Below are positions 1 to 64,000 of a stretch of 64,000 bases of DNA, in pieces; the stretch's first letter is position 1, and each line of letters opens with the position of its first letter. Below the pieces are notes generated by a model that was not told where the DNA came from, did no database searches, and saw only the letters and a program-made list of their open reading frames with translations. A program made the translations under genes and the position numbers. The stretch is from Hippasteria phrygiana (taxonomy: Eukaryota > Echinodermata > Asteroidea > Valvatida > Goniasteridae). The stretch spans positions 496,001 through 560,000 of the forward strand of contig JAZGUH010000728.1 in assembly GCA_037893225.1 (NCBI GenBank). The letters are read 5' to 3'.

Positions 1-3000
1 ATGCTTTTGGTTGAAGTAAGACTCATGTTTGGCCTTACGTTGCTTGTCGGCTGCCTTCAACTGGTGAGTGTTGACACCCCTGGGACGGAGATTTTGAGGG
101 AGTGTTGGCAATGTGGTACGTAGTTCGCGGCCCATCAGTAGGCGTGCAGGGCTGAGGTTGAGGCCGGGGATCGGTGTGGATCGGTACGTCATCAATGCAC
201 GGAGAGGGTCAGACTGTCGTAGCATCGATTTAGCAATGTGGACTGCCTTCTCAGCCAATCCATTCGCCTGTGGGTAGTTTGGGCTAGACGTATGATGTTG
301 GATATCATACTCACTGGCAAATTGGTCAAACTCAGTGAGGAACTGTGGCCCATTATCGGTGACGATGACCTCTGGTATTCCGAAACGGGCAAAAGTGGCC
401 TTCAAAAAATTAATGACGGCCAAAGATGTTGTTTTCTGGAGATGATGGACCTCAATCCATCGCGAATAGTAGTCAACTAGAACAATGTAGTGTCTCCCAT
501 TGACCTCTGCCAGGTCACAGGCAAGACGTTGCCAAGGTCGTTCAGGCAGCGGAGTTGAGATCAAGGGTTCCGCCCGCTGTGCTGACTGTTTGGTCTGACA
601 GAAGGGGCATTTCTCTATGTACTGGGCAATGTCGCTCCCAATACCTGGCCACCAAACGGCTTGGGCAGCTCGGGCTCTTGACTTGGAAATTCCTTGGTGA
701 CCTTCGTGGATTCTCAACAGCATTTCTTGGCACATCTTTGCTGGAATAACGATGCGGTCTCCATAGGTGAGGATTCCCTGGACTAAGCTGAGGTTGTCCT
801 GTCTCTCCCAGTAGAACTTCACTGTTGCTGACTCAATGTCTTTTGAGTACTTTGGCCAGCCACTGGTAACATATGATGCAACTTGCACCAGTACTTCATC
901 GAGGGCAGTTTCACGTTTAATCTCGTCCAACTTCCCCTGGGAAACTGGCCAGTGGCTTGTGACCATACGGACATGTGCTTCAACTTCGTCTGAAAGGTTG
1001 TCGCATTCAGTGACCGATGACTTCAGGGGTGCTCGAGACAGGGTATCGGCCACAACAAGGAGTTTGCCAGGTACATACTCTGCAGTGCAGTGGTACTTCA
1101 TGAGACGCATAAGGAGCCGTTGACACCTCAGCGGAGCATCGCACAGGTCCTTTTTATTGATGAGTGGAACCAGCGGTTTATGGTCAGTCTGAATGGTGAC
1201 ATGAAGGCCTCGAAGGTATACATAAAACCTTTCGCATGACCACACCGAGGCTAACAGCTCTTTCTCTATCTGTGCGTAACGTTTTTCAGATGGAGTGAGA
1301 CTTCTTGAGCAGTACGCCACTGGTTTCCACTGATTGTCATCTTGTTGCTGCAGAATACAACCACCCAGTCCATATTCGCTGGCATCAGCACTAACCATGG
1401 TTGGCTTATTTGGATCATAAAAAGCCAGAGCAGGAGCTGATGTGAGGAGTGTCTTGATGGTGCGGAAAGCCGACTGCTGTTGTGATCCCCACACCCAGCT
1501 GACATCACTCTTCAACAGGTCATTGATCGGTGCCGCGATTGAAGAGACATGGGGAATGAACCGAGACAGCCAATTGATCATTCCCATTAGTCGTTTTACT
1601 TCGGCTTTGGTGGTTGGTGGTACCATTTGAATGATCGCTGCTATCTTTGCAGGGTCGGCATGGATGCCATCTTTATCGAGCTTCATGCCGAGGAAATCCA
1701 CATTTGTTTGGGCGAATTTACATTTGTCCTTGTTCAGCTGTAGTCCGACGGTCTGTGCCATTTTGAGAACGCGTTGAAGTCGTTCATCATGTTCTTCCTT
1801 TGTGCGACCAGTGATTAGCACGTCGTCCATGTACACCACGACCCCGGGCATGTCGGTCAGCAGGTCGCACATGATGCGTTGGTATATTTCTGGTGCTGAT
1901 GTGATGCCAAATGGAAGGCGCTTGAAGCAATAACGCCCGAATGGTGTAATGAAGGTGGTGAACTTCTGGCTTTCCTCCGTCAGTGGTACTTGCCAGAAGC
2001 CTTGCTTGGCATCAAGCAGGGAGAATATCTGGGCGCCAGCGACTTTGCCGAGGACTTCTTCTACGGTGGGTATGGTAAATCTCTCCCTAACAACGGCTTT
2101 GTTAAGTTGTCTGAGGTCTACGCATAGGCGAATGGCACCATTCTTCTTCGGTGCTATCACAATAGGCGAGCACCAATCAGTGGGGTCAGTGACACGCTGG
2201 ATGATGTTCTGTTTCTCCATCCGCTCCAGCTCCTCTTTCAGTTGTGGCATGAGAGGAATGGGGATACGGCGAGGAGTCATGACGCAGTACGGGGTGGTCG
2301 CTTCAGCTATCTTGATACTGACTGCATGTCCATGCAGACATCCGCCCCCTTCAAAAACACTCTCATGGCCCAGTAGAGTGTAGACTCGTTGCACCAATCC
2401 AAGCGAGTCACAGGCATGCTTGCCTATGACAGGTTCCCCCTGAGTCAGGATAAGGAACGGCAAGCTTTGAGTTTTGTCCTTGACTTGGCATAGTAGTCTC
2501 GTCTGGCCGATTGGTGTGGCTTTTCCCCCGAAGAATCCCGTAAGATGCATTGAGGACGGCTGTAGCGTCTTATCAGGGACGCTAAGCGCCTTGAAGACGT
2601 CAAGCGGGAGGATATTGACCTCCGAGCCAGTGTCAAGCAGGAATGACACAGTCTGTCCATGGACATACAGGTCTTGTCTCCAAACATCATCGATGGGCAG
2701 TTGCTGTCGGCGGATGGCACCGACAAAGAACTCATTTTCGGCAACGCTACCAGTTTCATCCTCCCATTCAGGATCAGTCTGGTGAACTGCTCGCATCTGT
2801 TTGGGCCTTGATCGGCAGACTTTAGAAAAGTGGCCAATCTTATTGCAGTCCTTACAGTATTGTCCTTTGGCTGGACATGTTCGGTGGGTAGAAGCATAGC
2901 CACAATTCTGGCAAAGGGGCCCACTCGGCCTGGGGTTCGAGGATCGCTGATCCCTTCTAGTTGGCGGTTTGGTGTAGCGATGACGTTGCTGCTGGCGACG

Positions 3001-3591
3001 CTGCACCAGGTGGACCGCCTGGGCTGTAATACTATCTCCCCTGGCCTTAATGTCCTGCTGATCCTTTGTCGCTGTTTCAAGCGTTTTGGCAAGTTCAATG
3101 GCTTTGGAGAATGTCAACCCATCTCTAGTGAGCAAGTGTTTCTGGACGAACTCACTGTGTATGCCACAAACTAGCCGGTCGCGGAGGGCATCATCAAGAA
3201 AAGCACCGAATTTACAAGGCCCAGCCAAGGCCTGCAATTCTACAGAATACTGTGCGACAGTCTCACCGGGCTTTTGATTGCGCTGATAAAATCTGAAACG
3301 TTCAGCGATGACCAGTCGTTTGGGTCCGTAGTGAGATTTGAGCATAGCACAGATTTCAGTGTAAGTTTTCTCACTGACCGCCACGGGTTCTGAAAGGCTC
3401 TTCACAGTTTTGTACAAATTTGCTCCGATAGAACTCAGCAGAACAGCCGCCTGCTTGGCTGGAGGAATGTCATTGGCCTTGAAATAAAGGTCCAATCGTT
3501 CGAGATAGTTGGTGATTTCCTCTACTTGGTCATAGGGATCTAGTCGTCCGATCAAAAATGAACTAGAGGGCGCCCCCGATGACTGTGACAT
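1..3591 (-). CDS. Ty3/gypsy-type gag-pol polyprotein, open frame truncated by window edge
   Basis: I read every codon from the ATG at 3591 down to base 1 and found no stop, so about 1197 codons are open and the frame leaves the window. A TAA lies just upstream at 3606-3604. Domains in order: capsid-like gag (about residues 1-210); two zinc knuckles (about 218-252, the second C-x2-C-x4-H-x4-C); aspartic protease with FLLDTGSEV (about 313-321); reverse transcriptase with LDAKQGFWQV and YMDD (tyrosine-methionine-Asp-Asp, about 587-590); RNase H with SADASEYG (about 733) and TDHKPL; integrase zinc region ending CPFCQ (about 995) and catalytic core with TDNGPQF (about 1075) and a later glutamate. 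Gag and pol share one frame. An intact frame suggests a young, possibly active copy. No env is visible. This is established family architecture read directly from sequence. Confidence 0.93.
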   Translation of the reverse strand, partial: MSQSSGAPSSSFLIGRLDPYDQVEEITNYLERLDLYFKANDIPPAKQAAVLLSSIGANLYKTVKSLSEPVAVSEKTYTEICAMLKSHYGPKRLVIAERFRFYQRNQKPGETVAQYSVELQALAGPCKFGAFLDDALRDRLVCGIHSEFVQKHLLTRDGLTFSKAIELAKTLETATKDQQDIKARGDSITAQAVHLVQRRQQQRHRYTKPPTRRDQRSSNPRPSGPLCQNCGYASTHRTCPAKGQYCKDCNKIGHFSKVCRSRPKQMRAVHQTDPEWEDETGSVAENEFFVGAIRRQQLPIDDVWRQDLYVHGQTVSFLLDTGSEVNILPLDVFKALSVPDKTLQPSSMHLTGFFGGKATPIGQTRLLCQVKDKTQSLPFLILTQGEPVIGKHACDSLGLVQRVYTLLGHESVFEGGGCLHGHAVSIKIAEATTPYCVMTPRRIPIPLMPQLKEELERMEKQNIIQRVTDPTDWCSPIVIAPKKNGAIRLCVDLRQLNKAVVRERFTIPTVEEVLGKVAGAQIFSLLDAKQGFWQVPLTEESQKFTTFITPFGRYCFKRLPFGITSAPEIYQRIMCDLLTDMPGVVVYMDDVLITGRTKEEHDERLQRVLKMAQTVGLQLNKDKCKFAQTNVDFLGMKLDKDGIHADPAKIAAIIQMVPPTTKAEVKRLMGMINWLSRFIPHVSSIAAPINDLLKSDVSWVWGSQQQSAFRTIKTLLTSAPALAFYDPNKPTMVSADASEYGLGGCILQQQDDNQWKPVAYCSRSLTPSEKRYAQIEKELLASVWSCERFYVYLRGLHVTIQTDHKPLVPLINKKDLCDAPLRCQRLLMRLMKYHCTAEYVPGKLLVVADTLSRAPLKSSVTECDNLSDEVEAHVRMVTSHWPVSQGKLDEIKRETALDEVLVQVASYVTSGWPKYSKDIESATVKFYWERQDNLSLVQGILTYGDRIVIPAKMCQEMLLRIHEGHQGISKSRARAAQAVWWPGIGSDIAQYIEKCPFCQTKQSAQRAEPLISTPLPERPWQRLACDLAEVNGRHYIVLVDYYSRWIEVHHLQKTTSLAVINFLKATFARFGIPEVIVTDNGPQFLTEFDQFASEYDIQHHTSSPNYPQANGLAEKAVHIAKSMLRQSDPLRALMTYRSTPIPGLNLSPARLLMGRELRTTLPTLPQNLRPRGVNTHQLKAADKQRKAKHESYFNQKH

Positions 3592-3731
3592 GTCGGTGTA
3601 ATGTTACGTGGCGAGTCGGACGAAAATTACAAACGTTTGTTTGGCCACCAAATGTCCAACTACTCAATTCATGCTCAGAAATGTCACTGAGTATATCTGC
3701 TAACATTTACTGGGACCGCCGCTGCCACCAT
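3592..3731 (-). other. Leader of the gypsy-type element with probable primer-binding site
   Basis: On the minus strand the bases ACAACA at 3736-3731 are followed by TGGTGGCAGCGG (3730-3719). This is the usual layout of an LTR ending in CA followed by a tRNA primer-binding site starting TGG. I therefore place the end of the 5' LTR near 3731. The LTR start cannot be fixed because its partner LTR lies outside the window. A plausible AATAAA lies in the presumed LTR near 3823. Confidence 0.5.
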
Positions 3732-6168
3732 GTTGTGTTTATGGGTCCTTTCAAACCAGTAAATATGGAACGAACTCACCGTGTCTTTGTATAAACTCGT
3801 GCCATGGGGGCCGCCATTTTATTACACATCTTTTCACTGTAACTTATGGAACATGCAGTTGGTGTTACTTAAAGAACGTGCAGTAAATGCATGGGCATAC
3901 GTCAACCTCCATCCGTTTGTTATGGCTGTTCTGAGAATTGGCTTTTGGAAACTATACCCCCTGGAACACGCACGCATGTCCACGTATACTTATAAACAAG
4001 TAGCACACATCGTGGCACTCAGTTATCTAAGAGTATGATTATTAGAAAAATACATTCAAATTTCATCTGTTTATTTCATAAAATGTCATTCACATGTACA
4101 CAAGTGCCATGGAATATTTGTCTGAAAGTTGCATAGAATTGGAGGTTGGCGATATAGAAGTAGAACCTTACGCTGGATGGAGAACCTATGACATGTACAT
4201 GCCGAAACTCTTGCCAGAGAGGACGACTCGGCACACGGGGTGCTTGTCCATGTAAATGTGCACAGCAAAACTGCAACGTGTCTTGTCGCTGTGGGACAGT
4301 TCGCGCTAAATTTTGTACACAAAATCCCACAGGCGGGGTATCCGTAAAAGTGTCTATGTATTTGTACATTCACATGGATGTATCTTGTTCGTATCTTGCT
4401 TGTAAACTTAGGTCGATAAAAAGCTTCAGGCTTATTTTGACCCGTCACTTCAATAACAAAATTATCATGCTACTAAAAGAGGGGTAGTGGCTGCAGACAG
4501 TTCTTTAGCAGCGAAATTTTTTTTAATCTAGAACTTAAAAGTATATTTTTGTTTAACAGTTGATGGATGGAGCTGAAACAACTTCACTTGGTCGCTATTC
4601 CAATGGCACTTGTCAACAACTCGCTGTGTGAAACAATATTTCCGCACATCAAGTCTACATGTAATGTAGTCAACATGTACAGTACATACATTACATGTAC
4701 AGTACATCCGATCCATGTACTCGGTATGTGAATTGTTCATGTCATAAAATGTAATAAGCGAATAATTCGTGCAAAACAGGTGAAAATTAGGGTTGTTTGA
4801 ATATTTGTCGGGGTGTTTATTTCTTTGTTTCTTTGGTAGTCATCTTTATCATAGTGATGTGGGGATCTGTGCGCCAGTGGCGTAAACACGGGGAAGGAGT
4901 TCAGGGGCCCGCCGATTTGTATTTCTTTTTTGTTTCGTAAATTTAAAAAGGGGAAATTGTACACAAAGTGATGTTTCAAATTTCAAGCGGTGTTTGGGGC
5001 GGGGGTATCCCCCGTTGAGAAAAGTTCAAAATGCAGTACTTCGTTGACAAATTCAATAATCATCCCCACTTTTCGACACGGATTTACTCGCCACTGGTGA
5101 AATCTCATTTCATTGGCGTATATTAGTTATTGGTATTTAAATGGTAATAACTGTTATTATTGTGTTTATTATTTTATAGTGTTGAAATAACTCTTATGAT
5201 GTAACTTTCCATAAAGTCCTGCCGTCAAATGTAACACAAGGTCGTGGACTCAATATCGCCATCAGTATAGCTGTTTTATTTTGATTTGCTCATCATTGCA
5301 CGCACAGCCGATTTTAGTCGAAATTTATTTCGATACATAGGCCTACAACTTTATTTTTGTATAGGAAGGGGCTTATGCATTATTTATTTTACAATTATAA
5401 ATACAGATTTACTTATTTACTTATTTTCGTTTGGTTCTGTCATGGTACATTTTGGCGTTTGGCGGGTGGGGTGTGACGGACTATGTTCGACTGTAGGCCT
5501 ATCGTATATTTTTGGTGGCACAAACACATACAAAATACTTGTACATGCAGTATGTATCATAACTACAGGATCATGCATGCAGCAGTCATTGCAATTGTAA
5601 TCTGATATGGCGCGCGCGCCCTGTGGGTCAGCGCGCGCGAGCCCTGTAGGTCAGCGCGCGCGCGCCCTGTAGGTCAGCGCGCGGTCGTGTGGTATTATTT
5701 GCAGTTACTGGGTTCATCTGCGTTCATCAGTTCGGAATTCAGTGTACAGCCGCAAGCCTGCTATGATCGTGATGACACAGCCCCTTTAAGGCTGGGGTTT
5801 TGTTTCATGTATATTTCATTCTTGGCGTTCTCATGCATTAAGGTTAGGTTTTATCTACCTCGGGAACCACATCATAATTAGGTTAAAAATGTTAGTTTCC
5901 TAATTATTTCTCGTCATCTGCAACTGCTCGTCGTACAAGAGCTTCCTATTCAAGGCTTTTAATAGGAAAGTAAATGCACCATGCACCGCGAGGCAGCTTT
6001 GGTAAACCCCGCGTATAACTGCAGAGTTGTGGCTCGAGTTACATGTACCCCTTCTTTATAGTTCTGCATGCATTTAGCCCAATGTTCATAATCACAACTC
6101 AAGTCCTCGTTCACCGCGAATCTTCGAGATTTCCGTGGAAACCGAGATCGCCTGTTATTTCCTCTTAC
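3732..6168. other. No gene recognised: presumed LTR remainder and intron or downstream sequence
   Basis: The stretch between the gypsy leader and the last visible Ig exon holds no coding region I can support. The proximal part should be the gypsy 5' LTR. The remainder is AT-rich non-coding sequence, probably intron of the MAM/Ig gene, because the exon ending at 6169 has a strong donor and must splice to something further left. Confidence 0.6.
5611..5683. repeat. GC-rich tandem repeat, about 25-bp unit, three copies
   Basis: Three imperfect copies of a unit made of CCCTGTAGGTCAG plus a run of alternating CG. The alternating CG blocks are potential Z-DNA formers. It lies in non-coding sequence. 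Confidence 0.8.
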
Positions 6169-6498
6169 CTTTCACATCGAGTGTCACACTAGAGTTGATG
6201 CCCAGATGCCCAGATTCCCTGTTCGTGGCCTGGCATCGTAAAAACTCTCCGTGCATGCTCCATGATGGCGACAATATGGCGATACTTGTACTACTGATCA
6301 AACCATCTTCTCCAGTGACGATATCGCTGCTGTGAGACGTTAACTCCAGGCCGCCTAGTGTCCACGTGAACGATGCACCGGGGTTGATGTCGGGCACCAT
6401 GCATGCGAACGAGTAATCCACCTCTGCTACCAGGTAGGCGGTTTCATTTGCGGAATAGTTTCCAGTTGAATCGGACAGAATCATCCTTTTGGGGAGTA
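6169..6498 (-). CDS. MAM/Ig gene, exon 10: type-A immunoglobulin domain
   Basis: This is one exon of the MAM/Ig receptor-like gene. It is bounded by an acceptor (minus strand gctcag at 6504-6499) and a donor (gtaaga from 6168). The length of 330 nt is phase 1 to phase 1, so it can be gained or lost without a frameshift. The protein shows the Ig cysteine of strand B in YSFACMV, the core tryptophan in SFTWTLGG and the strand-F cysteine in EFLRCQA. It ends in LDVKG, the type-A signature shared with exons at 7978, 12868 and 16053. It is the last exon seen. The donor shows that the transcript continues to the left, possibly past the gypsy element. Confidence 0.88.
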
Positions 6499-6873
6499 CT
6501 GAGCATGAAAACAAGAAAAATTCTAACTACAAGACAATGTGTAGCTTAGAGAAAAAAATGTAGGATTACTTTAAAAGGATTTAGATGGCCAGTATTTTCC
6601 ACAAAAACGTGTAACCACCATTGGTGGTTACAATGCAAAATCTTCACCGGCGAAAGTTGGTAATTCCTGTCAAAAAAGCGAACCATTGCATATGCATATA
6701 TTACTGTTGTGTTAAATTTACAATGGTGTTTAATGAACACTATCTGGTGTTAATCTAAAACTGTACCTCTTGCAAGGACCTTCAACGGCCAATCGTATTT
6801 ATACTCGCCAGACTCATCTTTTACAAATGTCGTCGAGACACAGGGCAAAAGGCCATAAATATGCATGGCTCCT

Positions 6874-6990
6874 TACACTGCAAAACTGTGGCGTGTAATT
6901 AACTAAATTACCGGTAACTTCATTTTATAGGTCAATATAAATGCCACATGGTGTTAATGCAACACCAAGGTTTTTTTGCAGTGTAGTGTA
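6874..6990. mobile_element. Short inverted-repeat element (MITE-like) in intron
   Basis: The ends are inverted copies of TACACTGCAAAA (6874-6885) and TTTTTTTGCAGTGTAG (6971-6986). The element is about 115 bp with no coding content. It lies in the intron between the Ig exons at 6169 and 7015. Confidence 0.55.
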
Positions 6991-7014
6991 TAAACCATGT
7001 TAAAAAGTACTAAC

Positions 7015-7344
7015 TTCGGACATTTAGAGAAACAGCCACTGACGGGAATGGCTCCTGTGAATCTGCCGTACTTGCTGTACACTTAACTTCCTCTCTAAGA
7101 TTGTCCTTGCCCGGGGTAAATGTCCAGTTTGCTGTAGTGTTGACCAGACCGTTGAGTCCTTCATCGTAGGGACCGATTGTGCTTTGTACTACACCCTGTA
7201 GAGACCATGCGATAGTTGCAGCTGGTCTGGTTCCCTGTACCCTACATGTGAAGGTTTGTGTGGCTCCCTCATCAACATCCACTGTTGTCCCCAGTCGAAG
7301 GCCTGATGAATCTATCAGTGACAAAGATGAGTCCCGAGGTGGCA
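7015..7344 (-). CDS. MAM/Ig gene, exon 9: type-B immunoglobulin domain
   Basis: An acceptor (ttccaag before 7344) and a donor (gttagt from 7014) bound a 330-nt phase-1/phase-1 exon. The protein starts VPPRDSSLSLIDSSG. It has the Ig cysteines in TFTCRVQ and EVKCTAS and the core tryptophan in TIAWSLQG. It shares the type-B pattern (GTRPAATI, TWTFTP) with the exon at 12393. N-glycosylation sequons such as NTT and NWT suit an extracellular segment. Types A and B alternate in the gene, as if the A-B pair was the duplicated unit. Confidence 0.88.
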
Positions 7345-7977
7345 CTTGGAAAGAGAGAAAAAGGGAATTTTCAGCAGGATTTGAAAATTGAAGTTTAGCA
7401 GTGTCAATCAATCCGCGTTTACTTGAACGTGGCGTGTATGATTTAACGCATTGTTTTATAGACCACCCGAAAGCTACTAGAAACGAAATATGTTTTTTAA
7501 TTCTTCCATAAATTGAGAGCAATCATAAATATATCTGACTTTTTATTAAATCCTACCAAAATCATTGGACCCAAATTAAATTTGAGTATATTAGATAACG
7601 CCACCAGTTTCTGTCACAAGACTTCGTCTTGAAAGATGTGATACGATGTGATGTTAGTACTGATTCTAAAATCAACTAGGTGCAAAAAAACAGATGTGCA
7701 AGTCGATGAAAATTTTCGAGAAAGAAAAAGATAAAACAAAGAGGTCTGAAATGAAAGATTATGTTTTACTGTATGCCATGGGATAGGCTTTGTGTTGTCA
7801 TCACTACCTTTGAAATCAAGCGTCAAGTAAAACCAGACCATCTCGTTAAATAATACATTTCTTCTTTTTCTATTGCCATAGTTGTGTCGACCGTCAACTT
7901 TGGCATAAAACAACTTGTACCTTTTTATACAGCTATAATATTGCACATTGATAGGCCCAAATATTCTCAATAATTAC

Positions 7978-8304
7978 CTTTGACGTCAAGCTTTATACTG
8001 CTGTTAAGCCCAGGATAGCCGTCCTTGTTTAAAGCATGGCACATCAGTAACTCGCCATGGTTGCTCCACGTGGGGGAAACTGTAACATTACTCGTACTGG
8101 TGGTCAATCCATCGGATCCTTTGACGTGTGTGGTATTATCTGGTAATATTTCCTGGCTCCCTAAAGTCCATGTGAACGATGCTCCTGGGTCAATGCCCGG
8201 TACCTCGCATACGAACTCACGATCCACATCCTCTATCAGATGTGATGTACTATCGTTGTAGATGGTTTCAGTCAACTCGTGCAAGGTTATTACGGTTGGT
8301 AAAA
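7978..8304 (-). CDS. MAM/Ig gene, exon 8: type-A immunoglobulin domain
   Basis: An acceptor (ggactttag) and a donor (gtaatt from 7977) frame a 327-nt phase-1 symmetric exon. The Ig core is visible as cysteine in EFVCEVP, tryptophan in SFTWTLGS and cysteine in ELLMCHA, ending LDVKG. It is clearly related to the A exons at 6169, 12868 and 16053 but diverged from them, so it is an older duplicate. Confidence 0.88.
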
Positions 8305-8482
8305 CTAAAGTCCAAAATAATAAAAAGTTCACTATGAGAAATCATTCGATGCCATGCACAAGAGGTACCTAAATATTGTCCGTAAGACACTGGGAATGAT
8401 AAAAAAGAACACATTGCCTCATTTCCATCATCCGCTGATCTCCATGTATAAAACACCAATCTGGATAGCTCTTGGCCGTTCC

Positions 8483-9693
8483 GCGCGGTAGCGCCAGTAT
8501 CACACCCGGAGGGATGACACTTATCATAAATTATGCTTACGTCACTAATTTATTGCAGTGGTCGTAGCCGTCACTACTGTACTTCATGAATTATGCAATA
8601 TGTGCATGCGCGCATGGTGGCTCTCACGTTGATCTCCATATACATGTGTCATGGTATCGCATTACACGTGAGGACAGAAAAGAGGGTATAACAAAGGGAA
8701 CAATACTGTTCTCAAATTTATTTCTTTGTTCCGGAAAAGTGAGGACAGGCAAACTAGTGCTTAGTCGATGGGGATGGGTTATATTAAAGGGAACAATGGA
8801 AAGTCCTCACGTGTATAGCGAAACAAAAATGTCGGGAACTTGATATGGTACAAACAATTTTGTAAAGGCCATTTCAGTGCGTGAATTTCTTTAAAACACT
8901 CACTGAATAACAAGAAATTGAAAATACAAGAAATTGTACACGATATTTTTCCTATTCGAGGTCTCCGGATGCGCGCCACCTAGGGTGAACTTTCAGGCTC
9001 TACGCCGCCGGCCGGGCCGACCGCCCACCAGTCGAGATCGCACTGGCGTGCACGAACACAACGCGTTGTACCGCTACAGTACTGATTGAAAATAGTATTA
9101 AATGTGAATGTGAATATGATGTTTGTTTGAATTTTTAATTTTTTATTTAAATTATAACCCTAACAGTCCCAAATCCTCAAATTTTAGTATGATTTTGCAA
9201 GCACCCTAGGGGGTTAGGGTTCTTAATCTAATTATATAATTTTTTTAATGAAATTTGTATTCTAAATTTTAATTCAAATTTTAATTAATAAACATTTTAA
9301 TTTAAATTTTAATTATTTTTGTTTTGGGGGTTTTGTTTGTTTGTTTTTAGTGTTTCTGGTTGAGGTCAAAATAGTCATTGATCGCAGTCGCCATCTCCTC
9401 ACACTCGTAACTATAATTATAACTGCATGCATCACCTTCTTCCACCCACAACCTATGTTTCCCTTCCTGCGGGTGTGATACTAGAGACCCTCCAGCAGCA
9501 GCAGTATCACACCCGGTGCCGAATTCCCCGGCGGAAGGGATATCCGAGCCACCAATATGCGCGCGCATCGCGTGTGTGCAAAATTGCATAATTCACGTTC
9601 CAGTTTGACCTCTTTAGTAAAATACTGACGTAGGGCATAAATTATGATAAGTGTCAGTCCTCCGGGTGTGATACTGGCGCTACCGTTGCGCGC
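8483..9693. mobile_element. TIR element of about 1.2 kb with long terminal inverted repeats
   Basis: The left arm at about 8483-8546 (GCGCGGTAGCGCCAGTATCA, then CACCCGGAGG and CTTATCATAAATTATG) recurs as an inverted copy at about 9628-9693. That gives roughly 60-bp arms around a non-coding interior. The block TATCACACCCGG occurs again internally at 9505. The superfamily was not identified. The nested 8661-8817 MITE sits inside it. Confidence 0.65.
8661..8817. mobile_element. Small MITE nested in the 8.5-9.7 kb TIR element
   Basis: TACACGTGAGGAC at 8663 is mirrored by GTCCTCACGTGTA ending at 8815. A shorter internal motif AGGGAACAAT is also repeated near each side. There is no coding content. 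Confidence 0.55.
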
Positions 9694-9884
9694 TGTACGA
9701 ACAACTGTCGCCAGCAGCCGCCATATTAATACTCGTGGAACATCCATAAATCATTGCTGCCCAGCGCGCGCCTGTTACATTATGGTTAAACTAGTTTTAC
9801 GTACGTTCGTGCATCGCGTGGGGGTGGAAAGATTTGCCGACGGTGTTGTCAAATTGAACACAAAGATCTCTCCGGATTTTTAAT

Positions 9885-9932
9885 AAAATATAATATAATA
9901 ATATAATAATAATAATAATAATAATAATATAA
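9885..9932. repeat. AT-rich (TAA)n microsatellite
   Basis: A run dominated by TAA/ATA trinucleotides directly precedes the SINE at 9945. Confidence 0.85.
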
Positions 9933-9944
9933 AAAGATACTGAC

Positions 9945-10062
9945 AATTTGGGAGACCGCCAACATAGGGCAAGATAGTTCAGTTGGTAGAGCGCCGGTAC
10001 GGTATTCCGGAGGTCGCAGGTTCGAATCCCGCTCCTGCCAGTTTTCTTTGTTCACTTTGAAA
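9945..10062 (+). repeat. tRNA-derived SINE copy 1
   Basis: The core has a tRNA-like D-arm and box A (AGTTGGTAGAGCG) and a perfect T-arm/box B (GGTTCGAATCCCGC), closed by CTCCTGCCA. It is flanked by GGAGACCGCCAACATAGG on the 5' side and CTTTGTTCACTTTGAAA on the 3' side. The same flanks recur at 48.3, 53.2 and (partly) 56.4 kb, so this is a dispersed SINE and not a lone tRNA gene. The anticodon loop lacks a proper U33. Confidence 0.8.
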
Positions 10063-10274
10063 GTTTGTAAACATGTTTCGAAGCTAAACATTACGTGTCC
10101 AATTCCTAAACATCAATGTTCAATGGCTAAACACTATACGTCAATACTCTCAACATGTTTAGTATGTAAACGTGTTTACAAACTGATAGCAAGAAAGTGT
10201 TTAGAAAAGAGTTTAATCGCTAAACACTGTTTTTGCACTGTACTCTCTGACATGAGAGTCTGTTGTCTATAGAG

Positions 10275-11684
10275 CAGTGGCGTATCCAGCATAAGGCGGA
10301 GCCGGCGTACGCCCCCCCCCCCCCCCCCCCCCCCCCCCCGTTTGCAGGCCTAGAACAAAAATCAATAAAACTATAAAAAAAATACTTGTTAGTAGAATAT
10401 GGCCCACAGTATGCCTCAGATTGCAGGAAAATGGCTTAAATATTTCAAAACTTTCGGGGGCGGGAGCATGCCCCCAGACTAGCGCTGGCGTGCCTACGGC
10501 ACGCGGGCTGCCTTCGACAGCCCAGGTACATTTCGCCCCAACCTCGTTCCCATGGTGTCGAGCAGCGCCCTCACCGACACCACAGCTGCTCTCTCACCCT
10601 GGTATGGGATCATTTAAATGTGCAAGATTTTTGAACACGCATGCAAATTAGGCTCCCTGTGAGCGATGTATTCTGGGCACGTAGTAGTTTGATGGCAATA
10701 CTTAAACTTCACTTCTTCGTCGCATTCACAGCATAGGCTCTTTGGTACTAGATTGATTAGCTTGATTGTAAAATCGTTCAAAAAGGCCGCAAACTACGTG
10801 CAGTTCATGGGTTCTCAAAATGGTTGACATGGTTGGGCATCAACGAAGCGTCATTTATCTCAAAATGAAAAGAACAAAAGAAAAATATACATACCCTTGT
10901 GATACCAGTTTTCCTTGTGGTGTTTCCGTACGTGGCGCACACTCGAGACAAATTAGGCTTCGGACTTCCTTTTAGTTTTGATAAAGCCTAAGAACAGGCT
11001 TTCGGAGCTAGCAACAGGCCTCGGACTGAATCATGGCGGGCGGCGCTGCCGTTGGTATTGACATGACCAAAAACCCACCGTTTCGCAGCTGGAGCACTCT
11101 CACCAGGAGATCTTAGGAATTATTTGCTACAACAACTGCTGCTACATGCACGCCTGTTTAACGATGTTGACCCGTGCATCCTCCACCGTTTTATGGACCT
11201 TCGTTCCGCAACTTCGGCATATTGTGTCATTCAGTGTGAAAGCTATGGTGAAAGCAATTTGTTTTGTCCACTTACTCTCCAGATGTGCTGCGTCCCACGA
11301 TTGTCGCTTTTGGAACACAAGATGCAAGCATCAGATTTGACAGGTGTATTTTTTGAGGGGCTGGGCGTCGCCATTGCAGAAATTTCAGAGGATATAATAC
11401 TGCAGAAAAGTCACTAACGTTAAAAAATACAAACAAAAGTTTCACTTTTGGCGGGCCGACAAACTTTCATCAAGAAATACAGTGGAATCACCAACTGCAC
11501 GGTTTTAATTTCTCTATATGTTAATAAGCTAATGCTGTATTTTCACTATCCAATCAGGGCACGAGTAAGGAGTTCCCGTCCCAGGGCTTACTATTGGAAA
11601 AGAGGTTGAAATTAAAGTAAGCCTTGGGAACGAAGTTGATTTCGCCCCCCTTCCCCTGTTTATCAATTTCTGGATACGCCACTG
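10275..11684. mobile_element. hAT-like TIR element, about 1.4 kb, with internal C homopolymer
   Basis: The ends are CAGTGGCGTATCCAG at 10275 and its inverted copy CTGGATACGCCACTG ending at 11684. These match the ends of the two shorter elements at 21320 and 46876. No 8-bp duplication is seen around this copy, so it may be recombined or composite. A 28-base C run starts at 10312. A weak minus-strand frame at 11327-11142 with a CRSCG motif may be a transposase relic, but I could not identify it. Confidence 0.55.
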
Positions 11685-12392
11685 TCGAGCGTGTAAGTTG
11701 ACCTCGAGAACGAGAGTTTACGAGAAACCGAACTTCCGGGCACCTCGAATAAGAGCTTCAACGTGTAAAGCGAGTAGTTTTCTTGAAATAATTTGTTTTG
11801 ACGCTGTTCTTTTTACTTAAAGGTTTATAAAATCATTTAGCAAAATATTATTTTTCATTTCATTTTACAAAATGTGAACGATATATAAAATTAGAGAAAA
11901 GGAGAACGAAAAAGTCTAGTACGTCATACGTACGTCATTCGCCATTGTTCTGGTTCACGCGCCAGTCTTAATAGCGTAGACCACGAGTGCAGTATAATAA
12001 GGCGGTCGTCGCATATAATGTATGTACGTACGTTCGTTCACTTACGTCTGCAGCGCCAGAGGATGCAGTACAGGGGTTTTGGGGGCTGGGCTTTCCCGAC
12101 AATGAGCCAATCACGTTGCAACCTGACGCTCAGGTCAAACACTTTTTCCGACTTTTCTTCAATAATTTAGACAGTCATGCATGTTTTCATATATTGTAAA
12201 ATTCATTTTGAATTTATCATCCATATTTATGGCCGTTTCATGGTTCAGATCTTCGTAAAAACAAAGTATTATAGAAAACAAAATCAACCAGACGTAAAAG
12301 TCCTATAGCCGGCGGCTCGGAGGTGCCCGGAAGTTCAATCGTGGCCTTTATGCGCGAGACTTACACGGTCTATTACACGCCTACATACATAC
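11685..12392. other. Intronic sequence without recognised features
   Basis: This lies between the hAT-like element and the type-B Ig exon ending at 12393. No coding or repeat structure was recognised. Confidence 0.5.
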
Positions 12393-12725
12393 CGTTGACA
12401 TTGAGTGTCGTGATTACAGCTGGCAATGGGTCACGTGACTCTGGCGTGCTCGCCACACACTTCAATTCCTGGGCGTTATTGGTTGATCTGTTTGGGGTGA
12501 ATGTCCACGTGACTGAAGTGTCGAGTAACCCGTCACTTCCTCCAGAGGGCGGGCTGACAGCAATTTGAAGGACATCACCAAGAAACCAATCGATAGTTGC
12601 AGCTGGTCTGGTTCCCTGTACCTCACACGAGAAGTTGTACGACGTGCCTTGATCAACATCCACTGTGGCTCCCAGTAGGGTTCCTCTTTCATCGTACAGT
12701 GACAAAGATGACTGCAATGGTGGCA
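12393..12725 (-). CDS. MAM/Ig gene, exon 7: type-B immunoglobulin domain
   Basis: An acceptor (cctag before 12725) and a donor (gtatgt from 12392) bound a 333-nt phase-1 symmetric exon. The protein begins VPPLQSSLSLYDERG. It shows the Ig cysteines in NFSCEVQ and ELKCVAS and the tryptophan in TIDWFLG. This is the intact parent of the truncated B copy at 15759-15927. Confidence 0.9.
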
Positions 12726-12867
12726 CTAGGAAATAGTGAAATTTTCTCAAACCTGACTTACTCTAGACTTAGTGACAATTTCATCCTTCAACAGATGTTT
12801 TGGGTTTTAAAACAGTATTCAATTTGGAAACAGAAATTGAAACCAATAGATAAATAATTTGTGCTAC

Positions 12868-13194
12868 CTTTTACGTCCAATGTTGCGCTGGCTTCAATGC
12901 CCGGTTGGTCATCACTGTTTGAGGCCTGGCACCGTAGTAACTGACCATGGTTGCTCCAAGAAGGTGTAAGGGTCATAACACTTGAACTGGTGATCAATCC
13001 ATCAACTCCAATGGTGTCATTCTGACCATCATGTGAGATCGCCTGTCCATCAATGGTCCAATTAAACGAGGCTTCAGGATAGATCCCTGGAATCGTGCAA
13101 GTGAAAGAATGCTCTACTCCAGCCACTAGGTAGGAAGTACCGGTGGAGGTGAAGTTTCCACTGGAGTCGGATAATTCTATAGTTGCCTGCAGAA
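12868..13194 (-). CDS. MAM/Ig gene, exon 6: type-A immunoglobulin domain
   Basis: A 327-nt phase-1 symmetric exon between acceptor ttctatag and donor gtagca. I chose this acceptor over the ttctgcag eight bases further on because only it keeps phase 1 with ATIELSDSSG. The Ig core is HSFTCTIP, SFNWTIDG and QLLRCQA, ending LDVKG. Its protein is identical to the exon at 16053-16379. Confidence 0.9.
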
Positions 13195-13689
13195 CTATAG
13201 AAATGGAAATCAATAATTAAAGGGCAAGATGTGATTTTACATAGAGACACTGGACGTGGCACCCTTATTGAGGTCTTGCGTTTATAATTGTAACGTCTAC
13301 TAGAAAGCAATAACTAGTTCAGTATCTTAGTTTCAAAACCAATCATATTTTTCTTACAAATCACAATTTTAATAACCAGAAATAAAAACAAGTCAAATAT
13401 GCACATAAGCCAAAAAAGCTTTTAAGTAAAGTATAGAGACAAAATAATACAGGTTTAGATTTAGACAATAAAAAGTCAGTATAGCTGTAGGGGGTAACAG
13501 TCTTTAAAAGCAACGTTGGAGCAGTGTTTACGTCGATATTCTATTTTAAAACGACGAGGTTGACCTGTGTTTTTCGACACTCAAAATGAAACCAAAACAT
13601 AATATTTTTTTTGTACATATCATTGGTCTTGTTTTTTGTTTTTAATTGTGATTAATTGGGGTCCGATGTTTCTAAATAATCCACAGGCT

Positions 13690-14105
13690 GCGCCTTCGAA
13701 AACCTTTCAGAATTGCCACCTGGAAGTCGAGAGGTGTACAGAAGTGAAGTCAACATTGCCGGTCTTTCAGATGTCAGATGGAACGGGGAAGGACACCAGA
13801 TCCGATAAGGGAGACATTTTTTACAGCGGTGGTACAGGCTCAGAAAAAACGGAGTTGCTGTCGTGGTAACTGGTGAAATTGCCAGTGGTGTACTGGGTTA
13901 AGGTTACAGAGCAATCATCGACAGAATAATAGCTGTCAGAATTGGTGGGAAGCCTTTTAACACTGCTATAATCCAGCTATACGCCCCTACCTCTCAGCAC
14001 AATGATGAGATACTTGAAAGATGTTATGACCAAGTGCAACAGACAATTAATCAAACTCCGAATAGAGACATTGTCATTATCATGGGCGACATGAATGCTG
14101 AGATA
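13690..14105 (+). pseudogene. LINE endonuclease fragment, decayed
   Basis: On the plus strand the frames around 13760-14105 spell an APE-type endonuclease with SDVRWNGEG, then QLYAPTSQHNDE and IIMGDMNAE. In-frame stops interrupt it, for example after EGHQIR. It lies opposite in orientation to the reverse-transcriptase fragment that begins at about 14200, so the two are separate insertions or rearranged pieces. A second copy is at 16875-17243. Confidence 0.75.
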
Positions 14106-14199
14106 TATATAGTTCGTCCTTCGAAACTCGAAGATGACAGCCAACATTTCCATGCTAGTTGGTGTTGTGTGGTCGCTGATGGCTAATAGTCAGGAAGCT

Positions 14200-15680
14200 G
14201 CGGTCACACACTGGACTCACTAGATCTTGGGGGGGGGGGGGTTTGGACACGCAGGGAAGCGTCTAGCTGATGAGATTTCCGTTGCAGTTGTTTCAGCTCA
14301 GCCTCCCTGATGCAACGTGCTTCGAAGCTTGATGCACCTTCGTGGGATGATTTTCGCCATGCCGTTCGATCCTGTGCATGTTCCTCCCAGCTACTCACAT
14401 TGATGTTGCACTGCTTCATGGTTGCTTTATCTTAGGACAATCCTTGTATCTCTTGAATTGACCACCAGCAGATCTTTTGCCTGTTGTTAGTTCACCATAG
14501 AATATATTTTTGGGGAGTCGATCATCAGGCATTCGTACTACATGACCTGACCAGCGAAGCTGAGCTCTCATGATCAAAGCTCCTACACTGGGCAATTCCG
14601 CTCGCTTGAGGACTTCAGTGTCAGGGACCTTGTCTTGCCATCTGATGCGTAAGATCTTGCGCATACAGGAAAGGTGGAAGTGGTTCAGCTTTCTGATGTG
14701 GCGGCTGTAGGTTGTCCAAGTTTCACAGGCATACAACAGAGAAGTCAGGACTGCAGCTTGATAGACACGCAGCTTTGTTTTCAAGCTTATGCCTCTTCTA
14801 TTCCACAGGCGCTCACGAAATCTTCCAAATGCTGAGCTGGCTTTGGATATCCGGTGAGCGATGTCCTCGTCTATGTGGACCTCTCTTGACAGGATGCTGA
14901 ACAAGTATGTAACCTTGTCCACAGAATGAAGAATGTGATCTCCAATGGTGATGACTGGAGGAACATACGGCTTTCTGGGAGCAGGTTGAAACAACACCTC
15001 TGTCTCTTTTTAGACTGATTGAAAGCCCAAAGCGTGAGCAAGCTGTTGCGAAGCAGTCCATCATGAGTTGTAAGTCCTCCTGAGTGTGGGCGACAAGAGC
15101 GCAGTCATCGGCATATAGGGGTTCACGAACTATTTCATCAAATACCTTTGTTTTCGCCTGAAATCGTCTGAGATTGAAGAGTTTTCCATCAGTCCTGAAT
15201 CTCATCTTTACGCCGATGTTGATGTCACGGAAAGCATCAAGAAGCATGCTACCAAACACGACACTGCAGAGCGTTGGTGCAAGGACACAGCCTTGTTTAA
15301 CTCCATTTGATACAGGGAAGGGTTTTTGAAGACACCCCATCGTCCATTACTCGCGCCATCATACCATCATGAAACTGCTTCACCATCTCGATATACTTTG
15401 CAGGGCAGCCAATTTTGGACAAGAGTTTCCAGAGACCTTTTCTGCTGACAGTGTCGAATGTCCGGTCAAGTCGACGAAGACACAGTAGAGGTCGGTATTA
15501 TGCTCTCTGCATTTCTCTTGTAGCTGCCGGGCTGCAAAGATCATGTCGGCTGTACCTCTTCCTTTTCTGAAACCACACTGGCTGTCAGGTAGAAATGTGT
15601 TGGCAATGTGTGTTCTGAAGCGATTAAACATGATTCTGGACAGGATCTTACCAGCAATGACCAGCAGGGAGATTCCTTAG
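14200..15680 (-). pseudogene. LINE reverse transcriptase fragment
   Basis: Minus-strand frames read in order: FRKGRGTADMIFAARQLQEK (RT), VSNGVKQGCVLAPTLCSVV, LYADDCALVAHTQEDLQLMM (catalytic YADD), then the C-terminal region KASSAFGRFRERLWNR and LRWSGHVVRMPDDRLPKNIF. Frameshifts near 15360 and 15010 break the frame. The clade is uncertain, with an RTE/ingi-like flavour. It is the piece mostly deleted (14059-15578) from duplication unit 2. Confidence 0.85.
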
Positions 15681-15758
15681 CCCAGGTTGGACGACGTCTT
15701 CATTGCATTACGACTGACGTCCAGGATACGAAGTTACCCGTATGATGCGAACAAATCA

Positions 15759-15927
15759 AGAGGGCGGGCTGACAACAATTTGAAGGACATCACCAAGAAA
15801 CCAATCGATAGTTGCAGCTGGTCTGGTTCCCTGTACCTCACACGAGAAGTTGTACGACGTGCCTTGATCAACATCCACTGTAGCTCCCAGTAGGGTTCCT
15901 CTTTCATCGTACAGTGACAAAGATGAT
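15759..15927 (-). pseudogene. Truncated type-B Ig exon in duplication unit 2
   Basis: This copy of the exon at 12393-12725 has lost its 3' half, because it starts at the duplication breakpoint. A 30-bp deletion after 15927 removes the acceptor AG and the first codons. With neither splice site it cannot be included in mRNA. Skipping it leaves the phase intact. Confidence 0.85.
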
Positions 15928-16052
15928 TTTCTCAAACCTGACTTACTCTAGTCTTAGTGACAATTTCATACTTCAACAGATGTTTTGGGTTTTAAAACAG
16001 TATTAAATTTGGAAACAGAAATTGAAACCAATAGATAAATAATTTGTGCTAC

Positions 16053-16379
16053 CTTTTACGTCCAATGTTGCGCTGGCTTCAATGCCCGGTTGGTCATCAC
16101 TGTTTGAGGCCTGGCACCGTAGTAACTGACCATGGTTGCTCCAAGAAGGTGTAAGGGTCATAACACTTGAACTGGTGATCAATCCATCAACTCCAATGGT
16201 GTCATTCTGACCATCATGTGAGATCGCCTGTCCATCAATGGTCCAATTAAACGAGGCTTCAGGATAGATCCCTGGAATCGTGCAAGTGAAAGAATGCTCT
16301 ACTCCAGCCACTAGGTAGGAAGTACCGGTGGAGGTGAAGTTTCCACTGGAGTCGGATAATTCTATAGTTGCCTGCAGAA
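16053..16379 (-). CDS. MAM/Ig gene, exon 5: type-A Ig domain, recent duplicate
   Basis: The acceptor, donor and all 327 nt match exon 6 (12868-13194), and the encoded protein is identical. It follows the MAM exon across a 29.4-kb intron and is phase 1 on both sides. The transcript would therefore read MAM-A-A-B-A-B-A without a frame problem. Whether both copies are used in one transcript or are alternatives cannot be told from sequence. Confidence 0.85.
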
Positions 16380-17430
16380 CTATAGAAATGGAAATCAATA
16401 ATTAAAGGGCAAGATGTGATTTTACATAGAGACACTGGACGTGGCACCCTTATTGAGGTCTTGCGTTTATAATTGTAACGTCTACTAGAAAGCAATAACT
16501 AGTTCAGTATCTTAGTTTCAAAACCAATCATATTTTTCTTACAAATCACAATTTTAATAACCAGAAATAAAAACAAGTCAAATATGCACATAAGCCAAAA
16601 AAGCTTTTAAGTAAAGTATAGAGACAAAATAATACAGGTTTAGATTTAGACAATAAAAAGTCAGTATAGCTGTAGGGGGTAACAGTCTTTAAAAGCAACG
16701 TTGGAGCAGTGTTTACGTCGATATTCTATTTTAAAACGACGAGGTTGACCTGTGTTTTTCGACACTCAAAATGAAACCAAAACATAATATTTTTTTTGTA
16801 CATATCATTGGTCTTGTTTTTTGTTTTTAATTGTGATTAATTGGGGTCCGATGTTTCTAAATAATCCACAGGCTGCGCCTTCGAAAACCTTTCAGAATTG
16901 CCACCTGGAAGTCGAGAGGTGTACAGAAGTGAAGTCAACATTGCCGGTCTTTCAGATGTCAGATGGAACGGGGAAGGACACCAGATCCGATAAGGGAGAC
17001 ATTTTTTACAGCGGTGGTACAGGCTCAGAAAAAACGGAGTTGCTGTCGTGGTAACTGGTGAAATTGCCAGTGGTGTACTGGGTTAAGGTTACAGAGCAAT
17101 CATCGACAGAATAATAGCTGTCAGAATTGGTGGGAAGCCTTTTAACACTGCTATAATCCAGCTATACGCCCCTACCTCTCAGCACAATGATGAGATACTT
17201 GAAAGATGTTATGACCAAGTGCAACAGACAATTAATCAAACTCTGGCTGTCAGGTAGAAATGTGTTGGCAATGTGTGTTGTGAAGCGATTAAGCATGATT
17301 CTGGACAGGATCTTACCAGCAATGACCAGCAGGGAGATTCCTTAGCCCAGGTTGGACGACGTCTTCATTGCATTACGACTGACGTCCAGGATACGAAGTT
17401 ACCCGTATGATGCGAAAAAAATGAGAACCG

Positions 17431-17431
<1 letters not shown>

Positions 17432-17461
<30 letters not shown>
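17432..17461. repeat. C homopolymer, 30 bases
   Basis: A pure C run marks the end of duplication unit 2. Similar G/C runs occur at 10312, 20849, 21420, 28689, 46745, 46892, 49666, 55966 and 58721. Confidence 0.95.
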
Positions 17462-17464
<3 letters not shown>

Positions 17465-17914
17465 CCAGGAGACGGAAACTGAACGTACCTCAACAGGTCC
17501 CTGGAGTTCTAAGCATTGCGGGCAGCTGAATTGATAAATTTCAAATCACATCTTGGATGAAAATATTTTAGAGAATAAATCCTCTTTCAACGTAAATCGC
17601 TGTCTCTCAACGTATTGAAATCGCTGTCAAGTTCGTGTGTAGTCGGGCGCGCATGCGCGTGAACCGCATTGCAACCAGTCGTCGTGTACGCATGCGCGCG
17701 AGGGACGTGGGCGCGGTCTACTGGTGCATGTAATTATATATGTACATGTGTCGATCGTGAAGTTTTAAAACCCGCCCACGCACAGTTTCTTTTGCAAACT
17801 TCGCTGTAATTTTTGGTGGATAGGCGACAATATTATGGTCCAACATGTCTGATTTCTCAAGCAATGTGTGTGAATTGTCAGACCTCCTTCGAGAAAGCTG
17901 AGAGGCGCGGATCG

Positions 17915-18498
17915 AGGAATTTTGTAGACGGGGGCACACCCAAAACGGACAAATGCGAGCGCGAAGCCCTTCCGGCGTAACATTTTGGATTCTGGATGCT
18001 CCGTAGTGCAATCTGAGGCGATTCCTGGCCACTTTCACCTGACTCTTTTTTTAGCAAAAGTTGTTAAGATTATATGGAGGAATATATATATCATTTTTTA
18101 GCCATTATTTTAGCCATGTCATGACTAAACAAATCTAAGTTTCTCCCTCCCCTATTTTTGGGCGGTTTAATTTGCAGTTTTTGCCCTTCATTTTTAATTT
18201 ATCCGGAATTTTTCTTGGTTTTAATTAGTCCAGTTGAAATGTTCAATAAAGGGCTTGATTTCAGACTGTTCCTTGCCCTGTGTTAAAACCATGGGCAGAT
18301 TTGGCTGCAAGTCTCCAGGATTTTTTTTAGACGGGGGGCACACCCAAAACGGACAAATGCGAGCGCGAAGCCCTTACGGCGTGGGGTCCGCTTAAGGGCC
18401 CCGGAACATTTTTGATTCTGGATGCTCCGTGGTGCAATCTGAGGCGATTCTTGGCCACTTTCACCCGACTTTGTTTTAGCAAAAGTTGTTAAGATTAT
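17915..18498. repeat. Two direct repeats of about 160 bp
   Basis: 17915-18078 and 18326-18500 share GGGGGCACACCCAAAACGGA, then GGATGCTCCG, CACTTTCACC and GCAAAAGTTGTTAAGATTAT. The second has about 26 extra bases after GGCGT. The family was not identified. Confidence 0.75.
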
Positions 18499-18499
18499 A

Positions 18500-19420
18500 A
18501 TAACTCACTAACTAACGGAGAGACACGACGATTATTTTTTTGAGCTGCTGTCCGCAGCTAAAAACATTTAGGCCATAGGCCAAATACAGTGTTTAATCGA
18601 CCTACTTATAAAAACCGAGCCGTTATAATATGCGTTGTTTTTGCTCGAAGTTTGCTTTGGAATGGAGGAATAAAAATACAGTGCACGATCTCACCTTTTT
18701 CGCCGGCATCCGTATGGCTTGGCTCCGAGTATCACTTCAGGAATGGATAGGCTGCACTGGCGGACCGCCTCGCTACTTTAGGTCGCTCAGTTTTTATGTC
18801 ATACAGCCTCACACGTACGCGTGCACAGTACGTGAAAATGTACCGAAACTGTATCAAAATTTTGGCAAGGAGCCCAGATAAGCTGCTCAAACGAAGTATA
18901 CTGTACGTGATGTACTTAATTGGTGAACCGTTCGTGGTTTTTGGATACAAATACAACTCTATAGCTGATTTTTAAAAGTCAAGGTCTTTCTATTTTTCCC
19001 ACTTTAACATTATCTGGTTAATCTGAATTTGCCAAACAGCAGGTGGCCAGTCCATCCTCTATGGACACACACATACACCATGCGATGCACAATACACGTA
19101 TAATTAAGGATTTCCGTTGTTTGTGCACCAATTTCAACGATCAAAAAAATAATACATGGTTTCATTACTAGACATGAACAAATATGGCACTGGATATTAT
19201 ATTGATTGAAACAAATGTGTGCGTTTAGGCCACTCAAAAAGGATTTGGGCACATTTAGTGTGTCATTCAGTCAAGTGATCAATTGTTTCCTGCTGGTTGT
19301 GGCCATTTAACCTGTAATAGACTCCCCCAAGGGGATTAGATGTTGAGATGGAGAGAGTTCAAATCCCCAGGCTCCGGGAAATACTCTGGTTTTCTTCCAT
19401 GGCATGATTGATAACCTTTT
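18500..19420. other. Intron sequence, no gene recognised
   Basis: This lies between the direct repeats and the satellite-like region. Short open frames exist on both strands but show no domain or codon pattern I can support. Confidence 0.5.
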
Positions 19421-19424
19421 TTTA

Positions 19425-20519
19425 GCTGCTCCGGCGCGCAGCGCTGCGGAGCAGCTATTGTTTTCGATAAGATTGATTTTTTTGGCTTTTCCGACAACAA
19501 GTCGGAAAAGGCTTTGTTTTTGTTCTGATTTTTTTTTATATATCTTCTTATTTTAGTTCTATCCTAAATCCCATAGACTTTGTACACGAATTTTGTAACA
19601 GGCACTTTGGTCACTAAACAATCTCAGATCTTAATCAAACTTAACACAAACATAGACCCTAACCTGAAATTGTATACCGAAGAGTGACGTCATGATGACG
19701 TCATCACGTAATGTTTTATGAATTTTTGAATATTAAAAATCGTAACATTCTTTTCAATATATGTAGCGAACAAAACAAGATATTTTCAAAATTATTTTTG
19801 TTATAGCATTGGTATGTCTCAAAGATATGTCCTAAAAGGGAAACATTTTGTGACGTCATGATAACGTCATAAAAACCAAAACAATTGTTTAACGCATGTC
19901 AGGGTCGGTCCGAAAATAAAAATATATACATTGAATTTTTCTCTACCTAATTCCAAAATTTCATGATCGTGGCTCACTCAAGTAAGAAATAACAGCCATT
20001 TGAAAATTTAGACCAAATTCAATATAACAGAAAGGAATTCTGGGAAGCGTAGATAACCATGGCTAAAATGTGCATGCTGTTTATAAAAGGGGTTGATTTC
20101 TAGTCTTTTTTCAAGTCGCTAGACTATTGCCCATAGCATTTGTAAACGTTTTCTTTCTTACCAGCCACTTTGGCTACTTTTAAACTTGGCAGACACTTAC
20201 ACCAACCGCTCACAATGTGTGCCGAACTTTTACGTCATGTCATGATGACGTCATCACATGTCACGTGACGTCATGTTAAAGGTGCATTTTTCAAGGGCCC
20301 ATATCTAGAGAACGGTAGGTCCGATTGCATTCATACCTGGTATGTTGGTAGATCAGCTCATGTTATAGATAAAAATTGAGGTGACGTCATGATGACGTCA
20401 TCATACGATTTTATAGTAATGTTTAAGTTTTTCAATCTTTAAGTTTCTTAAAGCCATATCTCATCAACACAACATGCTAATTTCAAAATTCTTTTTGTAA
20501 TAGCTTTGTTAGCTCCTAT
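19425..20519. repeat. Satellite-like repeat region with paired TGACGTCA palindromes (left block)
   Basis: The block begins with a GC-rich hairpin (AGCTGCTCCG…CGGAGCAGCT at 19425-19453). It carries TGACGTCATGATGACGTCAT at 19685 and 20382, plus related variants at 19853 and 20232. Segments such as CCCATAGACTTTGTACACGA (19571) recur at 25782 and 26478. It is interrupted at 20520 by the TIR element and resumes at 25574. Confidence 0.8.
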
Positions 20520-20949
20520 TAGTCCATGGGCCAGACCAGATATCGGTACCACCTAAGGTGGCAAAACATTACGGGTGCCAAATGCTTTGTAGGATCGACC
20601 TAAGTACAAAAACATGTGATAGCACCTCCAAATGAGTAGCTTAGTCTCTTTTTTTCTTAGTTTTGTGTTTTGCCATTAAGTTACATTATAATAGCATTGT
20701 ATGTACATCCCTTAGCATATGGGTTGGGCTAGTATTAATTACGCTGTTATTGCACGTGATGTATGACAATAAAATAAAGACAGGCAGTTGGTGAACAATG
20801 AAACTTATGCCAGTAGTGCATGTTGATTGTTGCAATCAATTTTGTTTCGGGGGGGGGGGGGGGGGGGGGGGGGTGGTATGTTACAGTACTCTGGCTTGAC
20901 AACTTATAAATATCCAAATCAACAGAAACACTGTTGTGTAGTGCCTGTT

Positions 20950-21316
20950 AGTTGCCGAATTTCAAGCAAGTACTGTTTTTGTTTACATCTCCCAACTCGC
21001 CCATATGAACCGAACGAGATTCATCGACATTCTCAAACTGGCATCATCAATTGGGAGCAGTGTTTGTAAAGCCCTGGTTGGGTTTCATGCAATGACAGGT
21101 TGCGATACTGTAAGTGCTTTTGCAGGCCGTGGAAAGTTAAATGCATTACTTACTACTTACTTGGAATTTGGTTGGTATCCTCCAAAACATTCCATCAGGG
21201 GAATTTAAGTTTTGTCGCAAAGAGCATTCTTAAAGGAGTCTGGGTTGATGAGTTCCAATTTTCCAGTGTTCTTGGGAAAAATAAAGAAGCATATGTGTCA
21301 GTCCTGGCCTGGTGAA
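20950..21316 (+). pseudogene. Transposon-encoded protein fragment with GFHAMTGCDTVSAF motif
   Basis: The frame containing MNRTRFIDILKLASSIG reads on to LVGFHAMTGCDTVSAFAGRG. This resembles the XPG/FEN1-like module of many transposon-linked animal proteins. A frameshift near 21150 moves the homologous frame to one that reads VAKSILKGVWVDEFQFSSVL and stops at 21315. It is the upstream part of the protein whose cysteine-rich C terminus lies at 24290-24543. Confidence 0.65.
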
Positions 21317-21319
21317 GTT

Positions 21320-21454
21320 CAGTGGCGTATCCAGCTTTTTGTGCCAGAGAGGGCAAACAACGTCTGAACCGTCTTAAAACCGTCGCAAAAACACTATTTC
21401 CTTTTGTTTTTTATGATGCCCCCCCCCCCCCCCCCCCCCCTGGATACGCCACTG
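21320..21454. mobile_element. hAT-like MITE with 8-bp target duplication
   Basis: The ends CAGTGGCGTATCCAGC and CTGGATACGCCACTG are inverted. GTGAAGTT flanks both sides (21312-21319 and 21455-21462), the 8-bp duplication expected of hAT elements. The 135-bp body includes a run of about 20 C. Confidence 0.88.
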
Positions 21455-21499
21455 GTGAAGTTGGAACTGTCTATTGTGTCCTCGTAGTGATCTTCCAGT

Positions 21500-24285
21500 T
21501 TTTGGGGTGATGTATTCGGTATGATCAATGTCCATTAATCCATTCAGAATAAACAAAAGATGCGATACTGTTTTCTTCTTTCTTCCAAGGGTGTCCAATC
21601 AAGATCATTAATGATAGTAGAGATGATAGTGTCACGTCCATAGGTGTTTGAAACGAACCTTGCAGCTCTCTTCTGGACTTTTTTCTATTTCTTTAATGTT
21701 CTTTGAAGTGTGAGGGTGGTCCCACGCTACCGTAGCGTACGCGTAGTCAAGATGAGGTCGAACAAGGGTAAGGTACAGTCTCTCTTTGATGGAGGATGAA
21801 GTATGATGACAATTTCTTTTGATGAAATTAAGGATTTTTGTAGCCCTGGCAGATGCATGCTGGACTTGCTTGTTCCACCGGCGGTCTTTTTGGAGGACTA
21901 TTCCCAAATACTGACACTTGTCTGTTTCATCTAGCTGAACTCCCATCATGCTGTAAGATGTAGTTCCTGGTGATCTGTTTCTAGTGATGCGCATGGTTGT
22001 ACATTTCTTGGGATTAAATCTCATTCCCCAGGTCTCGGCCCAGTTTACCATGGTATCAAGATCTTTTTGAAGTACAAGGACGTCGTCTGGTGTCTGGATG
22101 GATCTATACACCAGACAATCATCGGCAAATAAACGGGTGGTACTGGAGACTTTTTGATGAACATCATTGATGTGAAGGAGGAAGAGATGGGGTACAAGAA
22201 CTTCCCTCGAGGAGCACCACTGAGAACAGGGATCCAGTTGGATTTTCTACCATTTACGATACGTTGGAACCTTTGGTAAGGACGATGGCAATCAATTTTT
22301 TGGTGTCAGAACGAATTCCATAGTAGTCCAGTTTTACAAGCAAGCGATGGTGTGGCATACCAAGTTTTTTTGCGAGGTCGTGGGTTGTCAAAATTAGTTG
22401 TGTTTCACAAGATCTAGCTTTTCTGAAGGCAGGCTGATTGTCTGCAAAGATGTTCCACTCAGAAAAATGTTTCATGAGGCTACTATCAATTATATGCTCA
22501 AGTAGTTTGCAACAAACACATGTTAAAGACACTGGTCTGTAGTTAGCTGGGTCTGTTGGTCCTTTTTTATAAATCGGGGTAATGTTTGCCATTCTCCAAT
22601 CTAATGGTAGATCCCCAGAATCAAGTGACTGTTGGAATATGTGGCAGAGTATATGTGAAATTTCGTCAGCAGCTATCATCAGAGCTTAATTTGGTACCTG
22701 GTCTGGGCCGATGGCTTTGGAGACATCAATATTTTGTAGCTACTTCTTTACACACTGTATTGTAACACTCACCATACTACTACACACGTAACAGTGATGG
22801 CAGTCATATCTGGATATGGACTTGATGGCATAGAAGGTATAGTTTATCTGGACTGCTATCTTCATGAGTGAAGACACTCTCAAACTGTTTGGAGAGAGCT
22901 TCTGCTTTCGCTTGATCTTCAGAATGCAACTTCCCATCCACTTTCAGTGTTTGGACTCCAGTGTTATCCTTCCTTCTTGATCGTATACCACCGCCAGAAG
23001 TCCTTGGGATTTTCAGATTCAAGTATGTTGTTGACATAGTGTCTGCGGGCACTTCTAATAACTTTGTCAACTGATTTCCTGACTTTTGTAAACTTTTCCC
23101 AGTCAGAGCTGGACCCAGACTGTTTTGCTTTGTTGAAGAATTTATATTTTTTACTGCAGAGTCTCTTGATTTTTGTTGAAAAGTATGGGGTGCGGTTACG
23201 ACCCCTAAATACTTTATGAGGAACATTCGAAGAGACAAGGCTACAGATGGAATCACGAAACCAAGTCCAGTTCTCCTCAACAGAGCAGTTGGAGGGATTT
23301 CTGTTAAGGAGAATATACGAGGAAGTGTGGATTCGTAATTTAAGAATTCACGAGGCGCGAAGCGCCGAGTGAATTCGTAAATTACGAATCCACACTTGCG
23401 AGTGTATTCTCCGACTTAAACCATTGCGTCAACAGAAGTACATGTATTGTCATTAACTATCCAGTTGAGTGAAGATGAAAAGGAATGCATATCTCGTATC
23501 GTGGCCATTAAGATACGTAATTTACATAAAGGAGTTTTTCTAGGCTCTTACGTAATCAAGCTCTGGATTAGGATTGAGGAAATGAATAACACTTTACTAA
23601 AGATTCGTAGTTCCGAATCCACACTTTTGGACCAGTATAACAGATTCGTAGTTCCGAATCCACACTTTGAACAATAGTGTGACGTCATAGCAATGGTTTA
23701 AATCAAAGTAATCATTTTGAAGAACAGCAGCTTTTTCTTTGAAGTCTTGTTCGTCCACTTTCTTCCACAAGGGAACTCTACGGGGTGGCTTTTGGCTAAG
23801 AACAGCTCTTTGTAGCAAGCTTAGCCTTAATGACGCAGTAATCACTAAGTCCAGCATAGGGCTGCACATCAGATATCAGCGATTAATAGCCCGTCAATAG
23901 TAGATCCAAAGTGTTCTCAGTACCATTGGTGTCACGTCTAGTCGGAAATGTAACAAGTTGGGACAGATGGTTGTCATTGATGACATTTATAAGAGTTTGC
24001 TAAAATTTCCTCCAGAGGCAGAGGTGGTATCACTCCATTCAATACCTGGTACATTAAAGTGACCACCAACGATGATAAAATGGTGACCGACAGATGTCAG
24101 TGGTCTTATTTATAGATTCATCGAGTCTTTCAATAGGCAAGGATATTGCATTTGGTGGACTGTAGAACCCGCCGATCAAGATAGACTGACCTGAAGCTGT
24201 TAAGAAAAGATCAGACTTACCAAGAGGCGTTTGGTGAGCTTGGACGCTCTTGGGAAGTATCACAGGAACTCTTTGGTGAGATGCA
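21500..24285 (-). pseudogene. CR1/jockey-like LINE, 5'-truncated and frameshifted
   Basis: Reading the minus strand from 24285: endonuclease pieces (SILIGGFYSPPNAISLPIER; GHFNVPGIEW; VPLWKKVDEQDF), then linker, then RT with ADEISHILCHIFQQSLDSGD, YKKGPTDPANYRPVSLT, and a C-terminal part with DLDTMVNWAETWGMRFN, CQYLGIVLQKDRRWN and YLTLVRPHLDYAYA. The catalytic YADD region is disrupted between 22254 and 22111. A foldback element interrupts it at 23300-23705. It separates the two halves of the TIR-element protein. Confidence 0.88.
23308..23705. mobile_element. Foldback element with near-perfect 44-bp palindrome, inserted in the LINE
   Basis: 23308-23351 and 23369-23412 are inverted copies (GGAGAATA…GAATTCAC) around the loop GAGGCGCGAAGCGCCGA, itself a hairpin. 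TTAAACCATTGC at 23416 is mirrored by GCAATGGTTTAA ending near 23701. GATTCGTAGTTCCGAATCCA is repeated at 23605 and 23642. The LINE's homology resumes on either side. Confidence 0.75.
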
Positions 24286-24289
24286 GATG

Positions 24290-24546
24290 TTTACTTGCTA
24301 AATGTAAGCTCCTGCCAGCCGCACCTCTCAGGTCAACCAACTACGTGACAAGCTGTGTTGGAACTGATGTCCTGCAACTGTGCGCGCTCTTGCAAGCTAC
24401 CAAACTGCACATGTCTTGCCAATGGACTGAAGTACACAGATATGTGTAAATTCCAAACATGTCACAAACTAGAAGGAAGTGGAGGATGAATTGGATGCTG
24501 AAGATGAACTAGATGATTCTGATGACGATGATGAAGATGAGGAGTA
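24290..24546 (+). pseudogene. C-terminal cysteine-rich fragment of the TIR-element protein
   Basis: The plus strand reads CNCARSCKLPNCTCLANGLK then YTDMCKFQTC, a cysteine-rich tail typical of TGCDT-containing transposon proteins. A frameshift later the sequence reads EDELDAEDELDDSDDDDEDE and ends at TAA 24544-24546. An acidic tail at the C terminus is consistent with one protein interrupted by the LINE. Confidence 0.6.
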
Positions 24547-25509
24547 ACGTGAGTGGACAGGCAGTCGATATACAGAAACAAAATGCTTTGTTGCCAACTT
24601 TCAATCTATTTTAGTAACCCTTCACTGTAGCTTTCACTTTTCATATACAATTTGCCTTACCATGCAGCTGACAATATGTACCACTGAAGAGGAGGTTATT
24701 TTGTAACTATTGATGTGAACAGGATGTTGTGTGGTCATAAAATTTGCTTTTATTTAGTTCCATATACGTGCACATTGACACATGGCTAATGATATGACTT
24801 ATTAATTACATCTAAGTAATACTCATCAAAGTATAGCGCCCTCTATAGACAGCTGCCATCACAATAAATTGTGTCATGTGAAGTTCATCATTATGTGAAG
24901 TATGGTTAGTTGATTCGAACAATTCTATCTATATCTTTGAAAGCATATTTAAGATATAGGCGATAAAACCAACATGTACACATGATGCTAATATAATTAT
25001 GAATACTATATGAATGATATACAGGCAGTTTATGTTACTCTGACAGGTGCTATAATGGCAATTTTTCCAAATTTTACTTTTTAAATAGTTAAAAGAGACC
25101 TAAACCAACACTTTTGAACTATTAATTAAGTTTGGTTTGTTTCACAGGGGACACAAACAAAATATGAATGCTTCAAACAATGTTTAGCCATCTGAAAAAC
25201 TTATTTATGAGTACATAAAATACGTCTACGAACAGCGCCCTCTAGATGTAATATATATTTTTACGAGAAGTCATTTTAAAAACCTATAGCTAAACAATAA
25301 TTTGACCAAGTTTCATCTTTATACAACAAAGCATAATGGTGTAATTGCGAATTAATCAATCGTATCCTAACCTAACTGCTAAGGATTTATGTCGTAAGCT
25401 CATTCTGACTGGGCTTAAAAAGTGGGCAATTACTACCACTAAGCTACCACCCTGGGATTGCTATCATATCAATTTATCATCCTTAGCCATAGACCTTTCA
25501 AAAAAATGT
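24547..25509. other. Non-coding 3' part of the 5-kb TIR element
   Basis: AT-rich sequence between the TAA and the right terminal repeat. The open frame at 25345-25596 crosses the element end and is not credible as a gene. Confidence 0.55.
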
Positions 25510-25573
25510 TATTGGATTTTGCCACCTCAGGTGGTACCAATAAGTGAAATTTTGGCCTCTGGCCCATGGACTA

Positions 25574-26840
25574 TATATTCTTTCACAAAAATGTGAAAAA
25601 TGTGTGACGTCATCAAGACGTCATCAAAAATGTGCTTTTTTGAAACACATAAGGGTACGTTTGATGGTCATAAAAATTGGTGGGTAGGTGGATAGTGCCA
25701 CCAGCATGTAAAATCCAAAGTGACGTCATGATGACGTCATCGGCTGATTTTCTATTAATTTTTTTGTTCTATCCCAAATCCCATAGACTTTGTACACGAA
25801 TTTTGTAAGTGGCACTTTGGTCACTAAACAACCTCAGATCTTAATCAGACTTAACACAAACAAAGACCCCAAGCTGAAAATGTATGCCGAAACGTGACGT
25901 CATGATGACGTCATCACGTGTCATGTGGCGTCATCTTAAAGGTGCATTTTTCAAGAGCCCATATCTAGAGAACGGTAGGTCCGATTGCATTCAAACCTGC
26001 TATGGTGGTAGACAAGTACGTGTTATAGATGAAAATTGAGGTGACGTCATCATGATGACGTCATCATACGATTTTATAGTAATTATTAAGTTTTTGGAAT
26101 CTTAAAGATTCTTAAAGCCATATCTCATCAACAGAACATGATAAATTCAAGATGACGTCAATCATACGATTTTATAATAATGTTTAAGTTTTTAACTTTA
26201 ACATTTGTTAAAGCCATATCTTGTCAACAGAACATGCTAAATTCAAAATTCTTTTTGTAATAGCTTTGTTAGCTCCTATATTCTTTCACATCAATTTGAA
26301 AAATGTGTGACGTCATCATGACGTCATATAAAATGTGTTTTTTTGAAACGCATATAAGGGTACGTCCGATCGTCAAAATAATTGCTGGATAGGTAGATAG
26401 TGCTACTAGCATGTAAAATCCAAAGTGACGTCATGATGACGTCATCGGCTGATTTTCTATGATTTTTTTAGTTCTATCCCATAGACTTTGTACACGAATT
26501 TTGTAAGAGCCACTTTGTTTACTAAACAATCTCAGATCTTAATCAGACTTAACACAAACATAGACCCTAAGCTGAAATTGTATGCCGAAGAGTGACGTCA
26601 TGATGACGTCATCGTGTGTAAAGTGACATAAACTGCTACGTTAAATTTTTTAGTTTGAATTTTAGGTCCTACTAACCTAAGGTCCTTATTACATTTACCA
26701 TACACATTCGCCGTATAAAAAATGACCCTAGTTGTTTCTTCACTTGATAATAATCAAGATGATATCCATTCAATAGTAAAAATAACGGAAAAGCCCTCTG
26801 TTCTGTGACCAACAGACACACAGAGCTCTAGTTTTGTTTT
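25574..26840. repeat. Satellite-like repeat region with paired TGACGTCA palindromes (right block)
   Basis: TGACGTCA pairs occur at 25603 (degenerate), 25721, 25895, 26041, 26308, 26425 and 26592. Repeated blocks include GTGACGTCATGATGACGTCA followed by TCGGCTGATTTTCTAT, and CCCATAGACTTTGTACACGA. The spacing is irregular, suggesting diverged higher-order repeats and not a clean array. Confidence 0.85.
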
Positions 26841-27664
26841 CTGCCATTTTTGCCATAGGTTTTGTACACAACTCCCTTTTCCACCTAATTTCATACTATT
26901 AAAGCTCGTATTGTCCCCTCGAGTTGTCACAACAAAGACCACATAGCGTAGATGGTCCTAAAGCAATGACGTCATGATGACGTCAGTAGTTTTCAAATTG
27001 TGGCCTCATGAATATTTAATTTTCGACGCTTGCAGGCTCAATATCTGAAAAACCAATAGAGATGTGAAGTTTATATCTATTGCAAAGTATTAGTTGGGCG
27101 GCAAAAATGTTTCTGTTTGAGTAAAATGTTCGTGACGTCATCATGACGTCATCTGGAGGCCATTAACTTAAAGCACAATTTTGCGTGTTTAGCAACCTCC
27201 TATGACAGCAAGCATAAGACAATTCATACATTGTATTTTGGTCGACCTTACTGCAAGCGGAAATGATCGTGGCTCATTCCAGTGTGAAATAAGGCCCATT
27301 TCAAAATTTAGCGAAAAGCAATAAGATAACATAAGAATTACCGTGGGTATTTTGTAGCGCGTTGTGAATTTATGTGCAGACTGATTTAGACTCGTAAACT
27401 GGTCCTTCCATTGTCCTTCGGACTTCTAATGCAGGATTTCGTGTGCGTTTTTCTCTCCGAGTATTTTCCCGTCTTTCAGCGTTTTTCGAGTGGCATTTTG
27501 CCCAATTTTTTTGCAGGGTTGGTTATTTACAGTTTGTAGACCACCCTGGTCATTTTTTTCGTTGATATTTTGGTATATCTGTTGAGTTTTTAGAGGGTTT
27601 AGGTGGTAGTTTTGGTTGCTGCTGTGGTGTATAAGTTCTACACACAGCAGCGTTTCTTTTGTTT

Positions 27665-28025
27665 GCACATAGGGCTTGTGGCAGTGCACAGCCCTACGTA
27701 GCCTTTGTTAAGCCTTTTTGTTCAGTGCACAGCCCCAGTCTTCGGTTACGTAAGCATCCGGAGTACTGTGTGGGCTGTGTTATTTCCTTTCAATAGGCGG
27801 GCACAGGTGTTGCCCTGCTTTCTTTTTTCAGCACTGTCAAGCTAGACAGTGCCTGTAAATACATATACGTATACATAGTCCTGTTCGCCTTGCTATCTGC
27901 AGTGAGATAGCAAGGTAGTTATTTTCTTTCGGCACCAATACAAGTGTTTATTGGTGCCATTTATATTATCCAAGTAGGATAATTATTTCGTCCAACCGGA
28001 CTAGGCAGCTGCTAGCCGGTTGTTT
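27665..28025 (+). promoter_or_regulatory. Hairpin array in the 5' UTR of the LINE, unit A
   Basis: Consecutive inverted repeats: AGGGCT/AGCCCT (27671/27690); CACAGCCC/GGGCTGTG (27728/27772) enclosing CTTCGG/CCGGAG; GGGCA/TGCCC (27799/27811); CACTGTC/GACAGTG (27832/27845); CCTTGCTATCT/AGATAGCAAGG (27888/27905); GGCACCAATA/TATTGGTGCC (27931/27949); ATTATCC/GGATAAT (27965/27977); CAACCGG-a-CTAG/CTAGCCGGTTG (27993/28012). Loops are 5-8 nt in most. The array stops about 60 nt before the ORF1 start. It is largely kept in unit C (36838-37197). A role in RNP assembly or translation is inference only. Confidence 0.8.
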
Positions 28026-28081
28026 TCCCTACCCCAGTTGGGTTAGTTTTTCTTTGCTTTTCTCTTCGCCTTTCTTTTGGA

Positions 28082-29521
28082 ATGCCCCAACAAGCATTCT
28101 CCCCCCGGCGCCTCCGAGCCTTCGAACTGAAAGTCGATGGCAAAGAGGCGCCTAGTGAAGTCTTCAAGGTCCTCCGAGAGGTCGGGGTAATCCCCAAAGA
28201 CCACTTGGAGGCCTTGCAACCTCTCCCTGGCGGCAGATTTGACGTCACTTTCAAATCTGCCGCATTAGCCCAACGTTTTGGGCCAGTTTTGGTAGAGCGT
28301 CCTGGTTGCCATGTATCATCTTTTGGCGCCGTGACGCTCGTAACAGTCAAGTTCGTGGAGGTGGACTTGGACGACAATGTCGTCCGGTCCATCCTCTCAC
28401 GCTTTGGGAAGGTTCAGAAGGGTAGGTTTCAAACCTACCCGGATGAGCCTTCCGTTTTTACTGGCACCCGGCAGTACCTCATGTCGGATGTCAAGTCCAT
28501 CCCCTCGGTTCTCCGCATCGGGAACCGCAACGCCTGGGTGTCCCACTTGGGACGGACCAGGACTTGTGCCCGATGCGGGGACCCTGGCCACACGGCCAAT
28601 AAATGTAACACCGTTAGGTGTTACAAGTGTTTGGAGGTGGGGCACACGTCCTCCGAGTGCCCCAACTCGGTTAAGTGTACATTTTGCAGGGGGGGGGGGG
28701 GGGGGGGGGTGGGGCACAACTTCCAGCGGTGCCCCAAATCCAACGCCACCAAAGTTAAGCCCACCAAACGGTGGGCTGATGTAGTGGTGCAGCAGCCAAC
28801 TTCTCCTGCACCACCCCTTAGTCAAGAGTCCTCTGCCGCGCCTGCACCCACATCTGCGGAAGCAGGCGTTTCGGAGGGCGCCTCGCCTGTTTCGTCCTCG
28901 TCTTCGGACGGGGACACTATTTCTGGGGACGACAGCCCTCAGACGTCCTCGTTTAAATTGCCTCGAGCGTCCTGCCTTGGATGTTCGGGGATTGTAGGTC
29001 CGTTTGAGGCGCGCTCCGAGTGGAATTGTTTCCACTGCGAGCGTGCCATCATTCGGACCACTAGTTTTAGCCTTGTCGGTTGCGCCGGGTGTACGGGCGT
29101 TAACTCGCAGCCAACTTTGGTCTGCGACGAGCCCGCGTGCCTGGGGGCCGCGACCGATAAGGTTAATCCCTTTGTTGTTCCGCGGGGAAGGAGGAAGAAG
29201 ACGAAGAGGGCTCGTCCCTCCTCAGATTCGGACTCCCCATCCTCCGGGTTAATTCCCCCGAAACGTTCTTCTGGGAAGCCCGTATCTAAACTGTCCGAAT
29301 CTTCGGACTCGGAAGAGGATAGACCCGGGAAGGAGATTCTTCCTCCCGTCTCACCTTTGTTTCCTTCTGTGGAGGTTATTCCTCCTAATAAACCTAGCCT
29401 GTCCGGCTCCTCGGGGTCCGGGGAGTCGGACATGGACGAGCAGGGTGGAGATGAGGACGCATTTTTGTCCTCGGCAGAATCTCCCCCTAGCCCAACCCCT
29501 GGGGCGGAATCGCCCACTTAG
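28082..29521 (+). CDS. LINE ORF1 protein (CCHC nucleocapsid-like), unit A, intact
   Basis: The ORF1 product of a Tx1/L1-type element is expected to bind the element RNA. The 479-residue frame begins MPQQAFSPRRLRAF. It has an RRM-like/gag N-terminal part (about 1-150) and three zinc knuckles at about 162-216: CARCGDPGHTANKC, CYKCLEVGHTSSEC, and a third whose Cys-His spacing is expanded by a glycine run from a 21-base G tract at 28689. A second cysteine-rich block follows (about 298-355: CLGC, CFHC, CAGC, CDEPAC), then a serine/acidic tail. The start is the first ATG after the hairpin array and agrees with unit C. The frame is intact, unlike unit C. Confidence 0.85.
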   Translation: MPQQAFSPRRLRAFELKVDGKEAPSEVFKVLREVGVIPKDHLEALQPLPGGRFDVTFKSAALAQRFGPVLVERPGCHVSSFGAVTLVTVKFVEVDLDDNVVRSILSRFGKVQKGRFQTYPDEPSVFTGTRQYLMSDVKSIPSVLRIGNRNAWVSHLGRTRTCARCGDPGHTANKCNTVRCYKCLEVGHTSSECPNSVKCTFCRGGGGGGVGHNFQRCPKSNATKVKPTKRWADVVVQQPTSPAPPLSQESSAAPAPTSAEAGVSEGASPVSSSSSDGDTISGDDSPQTSSFKLPRASCLGCSGIVGPFEARSEWNCFHCERAIIRTTSFSLVGCAGCTGVNSQPTLVCDEPACLGAATDKVNPFVVPRGRRKKTKRARPSSDSDSPSSGLIPPKRSSGKPVSKLSESSDSEEDRPGKEILPPVSPLFPSVEVIPPNKPSLSGSSGSGESDMDEQGGDEDAFLSSAESPPSPTPGAESPT

Positions 29522-29545
29522 ATTTTTGTATCCATAACTCACGAT

Positions 29546-32500
29546 ATGGTCGCCATTCTTACGCTTAATGTAAATGGCATGCGCGATCCCGTAAAGAGGA
29601 GACAAGTTTTTGAGTTGTGTGGAGATTACGATATTTCCTGTCTTCAGGAATGTCATATCTCCTCCAACTCCGATTTAGCTGCTTGGCAGGCAGAATAGAA
29701 GGGCAGGATGTTTGCCAGTTTTGGCACATCCACATCCTGTGGCACCATCATCCTTCTGCCTGCTAAAAGCCTCTGCGTTTTTTCTGATCCTTCCTTCGAT
29801 ACTGAGGGGAGGGTCGTTTCTGGTATTTTGCGTGGTCCTGGAAGCGGGCCGGGTGTGCGACTTTGCACAATTTATGCCCCCACCAATCCCAGGTCGCGCC
29901 GTCTCTTCTTTGCGGGATTAGGAACACACCTGACGGGTAACTTTCCCGTTGTCCTCACGGGAGATTTTAATTGTGTTTTTGATGTAGAGTTAGACCACCG
30001 AGGTTCCGATAACACACGTTGTGGAATCGGAGCCAAGGAGCTCGGACATCTACTTTCTGCTGTTTGTCTTCGAGACTGCTGGCGGTCTCTTAACCCGTCT
30101 GACTATTCTTACACCTGGCGCAATGCAGCGAACACATTTTCCAGCCGGCTAGACCGTATTTACGTGTCGGACCCGGTTGATGTTGTGTCTTGCCAGCATA
30201 AGCCCTGCTATTTTAGCGACCATGATTGTGTAGTTTTGGATTTTCCTTTACCGGAGAAAACACGTGTTGGTGGAGGTTTTTGGAAATGTAATGTTTCCGT
30301 CCTTGCCGACGCGGGTTTTCAACGGGAATTTCGTTGTGCTTATGCGGGTTGGCGGTCTCTCAAGGAGGGGTACGATAACGAGCTCCTCTGGTGGGAGGAC
30401 GTCAAATCCCGCATAAAGCGTTTTATTATTTCCTTTTCTTGTCGTTTGCCAAGAAAGAAGCGGAAGCGTAGGGAGTCACTTTTGTCTTCCCTGCGCTCCG
30501 TTACTTCTGATCTAGATGCCGGGAAGTGTGACGCTGCCACTCTTTCCCGGCATAACGAAATCAAGGAGGCCCTTCAAGAATTGGACGACTTCGAAGCGGA
30601 GGGTGCCCGGATCCGCTCGCGGGTCCGGGAACTCGAGGAAGGGGAGAAGCCGTCCAAATATTTTTTTCATCTGGAATCCTCCCAGGCTCAGAAGAAAATT
30701 ATTTCCTCCGTCCGTAACCCACGGGGTGACATTGTTACATCCTCCGGCGGAATTTCCACGGTATATCGAGAATTCTTTCTCGACCTTTTTACTGAAGAGC
30801 CTGTGGAGGTTGACTCCCAGGGACCTTTTCTTGACTCTTTGTCTACACTTGTAGATGAAGAGAGCCGCATTGACTTAGACAGTCCACTTGAATTGTCTGA
30901 GCTCGGTGCGGCCCTTCATAGCATGGCCAACGGTAAGACTCCCGGCGGGGACGGCCTGCCCAAGGAATTCTATGTGATTTTTTGGGACATGGTCGGTCCT
31001 GACGTTCTCGGGGTCTTCCGGTGTGCCTTTGCACTGATCCATTTAGGTGATTCCCAACGTTTCGGAGTCATCACACTTTTGGAGAAGGCTGGGGATCAGC
31101 TTGATCCCAAAAACAAGCGCCCCATCTCTCTCCTTAATGTGGATTATAAGATCCTGTCGAAGGCCTTGTGCCTCCGTTTGGGTAATGTTTTACCTGAAAT
31201 AGTAGGTCAATTTCAGACTTGTGGCGTCAAGGGGAGGTCCATCCATGATAATATCAGACTCCTTCGGGATCTGGTAGCATACGTGGATGGAAGGAACCTT
31301 GACTGCCTCGTTATTTCCCTAGACCAGCAGAAGGCCTTCGACAGGGTCAATTGGGATTTCCTTTTTATGGTCCTAGACCAATTTGGTTTTGGGCCGCATT
31401 TCCGGCACTGGATTAAACTGTTATACACAGATATATCCAGTGCAGTCTTGGTGAATGGGGTTGTTTCCGACCCTTTTTTAGTCACGAGGGGTGTAAGGCA
31501 AGGTTGCCCTCTCTCCCCTCTTCTATATGTCCTTTTTATCGAGCCTTTTGCTCAGACAGTCCTCAATGATCGCCGCGTGACTGGTTTGGCAATGCCCGGG
31601 GCCAACGGCTTGCAATGCAAAGTGTTGCAGTACGCTGACGACACGACCTGCATTGTAAGGGATTGCCAATCTCTCAGGCGGCTTTTTGGGATCATTGATG
31701 TTTTTTTCGCGTGCGAGCGGGTCTCGCTTAAATCTTGCCAAGTCGAAAGGCTTGGTCTTTGGCTCATGGCCCGATTGCCTTCCCGATCTGGTCCCTATTC
31801 AGTGGACCAACGACCCGATCAAGATCAACGGTGTCTGGGTTGGCAAGGGGGACATGGGCCCTTTTAATTGGAAAGCGCGGCTTCCCAAACTGCTGTCCTC
31901 TTTGGACAGCTGGAAAAGGGGGACGTTTTCCCTCTTAGGTAAGGTATTGCTGGTCAATACCTTAATTCTATCACCTTTGTTTTTTCTGGCTCCGGTTTAT
32001 CCACTTCCACTTGCAGTAGAGCGGACTATAAACCGAGCTATTTTTTCCTTCATTTGGTCGGGCAAGACTGAACTCGTCCGGAGGACAGTTCTTGTCCAGT
32101 CCCTAGCCAAGGGCGGGTTGGGTGTTACCAACCTCCGCGACAAATGTGACGCCTTTTTCGTTCTTGGGGTGAAGGCCTTGTTGGGCGATGGGGGCCCACC
32201 CTGGAGATTTTTTTCTCTCTACTGGGTGGCCTTGTCGCTTCGCCGGGTCTTTCCCCCGAATTGGTGGCGGAACGATGTTCCTCACGCTTTTTCGCCCACG
32301 GGCTATTATAAGCAGTTTTGCAAGCTGGTCTTGCTGGCTGTTGAGATTTCCCCGGACATTGATTGGGGGCCGGCATCGGTTCGCAGTCTTTGCGAACTTT
32401 TTGCGGGCCAACATCCCAACCAGCGTCCGGCTTGTGACGTTTCTGACACCGATCATATGTTTAACGTTTGTCATGCCTCCAATTTGAGCAACCGACTTCG

Positions 32501-32999
32501 GGACTTAAATTGGAGGATCGTTTGGGGGGCACTCAAGACTTCTCAACGTCTTCATCGCTGGGGTATAGGGAATGGCAAGTGCCCTCGGGTCGGCTGTGCC
32601 GCTCCCGAGTCACTTTATCATACCTTTTGGGACTGTTCTTTCGTTTATAATTTGTGGGCTTGGGTTGAGCATCTTGGATGTAAAGCACAAGCCCGACAAT
32701 TTTCTCTTACACGTTCCTGTGTTCTTTACGGGTCTGGTGTGGACACTAGCCCGGAGTCCCTTTTGATTTGGTTTATAATTTGCACGGTGAGGTGGCTGGT
32801 TTGGCGTTCGCGTTGCGAGACATTGTATGATGGATCCCGACAGGACGCCGACCAGGTACTTCTCCGTGTCAAGAGTTCAATTAAGGCACGGCTCCAAGCA
32901 GACTTTGCCCGGCTGGACCGGACAAAGTTTCGCACCACTTGGTGCGTGCGGGGAGCCGTCTGTACTGTCAGAGACGACCGATTGGTATTTCACCTTTGA
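29546..32999 (+). pseudogene. LINE ORF2 (endonuclease + reverse transcriptase), unit A, disrupted
   Basis: ORF2 nicks target DNA and reverse-transcribes the element. It starts at ATG 29546 (VAILTLNVNGMRDPVKR). A TAG at 29696-29698 truncates it at codon 51, where unit C has TGG. The same frame then continues to about 31705: endonuclease GDFNCVFDVEL and SDHDCVVLDF; RT LDQQKAFDRVNWDFLF, GVRQGCPLSPLLYVLF and catalytic QYADDTTCIVRD. One extra T in a T run near 31705 shifts the frame, and it is recovered in the frame ending 32999. The C terminus has a CPRVGCAAPESLYHTFWDC zinc-type motif. The element is not autonomous as read. Confidence 0.9.
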
Positions 33000-34390
33000 A
33001 GTCCCTTGACCGAGTCATTTTATGGAGCTTCTGTCTCCCGTCTTTTATCTGCTTGTTCTTATACGTCTTGTTTACTGCTTGTTCCTTGTGATATTTTAGT
33101 TCACCGTTTTGGTTGAAGACAGGGGGGGTCGTACCCCCTCATGGTAATGCATGGGTAGCGAGGCTACACTGTCTTCGTGTAATGTTCTTGTTTTGTGTTT
33201 GTTTTTTGGTGTTCCAATGTAGTCCGGGGTAGGGGGGCTCGAAGCCTCACGATTCTAGGTATAGCGTGGCTATCCTACCCCGGGGACTTTAGAAGTCCCC
33301 GAAACTTAAAAATAGGATTAGGATATAACGTATGGTGCGGGAAGTAGTCTAATTCATCCCGCACGTTAGGGCATATCTACCAATGTGTTGAGGGCAGCAG
33401 ACAACCTTAGCGGTTGCACAATTTGCACGAATGAGGTGGAATTTGGGGACTGTGCGAAAGTGTCTGAGCTGGAAATGTGTATAGCGCCCTCTCGTGACTA
33501 TGATTTCAGACAATTCCAACGTGATTACCGTTTTCAATTGTTTACCAAACTTAAAACCTCAGGTTAAACCCAATTTCCTAATCATCTGTGTGCCGTTCCA
33601 CGCGGCTGTGCGTAGATATAAGTGAGTACATTTATGAATGATTAATTTAGTATAATTTAGGGCTCATGATAGCTTGCCTAACATCTCAGTTTGTTAGATG
33701 AGTTAGTTGATTTCGGAAAATGTCTTATTTATCAGGCTAAATCTTGTTTTTCATGTCACCTCATAATTTATCCTACAAAATTAATACCATAATAAATAAA
33801 AGAATTACAACAACAAAACAATCACACATAAAAAAACAAACAGACAAACAACACAAACAACCTAACAAACAAATGAAACCACACCAATATGTTCCACGGC
33901 CTTCTCTTTCCTTCTTTTTATAAATAAGAAAGAGTGATTTCTCTTTTTCGTATCGGCTTCAAGCTGCAGAGTGGGGTTGAATCTTGGGATGTGCCCAGAC
34001 CATCATGTGTGATACATCCCGTGCCATACAACGTCACATTTAAGGTGCATTTTTCTAAGTCCTACATCTAGAGAACTACAGGTCCGATTTGGTTGAATCT
34101 CGGTATGTGCTCAGACCATCATGTGTGATAGATGAAAATTGAACTGACGAAATGATGACGTCATCACGTGTCATATGACGTCACATTCAACGTGGATTTT
34201 TCTAAGGCCTAAATCTACAGACCGACAGCTCTGAATGAGTTAAATATCGGTATGTGGCCACACTTTCACCTGAGCCATATTTACGTGTATGTGTGCTAGA
34301 ATATGGATTTATACGATGCACATCATAAACATCCTTGAGGAGCAGCTTTTTTCGTCATATTGACGAAAAACCTCTCGTTTTTTTTTTCTT
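33000..34390 (+). other. LINE unit A 3' region and satellite tail
   Basis: After ORF2 there is a 3' UTR with inverted GC-rich segments (GGGGTCGTACCCCCTC; CCGGGGTAGG…CCTACCCCGG). Next comes TAGGATTAGGATATAACG (33312) and an AT-rich tail with A/C-rich runs (33770-33880). Satellite units with TGACGTCA follow at 34030 and 34176, and then the terminal hairpin at about 34346-34370. No gene. Confidence 0.7.
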
Positions 34391-35997
34391 CTGCCATTTT
34401 TGCCATAGGTTTTGTACACAACTCCCTTTTCCACCTAATTTCATACTGTTAAAGCTCGTGTTGTCCCCTCGAGTTGTCACAACAAAGACCATATAGCGTA
34501 GATGGTCCTAAAGCAATGACGTCATGATGACGTCAGTAGTTTTCAAATTGTGGCCTCATGAATATTTAATTTTCCACGCTTGCAGGCTCAATATCTGAAA
34601 AACCAATCGAGATGTGAAGTTTATATCTATTGCAAAGTATTAGTTGGGCGGCAAAGATGTTTCTGTTTGAGTAAAATGTTCGTGACGTCATCATGACGTC
34701 ATCTGGAGGCCATTAACTCAAAGCACAATTGTGCGTGTTTAGCAACCTCCTATGACAGCAAGCATAAGACAATTCATACATTGTATTTTGGTCGACCTTA
34801 CTGCAAGCGGAAATGATCGTGGCTCATTCCAGTGTGAAATAAGGCCCATTTCAAAATTTAGCGAAAAGCAATAAGATAACATAAGAATTCTGGGAAGGCA
34901 GTAACCGTGGGTATTTTGCAGCGCGTTGTGAATTTATGTGCAGACTGATTTAGACTCGTAAACTGGTCCTTCCATTGTCCTTCGGACTTCTAATGTAGGA
35001 TTAGGATATAACGTATGGTGCGGGAAGTAGTCTAATTCATCCCGCACGTTAGGGCATATCTACCAATGTGTTGAGGGCAGCAGACAACCTTAGCGGTTGC
35101 AGAATTTCCAAGAATGAGGTGGAATTTAGATATTCTGCTAAAGTGTCTGAGCTGGAAATGTGTATAGCGCCATCTCGTGACTATAATTTCAGACAATTCC
35201 AACGTGATTAATGGTGCATTTTTTAAGGCCTACATCTACAGAATTACAGGTCCGATTGGGCTGAATTTCGGTATGTGCTAAGACCATGATGTGTGATAGA
35301 TGCAAACTAAACTGACGAAATTATGACGTCATCACGTGATATATGACGTCACATTAAAGGTGCATTTTTCTAAGGCCTAAATCTTTAGAACTACAGGTCC
35401 GATTGGGTTAAATCTCGGGATCTGCCCAGACCATCATGTGTTACACAGGAAAATTAAACTTACGTAATGACATCAGCGCGTGCCATATGACGTCACATTA
35501 AAGGTGCATTTTTCTAAGGCCTAAATCTTTAGAACTACAGGTCCGATTGGGTTAAATCTCGGGATGTGCCCAGACCATCATGTGTTACACAGGAAAATTA
35601 AACTGACGTAATGACATCAGTACGTGCCATATGACGTCACATTAAAGGTGCAATTTTCTAAAGCCCACATCTAGAGAACTATACCGATTGGATTGAATTT
35701 CGGGATGTGCCCAGACCATCATGTGTGATAGATGAAAATTGAACTGACGAAATGATGACGTCATCACGTGTCATATGACGTCACATTAAACTCGGATTTT
35801 TCTAAGGCCTAAATCTACAGACATACAGCTCCGATTGGGTTAAATATCGGGATGTGGCCACACTTTCACCTGAGCCATATTTTCTTGTATGTGTGCTAGA
35901 ATATGGATTTATACGATGCACATCATAAACTTCCTTGAGGAGCAGCTTTTTTCGTCATATTGACGAAAAACCTCTCGTTTATTTTATTTTTTTTCTT
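34391..35997 (+). mobile_element. Internally deleted LINE derivative, unit B, with satellite tail
   Basis: 34391-34998 matches the first 600 bp of unit A (5' UTR start). It then joins directly at TAGGATT to the 3' UTR sequence AGGATATAACGTATGGTGCG (equivalent to 33313 onward), so both ORFs and the hairpin array are missing. TAGGATT occurs at both parental breakpoints in the unit C sequence, giving a 7-nt microhomology. From about 35205 it carries satellite repeats and the terminal hairpin at 35947-35970. It is a non-autonomous derivative. Confidence 0.88.
35200..35850. repeat. 144-bp tandem satellite bearing TGACGTCA
   Basis: TGACGTCACATTAAA starts at 35344, 35488, 35632 and 35776, an exact 144-bp period. 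Each unit includes CTACAGGTCCGATTGGGTTA and CAGACCATCATGTG, and ends with a second CRE-like box or a degenerate one. Isolated units recur at 34030-34180 and 43085-43200. Confidence 0.9.
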
Positions 35998-36837
35998 CTG
36001 CCATTTTTGCCATAGGTTTTGTACACAACTCCCTTTTCCACCTAATTTCATACTGGTAAAGCTCGTGTTGTCCCCTCGAGTTGTCACAACAAAGACCATA
36101 TAGCGTAGATGGTCCTAAAGCAATGACGTCATGATGACGTCAGTAGTTTTCAAATTGTGGCCTCATGAATATTTAATTTTCCACGCTTGCAGGCTCAATA
36201 TCTGAAAAACCAATCGAGATGTGAAGTTTATATCTATTGCAAAGTATTAGTTGGGCGGCAAAAATGTTTCTGTTTGAGTAAAATGTTCGTGACGTCATCA
36301 TGACGTCATCTGGAGGCCATTAACTTAAAGCACAATGTTGCGTGTTTAGCAACCTCCTATGACAGCAAGCATAAGACAATTCATACATTGTATTTTGGTC
36401 GACCTTACTGCAAGCGGAAATGATCGTGGCTCATTCCAGTGTGAAATAAGGCCCATTTCAAAATTTAGCGAAAAGCAATAAGATAACATAAGAATTCTGG
36501 GAAGGCAGTAACCGTGGGTATTTTGTAGCGCGTTGTGAATTTATGTGCAGACTGATTTAGACTGGTAAACTGGTCCTTCCATTGTCCTTCGGACTTCTGA
36601 TGTAGGATTTCGTGTGCGTTTTTCTCTCCGAGTATTTTCCCGTCTTTCAGCGTTTTTCGAGTGGCATTTTGCCCAATTTTTTTGCAGGGTTGGTTATTTA
36701 CAGTTTGTAGACCACCCTGGTCATTCTTTTCGTTGATATTTTGGTATATCTGTTGAGTTTTTAGAGGGTTTAGGTGGTAGTTTTGGTTGCTGCTGTGGTG
36801 TATAAGTTCTACACGCAGCAGCGTTTCTTTTGTTTGC

Positions 36838-37197
36838 ACGTAGGGCTTGTGGCAGTGCACAGCCCTACGTAGCCTTTGTTAAGCCTTTTTTGTTCAGTGC
36901 ACAGCCCCCAGTCTTCGGTTACGTAAGCATCCGGAGTACTGTGTGGGCTGTGTTATTTCCTTTCAATAGGCGGGCACAGGTGTTGCCCTGCTTTCTTTTT
37001 TCAGCACTGTCAAGCTAGACAGTGCCTGTAAATACATATACATATACATAATCCTGTTCGCCTTGCTATCTGCAGTGAGATAGCAAGGTGGTTATTTTCT
37101 TTCGGCAGCAATACAAGTGTTTATTGGTGCCATTTGTATTATCCAAGTAGGATAATTTTATTCGTTTAACCGGTCCAGGCAGTTGCTAGCCGGTTGT
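36838..37197 (+). promoter_or_regulatory. Hairpin array in the 5' UTR of the LINE, unit C
   Basis: This is the counterpart of 27665-28025. CACTGTC/GACAGTG (37005/37018), CCTTGCTATCT/AGATAGCAAGG (37061/37078) and ATTATCC/GGATAAT are unchanged. GGCAGCAATA has one mismatch with its partner. The last hairpin keeps AACCGG/CCGGTT but loses the inner CTAG pair. Stems are mostly preserved. Confidence 0.75.
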
Positions 37198-37246
37198 TTT
37201 CCCTACCCCAGTTTTTCTTTGCTTTTCTCTTCGCCTTTCTTTTGGA

Positions 37247-38665
37247 ATGCCCCAACAAGCATTCTCCCCCCGGCGCCTCCGAGCCTTCGAACTGAAAGTC
37301 GATGGCAAAGAGGCGCCTAGTGAAGTCTTCAAGGTCCTCCGGGAGGTCGGGGTAATTCCCAAAGACCACTTGGAGGCCTTGCAACCTCTCCCTGGCGGCA
37401 GATTTGACGTCACTTTCAAATCTGCCGCATTAGCCCACCGTTTTGGGCCAGTTTTGGTAGAGCGTCCCGGTTGCCATGTATCATCTTTTGGCGCCGTGAC
37501 GCTCGTAACAGTCAAGTTCGTGGAGGTGGACTTGGACGACAATGTCGTCCATCCTCTCACGCTTTGGGAAGGTTCAGAAGGGTAGGTTTCAAACCTACCC
37601 GGATGAGCCTTCCGTTTTTACTGGCACCCGGCAGTATCTCATGTCGGATGTCAAGTCCATCCCCTCGGTTCTCCGCATCGGGAACCGCAACGCCTGGGTG
37701 TCCCACTTGGGACAGACCAGGACTTGTACCCGATGCGGGGACCCTGGCCACACGGCCAATAAATGTAATAAAGTTAGGTGTTACAAGTGTTTGGAGGTGG
37801 GGCACACGTCCTCCGAGTGCCCCAACTCAGTTAAGTGTACATTTTGCGGGAGGGTGGGGCACAACTTCCAGCGGTGCCCCAAATCCTACGCCACCAAAGT
37901 TAAGCCCACCAAACGGTGGGCTGATGTAGTGGTGCAGCAGCCAACTTCTCCTGCACCACCCCTTAGTCAAGAGCCCTCTGCCGCGCCTGCACCCACATCT
38001 GCGGAAGCAGGCGTTTCGGAGGGCGCCTCGCCTGTTTCGTCCTCGTCTTCGGACGGGGACACTATTTTGGGGGACGACAGCCCCCAGACGTCCTCTTTTA
38101 AGTTGCCTCGAGCGTCCTGCCTTGGATGTTCGGGGATTGTAGGTCCGTTTGAGGCGCGCTCCGAGTGGAATTGTTTCCACTGCGAGCGTGCCATCATTCG
38201 GACCACTAGTTTTAGCCTTGTCGGTTGCGCCGGGTGTACGGGCGTTAACTCGCAGCCAACTTTGGTCTGCGACAAGCCCGCGTGCCTGGGGGCCGCGACC
38301 GATAAGGTTAATCCCTTTGTAGTTCCGCGAGGAAGGAGGAAGAAGACGAAGAGGGCTCGTCCCTCCTCAGATTCGGACTCCCCATCCTCCGGGTTAATTC
38401 CCCCGAAACGTTCTTCTGGGAAGCCCGGATCTAAACTCTCCGAATCTTCGGACTCGGAAGAGGATAGACCCGGGAAGGAGATTCTTCCTCCCCTCTCACC
38501 TTTGTTTCCTTCTGTGGAGATTGTTCCTCTAATAAACCTAGCCTGTCCGGCTCCTCGGGGTCCGGGGAGTCGGACATGGACGAGCAGGGTGGAGATGAGG
38601 ACGCATTTTTGTCCTCGGCAGAATCTCCCCCTAGCCCAACCCCTGGGGCGGAATCGCCCACATAA
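37247..38665 (+). pseudogene. LINE ORF1, unit C, frameshifted
   Basis: It has the same start (MPQQAFSPRRLRAF) as unit A. A 4-bp deletion near 37548 shifts the frame, and a 1-bp deletion near 38527 shifts it again. The three zinc knuckles here are normal: CTRCGDPGHTANKC, CYKCLEVGHTSSEC, CTFCGRVGHNFQRC. This shows the ancestral spacing of the third knuckle that is expanded in unit A. The extra cysteine block (CLGC, CFHC, CAGC, CDKPAC) is conserved. Confidence 0.88.
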
Positions 38666-38673
38666 CTCACGAT

Positions 38674-41600
38674 ATGGTCGCCATTCTTACGCTTAATGTA
38701 AATGGCATGCGCGATCCCGTAAAGAGGAGACAAGTTTTTGAGTTGTGTGGAGATTACGATATTTCCTGTCTTCAGGAATGTCATATCTCCTCCAACTCCG
38801 ATTTAGCTGCTTGGCAGGCAGAATGGAAAGGCAGGATGTTTGCCAGTTTTGGCACCTCCACATCCTGTGGCACCATCATCCTTCTGCCTGCTAAAAGCCT
38901 CTTCGTTTTTTCGGATCCTTCCTTCGATACTGAGGGGAGGGTCGTTTCTGGTATTTTGCGTGGTCCTGGAAGCGGGCCGGGTGTGCGACTTTGCACAATT
39001 TATGCCCCCACCAATCCCAGGTCGCGCCGTCTCTTCTTTGCGGGATTAGGAACACACCTGACGGGTAACTTTCCCGTTGTCCTCACGGGAGATTTTAATT
39101 GTGTTTTTGATGTAGAGTTAGACCACCGAGGTTCCGATAACACACGTTGTGGAATCGGAGCCAAGGAGCTCGGACATCTACTTTCTGCTGTTTGTCTTCG
39201 AGACTGCTGGCGGTCTCTTAACCCGTCTGACTATTCTTACACCTGGCGCAATGCAGCGAACACATTTTCCAGCCGGCTAGACCGTATTTACGTGTCGGAC
39301 CCGGTTGATGTTGTGTCTTGCCAGCATAAGCCCTGTTATTTTAGCGACCATGATTGTGTAGTTTTGGATTTTCCTTTTCCGGAGAAAACACGTGTTGGTG
39401 GAGGTTTTTGGAAATGTAATGTTTCCGTCCTTGCCGACGCGGGTTTTCAACGGGAATTTCGTTGTGCTTATGCGGGTTGGCGGTCTCTCAAGGAGGGGTA
39501 CGATAACGAGCTCCTCTGGTGGGAGGACGTCAAATCCCGCATACAGCGTTTTATTATTTCCTTTTCTTGTCGTTTGGCAAGAAAGAAGCGGAAGCGTAGG
39601 GAGTCACTTTTGTCTTCCCTGCGCTCCGTTACTTCTGATCTAGATGCCGGGAAGTGTGACGCTGCCACTCTTTCCCGGCATAACGAAATCAAGGAGGCCC
39701 TTCAAGAATTGGACGACTTCGAAGCGGAGGGTGCCCGGATCCGCTCGCGGGTTCGGGTACTCGAGGAAGGGGAGAAGCCGTCCAAATACTTTTTTCATCT
39801 GGAATCCTCCCAGGCTCAGAAGAAAATTATTTCCTCCGTCCGTAACCCACGGGGTGACATTGTTACATCCTCCGGCGGAATTTCCACGGTATATCGAGAA
39901 TTCTTTCTCGACCTTTTTACTGAAGAGCCTGTGGAGGTTGACTCACAGGGACCTTTTCTTGACTCTTTGTCTACACTTGTAGATGAAGAGAGCCGCATTG
40001 ACTTGGACAGTCCACTTGAATTGTCTGAGCTCGGTGCTGCCCTTCATAGCATGGCCAACGGTAAGACTCCCGGAGGGGACGGCCTGCCCAAGGAATTCTA
40101 TGTGATTTTTTGGGACATGGTCGGTCCTGACCTTCTCGGGGTCTTCCGGTGTGCCTTTGCACTGAACCATTTAGGTGATTCCCAACGTTTAGGAGTCATC
40201 ACACTTTTGGAGAAGGCTGGGGATCAGCTTGATCCCAAAAACAAGCGCCCCATCTCTCTCCTTAATGTGGATTATAAGATCCTGTCGAAGGCCTTGTGCC
40301 TCCGTTTGGGTAATGTTTTACCTGAAATAGTAGGTCAATTTCAGACTTGTGGTGTCAAGGGGAGGTCCATCCATGATAATATCAGACTCCTTCGGGATCT
40401 GGTAGCATACGTGGATGGAAGGAACCTTGACTGCCTCGTTATTTCCCTAGACCAGCAGAAGGCCTTCGACAGGGTCAATTGGGATTTCCTTTTTATGGTC
40501 CTAGACCAATTTGGTTTTGGGCCGAATTTCCGGCACTGGATTAAACTGTTATACACAGATATATCCAGTGCAGTCTTGGTGAATGGGGTTGTTTCCGACC
40601 CTTTTTTAGTCACGAGGGGTAAGGCAAGGTTGCCCTCTCTCCCCTCTTCTATATGTCCTTTTTATTGAGCCTTTTGCTCAGACAGTCCTCAATGATCGCC
40701 GCGTGACTGGTTTGGCAATGCCCGGGGCCAACGGCTTGCAATGCAGGGTGTTGCAGTACGCTGACGACACGACCTGCATTGTAAGGGATTGCCAATCTCT
40801 CAGGCGGCTTTTTGGGATCAGTGATGTTTTTTCGCGTGCGAGCGGGTCTCGCTTAAATCTTGCCAAGTCGAAAGGCTTGGTCTTTGGCTCATGGCCCGAT
40901 TGCCTTCCCGATCTGGTCCCTATTCAGTGGACCAACGACCCGATCAAGATCAACGGTGTCTGGGTTGGCAAGGGGGACATGGGCCCTTTTAATTGGAAAG
41001 TGCGGCTTCCCAAACTACTGTCCTCTTTGGACAGCTGGAAAAGGGGGACGTTTTCCCTCTTAGGTAAGGTATTGCTGGTCAATACCCTAATTCTATCACC
41101 TTTGTTTTTTCTGGCTCCGGTTTATCCACTTCCACTTGCAGTAGAGCGGACTATAAACCGAGCTATTTTTCCTTCATTTGGTCGGGCAAGACTGAACTCG
41201 TCCGGAGGACAGTTCTTGTCCAGTCCCTAGCCAAGGGCGGGTTGGGTGTTACCAACCTCCGCGACAAATGTGACGCCTTTTTTGTTCTTGGGGTAAAGGC
41301 CTTGTTGGGAGATGGGGGCCCACCCTGGAGATTCTTTTCTCTATACTGGGTGGCCTTGTCGCTCCGCCGGGTCTTTCCCCCGAATTGGTGGCGGAACGAT
41401 GTTCCTCACGCTTTTTCGCCCACGGGCTATTATAAGCAGTTTTGCAAGCTGGTCTTGCTGGCTGTTGAGATTTCCCCGGACATTGATTGGGGGCCGGCAT
41501 CGGTTCGCAGTCTTTGCGAACTTTTTGCGGGCCAACATCCCAAATCAGCGTCCGGCTTGTGACATTTCTGACACCGATCAGATGTTTAAAGTTTGTCATG

Positions 41601-42124
41601 CCTCCAATTTGAGCAACCGACTTCGGGACTTATATTGGAGGATCGTTTGGGGGGCACTCAAGACTTCTCAACGTCTTCATCGCTGGGGTATAGGGAATGG
41701 CAAGTGCCCTCGGGTCGGCTGTGCCGCTCCCGAGTCACTTTGTCATACCTTTTGGGACTGTTCTTTCGTTTATAATTTGTGGGCTTGGGTTGAGCATCTT
41801 GGATGTAAAGCACAAGCCCGACAATTTTCTCTTACACGTTCCTGTGTCCTTTACGGGTCTGGTGTGGACACTAGCCCGGAGTCCCTTTTGATTTGGTTTT
41901 TAATTTGCACGGTGAGGTGGCTGGTTTGGCGTTCGCGTTGCGAGACATTGCATGATGGATCCCGACAGGACGCCGACCAGGTACTTCTCCGTGTCAAGAG
42001 TTCAATTAAGACACGGCTCCAAGCAGACTTTGCCCGGCTGGACCGGACAAAGTTTCGCACCACTTGGTGCGTGCGGGGAGCCGTCTGTACTGTCAGAGAC
42101 GACCGATTGGTATTTCACCTTTGA
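38674..42124 (+). pseudogene. LINE ORF2 (endonuclease + reverse transcriptase), unit C, frameshifted
   Basis: The frame is open for 664 codons from ATG 38674 through the endonuclease (LQECH, GDFNCVFD, SDHDCVVLD) and the first RT motifs (LDQQKAFDRVNWDFL). A 2-bp deletion near 40620 (GGGGTAAGG versus GGGGTGTAAGG in unit A) breaks it just before the RQGCPLSP motif. A 1-bp deletion near 41168 and a 1-bp insertion near 41543 add further shifts. QYADDTTCIVRD is intact in the second segment, and the end RDDRLVFHL matches unit A. It lacks the nonsense codon seen in unit A. Confidence 0.9.
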
Positions 42125-43370
42125 AGTCCCTTGACTGAGTCATTTTATGGAGCTTCTGTCTCCCGTCTTCTATCTGCTTGTTCTTATACGTCTTGTTTAC
42201 TGCTTGTTCCTTGTGATATATTAGTTCACCGTTTTGGTTGAAGACAGGGGGGGTCGTACCCCCTCATGGTAATGCATGGGTAGCCAGGCTACACTGTCTT
42301 CGTGTAATGTTCTTGTTTTGTGTTTGTTTTTTGGTGTTCAAATGTAGTCAGGGGTAGGGGGGCTCGAAGCCTCACGATTCTAGGTATAGCGTGGCTATCC
42401 TACCCCGGGGACTTTAGAAGTCCCCGAAACTTAAAAATAGGATTAGGATATAACGTATGGTGCGGGAAGCAGTCTAATTCATCCCGCACGCCAGCGCATA
42501 TAAACCAATGTGTTGCGGGCAGCAGACAACCTTAGCGGTTGCACAATTTGCACGAATGAGGTGGAATTTGGGGACTGTGCGAAAGTGTCTGAGCTGGAAA
42601 TGTGTATAGCGCCATCTCGTGACTATGATTTCAGACAATTCCAACGTGATTCCCGTTTTCAATTGTTTATCAAACTTAAAACCTCAGGTTAAACCCAATT
42701 TCCTGATCATCTGTGTGCCGTTCCACGCGGCTGTGCGTAGATATAAGTGAGTACATTTATAAATGATTAATTTAGTATAATTTAGGGCTCATGATAGCTT
42801 GCCTAACATCTCAGTTTGTTAGATGAGTTAGTTGATTTCGGAAAATTTCTTATTTCTCATTCTAAATCTTGGTTTTCATGTCACCTCATAATTTATCCTA
42901 CCAAATTAATACCATAATAAATAAAAGAATTACAACAACAAAACAATCACACATAAAAAACAAACAGACAAACAACACAAACAACCTAACAAACGAAAGC
43001 ACACCAATATGTTCCACGGCCTTTTCTTTCCTTCTTTCTATATATAAGAAAGGGTGATTTCTCTTTTTCGTATCGGCTTCAAGCTGCAGAGTGGGGTTGA
43101 ATCTCTGTATGTGCTCAGACCATCATGTGTGATAGATGAAAATTGAACTGACGAAATGATGACGTCGTCACGTGTCATATGACGTCACATTAAACGTGGA
43201 TTTTTCTAAGGCCTAAATCTACAGACCTAAAGCTCCGATTGGCTTAAATATCGGGATGTGGCCACACTTTCACTTGAGCCATATTTACTTGTATGTGTGC
43301 TAGAATATGGATTTATACGACGCACATCATAAACATCCTTGCGGAACAGCTTTTTTCGTCATATCGCATT

Positions 43371-44570
43371 TTCAAATCGAGTTGGCGCAACAAAGGCCAT
43401 GTAGCGTAGATGGTCCTAACACAGTGACGTCATGATGACGTCATCGGGTGTCATATTACAAGCGATTTAAGTTACAAATGTTTAATCTTAAAAATGCCAT
43501 ATCAAATCAGCCGTGAGATCCCTGATCTTGGTTTTAGTGTCAATTGTTAGTATAAACAAGGATCTTCATTTTATCTTGTGTGCGTGAATTCACGTGACCC
43601 TTCCTTCCGGTCCAAACCGGAAGTGCCTCATAGCCCCTCATAATTTAATAGTGGAAAAAGCTGTGAACTTGCTTTCAACGATGTTAGTCTCCGACTAGGT
43701 TGTACTTCACACAAAAATTACATGTGACGTCATACAATGTTCGAGCGCCCTCTAGCGGCAGGTTGAAAAATGTTTAAAATGAATAATTAGTCGATGTGTG
43801 TGGCGAAGTTTGTTGAAATCACTCTGTAATTGATGTACATAATCGGCTTCATGCTAAGAACAAGTTGAGGGGGAGAAAGATTGATGACGTCACCAGACCG
43901 GAAGTTCCAATGAAAATACCTTTAAACCTTAAAAAATCGCTGAAAAATCAACCGCGAGAGATATAATCCGGATATTTGCTTCATATGGCAGGGTTAACAT
44001 AGCCCTCGAGCTTTCTGATAATGACGTCACGATGACGTCATCAAATATCGGATTACAAGCAATCAAAGATTTCTGGATTTACTCTTTGAAAATTAATATA
44101 AAATCAATCGAGAAAAATCTGATTTTGCGTTTTACGGGAATTGATAGAATAATCCAGGGTCTTCATTTGTGCTATTACGTGCAAAGTCGCGTGACCCTTC
44201 CTTTCGGTCCAAACCGGACGTGCCTTATAATTTGAAAGTTTCATCTTTGGAAATCAATATAAAATCAATCGGGAGAGATCTGATGTTGCTTTTTACGGGA
44301 ACTGATAGAATACTCTAGTGTCTTCATTTTTGATATTACGTGCAAAGTCAGGTGACCCTTCCTTCCGGTCGAAACCGGAAGTGCCTTATAATTTGAAAGT
44401 TTCATCTTTGAAAATCAATATAAAATCAAATGTGGGTACATTTTCACGTGAGCCATATTTACATATAATTGTACGAGAATATTGATTCATAAGATGCACA
44501 TCATAAATAACCTCGTGGAGCAGCTTTTTTCGTCATATTGACGAAAAACCTCTCGTTTTCTTATTGCATT
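43371..44570. repeat. Diverged satellite-like repeats with CRE pairs
   Basis: TGACGTCATGATGACGTCAT occurs at 43424 and a variant (TGACGTCACGATGACGTCAT) at 44022. The block TGACCCTTCCTTCCGGTC…AACCGGAAGTGCC is repeated near 43597, 44193 and 44354. The terminal hairpin TTTTTCGTCATATTGACG recurs at 44525-44550. Confidence 0.75.
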
Positions 44571-45766
44571 TTTCAGTAGTTTTTTATGCCAAAAAGTACA
44601 CACAGCAGATGTTTAATATTCGCGGCGATATTTGTTTTAAGGAGGTTTCCCTCCTCCTCCCCTCCTTTTCTCTCACCTCCCCTCCCCCCCTTTCTTTGAC
44701 TCAATTTACCGAGGGGCACGTGCCCCCGCCCCCCCCCCCCCCCCCGGATCCGCGCCTGACAAACGGCGATACGTAAAAGCGTTGTCAAGCCCAGGGAACA
44801 TGAAGGTTTTCGGCAAGGCCATTACGGAACAAGACCACGAGACCTCAACCAGGCGGTATTTATATTTGCGAAGAAGTCTATGGTCCGGTGTCCATGAATA
44901 TCCGTCTCCCTGAAAAGCCGACTTATATTAGTGGTTCTACTGCGCATGCCTAAGTGAAGATAATTAGGTCAATGACTGGTCACGTGAGAGGGATAACCAA
45001 TAATGGCAGAGAAAACAACATTTCATGGGAGTCGGATATTCATATGACACCGGAAATAAGCCACTATATAGAGCAACTTAGAATTGTTGTCAGTTTTATG
45101 AATGAAAAATATATCAAACCGCAGAATAACAAATGTATAACAAATGTACAAAGACGTTGGCTGCACTATATCTACGGCTGTATAAACATTACATTGCATG
45201 TGTGGCGTGTTTTGTCTACCAAAGTACCAATGTTTATAATGCGTTTATTGGCCCAAAATGTGTCCACATGATTCACTCTCTATCTTCAACTTGTTATGAA
45301 TCTTAATAGAAAATAAAATAAACATATGGTAATTAATCTATTTGTAGATAAAGTGTTGGGGGCAAACTGGGGTTTGGTTTGCTCTGCTATCGATCCAAAA
45401 TTAGGCCTACTCCATGAACAATAAATATTCTCCATCTGAAATGCTGTCATCTTCGAGAAAGTGTATCTGAATACCTTCAAAAAGGCTGTGGCTAATTTCG
45501 ATTTAAACAATCGAAGTAAACGCACATGAACGTGCAAAAAAATCATCGTTACAACATATTGGTTTTTCACTATGTTCTTGTGACTCAGATGAAAGATTGA
45601 GCTCATACTTTCACAGGTTTGTTATTTCATGTATATGCTGGATCCCATAAAGTATGGATACTGCCTGAAACTGATTTGTAGCTCTACCAATGCTCTATCA
45701 TACCTTTAAATACCTTCAAAAAATTAATTTAGGCTTCCTTGAAAATGAGCATGGTGAGATACGTAC
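44571..45766. other. Intronic sequence, no gene recognised
   Basis: Pyrimidine-rich simple sequence with a 13-base C run near 44734, then unique-looking DNA up to the MAM exon. The open frame at 44954-45271 on the plus strand has no recognisable domain. Confidence 0.5.
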
Positions 45767-45979
45767 CTCGGACGCTTATCTGATCAATTGCAATGTCCCC
45801 CTTGTGATCATCCCCACGCACAGCTTCAATCGCAATTTTAAAACTGCTAGATGGATTCAGTACACACACTTGTGCTTCCAACCATGTAGTTCCGTCCGTT
45901 TGTTGACCACTACGTGAGAACAAGGGATGACCTCCATAAAAATCTCCATAGACAGGCGCGCGGTAGACATTCAAAGTTC
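45767..45979 (-). CDS. MAM/Ig gene, exon 4: C-terminal part of MAM domain
   Basis: The acceptor (aaatag before 45979) and donor (gtacgt from 45766) give a 213-nt phase-1 symmetric exon. The protein GTLNVYRAPVYGDFYGG continues WYNMYGRTI from the previous exon. It includes FSRSGQQTDGTTWLEAQVCV and the hallmark GDIAIDQISV, where MAM domains end. The 29.4-kb intron that follows holds the LINE units and satellites. Confidence 0.93.
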
Positions 45980-46490
45980 CTATTTACAGTAAAAGTGAAA
46001 TAAACTTATTAGGCCTGATAATTATATATTATACAAATCACAATGTTGGAACAATCCACTTCGTAAATGTGACGTCATTGTGGATTCCGGAAGTGCAGTG
46101 CCGACGAGCGCCACTGAACAAGATAACATAATACAGTACCTTTTTAAAGCTCCATTGTTATACGTACATTAATGTAAATCGTATTTTCTCATATTTTGTT
46201 TGAATTGAATTGATAACGATAAATTTATTTTTAATTCTTTAATTTTATATGCTCTCGGTCAGTAATCTTTATCTTGTTCTTGCTTTTTATGTTTTTGAAA
46301 AAGAAATTGTACGCTAATGCTCACTTGTGTAGGAAGGAAACAGGCCCCGTACATGCATTTGGTTTAGCCTAGTATCCTCTATCACCCTATGTATTTTACC
46401 TTTGTAAGTTGATGTGCATTGGTCTTGTAAGAAAAATGAACAACCCAGTTACATTCCATATGGAAATTAGATCTTTATCATCTTTGTTAT

Positions 46491-46795
46491 GCACCTATCA
46501 ATTGCTTCCCCGACCCCCCCCCCCCCCCGGGCTGCCCCACCCAAGATGTGGGGATTGTCACTTTTGAAGTGACAAAATCCCCACCCCATGGGCAACATTT
46601 TAGTGACAATACATGGGTGGGGCACCCCCACCTCATCGTTTTGAACTTCTGATGATGTGAAACAATTTCAAAATGAGTGACCAAAATCCCCACCCTGGGG
46701 CTTGAAAAAAGTGACCAAACCCCACATAAGACCTGGGGCAGCCCGGGGGGGGGGGGGGGGGGGGGGGGGGGGTAGGGTAAGCAATTGATAGGCGC
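46491..46795. mobile_element. MITE-like element with 25-bp TIRs and G/C runs
   Basis: GCACCTATCAATTGCTTCCC at 46491 is mirrored by GGGTAAGCAATTGATAGGCG near 46775-46794. Inside, C and G homopolymers flank GGGCTGCCCCA and its inverted copy TGGGGCAGCCC, with several CCCCACCC blocks between. Confidence 0.75.
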
Positions 46796-46875
46796 ATTAG
46801 TGTGCCGTCATTAATTTTGGACCAGGCACTGTGTGCAACGAATAGTGTAGGGCGCGTGTTGCTTCACACACTGTC

Positions 46876-47057
46876 CAGTGGCGTATCCAGCGGGGGGGGG
46901 GGGGGGGGGGAAGGGGAAGGGGAAAGTTGCCCCCTCCCCGCGGCATTTGAGGCGTCAGTGTATAAAAAACAAAAAACAAATAGTGTTTTAAGACTGTTTT
47001 AGACGTTGTTCAGACGTTGTTTGCCCTCCCGGGCACAAAAAGCTGGATACGCTACTG
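46876..47057. mobile_element. hAT-like MITE, second copy
   Basis: It has CAGTGGCGTATCCAGC at the left and GCTGGATACGCTACTG at the right end, flanked by ACACTGTC and GCGCTGTC (6 of 8 identical). It is the inverted relative of the 21320 element (shared AGACGTTGTTTGCCCTC region). Confidence 0.8.
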
Positions 47058-47489
47058 GCGCTGTCCATGGAGCCCCAAATAGTTGGAACCCGAGAGTACA
47101 GTTAAAGGCATTGGTACAGCTGAGTGCATTTGTAAGCAGAATTCCTACTTTGTGTGATTCAATATGTGCATGAAATAACAAAACATTGTATAGTTTGAAC
47201 TCAATCCGTCGTCCGAGTCTGGAAAATATTTGAAAAACCCTTCTGTTTTAATAGTAAAATGTGTGCACGTCTGTGTGTGTTTATTTTGATTGCCGAAATG
47301 GAAATAAGCCACAGCGTTTTGGGAGAATTTCTGACGGAATTTGAAGGTTTGCATGGTAAAGCTAATGGTAGCAACCATGTGGCAACTCTCTTTTGTGAGT
47401 TGTGGGTTTTTAAGAACCCCACAAAATCACAAAAGAGAGTTCCATGATGCTACCGCAAATCCCCGTAGGCGGAACATTTCTCAGGAGAA

Positions 47490-48280
47490 TTGCTACTGGT
47501 ACTGCGTGTTAAACAAACATTTCCTACTTTTGTTTTTTAATAACTTAAACATTACTGCATGGAAATTACGACGCTTTGAGTATTATGTAAAAGAGACTTG
47601 TAAAATGTGTTGGTGAAAATATGGTTGCGTAATCTTCATTCGTTATGATGTGATAGGGTGTTTAATTTGAGGTAATTTTTACCAAGGTGGCCATTCCTGG
47701 TGGAGTTAAAGTCCTACGGTGCGTTCAGGGAATGTTTGCATTATCCATTGTCTAAGATCACGGCGTAGATGGGGAGTCGCCCCATCCTGCACAACGTGGG
47801 ATTTGTTTTGTGTGGGGTTATTTGAAAGAACTCGTTTATGTCCGACGACCATTTGCGAATCTCGACAAGTTACAGACAATCGAAGAAGTTTGCGACGAGC
47901 TCCGGGACGACCCTGTCTTTCTGCAGAAACTGTCCGCAGCGTCCCGCGCGTTACGTCACCGGCTCCAGAGTTGCATAGATATTGGCGGAAGACAGGTGGA
48001 AAATGGAAGATTCTAAGTGGAACATTTCAGTATCCAGTTTAAAATGTGTGCCCACAGACTTCAACTAGTGGATATTCAAATCAAACAGTCATTAAGTCAG
48101 GAGAAAACCCCGAGTAATGCCATTCACCTTGGTAAAAACTAACCTCAAATTAAACACCATATTACATCATAACCAATGAAGATTACGCAACTATTGCACC
48201 AACAAATGTTACAGGTCTTAAAAGTTATTAAAAAACAAAAGCAGGAAATGTTTTTAACACACAGTACCATCTTTACAAAC
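47490..48280. mobile_element. Defective mariner-like element with long inverted repeats
   Basis: The arms at about 47498-47695 and 48113-48275 are inverted copies (for example GGTACTG…GTTAAAC, TTTTGTTTTTTAATAACTT, and TTGCGTAATCTTCAT). They enclose a transposase remnant. The long arms and short interior point to a foldback-type derivative of a Tc1/mariner-related element. Confidence 0.75.
47765..48016 (+). pseudogene. C-terminal transposase remnant (Tc1/mariner-related)
   Basis: The plus-strand frame starting GAT GGG GAG reads DGESPHPAQRG, then FVWGYLKELVYVRRPFANLD and RALRHRLQSCIDIGGRQVEN, stopping at TAA 48014-48016. The WGYLK…RP…L and RHRLQ-CID-GG patterns are typical of the C terminus of animal mariner-like transposases. 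The join of a DGxxPH motif directly to WGYLKE implies an internal deletion of the last catalytic region. Confidence 0.75.
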
Positions 48281-48320
48281 AGTAAGCTTTCAGATTGAAA
48301 CTAATCAATTTTGTTTTTAC

Positions 48321-48434
48321 ATTTTCAAAGTGAACAAAGAAACTGGCATGAGCGGGATTCGAACCTGCGACCTCCGGGTTACCGTACCGGCGCTCTACCA
48401 ACTGAGCTATCTTGCCCTATGTTGGCGGTCTCCC
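48321..48434 (-). repeat. tRNA-derived SINE copy 2
   Basis: Minus-strand copy of the 9945 SINE: box A AGTTGGTAGAGCGCCGG, box B GGTTCGAATCCCGC, flanked by GGAGACCGCCAACATAGG and TTTCTTTGTTCACTTTGAAA. It sits about 85 bp downstream (in gene sense) of the MAM exon. Confidence 0.85.
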
Positions 48435-48518
48435 TTGTGGATTGTTTGACCAATTTTGTTTTTGATAATTATCACACTGAGCTATATATGAACGCTACCA
48501 TTAATTTGGGATACCTAC

Positions 48519-48665
48519 CGATGGTTCTTCCGTACATGTTGTACCAGAAACTAAGGCACCAGTTAGTTCCTTGTCTTGGCGTAACAACTGGACTCAAAAG
48601 CACGGCATTGTTTCCTCGAACTTCAGGGCTGCTGGCTTCGTAATAACAGTAATAGCCGGTGCTAT
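48519..48665 (-). CDS. MAM/Ig gene, exon 3: middle of MAM domain
   Basis: The acceptor (tttacag before 48665) and donor (gtaggt from 48518) give a 147-nt phase-1 symmetric exon. The protein DSTGYYCYYEASSPEVRG, then VLLSPVV, then TNWCLSFWYNMYGRTI matches the central MAM pattern (GYY…AS…L-SP…C-L-FWY-MYG). A hAT-like MITE at 48725 lies only 60 bp upstream of the acceptor in the intron. Confidence 0.93.
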
Positions 48666-48724
48666 CTGTAAATGTTAAAGATGGGTTTGTTTTAGAAACC
48701 AGCGGCTGATCGGTTTGTTGGCGA

Positions 48725-48999
48725 CAGTGGCGTAGCCAAGGCGGAGGGGGGGGGGGGGGCAAGGGGGGGAGTGGGGAACTGCCCCCTCCCCCTGTGGGAA
48801 CTCTCCGCCCCCCTTGCCCCCCTCTGGAAAATTTGGAATTTTTTTTTTTTTGGGGGGGGGGGGAATGTCGCCATCTGTAGTGTGTAGTAGATATGCGTTA
48901 CTATAGCGTGGACCTATTGAACAAAGTGGAATTTCCCCCCTTGACAATAGCCAAGCCCCCCGTTTGCCCCCCTCTAGGAAGAGCCTGGCTACGCCACTG
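48725..48999. mobile_element. hAT-like MITE with exact 8-bp target duplication
   Basis: It has CAGTGGCGTAGCCAAGG at 48725 and inverted CCTGGCTACGCCACTG ending at 48999. GTTGGCGA flanks both ends (48717-48724, 49000-49007). The body is rich in G and C runs and contains a T/G run near 48840-48862. Confidence 0.9.
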
Positions 49000-49007
49000 G
49001 TTGGCGA

Positions 49008-49955
49008 GACTTCTTAACTGGCTTTCATTCTTGATATATAATACGGATATTAGAATTTGATCAAACGGTTGAGCTTCAGACCTTTGATTTTTATCGGTAA
49101 GACTGTGAACCCCGTGGTTGTGATTTTCTAGTCAAAATGAGCAGGAGTGTTAGGAGGATGCGATTTAATAGTGAGGTTTAAGCTGTTAAACCAAGAAAAC
49201 TGTACAGGTGGAACAATAGTTTACAGGCTTTATGATTTTTAATGGAGAAGGATATGGCTTTGGATGTCCACTGTCTTTAAGATAACATACACAATTTGCA
49301 AACATCCAAAAAACAAAAGTACTGAATTATTTTGAAATACATTAAGGTAATACTTAGCTCCAATAAGTTATGCTTGTATCAAATTCCAGCGATGGTCGCC
49401 GAACCATCGTTGAAAATAGTCTAGTTCCCCGACCTGATAATTCCCCTGACGTCTAATAAAGTGCTTCGTTTTGTGCTTCCGAATCGTTTTGGTTGCAACT
49501 GACTAGCATAGTGCCCCCGGTTTGTATTTTTTGGAAAACAATAAAAAATGCCCTGTTCAGAAAGGGCACAAAAACCTATTTAAACTCGCTTAATGTCCGA
49601 TGCAAATTGGAAAAAAACGAAGACAAAGGGCGTCGGTGGGTGGGGGGACGGAGGGAACATGTCCACCCCCCCCCCCCCCCCCCCCCCCCCATTTTTAGAG
49701 TGAGGCGACAGCATATCAGATGTCCCCCCATTTTTTGATTGCCATTTAGAAAAATATGCTAAATACAATAAAAATATATTTGGGTGAAAGACAATGTTTG
49801 TTACAATTTTTGATCAAAGAACTGATAACGTTCGAATAGTAAAATTGTTTTGTTTTTACCCAATTATTGACATATGGGCTTGCCGGTGCATGCAAAGGAC
49901 CACGTTATGTTAATGCACCTATAAAATGTGGGACCATTAATTGGTTAAGGTGTCG
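49008..49955. other. Intronic sequence with a C homopolymer, no gene recognised
   Basis: Unique-looking non-coding DNA with a 25-base C run at about 49666-49690. No supported gene. Confidence 0.5.
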
Positions 49956-49959
49956 GCAA

Positions 49960-50248
49960 GAATTGTGGTAAAAGAAAACCATGCTGAAGATTGTACAAAA
50001 GACCATTATCCAAAAGATGCGTTCTGAGATTGTCGGCCACAAGACCTTCTAATATCTTAGAAAAAAATAGAGGTCAGAGCGATTGGACGATAATTATTTA
50101 TGTCACTCCGATCACTTTGTTTGAAAATGGGCACAATATTAGCAGTTTTCCAGGCAATAGGCAGCCTGCCCTGACTGAGAGAAAAATTTAATAAATTGGC
50201 AAGAACAGAAAACCAAAGTAGAAAACCAAAGTAATGTATGTAATCCAA
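49960..50248 (-). pseudogene. LINE reverse transcriptase fragment (jockey/CR1-like)
   Basis: The minus strand reads LPIAWKTANIVPIFKQSDRS, NNYRPIALTSIFFKILE, then VADNLRTHLLDNGLLYN followed by LQHGFL. These are the early RT motifs of jockey/CR1-type elements. Both ends are truncated. Confidence 0.85.
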
Positions 50249-50361
50249 AATCTCAAATCATCCCACCTCTCAAAACATGCAAATTTGTTACAAGTAGTGC
50301 ACAAATACACAGATTGGAAATCGGGGGAATTGAAGCAACTCTAATCATCTGTTGCATTATT

Positions 50362-50860
50362 GGGTGCGTTCGTTTAGCTTACACGTGTACGTGAAACTTA
50401 CACGAGACCGTTCGATTAGCCATCACGTGATACTCGTGTCTGCCCCGGTGTCAACCACCACTACCCCAGCTAGCCAGCGGCTCTCTGGTGGTTCCCCATG
50501 TGTAATGACGTCACCGGCTAGCTGAAAACGTAAACATGGCGGGGAACTCGAATTCGAATGTACAGATTGTGACACAAATTGGAAAGCAAAGAGTGCATCC
50601 ATTTTCCTGACAATGACAATAGTTGACGACTAGACTGTGCAAATTGTGAATTTCTATAATTATGTCGGCCATGATGGTCACGATTTTGTCGGCAGAGCAG
50701 ACGACAGTGAGCCTGCGTTAACATTTTACACTTTTTAAAGTTCCCGTCCCAAACGACCTTTGACCTTTGAATTGCCTCAGTATCCCTAGGCGAATACACC
50801 GCAGCGTGTAACCCCGCGGTGTAACCCCGTGTTTTAAGTGTAAGCTAATCGAACGCAACC
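50362..50860. mobile_element. TIR element of about 0.5 kb (GGGTGCGTTCG ends)
   Basis: GGGTGCGTTCGTTTAGCTTA at 50362 is mirrored by TAAGCTAATCGAACGCAACC ending at 50860. There is no coding content. The ACACGTGTACGTGAAAC subterminal motif is also palindromic. Confidence 0.75.
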
Positions 50861-51436
50861 TTTGTAAGCTGCATGGTGCAGATTACTGTAAGTCCCCTTG
50901 TAAAACTATCATTCAACCAAGTGGATCAAGATGTGTCGAAAGAAACAGTTTTTTCTCAACAGTTGGCAGAGATTGCCTTTATCTATTTCATCATTTAAAA
51001 ATATTGCACAAAAGGTGTGCTCCAGGCTGATTATGGAAAAGGCGCATTTATAGCAAAACACAAGATTATTTATTTTGTTTATTTCATTTTACACATGCCA
51101 ACTGTTGGCAGAGATGGGTTTTTAATTAATTAATTAATTTATTTTAAATGATCAGGAAGTGTGATTCAGCATGAAAAGCTATATTTATAGCAATGAGCCT
51201 CGTGCAAATTATTCATTTAGAAATAAGGCCGAGACGACGTATTTCAGGACGCAAAACGTGTTTTTCATCATTTTATTTAGCCTGTGTGTGTTCAACATGT
51301 AATTTTTTTTACCCATGATTTATATGAGAATCTTAGAATTAAAAAGGGACGCCCAAAAGCGAAAAGTGAACTACACGGAGTTATCTCAAACCCCCTTCAA
51401 AGAACGAAGGCGCGCCTGTTGTAAATGTAACTCTAT

Positions 51437-52005
51437 AGCTGTACGACCCATAGATATCAGAAGAATAAATAAACTAAATCGGAAGCGCGTGCGCGCGCAC
51501 CATTCACTGTGCAGAAAATGTTCTTGTTGCGAATGGACGCACTAAAAGGTCACGTGAACAGGGCGAAGAGCATGGACAAATGCATTTTAGTAAAGTAATC
51601 AGAGGCAACGGGCGTATTAAAAATAAAAATTTTGCCGCAAGCAGCTTAAGTAAAATCCTCCCCTAGGCCTACCTCTGGTCTTTTTGGCGGTGATTTCCAC
51701 ATTCAGGAAACATGAAGCCAAGTTAAAAACTTAACCTAAAAATTTAACCTAACATTTAAAAAAAAGGAACAAACTATTTCGCCTAAGGGGTAACTGCACA
51801 TTCGTTTCCTAACGAGCCTTGAAGAAAAGTTTCATCTCCTTGGGCCAAAAAAAATGATTTTAATCACTTTCACAATTATTACGGGTGGACAAATTTAACC
51901 CTGTTCACGTGACCAATAGCGGCTCCCAGGCAAATCACGCATATTATACGCGCTTCCGATCTAGTTTATTTATTCCTCTAATATCTATGATACGACCTTA
52001 TTACT
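51437..52005. mobile_element. Foldback element with arms of about 110 bp
   Basis: 51437-51566 (CGACCCATAGATATCAGA, AATAAATAAACTAAATCGGA, GGTCACGTGAACAGGG) is mirrored at about 51915-52005. The open frame on the plus strand at 51315-51545 falls in one arm and is not credited. Confidence 0.7.
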
Positions 52006-52136
52006 AGCTGTGTACTGTATGCCTTGCGCGGTGCACCATGTGGTTAGCACTGAAATATGGACATTCATATTCCCCTGATTCTTAATTAACCAATCAGACT
52101 GCTCCGTCTCATTTCGGTAGCTGAGAACGTATTAGG

Positions 52137-52459
52137 GCCGGTTCATACTTCAAGCGAATTTGAGGGCGAAGCAAATTTGCCCGGGTAAAGGCCGGTTCAT
52201 ACTTCACGCGAATGCGAATGCGAAGAGAATGTGACGTCATGAAACATTCGCGCCGAAGATTCGCACAAGTTGAAATGTGTTCAACTTTTGCGAATTCGCA
52301 GCGCGAATATTTGGCGTTGACGTCATAAATTCGCTTCGCATTCGTACCCGCGTGAAGTATGAACTAGCCTTAACGGCGAACGTCACACTGAAACAACCAT
52401 TGTTGACGTCACAAAATACGCTTCGCTTTCGCATTCGCGTGAAGTATGAACCGGCCTTT
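52137..52459. mobile_element. TIR element with ends GGCCGGTTCATACTTC
   Basis: GGCCGGTTCATACTTCACGC at 52189 is mirrored by GCGTGAAGTATGAACCGGCC ending at 52456. A further partial start copy lies at 52137. The interior is full of TTCGC/GCGAA motifs and includes two TGACGTCA boxes. Confidence 0.8.
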
Positions 52460-53119
52460 ATTCAAGTCGGTAATTGGATTCGAAGCGCACACACGTTGGG
52501 ATCGAGGATGTATACGTACCGTCCCCGCAACTGAAACGGTATGCGCTATATCATATACTCCGGACCTGGACGAATGAAACCGTTCAATTACCGACGTGAT
52601 TTCAAATCTAGACCACGCGCAGAATGCTATTTGGACCTATTTCCGGATCTATTAAATGCAGACAATGGGCAAGTTTCGTTGAGACATGAAAACGCCCCTT
52701 ACATTTCTGTATGGCAATACACTCATATACGATCAAGACGTGAAGACAACAAGGAGTTATCAGGAGTTACATGAGACTTGTAAAATATCATAAACGAGAA
52801 AGTTTTGTTTCAAAAAACAAATTAAAAGCCTTCAAAATTTTACAGAAATTATTAAAGTAGAAATTGCCGTAAAGCGGGCAATCAAATTTAAAGGATTGTG
52901 TACAAACTTGTTTTGTATTTCTCGTGAAACACAATACCTATAAACCTCCTGATGGGAAGTTCCAGGTTTAGAATAAGGGTGAACCCACGCCCAACATCCA
53001 TTTTTGAGGATTTGTATATTTCGTGTTAAGTCTCACCCCCCGTAAATCGCCTCCTGGTCCCATAGAAGATCGAACCTGGTCCTTGGAGGATACATAAAAT
53101 AATGAACCACGTATAACAA
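52460..53119. other. Intronic sequence, no gene recognised
   Basis: Plain non-coding sequence between the TIR element and SINE copy 3. The frame at 52541-52774 shows no recognisable domain. Confidence 0.5.
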
Positions 53120-53295
53120 AACCAATTAATTCGTCAAACAAACCACAAGGGAAACTGACTAGGTAAATTTGAATACATTTTCAAAGTGAACAAAGAAACT
53201 GGCAGGAGCGGGATTCGAACCTGCGACCTCCGGGTTACCGTACCGGCGCTCTACCAACTGAGCTATCTTGCCCTATGTTGGCGGTCTCCCAAATT
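53120..53295 (-). repeat. tRNA-derived SINE copy 3
   Basis: Minus-strand copy with complete tRNA-like core and an extended tail TTCAAATTTACCTAGTCAGT then TTCCCTTGTGGTTTGTTTGA. The same tail follows copy 4, so the family's 3' region extends about 70 bp past the core. Confidence 0.88.
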
Positions 53296-53826
53296 GTCGG
53301 TATCTTTGTTCGGGTGGGTGCTAGTCAGAAGTCATAAACCCAGAATGCCGTATAGCCAGGGATCACACCCAATTTTACGATACAACCTGGGAAGCGACAT
53401 TGTGGGGATCTCTCAATGGGGATACGACTTTTTAACATATACAATGTAATTCGTCAAACAAATTAATGTTAATAGAATGGGTGTGGGGTGTATGTAATGT
53501 TAAATGGTTTTTCAAGGCTTGCACTCGCTCGTCCCCCCCCCCCCCCCCTACTTTTCAGTAGCAATCGACGCCCTTGGCAAAGACAAACTCTTGAAGGAGC
53601 AGAAGCGGATCGGGGGTACCTCTTCCTTCTGGCCTGTGATTTTTCTTTTTCTGGTTAACAAAATCTTTAAAAAAGAATATTTGGGCTTGATCACCCTTCT
53701 TTGTTTCCCTTTGTTTTTGAAGGATTTGTTTTTAAATGTAGGACCCAACTTTTCTCTACTTAAGTTAAATCCTGGATCTGCATCTGGAAGAGAATAATGG
53801 AATCTCTCTAATAACGGGAAACTTAC

Positions 53827-53967
53827 CTTTCAGTGTCTGATCAAACGCAGGCCCCGTGTTGCTTGACGAAGTCGCTCCCTGGTGACGACTCCAGTCCGAA
53901 GTATCGACGGGTGATTGTGTCCAGCCACACCATCCTGTCTCGAAGGTGCAACTAAACCCATGACAAA
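53827..53967 (-). CDS. MAM/Ig gene, exon 2: N-terminal part of MAM domain
   Basis: The acceptor (tttgatacag before 53967) and donor (gtaagt from 53826) give a 141-nt exon. The protein VCHGFSCTFETGWCGWTQSP, then DWSRHQGATSSSNTGPAFDQ is a textbook MAM start (C-x-FE-G-CGW, DW-R, TGP--D-T). It joins the signal-peptide exon in phase 1 (S, then G|TT = V). Confidence 0.93.
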
Positions 53968-53999
53968 CTGTATCAAACCAGGAGAGTACATGGTGCTAC

Positions 54000-54120
54000 A
54001 AAAACAATTTCTCCTCCTCTTCCTCCTCCTCTTCCCAGGAAGGAGGAGTATAGGAGGAGGAGAAGGAGGGGGAGGGGGAGGGGGGGGGGAGGAGGAGGAG
54101 AAGGAGGAGGAGAAGAAGAT
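54000..54120. repeat. GGA/GGAGGA purine-rich simple repeat
   Basis: CTCCTC runs and GGAGGAG/GAAGGAGGAG runs on one strand form a purine/pyrimidine microsatellite just upstream of the exon-2 acceptor, possibly extending its polypyrimidine context on the minus strand. Confidence 0.85.
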
Positions 54121-54394
54121 CGTCTCGAAAAAGGCTTCTATACTTGGTTGCTTTCGCGTCTATAACGCATACAAATCTATGAAATCGGTTTTTTGGGACA
54201 ACCCCCGCCCCTCCAACTCAGCTGAATGTTATACACACGACGAACTGCATTCAGTTCGTCCGGCGTTAAATGCAACAAACATCTGTGTTTTTACCTTATC
54301 GATACAAATAAAAAGCTAAAATAAATAGCACAAAACGAGTGCAACACTTTAAATTAACATTGAGTATGTTCGGCATAAAAATTGGCGTTCTTAC

Positions 54395-54452
54395 CTGACA
54401 CAAAGCACGAAAGACCAAGCACAATGCAGCACGCGAGTCTCAACGACGCCAT
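54395..54452 (-). CDS. MAM/Ig gene, exon 1: start codon and signal peptide
   Basis: ATG at 54452 gives MASLRLACCIVLGLSCFVS, a compact hydrophobic signal peptide. It is followed by a donor (gtaaga from 54394) in phase 1, which matches exon 2. No upstream coding exon is needed. The mature protein would start with the MAM domain. Total coding sequence visible over ten exons is 2533 nt, about 844 residues, still open at the 3' end. Confidence 0.85.
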
Positions 54453-55964
54453 CTCTTTATATGTTCTTCCCATCAAAAAACTTTTTATAACACGTTGTCA
54501 CTTCCAGGCCATAAAATCGTGATATTACAGAGAAGGGAATTTCCAAACATTATGACACTACAACTAGAAGTCAGAAGTTTGTTGCCCTGGGAAATGTACT
54601 GTAAAATCCACTTACTTCCTGAAGTTATGCTTATCGAAGCTACACACTCACTAACAAACACTGTTTTCTTTTACTTAAGAATGACATCGAAGCGGATTTC
54701 GTAAAGCATGAGAAGTCGGAGAATAACGTATATATAACCGGAAACGGTTTTGTCAATAAATCTTTGGCGGCCTATGACCGCGGAAAGCGCCAGCTAGGGA
54801 AGTTAATTGCTCCCTGTAGTCATAATGCCATCTGCAACTCTTGGCTAAACTTATTTCCTGTGAGAACCGTGAAAGGGGGAAACTTGAAGGGGTAATTTTC
54901 AAATAAATACGAAAAGAGCCAACTGTCCTGATATCGAAAGAGGGGAGTATTTGCAGCCAAAAATTGTTCTGTACAGATATCTAATAATTTAATTATTTAA
55001 AAACACCAAAAGCTAATAACACGAATTATTGAATGATACCAATCAGAGCTACTTTATTTGATCATTGAAATCAAAACGTACAACCATCCAGTATTAGTAA
55101 ACTGGCAACTTGTGTTTGCAATAAATGTGCACTTCAAAGTTCAAACCACGAGTGAAGCGAATCGCAAGTAAGAATCACCCTATTTAACCACAAGAAAATA
55201 CGTATTTCTTGACAGAACTATTTTCTTAGGCCACCTTACCAGGAAATGTTTGTTTTACTGGAAAGGAAACAATCGTCATACACTCTTGTTTATGCAATAT
55301 TATGGTTTGAAATGAAATCACTTTTGGGGTTTGTATCACAATTTCTTTTTTGCAAATTTAATTAGCAGAGAAAAAGAAACTTTATATGTAAAACTTAGTT
55401 GATAATCGGGAATGATATTAGCGTATCGCAAGGGTACGTCGATATTGTCCAAAATTTTAATTTAATTATTTTTGTTGCGTCAGCCACCTTAACTTTTATA
55501 TTTCTATACCTTTACATACGTATTTACAACTTGTACGACTTTGTAAATTCAAAACTCGATGGCACTTCGTTAAAGTTTTTTTCAAGTTTGTAAAATCAAA
55601 GACGAGACTTAGTTTTGGATACTTTCGTCTATTTTTTTGCCAAAGGGTGCGTTAGTTTTTAATGTTCCATGAAAAGACGAGTCTGTACGTTATAAGTCTT
55701 GAAATCTACCTATTTGTATCTGGATCTTAACTCGTTGCCAAATTGCATGCATTCCGTCAACTGTTTTTACCTGAAATTGTAAAAGTCTAGTATATACAAA
55801 GAATATGGAGTGCCAAATTCGACAAAGCACATCGGGCTGAATACAGTGGCGCACCTGGGATTTGACTGCGGGGTTCACCAGTTGTCAAAATGTGTCTTTT
55901 TTCCAAAACTTGTAAACAAAAGTTCTCCATTACAACTTTTGAACCTGTAAAATAATTTAGAAAG

Positions 55965-55996
<32 letters not shown>

Positions 55997-56364
55997 GCTA
56001 GACCTCTTTTGACATTTGTGGTGCCATTTGGACATATATAACTCAGAAATATGCCACATACATGCTGCCACAGCAATTCTTTTGTTTCACCCCTATATTT
56101 ATGTGACAACATTTCCAGCCAGTTTCTGTGTAGATAATATCTTTTAAAAATTCACTTGAAGTTAAAAGCATTAAATAAATCCGTCACCAGGCACACAAAA
56201 TTCAATGCAAATTGCAAACAGGTTTGATAATAATCTACTTGATGAAAACATGAGGACATTAAGCTAAGGTTAGCTGAGTAATGTTTTGATTAAGCAATCA
56301 TAAATAAAACAAACGTGATTAATGTAAATAGCCATGGCTTATAGTTATTCAAAAATATTATTTT
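54453..56364. other. Upstream region of the MAM/Ig gene
   Basis: The promoter should lie here. I see no clear TATA box or initiator that I would call. A 30-base G run at 55966 is preceded by a hAT-like end (CAGTGGCGCACCTGG at 55845). No protein-coding gene is supported. Confidence 0.5.
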
Positions 56365-56547
56365 TTCAAAGTGAACAAAGAAAACTGTTGTTGGGAACAT
56401 AGGGCAAGATAGCTCAGTTGGTGGAGCGCTGGTACGGTAATTTCGGAGGTCGCAGATTCGAATCCCGCTTCTGCCAGTTTTCTTTGTTCCCTTTGAAAAT
56501 GTATTCAAATTTGCCAAGTCAGTTTCCCTTGGGGTTTGTTTGACAAA
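56365..56547 (+). repeat. tRNA-derived SINE copy 4
   Basis: Core AGCTCAGTTGGTGGAGCG and ATTCGAATCCCGCTTCTGCC with tail TTCAAATTTGCCAAGTCAGT. The left flank TTCAAAGTGAACAAAGAAAA mirrors the right flank, so this copy can fold into one long hairpin. Confidence 0.85.
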
Positions 56548-57329
56548 AATAGTATGACTGTCATTCAATTAAGAATAATCTCTTCAAGAACAACTTTGAC
56601 TGAAATAAAACCTCCTTTTCGGTCACTTCAATTACTGAAAGTAATCACCACAATATTACACCCCATCAACACATTAAAAGGAGTTTCCTTAACATTTCCT
56701 TTTGCACTGAATAATTATGTTTCTAGAATAAACGCCACAATCATAATAAAAATAGTATAAATAATTAATAATAAATATATCAATAGTTAATAGATTCCTG
56801 TTAGTATCTTTGCCTGCTTCGTGAATTAAGTGCAGTAATATTAATTCAACATTTACCATATTCATGTATATATTTAAATGGCTCTATCTAGAAAGTTGCG
56901 TTCTATCTATAAGAGAAATCGAAAGACAGACGTATTATTTACACAAGGAAATATTATCCAATTTGAACTTAAAACCTTGCGAAATCTTAAACCATTGCCA
57001 GCAGACACCATACACCACCACACGGATGTCTTTTTAGGCCTATATTCCGCTAAATATACATGTACATATTTGATATTTGACTCAAATTTGCAAGTTCTTT
57101 TTAGCCTTTCATTGTAGATCTTTAGGAAACCTTTCCAAATATAACTCCAAAATTGAATTATTTCATATTTTCGGTTTTTTTATTATTCCTTTGCGCCTTT
57201 GCACTATTCCTTGGGACAATGCATTAAAGATATATACTGTTCGTGCTCTAAAAAAATTGTTTTTGTTTTTTTTCTCCAAATATTTTCTTTTTGCATGTTC
57301 AATTTTAACGAAATAAAGCCCCCCCCCCC
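56548..57329. other. AT-rich intergenic sequence
   Basis: No coding region recognised. A C run lies near 57320. Confidence 0.5.
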
Positions 57330-57655
57330 CCTCCCCATTTGTTTGCATCTGCAAAGCTCAAACAAGGTTGTATACCTGGTTGCTTTCGATCATCTAATGC
57401 ACACAAACCAATGGGGAGTTTAACAATGGGAGAAAGAACATTGGCAACACAGTCATTTAGGTTTGTACACATGAACAGATCAAGCAGGTACCTACCATCG
57501 GATACACGACATGGATTGGGGGTGATAGGATCTGAGAGATCCTGGGAGACACAGAAATTATATGTTGCAATACCAGAACTATCAGTGTGTGACGAGAATG
57601 AATCAGTCAATCCTTGTGGTAAACATTGAAGTCACCAAACACCATAATCTGAGCA
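57330..57655 (-). pseudogene. LINE endonuclease fragment
   Basis: The minus strand reads AQIMVFGDFNVYHKD, then (after a frame change) SSHTDSSGIATYNFCVSQDL and RVSDGRYLLDLFMCTN. This is the GDFN…D and VSDG…LDL pattern of LINE apurinic-type endonucleases. It is truncated at both ends. Confidence 0.75.
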
Positions 57656-59394
57656 GCAGGATGTTCCCCTTTGCGTTGTGATCTAGCACAGATTCATTTC
57701 ACAAAGGTTTGGTCTAGATCATTTCATCTGGCTCAGCGGGGACCGTCACTTTGTAGAGATGTTCCTGGTAAGCTTCCAGCGATATGTAATCCTGAAGTGC
57801 AAATAAATATCAAAAATGAAAGCTAAGATCGCGCGGAACGTGAACACATCCCCAATCAATCATAACATGCTTCCTATCTATATAAAGTACACAATAGATT
57901 CACTCGGGAACAAAGATCTGGGCCAATACCATGGAGCTGCTCAGCACAACAATTTGCTTAGCACAAACATCTTTTGCTTAGAAAAACAGGTTACCAGCTA
58001 CACGTACATGATATTTTCATGCTAAGTACACAGCAGCTGAATATCAGTCACCAGAATTATACTTCACATGAAAAATAAATGTGTAATCCTGCTTTTTGTT
58101 GTATACCAAGGAAGACTTTTCCTGCTAAATATATGTGTGTGCTTAGTTGCACCGTGAAATTGACCCCTAGTTCTTCATGCACTTGAGGCTACACAAAATA
58201 TGAAAATGTAATTCGTCTCAAGTTTCTCAAACGCCGGATTTTCGTTTATCCAGTTACCCAACGCGTATGTCACTGAAGTTTCTTAGAGCCTACGGGCTTG
58301 TACTACGTTTCAGTCTAAAAAGTGAAAATGAATACAGGGGAAACAAAATCAGCCTGTTTGACTCGGATTAAATGCAATCCAAGAGATACTTTGTTACAAT
58401 GGGAAATAGCAACTGGCAATGCAATTCGGCCTACATGGTTTTAAAGACAAACAGCTCCCTCGCTTTACACCGCTTTCGTAATCATCCAATAGGCTAAAAC
58501 CACTCTTAGACTAGGTAAAGGGTTACGACAGGAGGTGGCAGGGTTGGTGACAGGGTTGGTGATATTTTGAACTGCCAATTATCCGACTAACCGTGCGGTT
58601 TTCCTGGGCCCATATCTAAATAGATGATAATTCTTCAACAGATTCCAGAGAACTTATCCCAATTTGCAGACCGATAGACCTTGGCGGGGTAACTTCCACC
58701 GTCGGTAAGGCCAACTCACCCCCCCCCCCCCCACCCCCCCCCCCCCCCCCCCTCCCAACACCTGAAACTGTTGCTGTGGAGTTTGGTGCTTAACGTTTAA
58801 GTAAACCCAATTCTATTTAACAATTTAATTTAACTTTATTGCAACCTAAACCAAGATCAAGATGTGACCGGATCCTACGAAATGAGTCTGAGGTCATTTT
58901 TTGACTTGCACTGGAAACAGCATATACAGTACATGTACATACTTGACATCCTGATGATTATATGGACGTTATGTGGGTGAAAACATTGACAGTTTCTATT
59001 GATTGCCACTGTATAAGTCATGTTTAAGGGCCTGTAACTCAAAAGTAACTCTGGCGACTTGTGACTCATTTTGTTGGGTTGGGACACATCTAACACCGAC
59101 ACGCGATCCCCGAACATTCACGATACACTGCAGACATTGTGGTATAGCTCACATTATTACTACAACAAAAACTGTGGTGTCCAACCCGATGGCGCACCCA
59201 GGCGGGAGGGCTTGGGGGCTCAGAATTATTTTCCAGGGCACAAAGTTTTCGGGGAACCTTTCCCGACAAATTTTAGAAAGAGTTTTGGATGTGAGCCAAG
59301 TCATATCCGGAGGAGCCACAGCCTTGGCCCCACCAAATTGGAAATTATTTTGTCTGGCGTTTAATTTATATATAGTTTTTAGTATTTTGGAGCG
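57656..59394. other. Intergenic region between the two host genes
   Basis: No gene recognised. It contains C-rich tracts (58721-58752) and a hAT-like end motif (GATGGCGCACCCAGG, 59183). The 3' UTR and poly(A) site of the kinase gene must lie at the right end of this interval. Confidence 0.5.
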
Positions 59395-59518
59395 CTATAT
59401 ACATACATACATACATACATTTGCCTTCCCAAGAAGACCTTCTAGTTTCTCACAGATCGTCTTGAAGGTTAATCGGCTTGTCGGTGTCTTGGCCCAGCAA
59501 GCTAGCATGACTTGGTAC
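59395..59518 (-). CDS. Receptor tyrosine kinase-like gene, last coding exon
   Basis: An acceptor (cccctag before 59518) completes the split leucine codon of the previous exon. It gives YQVMLACWAKTPTSRLTFKT then ICEKLEGLLGKAN, the kinase C-lobe alpha-H/alpha-I region. The usual RPTF appears as RLTF, with the arginine kept. The last codons (VCMYVCI) and the TAG at 59397-59395 are read from a CATA tetranucleotide repeat, so the C terminus depends on repeat length. Confidence 0.88.
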
Positions 59519-59870
59519 CTAGGGGAAAGAAAAACAGCAAAACCACCTGGACACTATGAAACCTCTTCAAGAGTATTATTGTCATTTTCTGTTCTGAATA
59601 TAAAATGAATACAATGTGAACAGATCAAATTGATATTTCACTAAAAAATCACATAGGAAACGGATTAAGATAAAATTCCAGACTATGATGTTTGCGTTTA
59701 AAACGAAATACTTCTAGGTTCTAGACACCCGTTGCTAAAATCCCCGTAATAATTACTGCATAAGCTGATGTAAGAAGGGTTCAGTATAGCTACCGCATGG
59801 TGTAAATTTAACACACGTTTTGGTATACCACCATTTACTAAAGCTATGCTGCATCATTAATTATGCTCAC

Positions 59871-59967
59871 AGTTCAATACGACAGTGCTTGGGCCTCGGC
59901 ATACGGTAACCAGTCTTCAGCTTGGCAATCATCATATCGAAGACCATGTCTGGATAAGGTCGGGCTC
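59871..59967 (-). CDS. Receptor tyrosine kinase-like gene, C-lobe exon
   Basis: An acceptor (tttgtag) and donor (gtgagc from 59870) give 97 nt, phase 1 in and phase 2 out. The protein GARPYPDMVFDMMIAKLKTG then YRMPRPKHCRIEL matches the alpha-G segment of receptor tyrosine kinases (G--PYP…LK-GYRM-P--C). A TGA directly at the junction would end the protein if the donor were not used. Confidence 0.9.
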
Positions 59968-60283
59968 CTACAAATAATGTATAATGAAGACTATCATGAA
60001 CTGTTCGGCACATAATCGGGGAAAACATACGTTTAATATTCCTCATCTGATTGCTACGCCTGCTGCTTGATCAGATTTAAATCGGCCAGTCTGCCCTAGT
60101 ATTTTTAACTGACCCCGACCACAGATTCTCGAAAGGCGCTCAGTGATCTGCACACTTGATAATGTAGTTTAATTGCTAGTTGGATTCACACAATGTCTTT
60201 TTAACAAATAGTCTGAAATAATAATAATAATAATAACAAATCTCCTGGATGCGGCAAATGGGCGACTCTTGCCGAAATAACTC

Positions 60284-60450
60284 TATTTGGGCGACACGAG
60301 TGTCGCCCATTTAGAGCACTTTCCCAACGCACCATACTAAAAAACACTCCAAAGGGGCGACTTTTACAATAGGGCGACAGTTATGTGTCGCCCTATTCGA
60401 CCAGGTCACCCTAACCCACTCTTTTCCAGGATTATGTGTCGCCCTATCCG
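60284..60450. repeat. Cluster of GGGCGACA/TGTCGCCC hairpins
   Basis: GGGCGACAC-ga-GTGTCGCCC at 60289-60308, ATAGGGCGACA/TGTCGCCCTAT at 60369-60396, and another TTATGTGTCGCCCTAT at 60432. This is in an intron of the kinase gene and is not explained by a recognised element. Confidence 0.75.
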
Positions 60451-60918
60451 GCAATTGAGGAAAATGTATTCATTTATATTCCGCCAATTCCATACAATGT
60501 ACACCGGCGCATAACAAACATGAAAACATAAACAGAATTATATTAAAAGACCTCAATTAAAAGCTCATTGGTGAAATACAGATAAATAACGATTATCTTA
60601 TAAAAGGACATGGAATAATCGCTTAAACATTAAAATTGTTGACAATAAATAAACAATCTAATGAAAGCAAAAAATGGATAACAAATAAAGATTATTAGAA
60701 AAATAAATCGAAACATTGGTAAATTACAGATAAATAACGAATTACACATGAATAATAAGAAAAATCACATACAGGCACAATTAATTGGTGAAAACATATA
60801 AGATTTGTTTACCATAAATGAAGTAAATTATCAAATGAAAACATAATTAAATAACTAAATAGTTAAACGTAAAATTAAATGACAAAATAAAAATGTAAAT
60901 TATAAAAAGAATTTAACA

Positions 60919-61509
60919 AAAAGCTTGCTTAAAAAGGTGAGTCTTCAGCACAGATTTAAAAAAAATACCAAGGCTAGTTGCATTTTTAACGTTAAGTGGA
61001 AGTCTGTTCCAGAGATAAGGTGCACTATGCTCAAAGGCTCGATCCCCAAGAGTAGCCTTACCGAAACCTACAGGGTAATTAAGAAAAATACCATCTCAAG
61101 AACTGCGAAGGCAATAACGAGACTGTGACTTAATAGAAACAAGCTCACTTAAATATTGTTGGGCCAAACCATGTAAAATTTTGTGTGTAATCAATAACAT
61201 TTTGAATTCAATTCTGAACCGAACAGGGAGCCAATGTAAATCGATAAAAAGTGTAGTAATATGACAAAACTTGAATTCATTGCAGACAAGCCAAGCACAA
61301 ACATTCTGCACTCTCTGAAGTTGATAATTATTTGTGCTGGGTAAACCATAAAACAAACTATTACAGTAATCAAGTCTACTAGAGATAAATGCATGAATCA
61401 GTATCTCGGTACATTCCTTTGATAAATATTTCCTAATTCGTCTAATGTTATGCATATAGTAAAAAGCACTTCGGCATGGAATTATCCAAATTAACATGAA
61501 ACAAGTCAC
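60919..61509 (-). pseudogene. LINE (CR1/L2-like) 3' end fragment in kinase intron
   Basis: The minus strand reads RRIRKYLSKECTEILIHAFI, SSRLDYCNSLFYGLP, HWLPVRFRIEFKMLLITHKI and, after an in-frame TGA, ATLGDRAFEHSAPYLWNRLP and THLFKQAFC before TAA. This is the conserved C-terminal domain of CR1/L2-type ORF2. It is 5'-truncated near 61510. Confidence 0.9.
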
Positions 61510-61802
61510 ACGAAAGAGTGCAGGTGAATTGATCTCACCATCTGTGAAAGTTACTCTCCGAGGTCTACAGGTCCAACATTAGGGATAACGTCCCCGTTTT
61601 CGTTAGCGGCAATGTACACGGTTTCATCGATGTGTACTGCTTTTATCCATGAATTGGCAGAATTCAATATTTAAACGTTATCAACTAGGCCTAAGATTTA
61701 TCAACTAACATTTAGTGTTAGAAAACTAACAGAGGATCATTTCAGCTATTACACTTTTCTCCCAGAGGAAAAGGACTCCAAGAATTGTTGCGTTATTCAT
61801 AC

Positions 61803-61914
61803 CTAGCGTTACAATTTCCCACAACAGAACACCAAACGACCATACGTCAGTCTGTGCTGTGTACACGTCATCCAAAACTGACTCCAGTGCCATCCAGCGT
61901 AATGGAACACAACC
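61803..61914 (-). CDS. Receptor tyrosine kinase-like gene, APE/alpha-F exon
   Basis: Acceptor tgtttag and donor gtatga bound 112 nt, phase 0 in and phase 1 out. The protein [20 protein letters not shown] then [17 protein letters not shown] is the activation-segment end and alpha-F helix. The DVWSFGV motif is canonical. APE reads ALE: CTG encodes leucine where proline is nearly invariant. Confidence 0.92.
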
Positions 61915-62158
61915 CTAAACATGAAATTCGTTGTAAGATTAATTGAAAGAAAATTAAATGTTACAAAGCTACAGAATTGGAACACACAAAACCAAATTAA
62001 TTATTCAAATTATCATGTAGAAAAAAAATCAATTAAAAATGAACTTTTTACCGTGGAGTGCCTGTGTATGCAACACCTACACTGGTTCTCGCCAAAATAA
62101 GTCGTAACGATAATGGAGGAACCGGGAACCAGTGTAAGCAACAGCGTGATTTACTTGC

Positions 62159-62281
62159 CTTGCATTTGCGTTGATACGCTCTCGTTTGCATGACGTCACT
62201 AGCAAAACCAAAATCGGACAATTTGCACACCATGCCTTGTCCAACGAGAACACTACGGGCTGCAAGATCTTTGTGAAGACA
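62159..62281 (-). CDS. Receptor tyrosine kinase-like gene, catalytic-loop/DFG exon, GC donor
   Basis: 123 nt, phase 0 at both ends, acceptor ttcttcag. The catalytic loop reads CLHKDLAARSVLV: HRD is HKD, and the metal-binding asparagine is serine (AGT). DFG is intact in KLSDFGFASD. The donor is AAG|GCAAGT, a GC-AG type site. The nearest GT positions do not keep the kinase frame. By family knowledge the Asn-to-Ser change should weaken metal binding, so catalytic competence is doubtful. Confidence 0.9.
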
Positions 62282-63090
62282 CTGAAGAAAAACAAAACTT
62301 TAATGCGTTTTTTATTTGATTCCGAAGAGGCAAACAATGGACGAAAACAGTATATGTTAATCTTCAAAACGGTAAAGCGCGTGTATAGAGCGTCCAAGTC
62401 TCGCGATTTCACGAGAACTTTTTATCACTTTTTATGTGAACGTCTTGGCACCCAACACTGACTAGTCTAGCAACGGACCATTTAGTCTGGCTTTAACCCA
62501 TATCAATTTGAATGATACTTTGGTGGGAAGTTGGATTAATTTTTTTCATTGCTATTTTTGTCATCAGTATTTTTAAAATGTTGTAAATTGGAACAACATT
62601 TTTTCTTCAGAAAATCACATTGTCGTTCTTTCCAGGCTCACGGCTGACAGACAAAACAATTTCATTTAATCAAAAATAAAATTGTGTCAGTGTCAGTTAA
62701 TTCGGGCTATACCTATTTTTTTCAAGGCCTGGGAAGAACCAGTAAATTACTTAGTCTGATTTGCCGTAATCATCCCGTGTGTCATTCAAATTGTTACATC
62801 AGTGAAACTGAAATGATTACACTATAAACCCAACAACTGTTAGCTTGAGTCTGCCACAACTGAGCTCCATATTAATTCTAAAATGATGCCATTTAAATTT
62901 TAGCCCGAACCTCGAGTGGCTCTTAGTCTTGGCCTTGCTCGGGGTGAATGTGCGTAGCAAAAAAGACTGCGTGAATCCCCTCTTAAAATAATCAGAATGG
63001 TATATCCCATTTTATGTGATTTTGCTGCTGCTGCGCATTAGCACGACGAATTGTTGCACCTGTTTTGGCAATCAATTAGCCGGAACCTAC
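62282..63090. other. Kinase-gene intron, nothing recognised
   Basis: Non-coding sequence between two kinase exons. No repeat or coding signal recognised. Confidence 0.6.
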
Positions 63091-63281
63091 CTTCCGTGAT
63101 GATAAGAATGTCATGCCCTCGGCCACATCCCTAGCAAAATTGATCAGTTCTCTGGGTGTAAGGGATGTGACGGTAGTACCGAATACGTTATCGTACGTTT
63201 GCTCGATCTTCCCTAGACTGTCAATAAGAAGATTCTTTAGATTTCCCTTAGACAGATACTCCATAATGACGTATACTGGAT
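63091..63281 (-). CDS. Receptor tyrosine kinase-like gene, hinge and insert exon
   Basis: The acceptor (ttgtacag before 63281) and donor (gtaggt from 63090) give 191 nt, phase 1 in and phase 0 out. The protein DPVYVIMEYLSKGNLKNLL is the hinge and alpha-D. About 25 residues of kinase insert follow (IDSLGKIEQTYDNVFGTT…), then LINFARDVAEGMTFLSSRK (alpha-E). A short kinase insert between alpha-D and alpha-E is typical of FGFR/VEGFR/Tie-like receptors. Confidence 0.9.
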
Positions 63282-63899
63282 CTGTACAATGGACAAAAAT
63301 GGTGAAAAACCTTCCTCTGTATATTACACCGCGATTGTGTGTGATTTCGTGGTTTACTGTTTTCACCCAATACTGAGACATGCCTTGAACAAATTACGTC
63401 CATCGTAAATACCTACAGACTCACAGATTCACATAAAAAACGTTTGTGGTCCAATGTTCCATAGCTATACACTGTTTAGTAACCACGCTTGGAAGGACAG
63501 CAACTCCTTGAGATTTACATGGTTTTTCTCTTGTTTTGGTTGTTGATTAGTACCCGTAAAGATAATTGGCGCTATTTTCAGCTATCACAGTTGCTGTTTG
63601 CCGAATATTTTGGTTCATGATTTTAAGTGTTCATTTTGTGCAGTCCAAGGCTGGGAAGCCTGATGTAGTTCTGCCTGTGTAAAGCTTTCCGAGTGAGCAA
63701 AAGACCTAACAAAAACAAACACAAAAAACAAACACAAATACACAAAACGTTGGTGTTAAACTAACACTATGTGTTTTCTATATGGAATCGTTCGTCCAAT
63801 ATAAATACAACATGGGGCTATTTTAACATCAAAGTTTCTGTTATGGTAAACGTTAATTTAATTTAACTTATTTCTGAAAAGGCCAGTGTTTTTGGTTAC

Positions 63900-64000
63900 C
63901 TTCCGTGACACAGCAGCCGAGAAGTTTCACGATGTTTTCGTGGCTGGTGAGTGATTTCATGGCGTTCAGCTCTTGAAGTAAACCGTCTCTCTCCCTAGGC
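63900..64000 (-). CDS. Receptor tyrosine kinase-like gene, alpha-C exon (5' end outside window)
   Basis: The frame LLQELNAMKSLTSHENIVKL then LGCCVTEG covers the alpha-C helix, with its conserved glutamate (QEL), and strands beta 4/5 of a receptor tyrosine kinase. The donor gtaacc follows 63900 in phase 1. The glycine loop, VAIK lysine and ectodomain lie outside the window, so receptor type and ectodomain are unknown. Confidence 0.88.

Follow-up and report, generated by a model that had tools for sequence, protein, structure and literature searches.

The window (the whole 64-kb stretch of DNA analysed here) holds two copies of one LINE, copy 1 at 27439-33312 and copy 2 at 36610-42437, which are 96.5% identical across 7.3 kb with the flanks included. 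The features of copy 1, the leader of copy 2 and the host site between them are as follows:

27432-27438 (+): 5' target-site copy, CAGGATT in copy 1
27439-28081 (+): 5' UTR of LINE copy 1, 643 nt, no ATG
28047-28077 (+): pyrimidine-rich stretch upstream of the ORF1 start, found by eye
28082-29521 (+): ORF1, with predicted RRM-like domains and CCHC knuckles; coding RNA strongly folded
29708-31867 (+): ORF2, endonuclease (EN) and reverse transcriptase (RT) part
31686-32999 (+): continuation of ORF2 in another frame, zf-RVT
33313-33319 (+): 3' target-site copy, TAGGATT
34996-35002 (+): host site without the LINE (empty site)
36610-37246 (+): 5' UTR of LINE copy 2, same hairpins

ORF1 of copy 1 also contains a run of about 20 G at 28690-28711, which is absent as such in copy 2 and is possibly due to slippage or an assembly artefact.

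The insertion site can be read from the host repeat unit at 34382-35210. This unit lies between the two copies, carries no LINE and is a natural empty site with an uninterrupted AATGTAGGATTAGGATATAACG; (T/C)AGGATT stands at both ends of the element. Further loci were collected by a DNA search of the element's own genome (best 40 of 110 candidates scored), an ORF1 protein search of the genome (85 of 6026 candidates scored) and a second protein search (137 of 709 scored, many of them places already assigned); all copies and families compared come from this one genome. The loci fetched comprise at least three families: F1, which includes the window LINE, F2 (L031, L032, L035) and F3 (L061-L068). 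Fragments of F2 on contig C175 (L081-L083, which are partial, and L084, which matches the start of the leader only) were used for loop variants alone. One F3 copy (L062:906-1817) sits in a 5S rRNA gene array with five Rfam matches, the nearest of them to the LINE being partial. Probably the F3 LINE targets 5S rDNA.

The 30 F1 copies nearest to those of the window (L001-L030, the window's two included) all begin at the same (T/C)AGGATT. Upstream, 16 of them have one and the same site in the host repeat, and 14 follow right after the 3' end of another copy. These sites and the empty site in the window show that insertion is target-specific. Among the other 39 F1 loci fetched, 3 occupy the same host site, 20 lie at a different junction in a related host repeat, 8 stand behind another copy and 8 are left unclassified. 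The 20 loci at the second junction (L036, L041, L043 and 17 more) form a subfamily whose host repeat is related to window positions 19926-20130. Since F1 loci use two host junctions, the target site differs between subfamilies. Head-to-tail LINE arrays with a period of about 5867 bp were found at C75:323936-359651, C261:1556468-1592173 and C324:265841-295686, with TAGGATT between the copies at the array junctions read.

ORF2 is an EN-RT protein of the L1 superfamily: EN, RT and zf-RVT domains were found, and it scores 196 bits against human L1 ORF2p and 48 bits against R2. Few of the 120 protein matches listed carry the name of an organism, and those that do are Branchiostoma proteins; DNA relatives of the element were sought in viral contigs, and none was found there. 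Two proteins, P0002 (61% identity in ORF1) and P0005 (80% identity in ORF2), point to related families. A preliminary description of this DNA had called the LINE Tx1-type. Judged by its ORF features and target preference, the label fits: the L1-superfamily ORF2, the CCHC-bearing ORF1, the preferred target site and a sister family in a 5S rRNA gene array all agree with it. Tx1 is presented as a target-specific LINE of the L1 clade in PMC3747384, and Mutsu, of the Tx1 group, is reported in 5S rRNA genes in PMC3706591. The Tx1 group (Tx1, Mutsu, Keno, Dewa) resembles F1 in its L1-like ORF2, CCHC ORF1 and preferred target, and F3 in its 5S array resembles Mutsu.

The hairpin series of the leader

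The preliminary description had counted about eight hairpins over some 350 nt. The run is borne out, but its true extent is longer: ten hairpins (H0-H4 and H6-H10) and one weak one, spanning 27618 to about 28042 and joined by U-rich linkers.

27618-27651 (+): H0, loop TAAGTTC
27667-27699 (+): H1, inner loop GCAGTG
27728-27779 (+): H2, long stem, loop TTACGTAAGCAT
27799-27815 (+): H3, loop CAGGTGT; extended to GGGCAAA-GGTA-TTTGCCC in other copies
27831-27852 (+): H4, loop AAGCTA; AAAGTA in about half of the copies
27853-27880 (+): H5, weak AT-rich stem of variable length
27888-27915 (+): H6, 11-bp stem, loop GCAGTG
27931-27958 (+): H7, 10-bp stem, loop CAAGTGTT
27965-27983 (+): H8, loop AAGTA, first base A, G or T
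27993-28022 (+): H9, one bulged A, loop GCAGCTG or GCAGTTG
28033-28042 (+): H10, short stem CCC-AGTT-GGG

Three stems had been named beforehand, and all are present: CCTTGCTATCT/AGATAGCAAGG at 27888-27915, GGCACCAATA/TATTGGTGCC at 27931-27958, and the CCGG(A)CTAG stem with one bulged A within 27993-28022. Perfection of the stems varies by copy, with a broken pair in H1 of copy 1 and in H7 of copy 2.

The leader is folded far more stably than expected by chance. The 361 nt at 27665-28025 have a minimum free energy (MFE) of -136.4 kcal/mol against -100.7 +/- 5.2 for 200 dinucleotide shuffles (z -6.9), that is about 36 kcal/mol lower, and the corresponding region of copy 2 (36835-37190) gives z -6.6, again with 200 dinucleotide shuffles. 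A lack of excess stability over shuffled sequence had been named as an outcome that would speak against a functional RNA; the excess is present in both copies. When pairs are limited to 64 nt (300 shuffles), the whole leader yields z -6.0 and -6.4 for the window copies and -7.6 for L043, a copy of the second-junction subfamily; the leader of F2 reaches -6.4 and that of F3 -3.3.

A scan of the leader against Rfam returned no family at the gathering cut-off, the weak matches (E 0.12-0.99) lying far below the cut-offs. Iron-responsive elements have a CAGUGN hexaloop and a bulged C. The likeness of the GCAGUG loops of H1 and H6 to these elements was considered and rejected: H1 closes as GUG-GCAGUG-CAC, which is the wrong loop geometry, and there is no Rfam match.

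Comparison of genomic copies shows that the structure is conserved. An alignment of 67 of the 69 F1 loci (L060 was left out and L076 was unanchored) gave 49 distinct leaders. Nucleotide diversity (pi) and gap fraction are 0.031 and 0.003 in stem columns, 0.061 and 0.053 in loop columns, and 0.132 and 0.116 in spacer columns; stems are thus about four times less variable than spacers, and gaps in them are very rare. The unpaired 4-fold degenerate sites of ORF1 served as an approximately neutral reference (pi 0.107-0.125, against 0.065-0.071 at paired ones; 39 copies, three reference folds). Set against spacers and these sites, leader stems change at about one quarter to one third of the least constrained rate, so the stems do not decay neutrally across copies, an outcome that had also been named as telling against function. 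Standard pairs occupy 95.5% of the 4578 leader stem cells; helix 6 as drawn includes one pair that does not form in any copy. Covariation, which the preliminary description had proposed as support, is not seen in the leader beyond shuffles: a two-sided change occurs in 1 of the 4578 cells, the same as in shuffles, and because the stems hardly change this comparison has no power and cannot decide. One-sided changes show G-U and A-C in ratios of 17:16 and 22:19 (all variants). Overall, the run of hairpins is real and appears to be selected, and the proposal that the 5' UTR of this LINE holds a functional RNA structure gains backing from the folding energy, from the conservation across copies and from a second family.

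Loop motif, ORF1 protein and coding RNA

Most leader hairpins expose AGU (or AGC) in the apical loop. In minimum-energy folds (2000 shuffles) AGU is found in 6 of 14 loops of the F1 window leader, against a shuffled mean of 1.0 (P 0.0005), and in 4 of 13 loops of the F2 leader, against 0.62 (P 0.0015); the motif had first caught attention in a joint reading of F1 and F2, before testing, so neither P value is clean of hindsight. The leader of F3 has 0 of 6 in the same kind of fold; a hairpin TTGAGC-AAGTA-GCTCAG lies about 70 nt upstream of its ORF1. Copy 2 has 6 of 11 and L043 6 of 10 (300 shuffles, none of which reached either). Control stretches yield 0/12 in ORF1, 0/14 and 0/11 in ORF2, 0/5 in the 3' UTR and 1/9 in host DNA. 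Counting perfect stems only, F1 has 6 of 10 (0/1000 shuffles), F2 1 of 11 (P 0.42) and F3 no significant excess; the F2 excess becomes significant once imperfect stems are allowed. If every trinucleotide is admitted as a possible motif, P becomes 0.07 in F1 and 0.59 in F2. The sequence similarity between F1 and F2 leaders is not significant (best E 0.048). Shared AGU loops are thus supported for two families, with hindsight, and not for the third.

Across the 49 distinct F1 leaders, AGU or AGCU is kept in 49 copies at H1 and H4, in 47 at H6 and in 48 at each of H7, H8, H9 and H10. H0 has AGU in 36 and has lost it in 13, H2 has AGC in 45 and AGU in 4, and H3 has neither. At H8, AGTA is constant in 48 of the 49 although the preceding base is A, G or T; at H7, a three-base deletion in 3 copies leaves CAGT. 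Taken over all loops the AGU/AGC triplet is not less variable than the remaining loop positions (pi 0.084 against 0.052), owing to variation at H0, H4 and H9; across the five constant loops (H1, H6, H7, H8 and H10) the AGT triplet has a pi of 0.014. The pattern suggests that a protein docks repeatedly on the AGU-tipped hairpins, perhaps the RNA-binding protein that the element itself encodes.

We infer that ORF1p, encoded right behind the row of hairpins, is the natural candidate reader. A structural model (L043 residues 1-245, seven homologues, mean pLDDT 68) reaches block means of pLDDT 62-90 over residues 11-160 and shows two RRM-like domains, and all 50 PDB matches listed are RRM proteins (UP1 of hnRNP A1, HuR, SFPQ, NONO and others). 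Identities are 12-16%, TM-scores 0.23-0.29 by model length and rmsd about 10 A or more, so we claim the fold type only. The order of strands and helices in the model and the PDB matches indicate that two RRM-like domains precede the CCHC knuckles, of which Pfam finds one stretch and three were read by eye.

Folding excess is by no means confined to the leader. ORF1 is folded more strongly than the leader and lacks AGU loops; with an equal or larger excess there, the excess is not special to the leader. Against synonymous-codon shuffles, ORF1 (28082-29518; L043:1450-2874; L034) has z of about -9 to -15.5, with -15.5 and -13.7 in copies of F1 subfamilies, and F1 ORF2 parts have -4.8 to -7.7. These shuffles, which keep protein and codon use, give -10.0 and -10.4 for the two parts of the window ORF1 and -7.7 for the EN-RT part of ORF2. 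As controls we used F2, F3 and E. coli lacZ: z is -2.9 and -3.0 for F2 ORF1, -1.8 and -2.2 for the start of F3 ORF1, and -2.9 to 0.2 for four pieces of lacZ. Expressed as MFED, the values are 48% and 37% for the halves of F1 ORF1 (L043), 18-23% for F1 ORF2, 12% and 7% for F2 ORF1, 18% for the start of F2 ORF2 and -1% to 10% for lacZ. F2 ORF2 is at least as folded as the least folded part of F1 ORF2, so the gap between the families lies in ORF1. The coding RNA of F1 ORF1 is exceptionally folded. In three related subfamilies its sense strand exceeds the antisense in stability by more than shuffles do (z -2.6 to -2.9), and it includes a perfect 13-bp hairpin at 28230.

The ORF1 alignment covers 52 loci with 43 distinct rows, or 39 after L002, L003, L019 and L029 were left out. 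With five reference folds, one-sided stem changes run G-U to A-C at 39:27, 43:29, 46:26, 39:28 and 47:32 when all variants are counted; among changes common to at least 3 copies there is no G-U bias (8:11, 10:16, 8:10, 8:12 and 23:24). Two-sided changes in at least 3 copies keep pairing in 3, 5, 5, 3 and 9 cases against 1, 0, 0, 1 and 4 that do not. Selection at the RNA level on ORF1 is favoured, though not proven.

Candidate roles of the leader

The preliminary description had offered three roles for the hairpins: RNP packaging signal, internal ribosome entry and block to read-through. Packaging is the one we favour, as the AGU loops and the RNA-binding build of ORF1p speak for a candidate binding. 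The F1 leader would be an RNA element under selection, with about ten hairpins on U-rich linkers. The tandem RRM-like domains and CCHC knuckles of ORF1p would read the loop AG(U), and several ORF1p copies might load onto the leader of the RNA under translation and nucleate an RNP. Such loading would give cis preference and mark full-length RNA. That the hairpins are repeated ORF1p sites nucleating an RNP is a tentative proposal to which we give somewhat less than an even chance, the partner and the RNP role being its conjectural parts. A wider version is possible but more doubtful: F1 would be a Gag-like LINE whose ten or so AGU hairpins act as a multivalent 5' assembly signal for a two-RRM, CCHC ORF1p, while in one family order spreads transcript-wide with the protein sequence kept, making this one of the most folded coding RNAs known to us.

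A serious rival, if on balance an unlikely one, is that selection acts on the whole transcript, favouring an RNA that is compact or that escapes small RNAs, nucleases or sensors, the leader being nothing special. The coding RNA argues for it: the z values and MFED of ORF1 and ORF2 stand out from lacZ, 4-fold sites vary less where paired, and the two-sided ORF1 changes in at least 3 copies mostly keep pairing. Such element-wide order would not explain why, among the stretches tested, AGU loops are limited to leaders except for the single one among nine host DNA loops. In F2, moreover, the leader is structured (z -6.4) yet ORF1 is near ordinary (z -2.9), so leader and ORF1 folding come apart. 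Control of translation, in which a long AUG-free structured leader is scanned, shunted or entered internally and sets ORF1 output, has a smaller probability still. In its favour, ATG does not occur between element start and ORF1 in the window copies, where the 650 and 644 nt tested would be expected to hold about 6.3-6.4 (P 0.0004-0.0006), and a pyrimidine-rich stretch precedes the start codon. Over the 570 nt upstream of ORF1 in 49 distinct F1 sequences (L004, L021, L027, L033 and L060 were excluded from this count), ATG is absent in 30, 15 have ATGTAA, a start codon with an immediate stop, and 4 have another ATG. In F2, L031 and L032 have no ATG in 640 nt, and L035, whose leader is internally deleted, has its ATGs beyond the remaining part. 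On the other side, an ATG stands at -115 in 7 of 8 F3 loci, and the leader matches no Rfam family at cut-off. Absence of AUG, or AUG-UAA as in 15 of the other 19 copies, fits a scanned leader better than an internal entry site, for which nothing specific was found, although stable stems would slow scanning. Internal ribosome entry is thus not favoured, and the leader looks like a scanned one.

The hairpins might also be a by-product of reverse transcription, with template switching perfecting imperfect inverted repeats so that hairpins pile up without function. We regard this as improbable. The element does contain 44 inverted repeats in 5871 nt, nearly pure in Watson-Crick pairs (392, with 6 G-T, 3 A-C and 6 other), in coding and non-coding parts alike, and 16 of them fall in ORF1, where five shuffles give 1-5. 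The host stretch 19001-26800 holds 40 as well, many of them TGACGTCA palindromes, so the element is not set apart by its density of repeats alone; F2 has few (2 in the leader, 5 in ORF1). Nor would a by-product predict the AGU loops, the low gap rate, the slow stems and slow paired synonymous sites, or the sense-strand excess. Least probable of all, and very much so, is a read-through block or insulator between head-to-tail copies. Arrays with the period given above exist, and 22 of the 69 F1 loci lie directly behind another copy (14 in L001-L030, 8 in the other 39); but the hairpins start some 180 nt or more into the leader, no terminator logic is seen, and copies behind host DNA have the same leader.

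Several known systems come close to what is described here. Retroviral packaging signals are rows of stem-loops bound by the CCHC knuckles of nucleocapsid. The F1 leader resembles them in its stem-loops before the first gene, the exposed G in the loops and a CCHC protein encoded downstream; unlike them it has no retroviral homology, and its binding is predicted. Tandem-RRM proteins such as hnRNP A1, which prefers AG, share with the ORF1p model a two-RRM fold and AG-containing sites, but the match is one of distant fold only, at the identity, TM-score and rmsd reported above. RNA viruses have ordered RNA structure on the scale of the genome, with folding excess through coding RNA. F1 has such an excess as well but is a LINE, and its ORF1 MFED of 37-48% lies above the viral values familiar to us. 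According to PMC4176376, in the zebrafish LINEs ZfL2-1 and ZfL2-2 a LINE protein recognises the loop of a 3'-tail stem-loop in its own RNA, which is a precedent for loop-specific reading of the kind proposed here. There, one hairpin at the 3' end is read by the region between EN and RT, whereas F1 has about ten at the 5' end.

The preliminary description knew of no LINE 5' UTR with such a series. In the open-licence literature we likewise found no description of a hairpin series in a LINE leader, for the Tx1 group or otherwise, or of ordered RNA in retrotransposons, although absence from print is not established thereby. It is still an open question by what means LINE proteins select their own RNA (cis preference); for some LINEs, 3'-tail loops provide one answer. 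A 5' signal that is repeated and loop-specific, next to a compact RNA-binding ORF1p, would open cis preference to direct tests in vitro. The codon-preserving folding excess of F1 ORF1 raises a further question, namely what selects for a coding RNA made up almost entirely of hairpins in F1 when its sister family F2, in the same genome, lacks one.

Elsewhere in the window, four tRNA matches (9968-10040, 48344-48416, 53200-53272 and 56403-56476) lie in repeated units about 100-150 bp long and may be tRNA genes or belong to a tRNA-derived SINE. A direct duplication of 1.5 kb (12541-14058 and 15756-17243) has 97.6% identity and is adjoined by a further 181-bp repeat.
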